From Pseudomonadota bacterium (lineage in GTDB: Bacteria > Desulfobacterota > Desulfobacteria > Desulfobacterales > RPRI01): a stretch of DNA of 35,612 bases. The position numbers and the translations under genes were made by a program. Each line of letters starts with the position of its first letter. The first letter of the stretch is position 1. Location: the NCBI GenBank assembly GCA_018901125.1, contig JAHIFE010000123.1, positions 1 through 35,612 of the forward strand. The letters are read 5' to 3'. A model generated the notes under the pieces. It was not told where the DNA came from and ran no database searches. It saw only the letters and a list, made by a program, of their open reading frames with translations. Below, in pieces: positions 1 through 35,612 of the stretch.

Positions 1-130
1 AAACGTCCCATTTTGGCCGATCTCTGCGTTGGATGAAAATTTTAATCCTCGAAATACTCCATGTATTCCTGCGGTTAAAATTTTCATCCGCCTTGACCTT
101 GACCAAACTGAAACGTTTTGAAAGTGGCTC
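1..130. mobile_element. 142-bp MITE family, copy truncated by the window start
   Basis: This is the right-hand part of a dispersed non-coding element also found at 21496-21637, 22915-23056 and 35474-35612. It contains the inner hairpin arms GGATGAAAATTTTAA and TTAAAATTTTCATCC and ends in the terminal repeat ACGTTTTGAAAGTGGCTC (113-130). Its first 127 bases are identical to the last 127 bases of the window. It has no coding capacity of its own, so a transposase would have to act in trans. The base sequence and repeat structure are seen directly; the MITE label is inference. Confidence 0.85.
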
Positions 131-170
131 CCTTGTAATAGAAATCTAAATCAAAGTTTTTTTGTTTATT

Positions 171-824
171 TTAATGATTGAAATTAACAGCGCTAATAAT
201 ACCATCCAGCTTTTGCAGACCATTGTCATCTGTATAAGTCAATCCAAACAACAAAGCATATCCATTCATTATTGTTGCATATTGCTTTTGTCGGATGGTA
301 TTTGTACCCATATCTATTTGAATTTCGAGCACATCAAAATTGATTCCATCTATTTGTTCCTCGTAAATTTCTTTTGGGTATGATACTTTTACTGCGCTTG
401 CTTCCAGCATTTTTTTCGTATGGAAATGGTAGTCTTTGCCTCGAACGATACCTGGAAGATGTTTTACCTTCTCTGCCATTAATATTAAATTCGGGTTGGA
501 GTTTGTCGATGAGCCTGGCGGCTGTTCAGATGCGAATAAAAGATTTAAACTATCCAAATCGGCTGCCTCCAAAGCTGCATTTAAGTTTTTATCCTTGCCG
601 GCAATAATTTTGCCACTTTTCTTCATGAACTCGAAACGAGTCTCATCATCCATCACATACCATGCTTCCGGTATTGTAACTTTTAATTTGAAATAAGAGT
701 TAGTGTATACGCCCGATTCATATTTACCAAAATCTATCGCTTTTTTTGAATTGTTTTCACAACCCAATAAACAACATATTGTGAATATTGTTAATAAAAC
801 AATTATTGCATTTTTTGATTTCAT
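171..824 (-). CDS. Predicted lipoprotein of unknown function
   Basis: This 217-residue protein starts with a lipoprotein signal peptide: basic MKSKN, a hydrophobic stretch, then the lipobox LLGC with Cys22 as the predicted lipidated residue. It is therefore probably anchored to the outer membrane or the periplasmic face of the inner membrane. An in-frame ATG exists 17 codons upstream (875), but the 824 start is preceded by a clear ribosome site (AAGGGGAT) and places the signal peptide at the N-terminus, so I chose it. The mature part has no motif I recognise. It lies 50 bases downstream of uup on the same strand and may share its transcript. The 3' end lies about 40 bases from a MITE copy. 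The lipoprotein nature is well supported; the function is unknown. Confidence 0.8.
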   Translation of the reverse strand: MKSKNAIIVLLTIFTICCLLGCENNSKKAIDFGKYESGVYTNSYFKLKVTIPEAWYVMDDETRFEFMKKSGKIIAGKDKNLNAALEAADLDSLNLLFASEQPPGSSTNSNPNLILMAEKVKHLPGIVRGKDYHFHTKKMLEASAVKVSYPKEIYEEQIDGINFDVLEIQIDMGTNTIRQKQYATIMNGYALLFGLTYTDDNGLQKLDGIISAVNFNH

Positions 825-874
825 AATACATCCCCTTTCCAAAAGCTGATTATTAAAATTGTATGATAAAACCA

Positions 875-2776
875 CTATTCCAGACTATCGACAATGGCAT
901 CCAGCTCCTCCCAGCGCCGGTATGCGGCTGAGATTTTATCTTCTATGACTTGCAGACGCGCAGTGATATCAGAAATTTCTTCCTTGTTATTTTTATAGAA
1001 ATCCGGGTTGGACATGTCTGCAACAAGCTGTTTATGCTCTGTTTCCAGGTCATCGATGGTTCGAGGCAGAATTTCTAAGTCCCGTTGCTCCTTGAAGCTG
1101 AGTTTGCGAGGTTTGTCCGGCTTGTTCCTGGCAGCACGCGGCTTGATGTTTTTTGATTCAGGCTTTGGCACAGATTCAACGTTCGGGCGTTGAGCCAACC
1201 AGTCATCATAACCGCCGGGATATTCCCGGATTGTGCCTTTACCCTCAAAGGCCAGAGTACTTGTGACAACATTGTTTAAAAAGGTACGGTCGTGGCTTAC
1301 CAGCAAAAGCGTTCCGGGATACTCCAACAGCAGATCTTCCAGCAGTTCCAGGGTTTCGGCATCAAGATCATTGGTTGGCTCATCCATTACCAGTACATTA
1401 GTTGGTTTGACAAACAGTTTGGCCAGTAGGAGGCGATTCTTTTCGCCGCCCGAGAGAATGTGCACCGGTGTGCGGGTGCGCTCAGGAGGAAATAAAAAAT
1501 CCTGAAGGTAGGAGATCACATGACGTTTTTGTCCGTTGAACTCGATGAAATCATTGCCTTCGCCAATATTCTGAACAACGGTTTTATCTTCATCTAACTG
1601 GATGCGCAGCTGATCGAAATAGGCCACTTGCAGCTGTGTGCCATGACGGATACTTCCTTTGTCCGGAGCGATCTCCTGAAGCAGAATTTTGAGCAGGGTT
1701 GTTTTACCCAATCCGTTGGGACCGATAAGACCTATTTTGTCACCTCTCATTATAACGGTAGAAAGATCCTTGATATATGGCACACCGGCGAAAGAAGAAT
1801 GAATCCCTTTGGCCTCAATAACCAGCTTGCCGCTGCGTTCAGCTTCCTGGATCTTCATGTTCACACGGCCTATTTCAACCCGGCGTGCTCGAAAATCCTC
1901 GCGCATTTTTTTTAAAACCCGAACGCGCCCTTCGTTTCGGGTTCGACGGGCTTTGATGCCCTTACGTATCCAGATCTCTTCTGCCGAGAGCTTTTTGTCA
2001 AAACGCCGATTTTGATTTTCCTCGCTCTGGGCATCGGCTTCCCTGCGTTTTAAATAGGTTCCATAATCACAGGCATACGAGATAAGTCGGCCTCGATCCA
2101 GTTCCAAAATGCGGTTGGCAATCCTTTTTACAAATGCCCGGTCATGGGAAACAAAAAGCAGGGTTTGAACGTGCTTGGCAATGTAATCCTCCATCCAGAC
2201 GATAGTGTCGATATCCAGATGGTTTGTGGGTTCGTCCAGAAGAAGCAAATCGGGTTGTCGGACCAGTGCACGACAAAACAGCGCGCGGCGCTTCATGCCT
2301 GCTGAAAGAGTGGCAAAATTCAATTCGGGATCGAGTCCGGTACGTGCCAGCAAATCCTCGATACGCGGCGCCAGGACCCACCCATTCACAGAATCCATTT
2401 GGTGCTGCAACGCTTCGTACCTGGCAAGGTATTCCGGATTACCGACCGACACCAAGTCACTGGATAAGCGGCGGTACTGGATCAGGGTCTGACCAGCATC
2501 GCCGAGACCTAGGGCTACCGTATCAAAAATTGTGTCATGGGTGTAGCAAGGCACTTCCTGCTCTAGTATAGCGGTGGTCAAACCTTGCTGAACCCTGATC
2601 TCCCCGCTGTCCGGCAATAGATTGCCATTTATAAGTTTAATCAAACTAGATTTGCCAACACCATTTCTGCCCAACAAGCAGATCCGTTCGCCCTTTTCAA
2701 TTTGCAGGTTGACTTTGTCGAGCAATGGCACACCACCCAAGCCCCAGCTCATATCCTGCATGCTGATTAATGCCAT
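875..2776 (-). CDS. uup: ABC-F family ATPase Uup
   Basis: This soluble tandem ATPase of 633 residues belongs to the ABC-F family, which acts on ribosomes or nucleic acid rather than as a transporter. The first ATPase domain has Walker A GRNGVGKSS (36-44) and Walker B LLLLDEPTNHLD (177-188). The second has GPNGLGKTT, the signature LSGGEKNR and VLVMDEPTNDLD. The inter-domain linker with ARRTRNEGRVR and the C-terminal predicted coiled coil (about 560-633) are typical of Uup, a DNA-binding ABC-F protein linked to precise excision of transposons. No membrane segment is present. The first signature reads LSAG (157-160) instead of LSGG. Its codons look more GC-rich than those of its neighbours. Family assignment is secure; the cellular role rests on E. 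coli knowledge. Confidence 0.93.
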   Translation of the reverse strand: MALISMQDMSWGLGGVPLLDKVNLQIEKGERICLLGRNGVGKSSLIKLINGNLLPDSGEIRVQQGLTTAILEQEVPCYTHDTIFDTVALGLGDAGQTLIQYRRLSSDLVSVGNPEYLARYEALQHQMDSVNGWVLAPRIEDLLARTGLDPELNFATLSAGMKRRALFCRALVRQPDLLLLDEPTNHLDIDTIVWMEDYIAKHVQTLLFVSHDRAFVKRIANRILELDRGRLISYACDYGTYLKRREADAQSEENQNRRFDKKLSAEEIWIRKGIKARRTRNEGRVRVLKKMREDFRARRVEIGRVNMKIQEAERSGKLVIEAKGIHSSFAGVPYIKDLSTVIMRGDKIGLIGPNGLGKTTLLKILLQEIAPDKGSIRHGTQLQVAYFDQLRIQLDEDKTVVQNIGEGNDFIEFNGQKRHVISYLQDFLFPPERTRTPVHILSGGEKNRLLLAKLFVKPTNVLVMDEPTNDLDAETLELLEDLLLEYPGTLLLVSHDRTFLNNVVTSTLAFEGKGTIREYPGGYDDWLAQRPNVESVPKPESKNIKPRAARNKPDKPRKLSFKEQRDLEILPRTIDDLETEHKQLVADMSNPDFYKNNKEEISDITARLQVIEDKISAAYRRWEELDAIVDSLE

Positions 2777-2920
2777 GGGGTATCACCCATAAACTCTAAT
2801 ATTGAGTCAGATTCAATCTTATAATTCATTTCTTGCCCAAATCATTTATCCGTTTCTCCGATTAGCATGCTACAGATACCATTTTATTGTATTTAATCAA
2901 AGTAAGCATCTTCTGCTCAT

Positions 2921-2934
2921 AGAACATTTGTTCT
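2921..2934. promoter_or_regulatory. Perfect dyad AGAACATTTGTTCT upstream of uup
   Basis: A perfect 14-base dyad (AGAAC-ATTT-GTTCT) sits about 145 bases upstream of the uup start in a 300-base gene-free stretch (2777-3078). GAAC-N4-GTTC is the form of the LexA operator in Gram-positive bacteria. Whether LexA of this organism uses it is unknown, and a chance dyad is possible. The rest of the stretch holds only AT-rich sequence and the mini-repeat at 2997-3065. Confidence 0.25.
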
Positions 2935-2996
2935 TGCCGTTTTTTGCAAGTATTATCTGATAGCATATCCGGGCTAATACTTAAACTTTAAATATT

Positions 2997-3065
2997 GAGC
3001 CGGATTCAAAACTTCCCATTTTGGCCGATCTCTGTGACCAAACTTAAACGTTTTGAAAGTGGCTC
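2997..3065. repeat. Internally deleted 69-bp derivative of the 142-bp MITE
   Basis: It begins GAGCCGGATTCAAAAC, continues with CCCATTTTGGCCGATCTCTG, then jumps directly to ACCAAACTTAAACGTTTTG and ends GAAAGTGGCTC. Compared with full copies it lacks the central hairpin of about 70 bases. The flanking 4-mers (TATT and ATAA) do not match, consistent with an old, decayed insertion. Confidence 0.8.
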
Positions 3066-3078
3066 ATAATTATTTGTT

Positions 3079-3300
3079 TTATTCAATATTCTTATTTGTT
3101 TTTGAGGAATTTTTAAAAATATTTGTCAAATCAAGGCCAAAATATCGCAAACACATCAGTAGCAACAACGCGGCACTTCCTTCGTCTAAATTCCCGATAA
3201 ACGGAATATTGTCAGGAATAACTTCAATCACTCCTACACCAATATTTAGAAGATACATGAGCGATATAATACCTAAACATACAATAATAATCTTTTGCAT
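3079..3300 (-). CDS. Small DUF1232-like membrane protein
   Basis: This 73-residue protein has a hydrophobic N-terminal helix (about 3-27), then the stretch VIEVIPDNIPFIGNLDEG (29-46) and a second hydrophobic helix. The pattern IPD-x-IP-hhG-xLD is the hallmark of DUF1232/YkvA-type proteins, whose biochemical role is not established. It lies on the same strand as the trk genes but about 130 bases downstream of trkH, and about 300 bases upstream of uup. I see no strong ribosome site before its ATG. Assignment rests on the single short motif, so it is moderate. Confidence 0.6.
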   Translation of the reverse strand: MQKIIIVCLGIISLMYLLNIGVGVIEVIPDNIPFIGNLDEGSAALLLLMCLRYFGLDLTNIFKNSSKTNKNIE

Positions 3301-3429
3301 AGGATGCCCTCAAACGAAATAAAGGTTACTCCTCTACCGAGAAGACTACTTCCACATCTTGTTCCGGCAAGAGTTTCTTTTTCAACTGATTTGCCAACTT
3401 TCCAATTATGGATAGAACGGCACTCTAAC

Positions 3430-4881
3430 TTACTTTCTCCAAAAAGCAGGAGTAAAAAGTATAAAAATAGTATAAAGTTCCAACCTGCCTGCCAGCATGG
3501 CAAAACACAGCACCCATTTAACATAAGCTGGATAGAATGCGTAGTGCTCAGCAGGGCCGACATTGCCTAAGCCTGGGCCGATATTTCCTACTGTGGCCAG
3601 GGCGGTTGTCACGGAAGTGAGAACATCCTGATTCGATGAAGCTACTACCAGTGTTGTTATTAATATCATGAATATATAAAGAAAGAAAAATCCGGAAATA
3701 GCATACATTATATCCTTCTTGATAGTCTTTCTGTTTATCTTCAAAATAAAGATGGCCCTTGGGTGAAGTAGATATTTCATTTCATTGTAGGCTTGTTTAA
3801 GAAGAGAGTATATCCGGATAACCTTAATTCCGCCTCCTGTGGAACCTGAGCACCCGCCAATAAACATTAAAAAGAATAGTATCGCCTGAGCCAGGAATGG
3901 CCATTTCTCATAATCGACAGTGGCATAACCTGTTGTTGTAAGTATTGAAGCAGCCTGGAAACTGGCATGACGTATGGAATTTCCAATGGAATCGTAATAT
4001 GTGCCGTAAAGATTAAAAGTTATTATAACAACAGCCAAGATAAAAATAGTTAAATATACTCTAAATTCCGTATCCCAAAATAAAACCTTATATCTTCCTG
4101 TTAACACTCTATAGTGAAGAATAAAATTAGCACCTGCGATAATCATAAATATTGTAATTACTCCGTCAATATACGCAGAATTGTAATATCCTACACTAGT
4201 ATTTTTTGGAGAAAAACCTCCAGTCGCAAGAGTGCCGAATGTATGTGTAACAGCATCAAAAAGATTCATACCTCCAAGCATTAAAAGGAGTGTCTGTGTT
4301 ATCGTAAGACCTAAATAAATATACCATAATATTTTTGCAGTCTCTTTAATTCTCGGAGAAATCTTATCAACAGAAGGCCCGGGAGCCTCGGCCTTTATCA
4401 ATTGCAACCCTCCTATTCCAAGAATAGGAAGTATGGCAACAGTCAATACTACTATTCCCATACCTCCAAGCCAGTGAGTCAGGGAACGCCAGAAAAGCAG
4501 GGATTTCGGAAGAGACTCAATATTTGTAAGGATAGAAGCGCCTGTTGTTGTGAATCCGGACATGGTTTCAAAGAATGCATTCGTAAAAGCCGGAATAGAA
4601 CCAGTAAAATAAAATGGCAGGGCACCCACAAAAGAAGCTGAAAGCCAGCTTAAAGTTACCAGAAGAAAGCCGTCTCTTGCAGAAAGACTTTCCTGCTTTT
4701 CAGGCTTTAAGAAGAAATATGATATTGATGAAATTAAAAGAAGACCGCCTATTATTAAAAGAAATATTTTGAATTCATTAATTTCTTTATAGTACAAAGC
4801 AACGGCAGCAGGAAATATAAGAAAAAACGTTATAATCAGCGTTAGAATTGAGATTATTTTTAGTACAAGTTTATAGTTCAT
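3430..4881 (-). CDS. trkH: Potassium uptake protein TrkH (channel subunit)
   Basis: This 483-residue polytopic inner-membrane protein is the ion-conducting subunit of a Trk/Ktr potassium uptake system. The four pore-loop repeats of the superfamily are visible: SGFTTTGASIL (about 108-118), FGTLATGGFSP, ASILTTTGYATVDYEKWP and ATVGNIGPGLG, each carrying the filter glycine. The C-terminus RLELYTIFILFTPAFW is typical of the family, and the length fits TrkH. It begins 3 bases after the trkA stop, so the two are co-transcribed and probably translationally coupled. TrkA is expected to bind its cytoplasmic face and gate it with nucleotide. Distinguishing TrkH from KtrB by name is a convention; the presence of a double-RCK TrkA favours Trk. 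Confidence 0.95.
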   Translation of the reverse strand: MNYKLVLKIISILTLIITFFLIFPAAVALYYKEINEFKIFLLIIGGLLLISSISYFFLKPEKQESLSARDGFLLVTLSWLSASFVGALPFYFTGSIPAFTNAFFETMSGFTTTGASILTNIESLPKSLLFWRSLTHWLGGMGIVVLTVAILPILGIGGLQLIKAEAPGPSVDKISPRIKETAKILWYIYLGLTITQTLLLMLGGMNLFDAVTHTFGTLATGGFSPKNTSVGYYNSAYIDGVITIFMIIAGANFILHYRVLTGRYKVLFWDTEFRVYLTIFILAVVIITFNLYGTYYDSIGNSIRHASFQAASILTTTGYATVDYEKWPFLAQAILFFLMFIGGCSGSTGGGIKVIRIYSLLKQAYNEMKYLLHPRAIFILKINRKTIKKDIMYAISGFFFLYIFMILITTLVVASSNQDVLTSVTTALATVGNIGPGLGNVGPAEHYAFYPAYVKWVLCFAMLAGRLELYTIFILFTPAFWRK

Positions 4882-4884
4882 ACC

Positions 4885-6228
4885 TTATCTGTTAAAAATT
4901 TTTTCAACTTCAGAAACTGATTCCTTTGTTGTTATTGTTACGATATTATCGCCTTCCTGAATTAAGAATTTTCCATCCGGTATATAGCTTTCAGAATTTC
5001 TTGTTACTGCAAGTATCAAAGTATTATCCGGCAACCTTATATTTTCAATTGTTTTGCCTGTTATAGCACTGCTTTTATCTATCGAAAATTCAATTACCTC
5101 TGCTTTTCCAGTTAAAATGCTGTAAATACTTTTTATGTTGCCTTTTCTGATAAACTTTAAGACAGTATCAACAGTGCTTCTTTTAGGGCTTACAATTGAA
5201 TCTATTCCAAGATTGGAAGCTATTGAGAGATAATTTCTTCTTGTTACAAGCGCTATGGATCTCTTTACGCCGAATGTCTTTGCATAGATTGCAGCAAGAA
5301 TATTGAGTTCCTGATTGTTTGTTGTTGTAACAATTAAATCATAGGAATACAATTGTTCCTCTTCAAAGATATCCCTGTCCGAAATATCACTATAAATAAC
5401 AATAGCCTTGGGAAATTCATCTGCCAGAAGCTTGCACTTCTCATAATCCGAATCTATAATCTTAATGTTACGCTGCTGGTCTATAAGAGATCTTGCAGTA
5501 TATCTTCCGATTCTCCCGCCTCCCACAATCACTATATTCTTAATAATCAGGGAAGATCTCCCGAACTCGCTGAGCACTTTTTCCAATACGTCCTGAGTAG
5601 CAACCAAGTATATATTGTCGTTTTCCTTAATAATTGTATTCCCGGAAGGGATAATAATATTGTCCTGACGTACTATGCAGGAGATTAAAAAATCCCTTTT
5701 CAAGCTAACCTTAATTTCCCGTAAAGATTTATCTTTAAAAAAAGAGGCGCTGTTGATAACAACATTTCTCATCTGAACATTCGCATTGCTAAACAGCCTT
5801 AAATTGCTGGTAGCTCCATACATAACGCTCTCTACTATCTCTCTTGCCGCCTCTACTTCCGGATTAACAAAATAATCTATTCCAAGGAAGACTTTTTCAA
5901 AATTTTTGATACTGGAATAATCAAGATTCCTTACCCTTGCAAGCTTATTCGGCACCTTAAACTCGCTGGCTACAAGAGCGCAGGAAATCATATTGACTTC
6001 ATCCGAGTCCGTTACGCTCAGGAAGAAATCAGCCTTTTCAATACCGGCTTTTCTTAAAACTCTTGGATTATTTCCTTCTCCTGTAATAACAATGCAATCA
6101 AGATGATTTGAGGCATGCTTGGCAACATCCGGATTATGCTCGATTATTACAACGTCCTTATTCTCAGCTATTAACTGTGCTGCTATTTGAGAGCCGACGG
6201 CACCAGCGCCTACAATTACAATTTTCAT
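4885..6228 (-). CDS. trkA: Trk system regulatory subunit TrkA (two RCK modules)
   Basis: This 447-residue cytoplasmic protein is built of two tandem RCK modules. The first Rossmann motif is GAGAVG (7-12) and the second is GGGRIG (236-241), each opening a dinucleotide-binding fold and followed by a TrkA-C type domain. It regulates the TrkH channel by binding NAD(H) or adenine nucleotides. It is first in the trkA-trkH operon. Upstream lie 292 bases without a gene (6229-6520) that hold a short hairpin (GGAG-ATAAAT-CTCC) but no riboswitch I could confirm. Full length and both motifs are intact. Confidence 0.95.
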   Translation of the reverse strand: MKIVIVGAGAVGSQIAAQLIAENKDVVIIEHNPDVAKHASNHLDCIVITGEGNNPRVLRKAGIEKADFFLSVTDSDEVNMISCALVASEFKVPNKLARVRNLDYSSIKNFEKVFLGIDYFVNPEVEAAREIVESVMYGATSNLRLFSNANVQMRNVVINSASFFKDKSLREIKVSLKRDFLISCIVRQDNIIIPSGNTIIKENDNIYLVATQDVLEKVLSEFGRSSLIIKNIVIVGGGRIGRYTARSLIDQQRNIKIIDSDYEKCKLLADEFPKAIVIYSDISDRDIFEEEQLYSYDLIVTTTNNQELNILAAIYAKTFGVKRSIALVTRRNYLSIASNLGIDSIVSPKRSTVDTVLKFIRKGNIKSIYSILTGKAEVIEFSIDKSSAITGKTIENIRLPDNTLILAVTRNSESYIPDGKFLIQEGDNIVTITTKESVSEVEKIFNR

Positions 6229-6520
6229 GATTGTCTTCTTTGCAAATAATAATCAGTCTTTAATTTCTTTAGGCAACCCAGCCGGAGATTTATCTCCTCC
6301 ATTGTCATGCGATAAACATGCTTAATATAGATATTTAATCAATTTATCAAGAAATAATCACAAATGAAGCTTGGCTCTAATATCTAATTTCTATGCAGTT
6401 TTATACTGCTCTACTATATTAATCTAATACAGGCCAGATATGGGAGATTTTCTCAGCTTTTTCAAGGCTAAAAGCGTAGGAAATTTAGCAACGTATCTTT
6501 ATAAAAGTACATACAGCTAA

Positions 6521-7996
6521 TCACTTAGCGCTCTGTATGTATTTTTTCACAGTACGTCTATCCAGATTTACCCTTCGCGACACCTCTTCAAAGGTACCAA
6601 ATCGCTGGTAAAGCATTATGCAGTAATTACCTAAAAGTGTCTGGGCATCCATGCTTCCGGATTCTATCCCCGACAATAGATGCGTTTTTTCGTCAGGTCT
6701 TGTTTCTTTTTTGTCGCCTGAATAACTGCGCTTGAGCAGCACCCTGCGCACACATTGTTCCAGCTCCCGGACATTGCCGGGCCAATGGTAATGATTGCCG
6801 AGTTCTATTGAAATCACATCCCTTACAATGTCTGCCAGCTCCGGAGAAGGTTTTCCGATCAGCCTTTCCACGGTATGAGATAAAAGCCAGTCAAGTTCAT
6901 CCGGGTCTTCCTCCAGACGCTGTCTCAGCGGCGGAACCGTAATGGTATCGGAGCACAGCCTGTAAAAAAAGTCATCCCTGAATCGTCCGTTAGCACGAAG
7001 TTTATTGATGTCGCGGTTCGTTGCAGCAATCACCCTGCCCTGAAACCGTTTTTTCTCGTGACCGCCCACAGGAGAATATACCCGTTCCTGCAAAACCTGG
7101 AGAAGCTTTATCTGAACAGGAATAGCGGTTTCACCGATTTCATCCAGAAAAATGGTGCTGTATTGTCCGCATTGTTCCAGAATACCTTTATGTGTTTCTA
7201 TTGCCCCTGTAAATGCACCCTTCCTGTGTCCAAACAACTCCGATTCGATCAATGCTTCCGGAAATTGAGACAGATTCAGGGAAATGAGGGAGCGGGTAAA
7301 GCTGTCTTCAAAACAATTCTCCTTTTCATTGTACGGAATAAATCCCGAACGTCCTATGGCTGCTGCCGCAGTTCCCTTGCCAGTGCCAGTTTCCCCAAGC
7401 AAGAGCGTTGAAAAATCCTCCATCCTGTTCCACAGATATTTTTCATACAAACCGATATCATAGGTAAAAACATTGTTCCAGAGGTTTAGCCTGAGCTGTC
7501 TCATGGAGGGACTTGTGCCCACAAGACTTCGTTCAATAAAGAAATAGGCCCTGCGCATCTGGTAAAAAATAGCAAAATAGCGGCAAGCCTCAGCTTCCCG
7601 GAAGCCATATTTAATAAGTGCGCTCATTAATTTTCCGGCAAACGACACCTTTAAAGGCGTGTCTCCAGCCTCTCGCTGGTCCATGATAAGCGTGTCGAAT
7701 GCCTGCGCATACTGATGATAGACATAAAAAAGCAACGAGTTCTTTACCCGTTCATGATCATCTCCTGAAAAAGAATTAATATCCGCCTGCCCTTTCTTTT
7801 CAAGAGCCTTTATTTCCCGGTCCACTGCCTGAAAAACCTTGTCCAGTATTTCAGGAGAAGCTGTATCAGGAGAAAGTCCTGATATCTCAAGATCAAACCG
7901 ATTCCTTTCGTCACTGAAAGGGTTGGCAAACACCGCCCGGGTGACCAAAGAGAAGAATTTGCGCTCCTTTACTGTGAGTTTGTTTTCTGATTCCAT
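6521..7996 (-). CDS. Sigma-54-dependent transcriptional activator (Fis-type HTH)
   Basis: A bacterial enhancer-binding protein of 491 residues. Its N-terminal sensory region (about 1-165) has no recognised domain: I see no receiver, PAS or GAF signature. The central AAA+ domain has Walker A GETGTGKG (201-208), the sigma-54 contact loop GAFTGA (260-265), Walker B-like TIFLDEIGE and the arginine-finger region FRDDFFYRL. The C-terminus carries a helix-turn-helix ending RRTVKKYIQ. The start at Met 7996 (MESENK) is preferred over an upstream ATG at 8083, whose extra 29 residues look like intergenic translation. It is transcribed away from the VIT/vWA-rhombosortase operon across a 182-base gap. By the usual logic of divergent regulators it probably controls that operon, and it is the only candidate in the window for the sigma-54 sRNA promoters. 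Confidence 0.9.
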   Translation of the reverse strand: MESENKLTVKERKFFSLVTRAVFANPFSDERNRFDLEISGLSPDTASPEILDKVFQAVDREIKALEKKGQADINSFSGDDHERVKNSLLFYVYHQYAQAFDTLIMDQREAGDTPLKVSFAGKLMSALIKYGFREAEACRYFAIFYQMRRAYFFIERSLVGTSPSMRQLRLNLWNNVFTYDIGLYEKYLWNRMEDFSTLLLGETGTGKGTAAAAIGRSGFIPYNEKENCFEDSFTRSLISLNLSQFPEALIESELFGHRKGAFTGAIETHKGILEQCGQYSTIFLDEIGETAIPVQIKLLQVLQERVYSPVGGHEKKRFQGRVIAATNRDINKLRANGRFRDDFFYRLCSDTITVPPLRQRLEEDPDELDWLLSHTVERLIGKPSPELADIVRDVISIELGNHYHWPGNVRELEQCVRRVLLKRSYSGDKKETRPDEKTHLLSGIESGSMDAQTLLGNYCIMLYQRFGTFEEVSRRVNLDRRTVKKYIQSAK

Positions 7997-8071
7997 ACAA
8001 AATATGTACACATATAAGCATAATTTGTCTATATAATTTTTTATTAACATCCTGTGCAAATCTTTAACATA

Positions 8072-8130
8072 TTGAATATTCAATAATTATAATTTGGCAT
8101 GGTTTCTGTAAAGCATGGTTGCAATGCTTT
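8072..8130 (+). promoter_or_regulatory. Candidate regulatory region of the VIT/vWA operon
   Basis: Between the divergent genes I see a perfect dyad ATTGAATATTCAAT (8072-8085), then a sigma-54-like element TTGGCATGGTTTCTGTA (from 8094; the -12 GC is GT, a significant mismatch), then a second dyad AAAGCAT-N7-ATGCTTT (8110-8130). The ribosome site AAGGAGG (8165-8171) precedes the ATG at 8179. The promoter call is weak; the dyads are certain as sequence and fit operator sites for the divergent activator. Confidence 0.35.
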
Positions 8131-8178
8131 GAAATGTAAGGTGAGCAAAACCATTAATGTAAATAAGGAGGATTAAGC

Positions 8179-10206
8179 ATGTACCATAAAATAAAAGTAA
8201 GGATAGTACTAATGATCTTGTTTGCAGGCTTTTTCATGATGCAGATATCCGTTTCACAAGCAGCGGGCTTATTGAAACCCCTTAATGGCAATGGGTCGGA
8301 CATTCACATGAAAACTCACAATGTTCAGGTGACCGTAAACAACGGATTTTGTCGCACAGAAGTAGATCAGATCTTTGTCAATAAAGGCGACGCGGATATG
8401 GAGGCGGTCTATTCGTTTCCTTTACCTTCAAAAGCAAGTCTCTCTGAGCTAAGCCTCTGGATTGACGGCAAGGAAGAGATCGGCGAAGTACTTGAAAAAG
8501 AAAAGGCAAAAAAAATCTATGAGGACCAGAAGGCAAAGGGAAAAGATTCTGCCCTGGCTGAAAAGGATGATTACAAGACATTTAATGTAAGCGTTCACCC
8601 CGTGAGGGCCGGTGCGGAAACGCGTGTGCGGCTGGTCTACTACCAGCCCCTTGAGATCGACCTGAATATTGGTCGATATGTGTATCCTTTGGCAGAAGGA
8701 GGGGTTGACGAGGAAAGGATTGCATTCTGGTCTGTTGATGACAAAGTTACAGGATCGTTTTCATTTGACTTGACACTAAAATCCGCCTTCCCGGTTAAAG
8801 ACGTTCGCGTGCCCGGTTATCAGGATCATGCAGAAATCAAGCAAGCCGGCAATACCGGTGAAGGAACAACCGGGAGTGAGGTATATCATGTCAGCATCAG
8901 TGAACCTGAAGGCAGTAATCTTTCCAAGGATATTGTTTTTTATTACAGACTTAAAGAAGATGTACCTGCACGGCTTGAGTTAATCCCATACAAAGAAGCA
9001 CTAAACAAGGAAGGCACGTTTATGGTGGTAGTAACTCCCGGTGCTTCCTTAAAACGCATCGCAGAGGGTACGGACTGGACCTTTATTCTGGACAGATCGG
9101 GAAGTATGGGCGGTGAAAAGATAAAGACCCTGGCAGATGGAGTATCCCGTGTGATTGGCAAGATGTCTCCAAATGATCGTTTTAGGATTATCACATTTAA
9201 TGATAAAGCCGATGATTTTTCAGGTGGATATATAAATGCGACACAGGAAAATGCAAAAACCATGATCGAGCGCTTAAAAGGACTTCAGGCAAGTGGTTCA
9301 ACGGCCCTTTTTGCAGGATTGGAAAAGGGATGTAAAGGACTTGATGACGACCGCACAACCGGAATCGTACTTGTTACGGATGGAGTAGCAAATGTAGGAC
9401 CCACTCAAGAGTCTGCTTTTCTGGAATTATTGAAGGGCTATGATATCAGGCTTTTCACATTTGTAATAGGCAACAGCGCCAACAGGCCCCTTTTAAATAA
9501 ACTGGCAAAAAATTCCAATGGATTTGCTATGAACATATCAAGCAGTGATGACATCATTGGACGAATTCTCCAGGCAAAGGAAAAAGTCCTGCATGAAAAC
9601 TTTCATGATGTTGAACTACGTTTTCATGGTGAAAAGGTTAAAGAGCTCACCCCGACACATGCGGGAAGCCTCTACATAGGACAGCAGCTTGTGACATTCG
9701 GAAAGTACAATGGTTCCGGTAAAGTCGATATCGAACTACTTGCCAAGATCTCGGGCGCACAACACAGTTGGCGATGCACAGCGATTCTGCCTGAAGTGGA
9801 TAAGGACAATCCTGAAATAGAAAGGCTCTGGGCTCTGTCCAGCATAGAAGACCGGATGGAAAATATCCGGGAAAAAGGTGAAAGTGATAACCTCCGAACT
9901 GAGGTTGTGGATTTAGGAACGAAATATTCTCTGGTAACCGATTATACCTCTATGATTGTTCTGACAAAAGAAGAAATCGAAAATCTTGGGATTACTCCAA
10001 GAAATAAAGAACGGGTGCTTCGTGAACGTCAGGCCCAGCAGCTACGCGCCAATGCGCCTGCAAAGAACTACAGGGCGGACAATAGTAGCAATGACAGCGG
10101 CATGTTCAAGGGACTTAAAGCTCCGAGTATCAGCGTAGGTTCCGGGCCTCTTGGGCCATTATCTCTGGCATTTATTTTCTGGCTCAACCGCAGGAAAAAG
10201 AAATAA
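8179..10206 (+). CDS. VIT and von Willebrand A domain surface protein with GlyGly-CTERM-like tail
   Basis: A 675-residue exported protein. Residues 1-29 are a signal peptide ending VSQAAG. A VIT domain follows (about 35-165), as in inter-alpha-trypsin inhibitor heavy chains. A vWA domain (about 298-480) has an intact metal site: DRSGS (305-309), Thr375 in GSTALF and Asp401 in VTDG. The C-terminus is tripartite: a Gly/Ser/Pro-rich turn (SVGSGPLGP), a short hydrophobic segment (LSLAFIFWL) and a basic end (NRRKKK), the form of a GlyGly-CTERM rhombosortase signal, though the Gly run is broken by Pro and Leu. The next gene encodes a rhombosortase, which supports that reading. The protein probably reaches the cell surface, is cleaved near its tail and binds a ligand through its metal site. 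Ligand unknown. Confidence 0.9.
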   Translation: MYHKIKVRIVLMILFAGFFMMQISVSQAAGLLKPLNGNGSDIHMKTHNVQVTVNNGFCRTEVDQIFVNKGDADMEAVYSFPLPSKASLSELSLWIDGKEEIGEVLEKEKAKKIYEDQKAKGKDSALAEKDDYKTFNVSVHPVRAGAETRVRLVYYQPLEIDLNIGRYVYPLAEGGVDEERIAFWSVDDKVTGSFSFDLTLKSAFPVKDVRVPGYQDHAEIKQAGNTGEGTTGSEVYHVSISEPEGSNLSKDIVFYYRLKEDVPARLELIPYKEALNKEGTFMVVVTPGASLKRIAEGTDWTFILDRSGSMGGEKIKTLADGVSRVIGKMSPNDRFRIITFNDKADDFSGGYINATQENAKTMIERLKGLQASGSTALFAGLEKGCKGLDDDRTTGIVLVTDGVANVGPTQESAFLELLKGYDIRLFTFVIGNSANRPLLNKLAKNSNGFAMNISSSDDIIGRILQAKEKVLHENFHDVELRFHGEKVKELTPTHAGSLYIGQQLVTFGKYNGSGKVDIELLAKISGAQHSWRCTAILPEVDKDNPEIERLWALSSIEDRMENIREKGESDNLRTEVVDLGTKYSLVTDYTSMIVLTKEEIENLGITPRNKERVLRERQAQQLRANAPAKNYRADNSSNDSGMFKGLKAPSISVGSGPLGPLSLAFIFWLNRRKKK

Positions 10207-10227
10207 CGAAATAAAAATCAAAAACTC

Positions 10228-10257
10228 CTTGAGGGGTGGCAGTAGCCACCTCTCAAG
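10228..10257 (+). other. Intercistronic 13-bp hairpin between substrate and rhombosortase genes
   Basis: CTTGAGGGGTGGC pairs with GCCACCTCTCAAG around an AGTA loop (13 pairs, one G-U). No T-tract follows, so it is not a classical terminator. It lies between the VIT/vWA stop and the ribosome site of the next gene, where it could protect the upstream mRNA 3' end or lower expression of the protease. Confidence 0.75.
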
Positions 10258-10274
10258 ATCCGGAGGAATTCTTT

Positions 10275-10946
10275 ATGTCTAAGGGAAATGGAAACAAAAC
10301 AAAATATGCCTCTTCAATGCGTTTCTTTCCTGAAATATGGGGATATGCCGCAATGATACTTTTTTGCAACATTCACATAATTACCGGAAATCTGCCCAAC
10401 GAACTTGTCTTTTTCCCTAATCTGCATGGAAGTAAAGCATTTCTGAGCATCGCAACTCACCCTTTTGTGCATGTTTCCTGGTATCATTTGCTGCTTGACG
10501 GTGCAGGTTTTTTTATTGTTTACAAAGGCCTTCATCAACCTAAAATGATGAAGCGACTGGCATATGTCCTGTTTTGCTGCATCGGAAGCGTACTGCTGCC
10601 TCTCTGGTATTCACCATACGGACTTGCTTATGGTTTATGCGGACTTTCCGGTATAGCCCATGGGCTCATGGCGGTCTCTGCCCTTGAGATGTCTAAGGGA
10701 AAGACTCTTAAAGTTGGTATTTTGTGTCTTTTTGTCGTAGTTACAAAAAGTATTATCGAAGCAGTAACAGGTAAGGTGATATTCTCATTTCTTCATTTCG
10801 GATTGATGGGCCTGCCGGTTGCTTCAACTCATCTTGGAGGAGTTTTAGGGGGGTGTATTGCTTATGGGGTTTTGAATGAAGCTAAGATTTTCAACTCTTC
10901 TTCGAACACAAGCAATAGATGGGATGGTTCGGTTTTTATAAAATAA
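10275..10946 (+). CDS. rrtA: Rhombosortase (rhomboid-family intramembrane serine protease)
   Basis: This 223-residue polytopic membrane protein of the rhomboid superfamily has the catalytic serine motif GLSGIAHG (Ser125) and a catalytic histidine in PVASTHLGG (His186), plus HPFVHVSWYHLL (62-73) typical of the N-terminal rhomboid helices. Its small size and the GLSG-x-x-HG form match rhombosortases, which cleave GlyGly-CTERM proteins in Gram-negative bacteria. The start at 10275 is set by a strong ribosome site GGAGG (10262-10266); an in-frame GTG at 10236 lies inside a hairpin and is unlikely. It follows its probable substrate by 68 bases in the same operon. The rrtA symbol is given from the family name and is tentative. 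Rhomboid membership is firm; the rhombosortase subclass is supported by the neighbour. Confidence 0.85.
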   Translation: MSKGNGNKTKYASSMRFFPEIWGYAAMILFCNIHIITGNLPNELVFFPNLHGSKAFLSIATHPFVHVSWYHLLLDGAGFFIVYKGLHQPKMMKRLAYVLFCCIGSVLLPLWYSPYGLAYGLCGLSGIAHGLMAVSALEMSKGKTLKVGILCLFVVVTKSIIEAVTGKVIFSFLHFGLMGLPVASTHLGGVLGGCIAYGVLNEAKIFNSSSNTSNRWDGSVFIK

Positions 10947-11080
10947 ATTTTATTTCAAGACTTATTTCCGATTCATCTGCAGATGCCCCATTAATTGTAT
11001 GTTGATATTTTAAAGGCTTTGTATTAATTTAGCAGTTATTGTTTTGCTAAAGTTTCCCGGGAAAAAAGGCATCCGTAGAA

Positions 11081-12043
11081 ATGTATTTTTCTAGAATTAA
11101 AATACTTCTAAATTATTTATTCATTTTTCTTTTAATTGGTCTTACACCAATAGGTGTATCAGCCCAGACAGAATCTTTTGATATGAGCCGTTACTTTTAC
11201 AGCGGCGATGGGCAACTACGCCTGTTCAGCAAAAAAAACGGGAAATCCTTTTCCGGCAGATATCGATCCGGATTGGGAACCTATGATGAATCGGCTTTGA
11301 AGAAAATTTACCAGGTTTTCGATGCCCCCGATCATACCCCAAATGCACAAATCTCTTTGCGACTTCTTGAATTTATCGATTTTTTACAAGATCGTCTCGG
11401 GCCAAGGCACCAAATTATTATAACTTCCGGATATCGAAACCCGGAATACAATACGGGACTTCGCAACAATGGCAGCCTTGCCGCCAAGGCCAGCCTTCAC
11501 CAGTACGGAATGGCTGCTGATTTTATACTGGAAGGTGTTAATGCAAAGTCTATCTGGAATTATGTAAAAGCGCTGGGTTTTGGCGGCGCTGGCTATTATC
11601 ACGGAAAGACTGTGCACATCGATGTCGGTCCGGCACGGTCATGGGATGAAACAACATCGGGAGTTGGAACAGATATTTCAGATAACAACAAACTTATCGG
11701 CCTTGTGACAGATTACGATGTTTATCAACCGGGCACAACGGTTATCCTTAGATTCATACGGATGACGGCCTTTCCCATCGGCGTAACCCCTGAATTTTCC
11801 CTCATCCGGACAGATGATCAGACCGGGACGAAGGTGGTCCTTGATTTTAAACCCGATTTTGTCATAAACGAAAAAGGCTCATGTCTTCAGTTAGGCAATA
11901 TTGACCAGATGGCTGGCATCCGTTGGAAATTGCCGAAAGAATTAATCCCCGGTCGCTATACCATCCGGGCCGTATTCTGCGGTAATACCTGGGAAGACAT
12001 GCCGAGACAAATTGAAACTCCGGAAATTGAGATCAGAAAATAG
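11081..12043 (+). CDS. Secreted M15-type (DUF882/YcbK-like) peptidase
   Basis: This 320-residue protein has a signal peptide (1-28, ending GVSAQ). Residues about 85-185 form a peptidase M15-like domain with the zinc ligands His140 (ASLHQYGMAADF), Asp147 and His179 (KTVHIDVG), preceded by SGYRNPEYN. Relatives are periplasmic enzymes that trim peptidoglycan peptides. The C-terminal 120 residues look like a beta-sandwich extension with no name I can give. It stands alone, 134 bases after the rhombosortase gene, and converges on the molybdopterin oxidoreductase gene with a 40-base gap holding a small dyad (TTGATA-AAA-TATCAA) that may act as a weak two-way terminator. Enzyme class is well supported; the substrate is inferred. 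Confidence 0.85.
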   Translation: MYFSRIKILLNYLFIFLLIGLTPIGVSAQTESFDMSRYFYSGDGQLRLFSKKNGKSFSGRYRSGLGTYDESALKKIYQVFDAPDHTPNAQISLRLLEFIDFLQDRLGPRHQIIITSGYRNPEYNTGLRNNGSLAAKASLHQYGMAADFILEGVNAKSIWNYVKALGFGGAGYYHGKTVHIDVGPARSWDETTSGVGTDISDNNKLIGLVTDYDVYQPGTTVILRFIRMTAFPIGVTPEFSLIRTDDQTGTKVVLDFKPDFVINEKGSCLQLGNIDQMAGIRWKLPKELIPGRYTIRAVFCGNTWEDMPRQIETPEIEIRK

Positions 12044-12083
12044 GAGTATACCGAATTTATTGAAGTTGTAACTTGATAAAATA

Positions 12084-14291
12084 TCAACCCACACAGCCCA
12101 AACTCGGGTCCTGAACAGTTATTCCCTTACGTTTACGCTTCTTTTTTTTTATCTGGCACAATAATGTTTTATAAACCGGAAAGCCGGATATTTCATCGAA
12201 CTGCTCCATATCCGTCAATTCATTAACATTGGCCTGCCTCCATTCATCCGGCCCTAAAGGCCCGCCGCCGCCTGCCTGGGCATAAGCAAAGCCTTCCATT
12301 ATCGTATCTGTTACAAATGCTCTCATAAGAACCGAACCACGGACGGTTTTTATACTGACCCTGTCTCCTGTTTTGATATCGCGTTTTGCTGCATCCGCTT
12401 CATTCATTTGAACCACAGGATAAGGAAATTTTTCAATAAATGCCGGGATGGCACGCAAACATGATTTCATGTCCGGTTTGAAAGGTCCCGTTCCTAAAAC
12501 TAACGGGTATTGTTCAAATAATTCTGGATTGCTTACAGATGTTTCTATGGATTCTTCATATTTCGGGATGCCGCTGTAACCGTATTTTTCAAGGATAGTG
12601 GATTTGATTTCAAATTTACCCGATGGCGTGTCAAATCCGGGTTCACCATCGCTTCGCAAAAGGCCCTTTTCCCATTTTTTATACTCCATACGAGTATTGG
12701 GTTTTCTGATCACATGCCTGTCAGCTTTCATTAAATCTTCTGTAGTAAAACCTGATTCACTCAATATGTATTCAAGAAGTTCTTTTTGATTCTGCGGATA
12801 GAGATGCCCGTATCCAAGACGTTTGGCAAGCTCTGTCAATATTTCATAACCCGGTTTTGCCTCATAAAGAGGTTCTATCAATTTTTCCCTTAACCTTAAT
12901 GAAGATCCGTAATAGCAATAGGATTCCTGTTCGAATGCCGTAGTTGCCGGAAGTACTATATCTGCATAAGCGGCATCTGCGGTTAACTGCAAATCCATGG
13001 TGACCAGAAAATCCAGTTCCTGCAATGCCTTTTTCCAAAGGCCCGGATTAGGCCAGGATGTTATAAGCGATGCACCATAAACAAGCATTGCCCTGATTTT
13101 GTAAGGGTCTGAATCAATAATAGCTTTGGGCAAAAGGCCGGCATGGGGTTCATTGCCGCAAAACAGGGAATAAACGGGAAACTTTCCTTTAGCTATTGAT
13201 TTTTCAGAATCCGGAGTAGCAATTTGTTTGCTTTTACATATCGGAATACGATTTTCTCTTCTTGCAAAACATCGTCCGCCTTCCACATCCAGTTGCCCGG
13301 CCAAAGCCCACAATACCATTACCGCACGTATATTCTGAACCCCGCTTTTTGTATATTCAAGGCCGGTATACATCACATATGATGCGCCTTCAGCTTCAGC
13401 AATACTTTCAGCTAAACGTTCGATCCTGTTTTTATCGATTCCTGTAATTTTTGATACATATTCAGGAGTAAAATCTTTTACATACTCACTGAATTCATCA
13501 AATCCCAATGTCCAGTTTTCAACAAAATGTTTGTCATAAAGATTATCTCTTATAAGAATATGAGACAAACCCAATGCCAATGCGCCATCCGATCCGGGTC
13601 TGATGGTAAGCCATTCACTGCCCTCCAGTCCGGCAGCTTTTGTTTTTCTGGGATCTATCACAATGATCTCAGCGCCTTCTTCCGAAGCTGCTTTCAAGCG
13701 TTCAAACATCTCGGGCGGTGTGGAAGTAGATGGATCAGTGCCCCACACCAGTATCAGATCGGAATTATCTACATCGGAAAACATATCGATATGCAGACAT
13801 CCCATTGTAAGCTTCGGAGCCAGAACGCCTAAGGATGTATAACATGGCGCACCAACGCCAAATGTATTTGGAGAGCCAAACGGAAATAAAATGCTGGATG
13901 CCAGATAGGTTTCCGATCCTTTAAGCTGAAACACATCTTTAAAGGATCTTTCATAAGAACCGGTGCCCGCGTAGAAGCCAACAGTTTCAGGACCGTAGTT
14001 TTCCTTCAGTTCATTTAATTTGTTGACGATGATATCAAAAGCCTCATCCCAGGAAATTTTTTCAAATTCATATGTTCCCTTTGCGCCAACCCTTTTTAAA
14101 GGATGTTTTAGCCTTTTTTCCGAATAAATAATTTGTCTGGCACTGTTTGCAATCGGGCACAAAATTTTACCCAAAGGAGCGTCCGGATCAGGTTCAAGCC
14201 TGTCTATTTTATTATCTTTATCATAATGTACGATTACACCACAGCCCGGACTGTGAAAACAAATACCGCAAATTCCGTATCTTTTATCCAA
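12084..14291 (-). CDS. Cytoplasmic molybdopterin oxidoreductase (formate dehydrogenase/DMSO reductase superfamily)
   Basis: This 735-residue protein has the full layout of the family. An N-terminal [4Fe-4S] site is formed by Cys8, Cys11, Cys17 and Cys45, with an unusual five-residue gap between the second and third ligands. The molybdopterin domains include VWGTDPSTSTPP, VIDPRKTKAAG and WLTIRPGSDGALALG, with a C-terminal molydopterin-dinucleotide binding domain (about 610-710). Cys150 in GVGAPCYTS is the likely metal ligand. No Tat signal is present, so it should act in the cytoplasm. No electron-transfer subunit is encoded next to it. It is the last gene of a three-gene operon with two methyltransferases, 24 bases after the second. 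The C-terminus is a basic run (KKKKRKRK). The substrate cannot be told from sequence. Confidence 0.88.
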   Translation of the reverse strand: MDKRYGICGICFHSPGCGVIVHYDKDNKIDRLEPDPDAPLGKILCPIANSARQIIYSEKRLKHPLKRVGAKGTYEFEKISWDEAFDIIVNKLNELKENYGPETVGFYAGTGSYERSFKDVFQLKGSETYLASSILFPFGSPNTFGVGAPCYTSLGVLAPKLTMGCLHIDMFSDVDNSDLILVWGTDPSTSTPPEMFERLKAASEEGAEIIVIDPRKTKAAGLEGSEWLTIRPGSDGALALGLSHILIRDNLYDKHFVENWTLGFDEFSEYVKDFTPEYVSKITGIDKNRIERLAESIAEAEGASYVMYTGLEYTKSGVQNIRAVMVLWALAGQLDVEGGRCFARRENRIPICKSKQIATPDSEKSIAKGKFPVYSLFCGNEPHAGLLPKAIIDSDPYKIRAMLVYGASLITSWPNPGLWKKALQELDFLVTMDLQLTADAAYADIVLPATTAFEQESYCYYGSSLRLREKLIEPLYEAKPGYEILTELAKRLGYGHLYPQNQKELLEYILSESGFTTEDLMKADRHVIRKPNTRMEYKKWEKGLLRSDGEPGFDTPSGKFEIKSTILEKYGYSGIPKYEESIETSVSNPELFEQYPLVLGTGPFKPDMKSCLRAIPAFIEKFPYPVVQMNEADAAKRDIKTGDRVSIKTVRGSVLMRAFVTDTIMEGFAYAQAGGGGPLGPDEWRQANVNELTDMEQFDEISGFPVYKTLLCQIKKKKRKRKGITVQDPSLGCVG

Positions 14292-14315
14292 TACTGCTAC
14301 CCCCCAAAAATCATC

Positions 14316-15260
14316 CTAATTTCTTGTGCCAACGATAAATTGTGAGTTAATATACTCCCACAGATTTTCCGTTTTTCGTATTTTCCATGACACATTGCCT
14401 TTATCCGTAATTTCCAGAGGCGGATCAAATATACCCTTTTTACCCAAAAAAAGGCTTGCCACATTATCGATGCCACGGCTTTTTCCGTTGCCGTTTGACA
14501 CTCCGCCCAACCAATGCTTAGAGTCCGACACAGCCTCATCCCAGGAAAACGGGTCCGAAAACACAAACATCGATTTTTCTTCAGTCAAAACCCTGTTTAT
14601 ATCTGTTAAATGTTGTATCGGACGGGTTACTTTTTCCAATATATTAATAGAAGTTACTGTTGAAAAGAGTTTTTTGCGAAATGGTAGTCTTAATGCATCG
14701 GCTACTATAAAATCAATCCTGTCATAATTCCATGCTGTATCAAAATCACATGAACGTTCTTCAGTAATCAAGCCTTCTATAACAAGATCAAAATTCAATC
14801 TTTTTTTAAATAATAATTCCCGTGCTTTTTTAATAAAAGATATGGAAGTATCAATCCCGATTACATTAGAATGGGTTTTGCTTAATTCAAATGATAATCT
14901 TCCAACGGAACATCCGATATCAAGGGCATAACCATCTGTTTTTTTGAAAAATGACGACCACACCTGATAGGCGTCCGTTGCACACGGATCTTTAAATATA
15001 TCGGAAAAATGACTCCAAAGATATGAAGACAGCATGTTCTTTGAATTATACCCTGAGCAATCGGATATAACCGGCATTGTTGTATCGGGCAAAATTACGG
15101 CAACACCATTATGTATGGGATAAGTTCTTTTGCATAAAGAACATGAAAGTTCACCTTCCGTCACATCATCTTCCTTCTCTTCTTTGATATTCAAGTCCAA
15201 AAGGACTTCTTCATTTATACATTCCGGACAGATCAACTTGTCTTTTAACCATTTTTTCAT
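14316..15260 (-). CDS. Class I SAM methyltransferase with N-terminal Trm112-like zinc ribbon
   Basis: This 314-residue protein opens with a zinc-ribbon-like pair, Cys11/Cys14 (CPEC) and Cys40/Cys43 (CSLC), followed by YPIHNGVAVILP, the pattern of a Trm112-type domain fused to a methyltransferase. The SAM-binding motif I is ALDIGCSVGRLSFEL (112-126), followed by the acidic residue of motif II in VIGIDTS and the post-motif DFIVADALRLPF. It sits between another methyltransferase (30 bases upstream) and the molybdopterin oxidoreductase (24 bases downstream) in one operon. The substrate is unknown; small molecule or quinone-like targets are as likely as macromolecules. The C-terminal 80 residues have no recognised motif. 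Confidence 0.82.
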   Translation of the reverse strand: MKKWLKDKLICPECINEEVLLDLNIKEEKEDDVTEGELSCSLCKRTYPIHNGVAVILPDTTMPVISDCSGYNSKNMLSSYLWSHFSDIFKDPCATDAYQVWSSFFKKTDGYALDIGCSVGRLSFELSKTHSNVIGIDTSISFIKKARELLFKKRLNFDLVIEGLITEERSCDFDTAWNYDRIDFIVADALRLPFRKKLFSTVTSINILEKVTRPIQHLTDINRVLTEEKSMFVFSDPFSWDEAVSDSKHWLGGVSNGNGKSRGIDNVASLFLGKKGIFDPPLEITDKGNVSWKIRKTENLWEYINSQFIVGTRN

Positions 15261-15289
15261 GTTAAACGCCTTTTTTAAATTTCACAAAA

Positions 15290-16366
15290 CTATAAAACCC
15301 TGCAAAGATAATGGAGATTGAAACTGTCATGCTCCATCTCCAGTACTTCAATATGCTCAAACCCTGCTTCAGCCAGAAGGCTTTGAGCTTTTTCACGCCC
15401 CCACATCATTCCAAGGCCGTATCCATTATCATTCAGTCCTACCGGCATACAGTGCATCAGACTTACCGTATATAAAAAAGGACCCATGGGATGATCCAGA
15501 TTGCCAGCCGGATTCGTTGATGCTTTTATATCAATCATGGAAAAAATTCCACCCGGAGAAAGCATGTATCGAACGCTTTTCAGTGCTTGTAAAGGATGGC
15601 TCTGATCGTGAATTGAATCAAAGGCACATACATAATCAAATTTTTGAATAAATTCTTTTTTCCCGCAAATTGTTGCTGCATCAATCTCAATGTATACGAC
15701 ATTGGAAAGCCCTAATTTTCCGGCCTCGGTTTTCGCGGTATTTATTGCTTCTTTGTGATTATCAATTCCTGTAAAAGTACTTTTGGGAAATGCTTTTGCC
15801 ATAAGATTTAAAGCAACACCCTCACCACAGCCAAGATCACAAACCCTTATTCCGCTTAACAGATGTTCAACGAGTTTTCCATTATCAACAGACGGGAGAA
15901 AATGACTGATAAGCACTTCATTATGTTTTGCATTTGAAAGTTCTGCCATGAACTGCTGAAAATCAGGGTATTGCGAGAAGGGCACTCCATCTCCAGTTTT
16001 AAATCCTCTGTTTACCGATTCCATAGCACAAGATGTAAGCAGAGGAATTTCCAGGGTATAGACTCCCAAATTGTTGTTTCCCGATTTTCGGGTTAAAAAT
16101 GAAGCATGTTCAGGCGGCAAAAAATACAGATCCTCACCATCAGGGTTTTGGGATAATTCAATGATTTTGCCGGTTATCATTATACCAAGCCATTCCTGAA
16201 GATAACGCCGGTTAAGACCTGAAGCGGTAGCAATTTCTAAAATCGTAACGGGTTTGTTAAGATCTTCAAGAATATCATAAATTTTGTTACTGTAGCCAAT
16301 ACTCATGGCAAGATTCAAAGCACCATAATTTAAAATGTCATTCATCCTTTTTGAAAAATCACTCAT
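15290..16366 (-). CDS. SAM methyltransferase with N-terminal winged-helix domain
   Basis: This 358-residue protein has an N-terminal winged-helix dimerisation domain (about 10-95: ILEIATASGLNRRYLQEWLGIM) and a C-terminal class I methyltransferase domain with motif I VCDLGCGEGVALN (175-187), acidic motif II FTGIDNH and post-motif YVCAFDSIHDQSHP. The arrangement matches the Rv2258c-like group of small-molecule methyltransferases. It is the first gene of the operon leading into the second methyltransferase and the molybdopterin oxidoreductase, so the three probably serve one pathway. The upstream 523-base gap (16367-16889) holds a MITE and no gene; I could not identify a clear promoter. Family is sound; the substrate is unknown. 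Confidence 0.83.
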   Translation of the reverse strand: MSDFSKRMNDILNYGALNLAMSIGYSNKIYDILEDLNKPVTILEIATASGLNRRYLQEWLGIMITGKIIELSQNPDGEDLYFLPPEHASFLTRKSGNNNLGVYTLEIPLLTSCAMESVNRGFKTGDGVPFSQYPDFQQFMAELSNAKHNEVLISHFLPSVDNGKLVEHLLSGIRVCDLGCGEGVALNLMAKAFPKSTFTGIDNHKEAINTAKTEAGKLGLSNVVYIEIDAATICGKKEFIQKFDYVCAFDSIHDQSHPLQALKSVRYMLSPGGIFSMIDIKASTNPAGNLDHPMGPFLYTVSLMHCMPVGLNDNGYGLGMMWGREKAQSLLAEAGFEHIEVLEMEHDSFNLHYLCRVL

Positions 16367-16511
16367 TATTTATACTCCATAAATTCAGATACTTTACCCT
16401 GCCATAGATCGGGGCATAAATCCGGGATACGTTATTAACAGATAGTAATCATACGATACCGTGCTGTATCCGGCTAATAACATATTATAGAAATATTGTA
16501 AATTTCAGGGT

Positions 16512-16744
16512 GGATTTATTGGAGGGTAACCGCATTTGGAATTAATATGCCATTTAATAATTTTGCGAAACACCCAAACCGTCATGCCGGACTTGATAAG
16601 CCTGCCCCGGCAGGTTGTAAGCCGGGGGTATCCAGAACCCAATGAAATTACTGGTTTCCGGCCTTCGCCGGAATGACAAAAGTGGAGTTTTCCAGCTTTT
16701 TACATGACCATGAAATCTAAATGCGGTTACCCTGGGATTTATTG
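16512..16744. mobile_element. 213-bp MITE-like element with 10-bp target duplication
   Basis: The element proper spans 16522-16734. Its left end reads GAGGGTAACCGCATTTGGAA and its right end is AAATGCGGTTACCCTG, an inverted repeat. It is flanked on both sides by the direct repeat GGATTTATTG (16512-16521 and 16735-16744), the expected footprint of transposition. The interior (about 16579-16680) is an imperfect palindrome, GTCATGCCGGACTTG...CGCCGGAATGAC, of a kind widespread in deltaproteobacterial genomes, with an extra small palindrome CCTGCCCCGGCAGG. No reading frame is present. It occupies the gap between the dynamin-like gene and the methyltransferase operon, which face the same way. Confidence 0.88.
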
Positions 16745-16889
16745 GTGACTGGAGAGTATAAGCGCTGACTTAAAGATGTTATACAAATTTTGTGTACTGT
16801 ATTTAATTGTCTTTTAATGTGAAATATAATTCCCGACATAAAGCGACTAAATCTTCGACCGTATGAATTCTGAACAAAAAGAAATGTCA

Positions 16890-18569
16890 TCACAATGCTT
16901 CAACCGACTCACTAACGCGCCCGGCTTCTTCTATCAGCAACGTGATCCTGGTTGTCTCGTCATGGAGACACGCCAGAGGTTCTTTCAAGTGGTGTTGAAT
17001 TTCAATAAAGAGCCTGTCGAAAATTTGTGTGATCTCCTGGTCGAGTCGATTTCTAAAGTCAACCCGCGATTTTGCCAACTTCTGCGAGAATTCACTAATA
17101 ATGCTGGACCTTTTCCAGAGCAATGTTACGGCCACAATACCAGCACCTATAGCAGCGAGAATTCCGCCGGTGATATCAAACACAATAATATGAGTTGCCA
17201 AAGCGATAACTGTACCAAAAGCGGCAATACCTCCACCGGCGAGAGTGAGTTTGCCCAGATCGGAACCTTGGATGTCTTTATCGCCAACAATGTCCGAAAT
17301 TCGTAGTTCCTGAAGTTGACACCGCAATCGCTCAAGGATGTCGGTTCGGTCTGTAGTCAGATTGATTCCGCTACCTTGCTGACCTTCCTGACGATGCGCA
17401 ATAGCCCTGGCAAGGTCGCCAAGCATACCTTTCATCTCTTCAGTCAGATCTTTCGATACGCGGGATGATTCCGCCTCAATCTCCTCTTTTGCCACCCTTT
17501 CAAACTGTGAGTGAAGTTCCTCAAGCCAGGTTTTCACATCTCTGTCGCGTAAAAATGGAATGGATCGGCGCAGTATGGTACCTACGCTTAATCCGTTCCT
17601 GAAATCTTCCTCCAAACGTGTAGAAAGACGGTCATAGGAAATACAGAGGCTGTCAACAATCAAACGCTTTAGTGAGTTCGCCTTCTGACGGCGCGCTTCC
17701 ATCTTGGCGAGCAGTTCCTGGCAAAACGCCTTATCCTCAGCAACTAACGCCTCCTCTTTGCGAAATCTCACAAGCATGTTGCTCGCGATCTTTCTTACCG
17801 TATCCCTTGCACCCTCTACTTTCATTTGCCATACTTCCCCACTCTCCACCGCACTGCGCAAGTATCGTCTAAACTCTTCAAAACCGCTGTCTGATGCGCC
17901 TTCGGACTCCCGCTTTGCGGACAAAGTAAATACGATAGGAGTCTGGACGTTCCTTTCCTGCGCATACTGCTTCACCCGTTCCTGATTGGTTGCGAGTTCA
18001 CGTTGGCTCGCAAGGTCGGCTTGCTGTAAGATGAAAACAGTCTTGCGGTGCCACTCCTTGCGTATGAGAGTAAGAAGTTCCCATGCGGTGGCAGTATGTG
18101 GATTCTTGGCTGGAAAGACAAAGACCACAAGGTCACTCTGAGGAATATATTTTTCTGTTATTGCCTGGTGGTTGCGTATTATGGAGTTCGTCCCGGGTGT
18201 ATCGACGATAGTGATTTCCTGTAAAACAGGTTTGGGCAATTGCACTCTCTCCCAGTGATCGCCAAGTGTGGTAGTAGTTCGCTCTTCACCATATACCAGT
18301 TCCTGAATTACCGAAGTACAGGGATCGGGGGCGACCTCACACACGTCCTCTCCAAGAAGAGCATTGACAAAACTGCTCTTTCCCGACTTGACTTCACCCA
18401 CAATAACAAAAAGAGCCGGCGATTGCAGATGCTTCAACCGTTCCCGTAAAAGAGCCGAAGCATCTTCTTCCCGACATTTTTCTGTTAACATCAAACATCG
18501 TTGGAGAACATCTCGCAGCGAATCATACTTTTGCTTGAGTTCCGGACCGAGGACACGTTGTGCGGACAT
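16890..18569 (-). CDS. Bacterial dynamin-like GTPase
   Basis: This 559-residue protein has an N-terminal GTPase domain with P-loop GEVKSGKSS (58-66), a G2 threonine in PCTSV, and G3 DTPGT (123-127). The usual G4 NKxD is replaced by QQAD. A long helical region with predicted coiled coil follows (about 235-420), then two adjacent membrane helices (LAGGGIAAFGTVIALA and GGILAAIGAGIVAVTLLW, about 440-485) that would act as a membrane paddle, and a C-terminal helical part. This is the design of bacterial dynamin-like proteins, which remodel or protect membranes. The start at 18569 is chosen because AAGGA lies 7 bases upstream; an ATG at 18587 has no ribosome site. It stands alone, 180 bases downstream of the sRNA-1 terminator on the same strand, so read-through from that sigma-54 promoter is possible. 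Codons look more GC-rich than its surroundings. Confidence 0.87.
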   Translation of the reverse strand: MSAQRVLGPELKQKYDSLRDVLQRCLMLTEKCREEDASALLRERLKHLQSPALFVIVGEVKSGKSSFVNALLGEDVCEVAPDPCTSVIQELVYGEERTTTTLGDHWERVQLPKPVLQEITIVDTPGTNSIIRNHQAITEKYIPQSDLVVFVFPAKNPHTATAWELLTLIRKEWHRKTVFILQQADLASQRELATNQERVKQYAQERNVQTPIVFTLSAKRESEGASDSGFEEFRRYLRSAVESGEVWQMKVEGARDTVRKIASNMLVRFRKEEALVAEDKAFCQELLAKMEARRQKANSLKRLIVDSLCISYDRLSTRLEEDFRNGLSVGTILRRSIPFLRDRDVKTWLEELHSQFERVAKEEIEAESSRVSKDLTEEMKGMLGDLARAIAHRQEGQQGSGINLTTDRTDILERLRCQLQELRISDIVGDKDIQGSDLGKLTLAGGGIAAFGTVIALATHIIVFDITGGILAAIGAGIVAVTLLWKRSSIISEFSQKLAKSRVDFRNRLDQEITQIFDRLFIEIQHHLKEPLACLHDETTRITLLIEEAGRVSESVEAL

Positions 18570-18751
18570 TGATATTTCCTTCTCCATTATTATGTTAACA
18601 AGACAGTAATCATTTGAAATTTAATATTAATTTTTCCATGTTTTAGTGTCAATAACAAAAGATAGAGTTTGTCAGAATAATGATCATATTGCGGTTATAT
18701 ATTATTGCTTTATATCCAATGATCTTCTAACGGAATATGTATTTGATGTTT

Positions 18752-18826
18752 ACAAAAGTTCAGCGGCCAACCGGAATTAATCCGATTGGCCGCTAAGGAG
18801 AAAAGAAGAACTATTTTGGGGTTAAC
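18752..18826 (-). ncRNA. Candidate sigma-54-dependent sRNA, copy 1
   Basis: A predicted transcript of about 75 nt on the minus strand. After the sigma-54 promoter it reads TTAACCCCAAAAT, then TTCTTTTCTCCTTA (anti-Shine-Dalgarno), and ends in a strong hairpin (18762-18794; AGCGGCCAA pairing TTGGCCGCT with an inner CGGA/TCCG) followed by CTTTTG. The same layout and much of the sequence recur at 34779-34851. The transcript limits are inferred from the promoter and hairpin. Around it, the 590-base gap 18588-19177 contains no gene other than this module. Confidence 0.7.
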
Positions 18827-18834
18827 TTTTATTA

Positions 18835-18852
18835 AAGCAAATATCTTGCCAA
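18835..18852 (-). promoter_or_regulatory. Sigma-54 promoter of sRNA copy 1
   Basis: On the minus strand the element reads TTGGCAAGATATTTGCTT: GG and GC are exactly 10 bases apart, and both the TTGGCA (-24) and TTTGCT (-12) boxes match the sigma-54 consensus. It differs at few positions from the element of copy 2 while the surrounding AT-rich DNA is more diverged, which argues that it is under selection. Confidence 0.8.
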
Positions 18853-18923
18853 TTTCTTTTATATTTTATCTTAATTTATATACAAATACGGATATAATAT
18901 AATTTAGCTATAATTATAAGCAA

Positions 18924-19009
18924 GTTACAATTAGCTATATTTATATATTTCTCATTAATAATTATTTTTTAAATTTCATATATTTAACACATTGTTCATT
19001 ATTATGAAC
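18924..19009 (-). promoter_or_regulatory. Upstream activator sites of sRNA copy 1
   Basis: A dyad GTTCATTATTATGAAC (18994-19009) lies about 175 bases upstream of the predicted start, the usual range for sigma-54 activator sites. A conserved block TAGCTAATTGTAAC (18924-18937 in minus orientation) lies between it and the promoter in DNA rich enough in A and T to bend or bind IHF. Both have counterparts at similar distances in copy 2. Confidence 0.6.
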
Positions 19010-19120
19010 CTGCATTTGTGAGTATCGATATATCTACCTTATTTTAAAGGAATTATTTGCATTTATTCTTTTAAACCAAATCAGGACACGAGCTGCTTCA
19101 ATTATGCTCCAGAATTTAAG

Positions 19121-19192
19121 CTGTCAAATTTTTGTTCATATTTTCTTTATCCAAGCTTTAGCCTGTCAAATTTTTGTTCATATTTTCTTTAT
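19121..19192. repeat. Tandem duplication, 42-base period
   Basis: CTGTCAAATTTTTGTTCATA and the next 10 bases occur at 19121-19150 and again, identical, at 19163-19192. The second copy overlaps the 3' end of the small membrane protein gene and supplies its stop codon. This looks like a recent local duplication. Confidence 0.9.
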
Positions 19193-19408
19193 CAAGAGTG
19201 CTGTTAATTTTAAAACTAATATAATCCATGGAAATCCATGCAAGAGAAGGTCAAACCAATCCAACGGTTTAATTAAATTTCCTTTAATAAGCATAGATAA
19301 TTTTTCAATAATATGCGGAGGTGAAAATGGAGCAAGCCCTATCGTAACGCATAATATTATAACTACTACCCAGTTTAATTGATCAACTACTGATAATATG
19401 CTTTTCAT
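19178..19408 (-). CDS. Small two-helix membrane protein
   Basis: This 76-residue protein has two hydrophobic helices (about 12-30 and 58-74) joined by a loop with SPPHIIEKLSMLIKGNLIKPLDWFDLLLHG. The pattern GLAPF-x-P-PH-hhEKL-x-ML-x-G-L-x-P-D-x-FDLLLHG-P is one I recall from short deltaproteobacterial proteins often labelled RND transporter by automatic annotation, a label the size does not justify. Its function is unknown. The last codons and the TGA stop fall in a 42-base tandem duplication. It is not part of an obvious operon: the stator genes upstream face the other way, across a gap that holds their sigma-54-like promoter. Confidence 0.65.
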   Translation of the reverse strand: MKSILSVVDQLNWVVVIILCVTIGLAPFSPPHIIEKLSMLIKGNLIKPLDWFDLLLHGFPWIILVLKLTALLIKKI

Positions 19409-19470
19409 TTTTCTTGATCCTTACATGAAAATACCGGCTCATCCGGTGTATTTTGAAACTGGCTCTATTG

Positions 19471-19596
19471 TGTCAGATATTTTTCCATACTGACAATTTT
19501 GACACATATTCAGAAATTGTCGAGATTTTTTCGGGATGAAGTCCGGAAAAACCGATATTTTGTTTTCCTGGCAAGGGCTTGGCATGAAACATGCTG
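19471..19596 (+). promoter_or_regulatory. Sigma-54-like promoter and upstream dyad of the stator pair
   Basis: The element TTGGCATGAAACATGCTG (19579-19596) has GG and GC 10 bases apart with good -24 and -12 boxes; an overlapping alternative starts at TGGCAAGGGCTTGGCA (19570-19585). About 90 bases upstream is the dyad TGTCAG-N13-CTGACA (19471-19495), with a further TGACA half-site nearby, as expected for an activator site. A lone terminal-repeat remnant TTTTGAAACTGGCTC (19451-19465) of the 142-bp MITE family sits just before it. Confidence 0.55.
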
Positions 19597-19632
19597 TTAA
19601 GCGGATAATGGAAATTATTTATATTATTATTT

Positions 19633-20496
19633 ATGGTTTGCACGGAAAAAACAATATCCATGGATAAAGAAATTAAAAAAGCAAATACCTTAAAAACGCG
19701 CAGGGCTGATTCAACGCTTTGGGAATATAATCAACAACAACCGGAAACACCTGAAGATTATTACAACGGGTTGCCTTCAGAAGATGAGATGCAGCTATAC
19801 ACCCGGATGCGTGAGCCTCAGCGGGGGGGGTGGTCCGTTGTATGGTCTGATCTGATGATGACCATGTTTATTCTGTTTGCAGTTATGTATGTTTATCAAG
19901 CTTCAAAGCATAATTTTTCCTTTGTCGAACAGGTTGAGGCGAATGCAGTACCAGCAACTGTTGCGGAAACTATGCCACCGCCCAAAATGCAGATGTCGAT
20001 TGAATCGGTAAATACTTCCTCTTCGCACAAGCAGGAAAAAAATACGGACACCATGCGGCTACAGAATCTTTCAGATATTGGCAAGGTGGAACTTCAGGAA
20101 GATAAGGCAGTCCGGATCGTTCTTCCCGGAGATCTTTTATTTGATGCGGGACGTGCTGATTTAAAGCAGTCGTCCTTAAACACGCTAAAGGAAGTGGCAG
20201 AAGCCATTCGCATTAACGATTACCGGGTAAATGTGGTTGGGTTCACCGACAATGTACCCATGCACTCGGAAAAATATGCCACTAATTGGGAACTTTCTGC
20301 CATTCGGGCATGTACCGTTACAAGATTTTTAATCGAGCAGATGAATCTTTCGGAATCGAGATTCTATGTAAGCGGCTATGCAAACCTGGAACCGGTGGCA
20401 CCTAACGACACTCCTGAAAATCGTGCAGCCAATCGCCGGGTGGAGCTTGTCTTGACAAAAAAAAGGCCAAAGGCAGAGAACAACTCACATATTTGA
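19633..20496 (+). CDS. MotB-like stator protein with OmpA-type peptidoglycan-binding domain
   Basis: This 287-residue inner-membrane protein has a charged cytoplasmic N-terminus, a single membrane helix WSDLMMTMFILFAVMYVY (71-88) with the proton-binding aspartate at 73, and a periplasmic OmpA-C domain (about 150-280) with VVGFTDNVP, WELSAIRA and ENRAANRRVEL, the peptidoglycan-binding residues. This is the B subunit of a MotAB-type proton channel that pushes against peptidoglycan. An internal ATG at 19660 is an equally possible start; neither has a convincing ribosome site. It precedes the MotA-like gene, the reverse of the usual motA-motB order, and no other flagellar gene is in the window. 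It may serve flagella, gliding or another energised envelope process. Confidence 0.85.
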   Translation: MVCTEKTISMDKEIKKANTLKTRRADSTLWEYNQQQPETPEDYYNGLPSEDEMQLYTRMREPQRGGWSVVWSDLMMTMFILFAVMYVYQASKHNFSFVEQVEANAVPATVAETMPPPKMQMSIESVNTSSSHKQEKNTDTMRLQNLSDIGKVELQEDKAVRIVLPGDLLFDAGRADLKQSSLNTLKEVAEAIRINDYRVNVVGFTDNVPMHSEKYATNWELSAIRACTVTRFLIEQMNLSESRFYVSGYANLEPVAPNDTPENRAANRRVELVLTKKRPKAENNSHI

Positions 20497-20579
20497 GAAG
20501 GAATCCGGCACTGGCGTATAGCGGAGAAAATTGTGTTTTTTCTTTAAAGCTTTGATGGAATCACAACATAGGACTTTTT

Positions 20580-21488
20580 ATGAAGCAGCCTGATGAAAAT
20601 TTTGATACGCGTACGATGAAAACATTTTCTATCAACTATCGCAACATCTTCGGTGTGTGTTTTTTTTCACTTATATTTTGCGGCGGCTTCTTCATGTACG
20701 GACATGCAGGTCTCTACTTCAACCTTTCCGGTTTTCTGATAGTGATCGGCGGAACTTTTGCAGCGGCCTTTGTAAGCTTCAAAGCCGAACGCCTCAAGAT
20801 CGTATGCCAGGTGCTCAAATCTTCATACCGTACCCGGGAGATTGAGCCATATGAAATTGTTGAAACTCTTGTGGATTTATCTTTAAAACGCAGGTTCAGA
20901 GGACTTCTTTCTCTTCAGGAGGATGAGCAGGAAGCAACGGTTATGTTTCTGCGCCAGGCGCTTGGATATCTTGTAGATGGCTACGATATCCGTCAAATCA
21001 GAGATTTTCTGACAACCGAGATCAATTTCTTCCGAATACGTCGGGAGGAAACCGAACGTGTGCTGCGAACCATAGCTGATATCTGTCCTTCTTTTGGCCT
21101 TATCGGCAGCGTGGTTGGCCTTATGAGTATGCTGTCCGGGATAGGAGACACGTCGGTTATTCTTGCAACGATCCCGGTTGCCCTGACATCAACATTATAT
21201 GGGGTATTGTTTGCAAGCTTTATCTTTGGGCCATTTGCAGCGCACATTCAAGAGCGGACAGACAGGGAAATTCTTTTGCAAAGAATCATATTGGAAGGCG
21301 TGATTGCTATCGGAAGCAATCTGCATCCAAGGGCACTTGAAAACAAGCTCAAATCATTTTTAACTCCTTCTGACCGGGCTGAAAAAATAGTTTCTTTGGA
21401 AAGGATTCGAAAAAAATTCAAAGTTAGCGACTCAAACTTTTTCCAACCAGGCAATGAGGCCGCCCAACAGCTTAAAGCAGAATCTTAA
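20580..21488 (+). CDS. MotA-like stator protein
   Basis: This 302-residue protein has four membrane helices (about 22-40, 42-64, 165-190 and 198-222), with a large cytoplasmic loop between the second and third. The conserved block CPSFGLIGSVVGLMSMLSG and the final helix TIPVALTSTLYGVLFASFIFGP are the MotA/TolQ/ExbB proton-channel signatures; the long cytoplasmic loop places it with MotA. It follows the MotB-like gene by 83 bases, with AGGA before its ATG, and the two form one channel. The TAA stop lies 7 bases before a MITE that carries the end of the converging flavodoxin gene. The C-terminal tail is charged and probably cytoplasmic. Confidence 0.87.
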   Translation: MKQPDENFDTRTMKTFSINYRNIFGVCFFSLIFCGGFFMYGHAGLYFNLSGFLIVIGGTFAAAFVSFKAERLKIVCQVLKSSYRTREIEPYEIVETLVDLSLKRRFRGLLSLQEDEQEATVMFLRQALGYLVDGYDIRQIRDFLTTEINFFRIRREETERVLRTIADICPSFGLIGSVVGLMSMLSGIGDTSVILATIPVALTSTLYGVLFASFIFGPFAAHIQERTDREILLQRIILEGVIAIGSNLHPRALENKLKSFLTPSDRAEKIVSLERIRKKFKVSDSNFFQPGNEAAQQLKAES

Positions 21489-21491
21489 ATC

Positions 21492-21641
21492 AGGAGAGCC
21501 ACTTTCAAAACATTTCAGTTTGGTCAAGGTCAAGTCGGGTGAAAATTTTAACCGCAGGAATACATGGAGTATTTCGAGGATTAAAATTTTCGCCCAACGC
21601 AGAGATCGGCCAAAATGGGACGTTTTAAAACTGGCTCAGGA
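21492..21641. mobile_element. 142-bp MITE copy with AGGA target duplication
   Basis: The element (21496-21637) begins GAGCCACTTTCAAAAC and ends GTTTTAAAACTGGCTC. It is flanked by the 4-base direct repeat AGGA (21492-21495 and 21638-21641). The centre folds into a hairpin with arms TGAAAATTTTAA and TTAAAATTTTCG. It sits between the converging MotA-like and flavodoxin genes and supplies the last residues and stop codon of the latter. Confidence 0.92.
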
Positions 21642-22164
21642 GTATTCCCCTTACCTTTTCCGCAACATCAAGCAAATCCGCTTCGTTTGGCCTTCCTTCA
21701 ATATTTCCCAACCGGCCGTCTTTTGAGAACTTTTTGAGTTTCCCGTGATATTCTCCAACAATGTACCATTCGGCAATTACATCAAAACCCAAATGGTCAA
21801 ATAGCTGCCCCATATACTTTACTGCCGGAATTGCTTCGTTAATACCCGTATGAACGCCGCCGTAAGTGCAATAAACAACTGCTTTTTTCCCGGTTATTTT
21901 TGGAGATGCGGGTTTTATGCTTCCATTTTCCGCATACTTTCGTCTAAGTTTTGTCAAAAAATCAACCAAAGGCTTTCCGGGTAACCATTCATAGACTCCC
22001 GAACCCATAAAAATAAAATCATAAGGCAGTATATCCAGGTTCATATCTTTGGTAACTTCCATAGTATCCACCCGATGATTAGTTTCCCGGAGGACATCCC
22101 CGATAGTATTTGCCACCTTCACAGTATTACCTGTTGACGAAAAATAGATATTCAAAATATTCAT
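21625..22164 (-). CDS. Flavodoxin-domain protein
   Basis: This 179-residue protein begins MNILNIYFSSTGNTVKVA, where SSTGNT is the flavin-phosphate loop of flavodoxins. Further family features are FIFMGSGVYEWLPGKP (the isoalloxazine-stacking loop region) and AVVYCTYGG. It should bind FMN and carry electrons, or act as a flavodoxin-like quinone or iron reductase. The ribosome site GAGGAGGGG precedes its ATG. The last three residues (SQF) and the TAA come from the terminal repeat of a MITE; removing the MITE would end the protein as GILLI followed by TAA. The change is small and probably harmless. It lies 39 bases downstream of the isochorismatase-like gene and may share its transcript. Confidence 0.85.
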   Translation of the reverse strand: MNILNIYFSSTGNTVKVANTIGDVLRETNHRVDTMEVTKDMNLDILPYDFIFMGSGVYEWLPGKPLVDFLTKLRRKYAENGSIKPASPKITGKKAVVYCTYGGVHTGINEAIPAVKYMGQLFDHLGFDVIAEWYIVGEYHGKLKKFSKDGRLGNIEGRPNEADLLDVAEKVRGILLSQF

Positions 22165-22203
22165 TTTCCCCTCCTCTTATTTAGGCTTAAATCAAATACA
22201 GAG

Positions 22204-22869
22204 CTATTCGTCTAATTTCAAAAACTCCTTAACTGTGATTAACGCAATACCAATCTGTTCCCACTGCTTCAAGATGCTGTCCCATTTTTTTTCATACCGC
22301 GTGATAACAGCGTCTGTGATGATGCTAACCTTGTATCCCCGGTTTAATGCCCCTTTAGCTGTCCTGTCTACACAACCTGCAGCATCCAGGCCAACAAGAT
22401 AAAGCTCATCAACTCCATTAGCAGGCAAAAACGCATCTAATTCCTGATTGGAAAAGGCATCGGCATTCCGCTTAAAAAATGAAAGTTCAGACTTTATCTT
22501 AATTCGTTCATCTATCCGGGTGCCAGGATCTCCCTTAATGGTGGCTCCTTTGAAAAGCAGCTTGGAGATCATCTTGGCTACAAAGTTCTCGAACTCATTA
22601 CGAATATACACAATTTCGATTTTCTTCCCGGCTGCTCCCTCAATCACCGAGTTCACAGCTGCAATCAGCCGTTCAGAATCTTTATAAGGTGATTTTGCCG
22701 TCTTCCCGGTGAAATCCTCCTGGACATCGATCACAAGTAATGCCTTTTTTGGGTTTTCATACGGCTCAACCTTCTTACCCTTTGTCGGAGATGCCATGAC
22801 AATGAGTCCATAGGCTAATAAGCCAATAATACAAAAGATAATAACAAGGACTGTAATCATAAAGTTCAT
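22204..22869 (-). CDS. Membrane-anchored isochorismatase-family cysteine hydrolase
   Basis: This 221-residue protein has an N-terminal membrane helix (about 3-25) and an isochorismatase-like hydrolase domain. The catalytic triad is visible: Asp48 in LLVIDVQEDF, Lys133 in FFKRNADAFS and Cys166 in LDAAGCVDRTA. The family cleaves small amides or vinyl ethers, such as nicotinamide or isochorismate; the substrate here is unknown. The membrane anchor is unusual for the family and would place the domain in the periplasm if the helix is a signal anchor. The ribosome site GAGGAAATAAAAG precedes the ATG. Upstream lies a 32-codon frame broken by a MITE, and downstream the flavodoxin gene. Confidence 0.85.
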   Translation of the reverse strand: MNFMITVLVIIFCIIGLLAYGLIVMASPTKGKKVEPYENPKKALLVIDVQEDFTGKTAKSPYKDSERLIAAVNSVIEGAAGKKIEIVYIRNEFENFVAKMISKLLFKGATIKGDPGTRIDERIKIKSELSFFKRNADAFSNQELDAFLPANGVDELYLVGLDAAGCVDRTAKGALNRGYKVSIITDAVITRYEKKWDSILKQWEQIGIALITVKEFLKLDE

Positions 22870-22872
22870 CTT

Positions 22873-23117
22873 TTATTTCCTCAGGTAAAGCCCATCCGGT
22901 AATTTAACTTTCACGAGCTACTTTCAAAACGTTTCAGTTTGGTCAAGGTCAAGGCGGATGAAAAATTTAACCGCAGGAATACATAGAGTATTTCGAGGAT
23001 TAAAATTTTCACCCAACGTAGAGATCGGCCAAAATGGGACGTTTTGAAACTGGCTCTCACGGCTTGTTTATCGCTAACATTTTGATCGTTATTTATTGAC
23101 ATATCCAAACTTTCCAC
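22873..23117 (-). pseudogene. 32-codon reading frame split by a MITE
   Basis: A GTG start at 23117 has the ribosome site AGGAG 6 bases upstream and opens MESLDMSINNDQNVSDKQAV before running into the MITE at 22915-23056. Removing the element plus one copy of its TCAC duplication restores an uninterrupted frame of 32 codons ending KLPDGLYLRK-TAA at 22873. It begins 4 bases after the stop of the gene upstream, as in an operon. The restored peptide matches nothing I recognise and may never have been functional; the clean in-frame restoration and the ribosome site are the evidence for it. Confidence 0.45.
22911..23060. mobile_element. 142-bp MITE copy with TCAC target duplication
   Basis: The element (22915-23056) begins GAGCTACTTTCAAAACG and ends ACGTTTTGAAACTGGCTC, flanked by the 4-base direct repeat TCAC (22911-22914 and 23057-23060). 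It lies in the same orientation as the copy at 21496. It interrupts a small reading frame between a secreted-protein gene and the isochorismatase-like gene on the minus strand. Confidence 0.92.
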
Positions 23118-23120
23118 TGC

Positions 23121-23417
23121 TTACTCCTTTATAGAATTTGATGTTAGTTCGGTTAAATTACATTGGTTATTAAGAAAGTAACTTTTTCCGTCGGAGGTTA
23201 TAAAGAGAGGGCCTTCTAACCATTTCGGCGCACAAATTTTTTGTGATGGCGGAAAACTCCATTGGTCGGACTTATCGTCAAAATCGTTCTCCCACAAGGG
23301 TGTCATTTCGTAATATTCATTGTCATATGAATAAATGATTGATACTCCATTAAAATAGTCTTCTTTACCATCGAAATTCAGGTCAAGTATTATGGCGTCA
23401 GGATTAGGTCCACGCAT
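23121..23417 (-). CDS. Hypothetical protein, probably the displaced C-terminal part of the preceding gene
   Basis: These 98 residues contain DAIILDLNFDGKEDYF (8-23), a short calcium-loop-like repeat of the DxNxDGxxD type that occurs in secreted FG-GAP/VCBS and EF-hand-like proteins. No signal peptide and no ribosome site are present, and the frame overlaps the end of the upstream gene by 14 bases. The overlap falls on a run of eight A residues; deletion of one A would fuse both frames. I therefore read it as part of one exported protein of about 315 residues rather than a separate gene. Function unknown. Confidence 0.5.
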   Translation of the reverse strand: MRGPNPDAIILDLNFDGKEDYFNGVSIIYSYDNEYYEMTPLWENDFDDKSDQWSFPPSQKICAPKWLEGPLFITSDGKSYFLNNQCNLTELTSNSIKE

Positions 23418-24063
23418 GTTTGTTTTTTTTATAAAGCTTAACGGCTTCTTCCTTATTGTATAGTTTATCTATTTGTTTACCCTCGGCAATCCACACTTTC
23501 TGATTGTCCGGGTATGGGATGCCGACAGTTAACCTGTTGTCAGCAAGAGTTAAACTATACATTTGCCGGGTAATATCAATCGTCGTAAAATCCAAACTCT
23601 TACAACTACCATTCTTATCACAATTATAGTCAACACTTAGACAGGAAAACGGAAAAGCTACTTTCCCCCTTTTAATGATTGAAAAAACTTCTTTTGTTCC
23701 GATTTTTTCCTTGCCCTCAAAAACGGACAGATCATAATTAAATGTAGGATAGGTTTTATCAAGATGCACCAGAGCAAAAGCTTTTTGCTTTTGTTTCTTG
23801 CCATTCCAATAAACATCATAACGGCTGTAGCCAATCATTTTTTCCTTGTCGATCCATTCCACTTTCAAAAAAGCATCACACATGGGAAACCTTTCTTTCA
23901 GTTCTTTTGGCGGGTTTTTCATAAAACCAATATTATTGATAACCGGTAGCGCATTATTCTTTTCAACTTCTTTGGCAGGAGTTTCATCTGATGACGCTGT
24001 TGCCGAAACCACCACAAAACACAACATTATTAGTATTACCCTGACAATCACTTTATTGGACAT
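23404..24063 (-). CDS. Secreted protein of unknown function, possibly frameshifted near its end
   Basis: This 219-residue protein begins with a signal peptide (about 1-23, ending VVSATASS) and is preceded by a strong ribosome site (GGAGGG). It contains three cysteines in CLSVDYNCDKNGSC (near 141-154) and no motif I can name. Its frame ends in a run of eight A residues, after which the next frame (23121-23417) continues with a DxNxDG loop. A one-base slip there, in the genome or in the reads, would explain both. Upstream on the same strand is another small secreted protein (74 bases away). Confidence 0.7.
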   Translation of the reverse strand: MSNKVIVRVILIMLCFVVVSATASSDETPAKEVEKNNALPVINNIGFMKNPPKELKERFPMCDAFLKVEWIDKEKMIGYSRYDVYWNGKKQKQKAFALVHLDKTYPTFNYDLSVFEGKEKIGTKEVFSIIKRGKVAFPFSCLSVDYNCDKNGSCKSLDFTTIDITRQMYSLTLADNRLTVGIPYPDNQKVWIAEGKQIDKLYNKEEAVKLYKKNKHAWT

Positions 24064-24137
24064 AATATTGCCCTCCTTTATTGATTAGCAGCTTTGGGGG
24101 AAGGAATCTAAGATTTCATCGACTCCTTTTTATTTTA

Positions 24138-24887
24138 TTATTTTGATGATCTGAATTTATACCGGCAAATTTCTTTTACACTGGCATTAGATGCCTTGTC
24201 TGTTTCAATCACAAATACTTTGAGCAACTTAATTTTGTTTTTTCCAGCCTTATCAAGCGGCCATTGATCAGCGCTCCAACGGTCAAAATATGTTTTGTTT
24301 TTATAAATAAAAACGTCATACATTGAATACTCCCATCCTTCTGATAAAGGGCCATTTTTCATATATCTGGAATTCTGCATAAGTGGCTTGCTTTTAACAA
24401 TATTTATATCGTTCAGATCATCATTTAGAACTAGAAGTAACGCACCATAATGCTTACCGCTTGTGCAACCTTCTTCTGCATATTTTACTACATCATTTAC
24501 CGTCCCATCATTTAAAATATATAGTTGCGATAATTTAATAGATACATATTTATCTTTGATACGCGATTTTATATACTCTTCCCATCCCTCCAAATTGTCA
24601 GAAGTAACATCAAAATTATCTAAAAATAATTCAATCTTTTTTAATAATTCCACATTATTCTGCAAATCCATTTCTTCCCATTCCGGCTTTTTTAAATCAG
24701 TAAATTTAGGATTAATCTTTCTTTCACAAGCCATATTATAAAGATTACCCGGGTTGAATGAATTCAAATTCTTTCCATATGCTTCGCATACTTCACATCC
24801 TTTACCTTTCACCAGCACATACTCTCCCGCAAAACAAACTTGAGATATAAAAACCGATATCAAAACAATCAATATTATTTTCTTCAT
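24138..24887 (-). CDS. Secreted protein with an N-terminal CxxC, unknown function
   Basis: This 249-residue protein has a signal peptide (1-20, ending QVCFA) and a good ribosome site (GGAGGA). The mature N-terminus carries CEVCEAYGKNLNSF (33-46), with a CxxC that could bind metal or form a disulfide. The remainder is rich in Lys, Asp and aromatic residues with no recognised domain. It is the first of a run of minus-strand genes for small exported proteins (24887 to 23121). Upstream, 24888-25032, is a 145-base gap that contains an isolated MITE end. Confidence 0.7.
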   Translation of the reverse strand: MKKIILIVLISVFISQVCFAGEYVLVKGKGCEVCEAYGKNLNSFNPGNLYNMACERKINPKFTDLKKPEWEEMDLQNNVELLKKIELFLDNFDVTSDNLEGWEEYIKSRIKDKYVSIKLSQLYILNDGTVNDVVKYAEEGCTSGKHYGALLLVLNDDLNDINIVKSKPLMQNSRYMKNGPLSEGWEYSMYDVFIYKNKTYFDRWSADQWPLDKAGKNKIKLLKVFVIETDKASNASVKEICRYKFRSSK

Positions 24888-24963
24888 GCTGTCCTCCGTA
24901 GGTTTTCTTGGGTAGAAATCAAATATGGCGGTTTTTGTGTTTAAAAAACAATTAAATGGTGTA

Positions 24964-24987
24964 TTAATTCCAAATGCGGTTACCCTG
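24964..24987. repeat. Solo end of the 10-bp-duplication MITE family
   Basis: ATTAATTCCAAATGCGGTTA followed by CCCTG matches the right end of the elements at 16522-16734 and 33921-34361. I found no matching left end nearby beyond a possible worn GGGTAGAAAT at about 24911, so this is a remnant. Confidence 0.75.
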
Positions 24988-25032
24988 TACTTAACACAGT
25001 TTCCCGGAATTATTTACATACCCAATTTCAGA

Positions 25033-27216
25033 CTAATAAACCTTGTACTCAATTTCCTCGGTAACAATCGGCCGAATACTACCATTTAAGGTAATCTCGG
25101 CTCTTGTTGTGAACTCACCTCTTGAAACCTTCCAGTTGTATGTAAGCTTATCTGTTGTCGCTACCAATTTATTATTGATAAACCACTTAACATTTTTTAT
25201 GTCAGCTGTATCGGTAAGAGCAAATTCAAAATATTCATATTCATCGGGAATTCTGGGATCCATTGCCAGCATCAAGCCTTTGCTTGGTTTACGGATACGA
25301 ACTTCCTGAGCTAAAGCAGCCATACCATCAGGCCCGGTTCCCGGAATAAACCATTCGTCTCTGGGCTCACAGTCAGCGCTTGCAGCTAACCCCGTTTCAA
25401 TGCATACTCTTTGCTTAACAAGGTTTTTGCTAAAATAGATTGGCCTGACTTCTCTGTTTCTGTTTAATTCATTAAATATTGAGCGAAGGGCAACAGCTGG
25501 GCCTGATGAACCGGTTACCTCATTCATCCCGGAGTAATCCAGATTACCGACCCAGATTCCAACTGTATACCTGTCATTAAAGCCAAGCGCCCAGGCATCT
25601 CTGTAATCACTTGATGTGCCTGTTTTCACAGCTGTCTGGTATGGTAAATTTAAGATTGAATCCCAGCCGAATTCTTTTTCCCTTGCACCGGGATCAGAAA
25701 TAATATCTGCGATCAAGCTTGCAATATCTTCCGACAATACTCTATGGCTTTCGTTTCTTAAATGTTCACCCTCAATAAATGATAATGGTTTAAAATCTCC
25801 CATCCTGGCCAATACCGTATATGCCTGAACCAGTTCAAACAGTGTCAGCTCGCCATTGCCTAAAGCTAAACCGTCTCCATAAACATTTGGGTGGCCTGAC
25901 AGACTTTCAATACCTAAATCATATAGAAAAGATAAAAATTCGTTTGGGCCGATGTATTGAATAGCTTTTACTGCCGGGATATTGAGTGAATTACCCAAAG
26001 CTTCCCGGAGCGAAATCAATCCATAGTGATCACGGCTGTAATTGTGATATGTATGCATGCCCAAACCAACGCTTTCTTCCAGTGGAGAGTCATCAAGCAT
26101 GGTGGCTGCTGTCCATCCTTTACGTATTGCATTGGCATACAGCAATGGCTTTAAGGCTGAGCCGGGCTGCCTCTGAGCCGTAACAGCATCGATTTTATTG
26201 AACTGCTTATCTTTTTTGCCCGCATAGCCTACAACCCATGAAATAATTTCATTCGTTTCATGATCCACAATCAGTAATGCTCCGTTTGTTACATGAAATT
26301 TTTTTAATCTTTCAAGTCTATTATCAAGAATCTTTTGTGCTTTTAACTGTAATTCCAGATCTATGGTTGTATGAATAAGACCGCTGTCAAGCATATCCGG
26401 GTTTAACCGGGATTGTGCGTAACCAATAAAATGCGATAAGTTGTATTCTATGCCAGCCTGATGCAATACCAACTCCTGTTTTGATATTTCTGCTGCTTTG
26501 GCAGAATCTATATTCAAACGGCGGATTAAATAATTTATAGATTTGTCAAGTTTGGAAACCTGTCTTTGCGGGTCAAGCCATTTAGGAGATCTTACCAATA
26601 CGGCTAAGGCAAGCATTTCTTTTTTATTTAACGTTGAGATATCACGATCGAAATAATAACTTGCAGCCTGGGCAATTCCCCGGCGCCTTGCTTTATATGG
26701 AACCTGATTCAGATAAAATTCGAGTATTTCAACTTTTGAAAACTTTTTTTCAAGAAGTAGCGCTTCAAAGCCTTCAAGCCATCTCGACCAAAATGATCTG
26801 GGCCTTGGGTGAAGCATCCTGACGACCTGTTCAGAGATTGTACTGGCCCCCCTGACTACTTCACCCGCTATAATATTCTGCCTGACTGCACCCAATCGGG
26901 CCAACCAGTCAACTCCGCCATGAGTATAGAACCTTTTATCTTCAGATATAATAAAGGCATTTTGCAAGAATTCCGGGATCTCGTGAATTTTTACAAAATC
27001 ATAGATATTCCATTGGTTGTCATACGTCACATTCAAACGCTTGCCATAACGATCGAGATAGGTATTTTTTTTTGTAACCGAAATATATGTCAACAAATCA
27101 TCTGGTATTGGTTTAATAGAAATGATTGTGGCGCCACAGAGTGCCGCCACAATCAAGGCACAAACCACAAGTACTGTTTTCTTATTAAACAGACCGGAAA
27201 TATTTAAAGATGGCAT
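25033..27216 (-). CDS. pbpC: Penicillin-binding protein 1C
   Basis: This 727-residue bifunctional peptidoglycan synthase has a membrane anchor at 13-33. The glycosyltransferase domain (about 65-240) has the catalytic Glu92 in SEDKRFYTHGG and the second motif GASTISEQ (123-130). The transpeptidase domain (about 300-570) has the active serine in SALK (353-356), SLN (410-412) and KTGTS (531-535). A C-terminal BiPBP_C beta domain (about 640-725) identifies the 1C class. It overlaps the stop of the alpha-2-macroglobulin gene by one base (TAATG), so the two are translationally coupled. That pairing is a well-known feature of bacterial alpha-2-macroglobulins, thought to defend the periplasm while PbpC repairs the wall. 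All active-site motifs are intact. Confidence 0.95.
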   Translation of the reverse strand: MPSLNISGLFNKKTVLVVCALIVAALCGATIISIKPIPDDLLTYISVTKKNTYLDRYGKRLNVTYDNQWNIYDFVKIHEIPEFLQNAFIISEDKRFYTHGGVDWLARLGAVRQNIIAGEVVRGASTISEQVVRMLHPRPRSFWSRWLEGFEALLLEKKFSKVEILEFYLNQVPYKARRRGIAQAASYYFDRDISTLNKKEMLALAVLVRSPKWLDPQRQVSKLDKSINYLIRRLNIDSAKAAEISKQELVLHQAGIEYNLSHFIGYAQSRLNPDMLDSGLIHTTIDLELQLKAQKILDNRLERLKKFHVTNGALLIVDHETNEIISWVVGYAGKKDKQFNKIDAVTAQRQPGSALKPLLYANAIRKGWTAATMLDDSPLEESVGLGMHTYHNYSRDHYGLISLREALGNSLNIPAVKAIQYIGPNEFLSFLYDLGIESLSGHPNVYGDGLALGNGELTLFELVQAYTVLARMGDFKPLSFIEGEHLRNESHRVLSEDIASLIADIISDPGAREKEFGWDSILNLPYQTAVKTGTSSDYRDAWALGFNDRYTVGIWVGNLDYSGMNEVTGSSGPAVALRSIFNELNRNREVRPIYFSKNLVKQRVCIETGLAASADCEPRDEWFIPGTGPDGMAALAQEVRIRKPSKGLMLAMDPRIPDEYEYFEFALTDTADIKNVKWFINNKLVATTDKLTYNWKVSRGEFTTRAEITLNGSIRPIVTEEIEYKVY

Positions 27217-30200
27217 TATTCACCCACATTTAATGTTGCCGGTAACCCTTTGCCATAAACATCAGGATCATACATCTCTTCTGCATGTACCGGCATTACA
27301 CTAAATTTGCCTTCGGCTATCGCTTGCGCTGTATAGGACAAATGATAGTTTCCGGCAGGCAAATAATCCGCAAAAAATCTCGCCGAATCATGTCTTAGCT
27401 CTTTATGATAAAAACTCCAGAAATACCGTCCGTAATAAGACCAGTTTGAAAAGTTATAAAACCAGGAACCTTCTGCTGCTTTAAAACTGCCCTTATCCGC
27501 ATCAACCGAAGATGCCGTGGCAAGGTCGGTATTAACAGGCTCAAGACCGCCCGGTATGGGATCATTGACTACAACAAAATGCCTGGCAGTGGGCACGGAA
27601 ATAAAGAGGTCAACCTTAACCAGGTCTCCCCTCTTAATGCCCATTGGGCTTTTTAAAAGAACAAGCTTGCCTTCACGCTCTACTGAATATTCTCTGCGGA
27701 TTTCAATGCCTGAATTAATTCTGGCTGCATTATCTTCCTTTAAATCATAGGAAATTCTTGCAGAGTAATACAGCCGTCCTTTACCTTCTTTCTTTATATC
27801 AAGTTTTGCAGAGCGCCCGGGGTCGTCTTCTCGAATCGGCCGATTTATTGTTACCATCGGATCAGTTTTTGAAGAAAAGGAAGTATCACCTATTTTTTCA
27901 CCATCAAAGCTGACAGAAACCTTCATGGCAGGATCATCTTTCTCATACAAGTTTGAATAATCAATAAGAGCGTTTAAGCAAAAAACATTTTCCTGGGTAT
28001 TTTCCCAATGATCCCTGTTTCCCCGGCTTTGCGTAATACTTCTCACAAGCTTGAACGGGATATCGCCAATAGCCGAACTTTGGCCAGATTGCACCTGTGC
28101 GCTTAAAAGGCCGGATAGAACAGCACAATTAGATCTCAAAGGTGTTGCAAGAACATATTTGTAGCTATCATCCCAGGGCTCATTAAACTGGAATTTTCCT
28201 CCGGTTTGACTTGCATGCCCCAGAATGGAGTTAACAGTCGCCCGGATTGCCTCTTCCGAAACACCAGTGGTTTTTATTGCTGCCTGCAAAAAGTGAGATT
28301 TTCCGAAAAGATCCATTTCAGGAACATGTGATTCATATCTTTTTATGTCATCAGCAGATATTTTTCCTGTTTCAGATAGCGCTGCCAAAGCAACTGCCCG
28401 AACTGTGGAAGACATGCCTTTACTATAAAAAGTTGGAAATTCATCCCGACGCAAAAGATTCAATAAGTACTCATGCAACCTTTCTTCTACATTCTCAGGA
28501 ATCGTATAGCCGCTTCTTCGCAGCCAGTTAAAAGCAGTTGCAGTATAGGCCGAAAGATACGGGCTTACATATAGGTTAGATGGAATCCAATACACCATTC
28601 CGCCATTTGGAGCCTGATAATTGGCTGCTGAATTCAGGGCATTCTCGATATCTTTTTTCGGCTCCGGCCATTTCGTTTTTTCATTCAGGTATTCTTTTAA
28701 TTCTATATATGAATTGGCGACAACAGCTTTTGTTAATCTTTGCTCCCAACAGTCATAAGGATATTCTTTAATGTATTTAAAAGCTCCGTCAAGATTTCCT
28801 ATAACGGAAGCAGATAAAACTGCGCCAATAGATCCCACGTCGGTATATATGCCTTCGGGAACTTTCACAGACTCGCTTACGCCATCGGATACTATTGTGC
28901 CGTAAGTCGAAGCCGTTTCGAGCGAACGTCTCTTGTTTACCGGCACAGAATGCTCCAGCGCATCGGCATCAAGCTTATCACCGGCTCTGACAATAAACTT
29001 CAAATTTCCGTTTCCTTTTGTTAAGATTGGCAACCAGATATTTTCTCTTTTATATGGTGCAATTTTTATGTCATATACAAATGCTTTCTTTGAACCTTTT
29101 GCCAGGGGTCCATCAACGGAAATATTGACCTTAAGATTTCGCAATTTATCAGTCCGGTTCATTACATTAAAACCGGCCTTAAATTCATCTCCTTCGATTA
29201 CTTGATTTGGCATAACAGGACGAATTTCTGTTGGGCGGTTAACTTTAATGTTTGCATCGCCAAGTCCCATCCGATCATCTTTTGTAACTGCAAGAGCCAA
29301 AATTCGCCAACCGGTAAGATTGTCCGGAACCTCAAACTCAATTGTAGCCATTCCATTGCTATCAGGTTTAATTGAGGGGTTCCAATAGCTGACAAATTTG
29401 AACATGTTTCTAAGTTCTGAGTATGCGGTTTCTCCACCACCACCACCACCGGAATTAGCACCCTTTTTCTCAAACTTCTGCCTGCCAACCAAACGACTGA
29501 TCAGACTGTAGTTATTTACATCCAGATCATCCAGACGGTTAAACCCTGCGTAAGGGTCATAATAATTGTCACCGCTGCGATTAAGCGCCAATACAGACTC
29601 ATCAACTACAGCAACAGCTATTTCAAAACGTTCATTGCTTTTTAATTTTTTCTTATTTATCTGAATCTTTGCCTTAACCTTTTCACGAGGCTTGTATGTG
29701 TTCTTGTCAGTACTTACATTGATTTCAATTTCTTTATAGGGATCAGCAACTTTTGCACTAACATAACCCATACGATAGCTTGGCTTTCCTAAATCCACCT
29801 TATCCGGGCCAAGAGGCTTATCAACACGGGGAGAGATTGCTACTACCGACAAATAGAAACCGGGCAGGTAATCAGGCTTTATCGGCACTTTTATAACAGG
29901 AGTACTTGTTTCCAATGTTTCAATCCAGCTATCCAAAATCCCATAACGCTCAATGGTTACCAGAGCTTTTGCACCGGGAAATGGATTTTTAATTAAATAT
30001 CTGGCTGTATCTCCAATCTTGTATTTAGTTTGTTCGGGGATTATCTGCAAAGTTGCATCATTGGTCTGATCCCAAACAACGCTGCCTTTACCAATAACCC
30101 AGGCGTCAATAACAGTTTTATGTTCTCTATTCTTTTCATCTTTTATGGTTGCAACAAACTGATAATAGCCTGGGTGTTTTGGTACAAATTCACAAATACT

Positions 30201-33107
30201 TGCTCCTTTATCACTTTTTAAGCTGCAACTGGTTTCCTCAACCCACTCCATAATGTTTTGGGTTAAATATGCATTTCCCGGACCTTTTACCCGCGATGCC
30301 TTGTATTCACGATGATTAATCGCAATCGAAATATCCACGCCAGGAACCAATTTGCCAGATTGATTAACAACAAGCGCTTCAAGCTTTGCAGGCTTGTCTC
30401 TTTCATACAACCAACTGGTATTACGTAATCCTACAAATCTGTTTCTGCCGGCATAATTCGCTTTTGTTGAAGAAGCTACAAATTTTCCCCTTTCATCCTT
30501 TACAGCAGACTCAACCACAACAGAGCCATAATAAATATCTGTTTCAGGCAGGGTAAATGCTTCAATATATTGCCCATAATCGTCAAGCTTTCCTCTAATA
30601 TCGAGCAGATTACTTTGCTCTGTATCCAAATATTTTCCACTGCTGCTTCCAAAAGTAAAGCCGGATGCTACGGGATTATCGGTTATGAAAGGTTCTTGAT
30701 TTAATTTTGCAGTTAATCGGACTTCCGCTTCGGTAAAGGGCCCACCCGAATGTAATGTAGCAATTGTTGTTATTTCAACCTGATCATTTGCTTTAAACAG
30801 CTCCCCGTTTAGCTCGGTTTTTACATTAAACGGTGCTGGAGTAAAGTCACTTACCAATACAGACATCGGAGACCAGGCATAACTATTGTAGTTTTCTTCC
30901 TGACCTTTAACCGGCATAAGCTTGAATTGATACCACCCTACAGCCCCCTGTTCAGGAACTTTAAAATCTCCATCAAAAGACCCAAATTCATTTAAGATTA
31001 CATCTTTTATTTCATAGATTATTTTATTTTGTGGATCAAAAACCTGTAATTGATAGCCTTCTTTCTTCGGCGATACCCATTTCTTGTTACTTTGCTCTCG
31101 AACATAAATTATAAACTGAATAGTATCTCCCAGTTTGTAGATGCCTTGTGCTGTGGTACCCCACGCATGAGTATGGCCTCCTTGTCTTTGTAATCTGGGA
31201 TACACGTCACTGCCAGTTATGGAAAAAGGGCTATTAAGCGGAAGAACAGCGATATCGCCCTTATGTTCAATTTTTACAAAAAAACACGGCCTATCAGCTC
31301 TCCATCCGCCATAAATAATTTTCAGATCAGGATCAATCTCAGCCAGGCCGGGCAACTCAGCCAGACCGTTTACATTTGTAGTTGCTGATATTTTCAGGTT
31401 CTCAAGCTCCGACAAATTTTCGTAAGAACCCTTGTGCAAAGTTACCCTGGCACCTTTTACCGGTTTTCCACTTTCAAATGTGGTAACCCATACCAGTGAA
31501 TTGAAATGACCTGCCTTAAAGTGCACCTGATAAGGAGTTACCTGGGCTAATATTTGGGGGTCGCCATACCACACCGGAGGCTTGGGGTCGGGATGCACTC
31601 TACCAAAAAGAATGCCGGTATCATCACCTATAAGTTTTTTTACACCCAGGGGAATAGCATAGGAAATATCCTCAACTTTCCGGACCGCAATTTCTGCCGT
31701 GAGATCTTTGCCTTTACTTGTGTCTCCCAGTTTGTTGTAAGTAACTATGACTTTGTTTAAATTTGTTACATACAAGGGGACATCACTTTCTACACCTTTT
31801 TCCAGAACTGCATAATCATGATTTAGTTTAATATTAGGTTCACGATGATCCGTGAAAAAATCAAAATCTGCTTTATTTTTCAGTTTACGCCCGAATTCAT
31901 CCTTTATGTTTTTAATATCAATTTTAACTGTGTATTTTTGATAGGCCTTTAATAATTCCGGCAACCATACCTGATAATTTCGTCCGGTCCGATGCGGCGA
32001 AGACAAATGAGTCCAGTCATGGGTATTTTCCCAAGGGTCATAATCCTTACGCCCGCCATCTAATCTTGGCGAAAAATCCACATGATTTTTTACCATGGAA
32101 TTCTTGACCGGAGAAGAAAACAACAATGCAACAGGACTTAACGGCGCGCACTTTTTTATAAACGATTGATCTTCTTTTGACTGGATAAGAGTTTCTAAAG
32201 CAATATCTTCAGCTAAACGTTCCCCTTTCGGTGTACAACGTAAGCCGATAAATTTAAATTCAGGATATGTTTCAAAACTAACTATTGTACGATTTTCTAT
32301 ACCGGATTCACCGCCCTCACTTGATACCAAGCCGGGATTAACATCAAACCAGATTGTACTGTTAAGGGGTAATTCTTTTTTGGGTTCAACCACCCAGACA
32401 CTACGCGCTTGTTCTCCGTCTTTATTTGTAAGCTTATCATTTACCATGCTGTGGTCATCAGCGTTATCGTCTTCATTAGTGATCATCATCCACCACGGCT
32501 GCTCTCTTTGCATATCATCAGGATAAACAACAACCCCGACAGCAGCGCTGTCCTTTACTTCTCTTGCCGTCATAGTCAAGGATTTTTCAACTGAAGTCTT
32601 GGTAACAGGTTGATTAAAGGAAACTTGAATTAAAGGAGTCCCCGGAGATAACCAATTAACAAATTGCGTATAAGTTACTTTAGGACGAGCAGTAATAAAG
32701 GAATGAGTAACTTCATCTTTTAGCACTGCTCCGGTTTCGGTTTTTATTCCCGGCTTTATTATTACTTCATATTGTGTAGCCTGCTTCATCTTGTCTTCTT
32801 CACGAAGCTGGCATGCCAAAGCACTGGTATTTAACCAACGCCACTCACAATTTAATTTCGGCCGAATGGTTACAGGAATATCTTTGGAATCCCGCTCCAT
32901 CCTTCCAATAGGCGCTACAGGCCTGTCGAATTGGAATACCACTTGCTGCCCTGCAGGCACATCATTGCCTTCCGGTGTGATTCTTAATATTTTTAGTTCA
33001 TTATCACTTGGATTATTTGAGGAATCAAAACTTGGATCAACGGCCCATGCATAATTAAATGTACATAAGAGAATTAACAGCGCTACTGCATTGATTACTT
33101 TTTTCAT
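27216..33107 (-). CDS. yfhM: Bacterial alpha-2-macroglobulin with thioester
   Basis: This 1963-residue periplasmic protease trap has a signal peptide (1-22, ending NYAWA) with no lipobox cysteine, unlike the lipoprotein YfhM of E. coli, so it may be free in the periplasm. MG-type beta domains fill most of the length. A Gly run (SGGGGGGE, near 1220) lies about 235 residues before the thioester motif CWEQ (Cys1453, Gln1456), where a protease-sensitive bait region would be expected. The complement-like domain following the thioester is complete, and the C-terminal domain ends in LPATLNVGE. On proteolysis the thioester is exposed and covalently traps the protease. It is longer than the E. coli protein. 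It is first in the operon with pbpC; the gap before it (33108-33409) holds no gene and no promoter I can name with confidence. Confidence 0.94.
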   Translation of the reverse strand: MKKVINAVALLILLCTFNYAWAVDPSFDSSNNPSDNELKILRITPEGNDVPAGQQVVFQFDRPVAPIGRMERDSKDIPVTIRPKLNCEWRWLNTSALACQLREEDKMKQATQYEVIIKPGIKTETGAVLKDEVTHSFITARPKVTYTQFVNWLSPGTPLIQVSFNQPVTKTSVEKSLTMTAREVKDSAAVGVVVYPDDMQREQPWWMMITNEDDNADDHSMVNDKLTNKDGEQARSVWVVEPKKELPLNSTIWFDVNPGLVSSEGGESGIENRTIVSFETYPEFKFIGLRCTPKGERLAEDIALETLIQSKEDQSFIKKCAPLSPVALLFSSPVKNSMVKNHVDFSPRLDGGRKDYDPWENTHDWTHLSSPHRTGRNYQVWLPELLKAYQKYTVKIDIKNIKDEFGRKLKNKADFDFFTDHREPNIKLNHDYAVLEKGVESDVPLYVTNLNKVIVTYNKLGDTSKGKDLTAEIAVRKVEDISYAIPLGVKKLIGDDTGILFGRVHPDPKPPVWYGDPQILAQVTPYQVHFKAGHFNSLVWVTTFESGKPVKGARVTLHKGSYENLSELENLKISATTNVNGLAELPGLAEIDPDLKIIYGGWRADRPCFFVKIEHKGDIAVLPLNSPFSITGSDVYPRLQRQGGHTHAWGTTAQGIYKLGDTIQFIIYVREQSNKKWVSPKKEGYQLQVFDPQNKIIYEIKDVILNEFGSFDGDFKVPEQGAVGWYQFKLMPVKGQEENYNSYAWSPMSVLVSDFTPAPFNVKTELNGELFKANDQVEITTIATLHSGGPFTEAEVRLTAKLNQEPFITDNPVASGFTFGSSSGKYLDTEQSNLLDIRGKLDDYGQYIEAFTLPETDIYYGSVVVESAVKDERGKFVASSTKANYAGRNRFVGLRNTSWLYERDKPAKLEALVVNQSGKLVPGVDISIAINHREYKASRVKGPGNAYLTQNIMEWVEETSCSLKSDKGASICEFVPKHPGYYQFVATIKDEKNREHKTVIDAWVIGKGSVVWDQTNDATLQIIPEQTKYKIGDTARYLIKNPFPGAKALVTIERYGILDSWIETLETSTPVIKVPIKPDYLPGFYLSVVAISPRVDKPLGPDKVDLGKPSYRMGYVSAKVADPYKEIEINVSTDKNTYKPREKVKAKIQINKKKLKSNERFEIAVAVVDESVLALNRSGDNYYDPYAGFNRLDDLDVNNYSLISRLVGRQKFEKKGANSGGGGGGETAYSELRNMFKFVSYWNPSIKPDSNGMATIEFEVPDNLTGWRILALAVTKDDRMGLGDANIKVNRPTEIRPVMPNQVIEGDEFKAGFNVMNRTDKLRNLKVNISVDGPLAKGSKKAFVYDIKIAPYKRENIWLPILTKGNGNLKFIVRAGDKLDADALEHSVPVNKRRSLETASTYGTIVSDGVSESVKVPEGIYTDVGSIGAVLSASVIGNLDGAFKYIKEYPYDCWEQRLTKAVVANSYIELKEYLNEKTKWPEPKKDIENALNSAANYQAPNGGMVYWIPSNLYVSPYLSAYTATAFNWLRRSGYTIPENVEERLHEYLLNLLRRDEFPTFYSKGMSSTVRAVALAALSETGKISADDIKRYESHVPEMDLFGKSHFLQAAIKTTGVSEEAIRATVNSILGHASQTGGKFQFNEPWDDSYKYVLATPLRSNCAVLSGLLSAQVQSGQSSAIGDIPFKLVRSITQSRGNRDHWENTQENVFCLNALIDYSNLYEKDDPAMKVSVSFDGEKIGDTSFSSKTDPMVTINRPIREDDPGRSAKLDIKKEGKGRLYYSARISYDLKEDNAARINSGIEIRREYSVEREGKLVLLKSPMGIKRGDLVKVDLFISVPTARHFVVVNDPIPGGLEPVNTDLATASSVDADKGSFKAAEGSWFYNFSNWSYYGRYFWSFYHKELRHDSARFFADYLPAGNYHLSYTAQAIAEGKFSVMPVHAEEMYDPDVYGKGLPATLNVGE

Positions 33108-33351
33108 TTTCTTTTTTACCCCCTAGCTAATTGAAACCCAAATAATTATTATCCGAGATAATTCTGGCAATCTCAGGGCAAATAAATGATGAAACGTGGT
33201 ATTTACTAGTATAAGAATCTATGATTGATATACGACATAAGCTTAACGGAATGGAGTAATTATATAAAAGCAATGCCATAGCGGAAATAAAATAATAAGA
33301 TGTGAACAGGCAAAGAAATGCCTCTTAAATAATTTCTAAAACCAATGGACC

Positions 33352-33403
33352 AATGTTTAGATGAGGTCTGGCTGGCCAGCTAACCAAGCCCCACCTAAAC
33401 ATT
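33352..33403 (-). terminator. Inverted repeat after the ABM-fold gene
   Basis: AATGTTTAG (33352-33360) pairs with CTAAACATT (33395-33403), extended inward with mismatches. It begins 7 bases beyond the 33410 stop, where a terminator is expected, but no T-tract follows on the minus strand, so the function is uncertain. Confidence 0.4.
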
Positions 33404-33409
33404 TTATCC

Positions 33410-33742
33410 CTAGGTAGATCCTAAAGAAGAATCTCCGGTTATCTTAAGGTGATGCTTACTATAGACAAATACTTCGTATTCGGTAGGCTCATCCAGCAAC
33501 TCTTCCAACTGGACCTCTATTTCTTTTCTGAGCTGATTTTCTTTCCAGTTCATCCAATCTTCCATACTCTGCCAAGTACCGATTACCAAAGTTCCTTGAG
33601 GATTGTTATAGTCGACCAAAGTCTCACCTGAGATATATCCCTGCTGATTCATCGCCATAGCACGGATTTTTCTGATCAGTACGAAAACATTCCTTAAATT
33701 ACCCTCTTTGATCTTCCTTCTCATGCAAACCTTAACAAGCAT
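33410..33742 (-). CDS. Antibiotic biosynthesis monooxygenase (ABM) fold protein
   Basis: This 110-residue protein shows the dimeric ferredoxin-like barrel of the ABM superfamily: MLVKVCMRRKIKEG as first strand, a helix with VLIRKIRAMAMNQQGYISGETLVDY, and TLVIGTWQSMEDWMNWKEN, where W-x-S-x-E-x-W-x-x-W is the family signature. Members act as small quinol monooxygenases or haem-degrading enzymes, and many have no known substrate. The ribosome site AAGGAGG lies before the ATG. It stands alone between the alpha-2-macroglobulin gene and a 1.4 kb gene-free stretch (33743-35185) that holds a composite MITE and the second sRNA module. Confidence 0.8.
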   Translation of the reverse strand: MLVKVCMRRKIKEGNLRNVFVLIRKIRAMAMNQQGYISGETLVDYNNPQGTLVIGTWQSMEDWMNWKENQLRKEIEVQLEELLDEPTEYEVFVYSKHHLKITGDSSLGST

Positions 33743-33910
33743 AATGACCTCCTTTATCCAAGTTGTTAGATGGTTCCATAATGCAACATAAGAATATGAA
33801 TCAAAATATGAATTCCCCTCTTTAAACTTTTCAGGTATTCTTGGCTTAAGAGCTCATAGATACATATATAGTATTTTATGTTCAAAACATTTTATTATCA
33901 AGATTATATT

Positions 33911-34371
33911 CTTGTGTTGCCAGGGTAACCGCATTTAGAAATAATGGTTTTGTACAAATATCATAGACCGTCATGCCGGACTTGATCCGGTATCCAGAAC
34001 CCATTAAAATTACTGGTTTCCGGCTTTCGCCGGAATGACGAATGTGGTTATCCTGCCGCAGCGGAAGTAATCGAATTTAACCGGGTTAAAAAATCATGGC
34101 AAGCGTGAGTTGCCGGGAGATTAAGGTAACCGCATTTGGAAATGACATAATCAACCCCCGCATAAAAAATAAATCGCAGTAAATTCCCCCTTAAAAAAGG
34201 GGGTTAGGGGGTTGTTCCGTATTTTATTACAACCCCCTTGATCCCCCTTTGCTAAGGGGGAATCTGAGAGAGGGAACGGGCATTTACCAATAACTCAACC
34301 AACTAATTACATTAGTTTATCTGTATATAGTTTTGGGTTAATTCCAAATGCGGTTATCCTGCTTGTGTTGC
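33911..34371. mobile_element. Composite MITE-like insertion bracketed by one 10-bp target duplication
   Basis: The direct repeat CTTGTGTTGC occurs at 33911-33920 and 34362-34371. Between them, the left end CAGGGTAACCGCATTTAGAA (33921-33940) and right end TTCCAAATGCGGTTATCCTG (34342-34361) form inverted ends of the same family as 16522-16734. Inside are two further ends: a right end AATGTGGTTATCCTG (34041-34055) and a left end AAGGTAACCGCATTTGGAAA (34133-34152). The first half carries the CATGCCGGACTTGATCCGG/CGCCGGAATGACG palindrome; the second half carries a different one (see 34184-34262). No reading frame is present. Confidence 0.82.
34184..34262. repeat. Inverted C-run/G-run repeat inside the composite MITE
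   Basis: TTCCCCCTTAAAAAAGGGGG and the following GGTTAGGGGGTTGT are mirrored by ACAACCCCCTTGATCCCCC and TTTGCTAAGGGGGAA. Repeats of this kind are scattered widely in deltaproteobacterial and other genomes. Here it is the interior of a mobile element. Confidence 0.8.
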
Positions 34372-34540
34372 GCCTTTAATAATACCATAAACCCATCTTA
34401 AGCTTTATGGAACCAAGGATTTTAATAAGCATTTCCAAACGTTTGCGATCTATCTTGCCAAGCAAGCAGGGTTGGACACATACGGTTAAGTTACAAATCC
34501 TGGAGAACGCCCAGTAATCATGAATAATATTCATAAACAG

Positions 34541-34694
34541 GTTCAAAATATTGAACGCATATAATCATATTAATATCAAAGCATTACATCATCACTTGCA
34601 AATGCTGGTTCAAAATATTGAACTTGCTGTTAGTATTATAAAATCTTAGAAATGATTTATTAATTAGAAATAAAAGAAATAGCTAATTGTAACT
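34541..34694 (+). promoter_or_regulatory. Upstream activator sites of sRNA copy 2
   Basis: Two identical perfect dyads GTTCAAAATATTGAAC lie at 34541-34556 and 34608-34623, 67 bases apart centre to centre, about 160 and 230 bases upstream of the predicted transcript start. A third weaker dyad ATGAATAATATTCAT lies at 34520-34534. A conserved block TAGCTAATTGTAACT (34680-34694) follows. The second dyad and the block have counterparts in copy 1. Paired dyads at this distance are typical binding sites of sigma-54 activators. Confidence 0.65.
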
Positions 34695-34752
34695 ATCTTG
34701 TATTTATAATAATAATGATTATATTGTATTAAAATTAAAAAAATAAACAGAA

Positions 34753-34770
34753 TTGGCAAGTTATTTGCTT
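34753..34770 (+). promoter_or_regulatory. Sigma-54 promoter of sRNA copy 2
   Basis: TTGGCAAGTTATTTGCTT has GG (34755-34756) and GC (34767-34768) separated by exactly 10 bases and near-perfect -24 and -12 boxes. It differs from copy 1 at one position (TTAT against ATAT in the spacer), while the flanking AT-rich DNA has diverged. Confidence 0.82.
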
Positions 34771-34778
34771 ATACTCAT

Positions 34779-34851
34779 ATTAACCCCAAAATAATTCTTT
34801 TTTCTCCTTAGCGGCCAACCGGATCAATACCGGCTGGCCGCTACCCTTTTT
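34779..34851 (+). ncRNA. Candidate sigma-54-dependent sRNA, copy 2
   Basis: A predicted transcript of about 73 nt starts 11-12 bases after the -12 box. It reads TTAACCCCAAAATAATTC, then a pyrimidine tract with TCTCCTTA (34803-34810), and ends in a hairpin (34810-34842; GCGGCCA pairing TGGCCGC, inner CCGG/CCGG) followed by CCCTTTTTG, a complete intrinsic terminator. The unpaired 5' part is the most conserved segment between the two copies, as expected for a target-pairing region. The gene-free stretch around it (34372-35185) contains nothing else that I can name. Confidence 0.75.
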
Positions 34852-35066
34852 GTCTCACTAACATTGGTAATTTTAGTTGCACCCGGTTTTTGAGTTCGTT
34901 TCTATTCTATATTTTGCGAAAAAAGCATGCAAAATCCGGAATATTTTTTTCAGATAGTAAAAAAGACATTTACAGGCCTTTCTTTTAAACGATTTTAATT
35001 ATTAATTTCCCGATTTTTATTTTTTATGTCCGATAATGGCAAGGAAATTGCTTTGCAAGTTTAGAT

Positions 35067-35103
35067 AAGACCTGGTTGTCTTGTGATTTGGAATACTGAT
35101 TGC
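35067..35103 (+). promoter_or_regulatory. Sigma-54-like promoter and dyad before the Cys-rich protein
   Basis: TTGGAATACTGATTGCGT (from 35088) has GG and GC 10 bases apart and a good -12 box, with a weaker -24 box. The perfect dyad AAGAC-CTGGTT-GTCTT (35067-35082) abuts it upstream. The predicted leader to the ATG at 35186 would be about 70 bases. Single occurrence, so support is modest. Confidence 0.4.
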
Positions 35104-35185
35104 GTATCTTAAATCCCAATATAGAGCTGACACAAGACATAAAGTATTTACTACTATAACATCACTATAATAACTGGAGGATAAG

Positions 35186-35398
35186 ATGGATTTTGCTTGC
35201 TTGAAAAAACTTGATTGCTATACCGGACATCTTAAGAAAAGTCCTTGCAGGGACTGTGAGTTGAAAAACAATCTTCCCGATTGTTTCGATGATTGCAACA
35301 TATTGAAACAATTACAGGCAAGTATAGCCGGTATTATACCATCCTCGAATAATTATTCGGAATTTGAAACATTTTCCGTACCCTATCACCAATCCTGA
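35186..35398 (+). CDS. Small Cys-rich protein, unknown function
   Basis: This 70-residue protein has six cysteines in the first 37 residues: Cys5, Cys11, then CRDC (21-24) and CFDDC (33-37). The spacing suggests a zinc-binding or disulfide knuckle, followed by a short helix (NILKQLQASIAGI) and a tail rich in Ser, Tyr and Phe. No signal peptide is present, so a cytoplasmic metal-binding or adaptor role is more likely than secretion. The ribosome site GGAGG lies 8 bases before the ATG. It is followed by a strong terminator and preceded by a sigma-54-like promoter, so it appears to be a single-gene unit. I do not recognise the family. Confidence 0.75.
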   Translation: MDFACLKKLDCYTGHLKKSPCRDCELKNNLPDCFDDCNILKQLQASIAGIIPSSNNYSEFETFSVPYHQS

Positions 35399-35420
35399 AC
35401 CATACTATAGATTAGAGATA

Positions 35421-35463
35421 AATATACCCGTCATCAGCTCAAGCCTATGACGGGTATATTTTA
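35421..35463 (+). terminator. Intrinsic terminator of the Cys-rich protein gene
   Basis: AATATACCCGTCAT (35421-35434) pairs perfectly with ATGACGGGTATATT (35447-35460) over 14 bases around a 12-base loop, and is followed by a T-rich stretch (TTTTATTT). It starts 22 bases after the stop codon. Confidence 0.9.
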
Positions 35464-35473
35464 TTTAATGGAT

Positions 35474-35612
35474 GAGCCAGTTTCAAAACGTCCCATTTTG
35501 GCCGATCTCTGCGTTGGATGAAAATTTTAATCCTCGAAATACTCCATGTATTCCTGCGGTTAAAATTTTCATCCGCCTTGACCTTGACCAAACTGAAACG
35601 TTTTGAAAGTGG
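35474..35612. mobile_element. 142-bp MITE family, copy cut by the window end
   Basis: It begins GAGCCAGTTTCAAAACGT and runs to within three bases of the expected end. Bases 35486-35612 are identical to 1-127 of the window. The 4-mer before it is GGAT, which does not match the CCTT that follows the copy at the window start. Confidence 0.88.

Follow-up and report, generated by a model that had tools for sequence, protein, structure and literature searches.

A candidate sigma-54-driven small RNA family of Desulfobacterota with outer-membrane porin mRNAs as its best predicted targets

Introduction

The window analysed here, a stretch of 35,612 nucleotides from a Desulfobacterales genome, carries near its right end an element in which paired dyads precede a sigma-54 promoter and a hairpin. 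What would such an element produce, what would switch it on, and what would it act upon? An earlier inspection of the letters alone (the sequence-only reading) had taken it for a new, sigma-54-driven small regulatory RNA (sRNA) that pairs with ribosome-binding sites in response to nitrogen, a surface or another signal. Here we follow the element through related genomes and weigh this proposal against its rivals.

Results

Architecture of copy 2

The element, referred to as copy 2, consists of the following features.

34541-34851, plus strand: copy 2, whole element
34541..34556: distal enhancer dyad GTTCAAAATATTGAAC, an exact palindrome at 197 nt from -24; in relatives, dyads cluster near 208 nt
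34608..34623: proximal enhancer dyad GTTCAAAATATTGAAC, exact, at 130 nt from -24; in relatives, dyads likewise cluster near 130 nt
34680..34700, plus strand: AT-rich, conserved stretch that lies between the enhancers and the promoter and contains TGTAAC (34688-34693)
34753..34770, plus strand: sigma-54 (-24/-12) promoter TTGGCAAGTTATTTGCTT, exact consensus TTGGCA-N6-TTGCTT
34779..34851, plus strand: predicted small RNA, about 73 nt with both ends inferred; matched by models R1 and R2 (below); fold z = -6.18
34780..34809, plus strand: unpaired candidate target-pairing arm with the anti-Shine-Dalgarno TCTCCTT, the conserved unpaired part of the family; arms of relatives complement porin ribosome-binding sites and starts
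34810..34842, plus strand: 13-bp hairpin (arms 34810-34822 and 34830-34842) with one A.C mismatch in copy 2

Both the paired dyads and the promoter claimed by the sequence-only reading are present exactly, which supports a sigma-54/enhancer architecture. The two dyads are the only zero-mismatch GTTCANNNNNTTGAAC sites in the window, and the zero-mismatch consensus TTGGCA-N6-TTGCTT likewise occurs only twice, in copy 2 and in its paralogue copy 1 (18852-18835, minus strand). When up to 3 mismatches are allowed, the window holds 65 sigma-54 sites versus 53 expected, a number reached by 9/100 shuffles and thus not above chance, so that support for the promoter comes from its exactness and conservation. 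The TGGC and TGC of the promoter do not vary among 56 aligned family members, which were picked partly on these very letters. Additionally, T[GA]TAAC lies within 120 nt of the -24 element in 18/41 promoters versus 4.6 expected, and at -62 to -77 in 14/41; the AT-rich stretch that contains it in copy 2 is possibly a bending site.

The segment 34777-34852 folds at -24.4 kcal/mol (z = -6.18), as low as none of 200 shuffles. The full intrinsic terminator of the sequence-only reading stands as regards its hairpin, which has 13 bp, and needs correction as regards its T-run, which begins 4 nt past the stem and comprises few bases in either window copy (TTTTT; TTTT); a simple terminator scan did not list this terminator. 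In many relatives a long T-run directly follows the stem, and the copy 2 hairpin with its short T-run to 34851 is a probable terminator.

The surroundings contain other features of note. Two palindromic, repeat-like intergenic stretches (33962-34040 and 34180-34265), recognized by eye, separate copy 2 from the gene at 33410-33742. Downstream, a sigma-54-like site ATGGCAAGGAAATTGCTT with one mismatch (35036-35053, plus strand) is followed after about 130 nt by a cysteine-rich frame of 70 residues without a Pfam match (35186-35398, plus strand). Upstream, an Alpha-2-macroglobulin-type protein (25033-33107, minus strand) adjoins a penicillin-binding protein.

Copy 1 and the wider family

The paralogue of copy 2 lies on the opposite strand, and its dyads are spaced by 67 nt, as in copy 2.

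19076-18754, minus strand: copy 1, whole element
19061..19076: distal dyad, degenerate, located by alignment with copy 2
18994..19009: proximal dyad GTTCATAATAATGAAC, one mismatch
18835..18852, minus strand: sigma-54 promoter, zero mismatches
18754..18826, minus strand: predicted small RNA with hairpin 18794-18762, located by R1/R2 matches and alignment with copy 2

The covariance model R1, built on the two window copies only, matches 92/194 relatives at E<=0.1; homologues of the proposed sRNA-like family, whose absence would have spoken against it, do exist beyond the window. A second model, R2, was built from 56 members, drawn from 64 sequences of which 8 were omitted, while nine further loci yielded no sequence. 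At E<=0.001, R2 matches 254/389 genomes of a class sample and 39/395 genomes of a phylum sample, with 26 of the 39 outside the order and at weaker E-values. Exact matches to the family pattern in named genomes amount to 31 loci, assigned to Desulfobacterales, Desulfobacteraceae, Deltaproteobacteria, Desulfosarcina, Desulfonema limicola, Desulfococcus and one Olavius-associated Delta 1 symbiont. A looser promoter-plus-arm pattern (3 mismatches) was discarded as uninformative, as it matches 58/59 genomes and its reversed control also matches often.

The hairpin shows clear covariation: two-sided changes occur in 12 of its 13 pairs, 97% of cells are paired, and the 114 two-sided cells compare with a shuffle mean of 28, a value that 0/500 shuffles attained. 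An existing Rfam family does not explain the element, as neither the window nor 20 related loci match any at the gathering score; the four matches at E<=1 belong to other families and are all below cut-off (the best scoring 29 versus 100 bits). The element has the general features of a trans-acting base-pairing sRNA, namely a predicted promoter of its own, no coding capacity, a 3' hairpin and a conserved unpaired arm. Neither the family with its combination of features nor any sRNA with a proposed target in Desulfobacterales was found among the matches listed in the open-licence literature. Copy 2 is apparently a member of an undescribed sRNA family in sulfate-reducing-type bacteria.

A kinase-regulator pair often adjoins the sRNA gene

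To the question of what would switch the sRNA on, the gene neighbourhoods point to one candidate. An NtrC-type response regulator lies about 180-590 nt upstream of the sRNA on the same strand in 12/29 fetched loci, and the same arrangement is seen in 9/20 longer neighbourhoods, a set overlapping the first. In the latter a histidine kinase precedes the regulator with few exceptions (at locus L064 the bases upstream of the regulator are masked); Pil-, FeoB- and PfkB-like neighbours there were named by eye and left out of the argument. Outside the order, where 12 of the 26 phylum-sample hits were fetched, the regulator lies 190-250 nt upstream on the same strand in 8/12 loci, all found with a search model of the RNA only. 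On contig C143 of the window's own genome, kinase, regulator and a third sRNA copy stand side by side.

Among the 194 relatives, the sRNA is found in 131/149 genomes with a kinase orthologue (best E below 1e-60) versus 8/45 without, a co-occurrence that is inflated because the genomes share ancestry; the remaining 18/149 kinase-positive genomes have no sRNA hit. A genome was counted as sRNA-positive if R1 matched at E<=0.1 or R2 at E<=0.001, the latter in the class sample, which covers part of the 194. By Pfam, the pair at locus L052 consists of a kinase with HisKA and HATPase_c and a regulator with Response_reg, Sigma54_activat and HTH_8. The predicted kinase structure has a mean pLDDT of 77.5, and the best 50 of 600 rows of a fold search are kinase or related sensor structures, ZraS being the top crystal structure among these. 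The L052 regulator is below cut-off for all of the best 25 of 120 NCBIfam families, including AtoC, NtrC, ZraR, LuxO and GlrR. We regard the conserved kinase-response regulator pair that often adjoins the sRNA as its likely activator. Another sigma-54 activator, without a receiver-domain match, lies in the window itself (6521-8083, minus strand) next to a VIT/VWA-domain protein (8179-10206); it is not likely to activate the sRNA.

As for the signals suggested by the sequence-only reading, nitrogen regulation was rejected because the regulator scores 465 bits, below the NCBIfam ntrC cut-off of 559; glutamine synthetase is just 1/18 non-sRNA sites of the arm pattern at <=1 mismatch (below), in one genome. 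A surface signal found no support.

The dyads were also scanned in 28 whole genomes, chosen as sRNA-positive. All 15 perfect GTTCAAANWTTTGAAC sites precede an sRNA promoter by no more than 400 nt, so that the GTTCA-TGAAC dyads look dedicated to the family sRNA. Of the one-mismatch sites, 25/49 are in this position, the window's dyads among them, and 24/49 are elsewhere. Distances to the -24 element cluster near 130, 208 and 287 nt, and one of the 28 genomes (G192) has no dyad match. Two loci, L051 and L064, have TTTCC-GGAAA dyads together with an altered recognition helix in the regulator, a pattern that concerns two cases only. A stray site, L359 (G153:C546), combines three one-mismatch GTTCA-type dyads, spaced by 77 nt, with a sigma-54 promoter at the distance usual for the family; an arm-like stretch comes next and, about 440 nt further, a frame (653-976, minus strand) for a protein of 107 residues that is probably exported. 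What follows the promoter may be a degenerate sRNA copy or else the leader of the 107-residue protein, which would then be a second output of the regulator.

The arm matches porin leaders in relatives

The common arm of the family, CAACCTAATAATTTCTTCATCTGTTCTCCTCCTTAACGG, is the complement of a ribosome-binding site followed by a start codon and the opening codons MKKLLG, which supports the earlier claim of a conserved 5' region able to pair with ribosome-binding sites. A single conserved target of the MKKLLG type was considered and rejected, since the closest matches are mostly sRNA genes. We then ran the pattern AAGGAGGANAACAGATGAA, which is blind to gene type, on 59 genomes and obtained 36 sites at <=1 mismatch, 18 of them in sRNA genes or sRNA-like hairpin loci (5 of these judged by hairpin). 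Outer-membrane barrel genes account for 10/18 non-sRNA sites (G029 twice, G031, G033, G021, G027, G016, G019, G042 and G043), where nine of the barrel calls have family support, several below cut-off, and one (L126:2703-3776) was made by eye only; the site in G016 lacks an ATG. We take Phenol_MetA_deg proteins to be outer-membrane barrels. A structure search with a porin query returned no solved relative. The other eight sites belong to glutamine synthetase, an Sdh-like subunit, flavodoxin, a DUF3783 protein, two possible lipoproteins without a family, a 62-residue frame and one site without a frame. It is possible that the ATGAA starts bring a signal-peptide bias to the pattern.

Two perfect pairings join a porin to the sRNA of its own genome: in G031 (GGAGAAAAACAG) and G029 (GGAGGAAAACAG), 27 uninterrupted nucleotides pair across the linker and the start codon. 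Of 294 sampled starts in G031, that of the porin comes out on top (-36.9, the mean being -17.5 with sd 4.3), and no other match exceeds 14 nt; the sample consisted of contigs named in earlier hits, the porin's own contig being included on purpose. With 100 shuffled leaders, the longest match over 239 starts was 13. Eleven porins with a clear start and a known own sRNA were tested further, other Porin_4 loci having been dropped for want of a known sRNA, for contig ends or for an unclear start; sRNA leaders were cut by eye. For 10/11, at most 3/200 shuffled leaders formed as good a duplex with the own sRNA, the G021 porin (48/200) being the exception. In a swapped-leader test the own sRNA came first for only 4/11 porins, and it was not favoured by those of G033 (15 of 16), G027 (10) and G021 (9).

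A second site in the porin leader, upstream of the ribosome-binding site, follows the first part of the arm. Specifically, the leader TTATCAGGTTT faces the sRNA AAACCTGATAA in the window's genus, and several leaders contain a second, similar copy of this site; in G029 the leader AAGAAATTATTAGGTT faces the sRNA AACCTAATAATTTCTT, and the variants AAAAATTATCAGG and AAGAAATTGTTT occur in G031 and G024. The match is just 8-9 nt in G033, G051 and G036, and in two of these, G033 and G036, the arm agrees better with a leader from another genome than with its own. Over seven clades the own matches sum to 77, which was reached by 0.04% of 5040 permutations. Judged by these complementarities, the best predicted targets in relatives are outer-membrane porin mRNAs.

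The picture differs for the window's own genome. The arm of its copies, AACCCCAAAAT..TTCTCCTTA, lacks the CAT complementary to a start codon, and a scan of 542 gene starts (678 kb, about 15% of the genome) yielded no strong target, the best energies going down to -31 kcal/mol at unrelated genes. No clear target emerged from the window's own gene starts, nor from an arm-specific pattern searched in three genomes. The porin of some sister species is present in G001, G003, G004, G007 and G008 and was not found in G000, G005 and G009 or in G002 and G006; porin loss and arm change do not coincide neatly, because G002 and G006, where the porin was not found, keep the usual arm. The window copies would presumably act on a porin of their own host.

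These results leave some room for a reading in which the same regulator drives the same sigma-54 sRNA and the porins are incidental, the CTCCTCCTT arm being a generic anti-Shine-Dalgarno that pairs with, or titrates, many strong ribosome-binding sites. The anti-Shine-Dalgarno core indeed persists outside the order (CTCTTTCCTCCT-like), the 8/18 sites not at barrel genes fit such a role, and so do the modest energies at unrelated genes in the sampled part of the window's genome. However, generic pairing accounts neither for a 27-nt match of the genome's own variant across linker and start codon nor for a separate leader site that co-varies with the arm, and we consider this reading unlikely, though not negligible.

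Copy number and the standing of the window copies

The third copy of the window's genome maps to G000:C143:42940-43050. Elsewhere, two or three tandem copies occur in G018, G121 and G187. It is conceivable that copies 1 and 2 are decaying duplicates, silent or drifted, and that the third copy beside the kinase-regulator pair is the working sRNA. Their short T-runs, the degenerate dyad of copy 1 and arms that have diverged to AACCCC without CAT would agree with decay. Yet each of the two copies has an exact promoter, and the dyads of copy 2 are perfect palindromes. The two copies agree in 85/110 aligned columns over promoter and RNA, with a similarity that extends upstream across the dyads, and G005, of the same genus, has four copies. 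We give decay a small chance.

An alternative reading of the strand deserves mention. The locus might encode a gene on the opposite strand, with the hairpin followed by a ribosome-binding site and a small frame (MKKLLG...), so that promoter and arm would be antisense features. The reverse complement of the common arm, TTAAGGAGGAGAACAGATGAAGAAATTATTAGG, is an ideal ribosome-binding site plus start; against this, the frame ranges from 6 to 75 codons across sRNA loci with arm T-runs of varying length, the window copies have no start codon there, the -24/-12 bases are kept, and the dyads stand at fixed distances upstream in the sRNA direction. As its frame is not conserved, this candidate was rejected as very improbable. 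That the hairpin, hairpin-then-T-run being a common motif, is merely the terminator of an upstream gene is hardly credible, with no called gene on the sRNA strand within 1 kb upstream of copy 2 and with arm, promoter and dyads conserved together across families.

Discussion

Taken together, the best explanation of the element, and in our judgement a probable one, is a two-component, sigma-54-driven trans-acting sRNA, present in three copies in the window's genome, that represses porins. It draws on the promoter, the dyads, the covarying hairpin, the regulator linkage, the exclusivity of the dyads, and the complementarity and porin-leader co-variation in relatives, all of them read from sequence. 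In the proposed mechanism, a membrane histidine kinase and an NtrC-type response regulator, as found beside the third copy on C143, would sense a signal; the phosphorylated regulator would bind the GTTCA-TGAAC dyads and activate sigma-54 RNA polymerase at -24/-12, so that the sRNA would be transcribed under the control of its linked regulator and end at its own hairpin. The unpaired arm, which mimics an anti-Shine-Dalgarno and in most relatives extends beyond the start codon, would pair with the porin ribosome-binding site and the second 5'UTR site and block translation. By analogy with known sRNAs, an arm covering ribosome-binding site and start codon would be expected to repress rather than to activate. 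The broader proposal of a Desulfobacterota-wide, dedicated outer-membrane circuit, in which kinase and NtrC-type regulator have as their main output one sigma-54 sRNA repressing porins at two co-evolving sites, is one that we favour with some reserve.

How does this sRNA compare with known systems? The LuxO-Qrr RNAs of Vibrio are sigma-54 base-pairing sRNAs, often multicopy and near an enhancer-binding regulator. The family sRNA also has a sigma-54 promoter and upstream dyads, but differs in its targets, in having no Rfam hit and in its regulator (393 bits at L052 versus a LuxO cut-off of 800).

In the account of PMC6075780, the GlmY gene lies beside the QseE/QseF (GlrK/GlrR) kinase/NtrC-type operon and has a sigma-54 promoter with several upstream activating sites, TGTN12ACA, and GlmY acts by RapZ sequestration. 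The family sRNA likewise adjoins a kinase/NtrC-type pair and has a sigma-54 promoter with several upstream sites; in contrast, its sites are GTTCA-TGAAC, its gene is found downstream of the regulator, which scores 374 versus a GlrR cut-off of 763 bits.

MicA and RybB are described as sigma-E sRNAs of enterobacteria that target outer-membrane protein mRNAs (PMC1804206). The family sRNA resembles them in complementing the 5' regions of omp mRNAs in relatives, with no match in the sampled 15% of the window's genome. Unlike these sigma-E-controlled RNAs, it has a sigma-54 promoter and a likely two-component activator, and no Rfam model matches it at cut-off. Our best reading is that the family sRNA works like MicA/RybB and is wired like LuxO-Qrr or QseF-GlmY.

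Closer to the family's own phylum, PMC3333781 and PMC4641369 describe, within the sigma-54 regulome of Desulfovibrio vulgaris, ncRNAs downstream of DVU0679 (Dv_sRNA2) and DVU0653 that are targeted by these response regulators. Expression of Dv_sRNA2 was seen by tiling array; both ncRNAs are reported without a function, and the accessible text proposes no target for them. Orthologues of DVU0679 are listed there for some Desulfovibrio, Desulfotomaculum acetoxidans and Symbiobacterium, and those of DVU0653 for a few Desulfovibrio. Compared by these descriptions only, the two ncRNAs resemble the family in being sigma-54 RNAs encoded downstream of their regulator. An ncRNA prediction also exists for Oleidesulfovibrio, according to PMC11124144.

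Given the R2 model, a candidate regulator with its proposed binding sites, and predicted targets, the family is testable in cultured Desulfosarcina, of which D. widdelii, D. alkanivorans and D. cetonica carry it. For the sigma-54 ncRNAs of Desulfovibrio vulgaris, it suggests a function that could be tried. If the proposal is true, sigma-54 and a two-component system would do here what sigma-E and MicA/RybB do in enterobacteria, suggesting repeated origins of sRNA control over porins under different sigma factors, and porin content in sulfate-reducing bacteria would be tied to an external signal.
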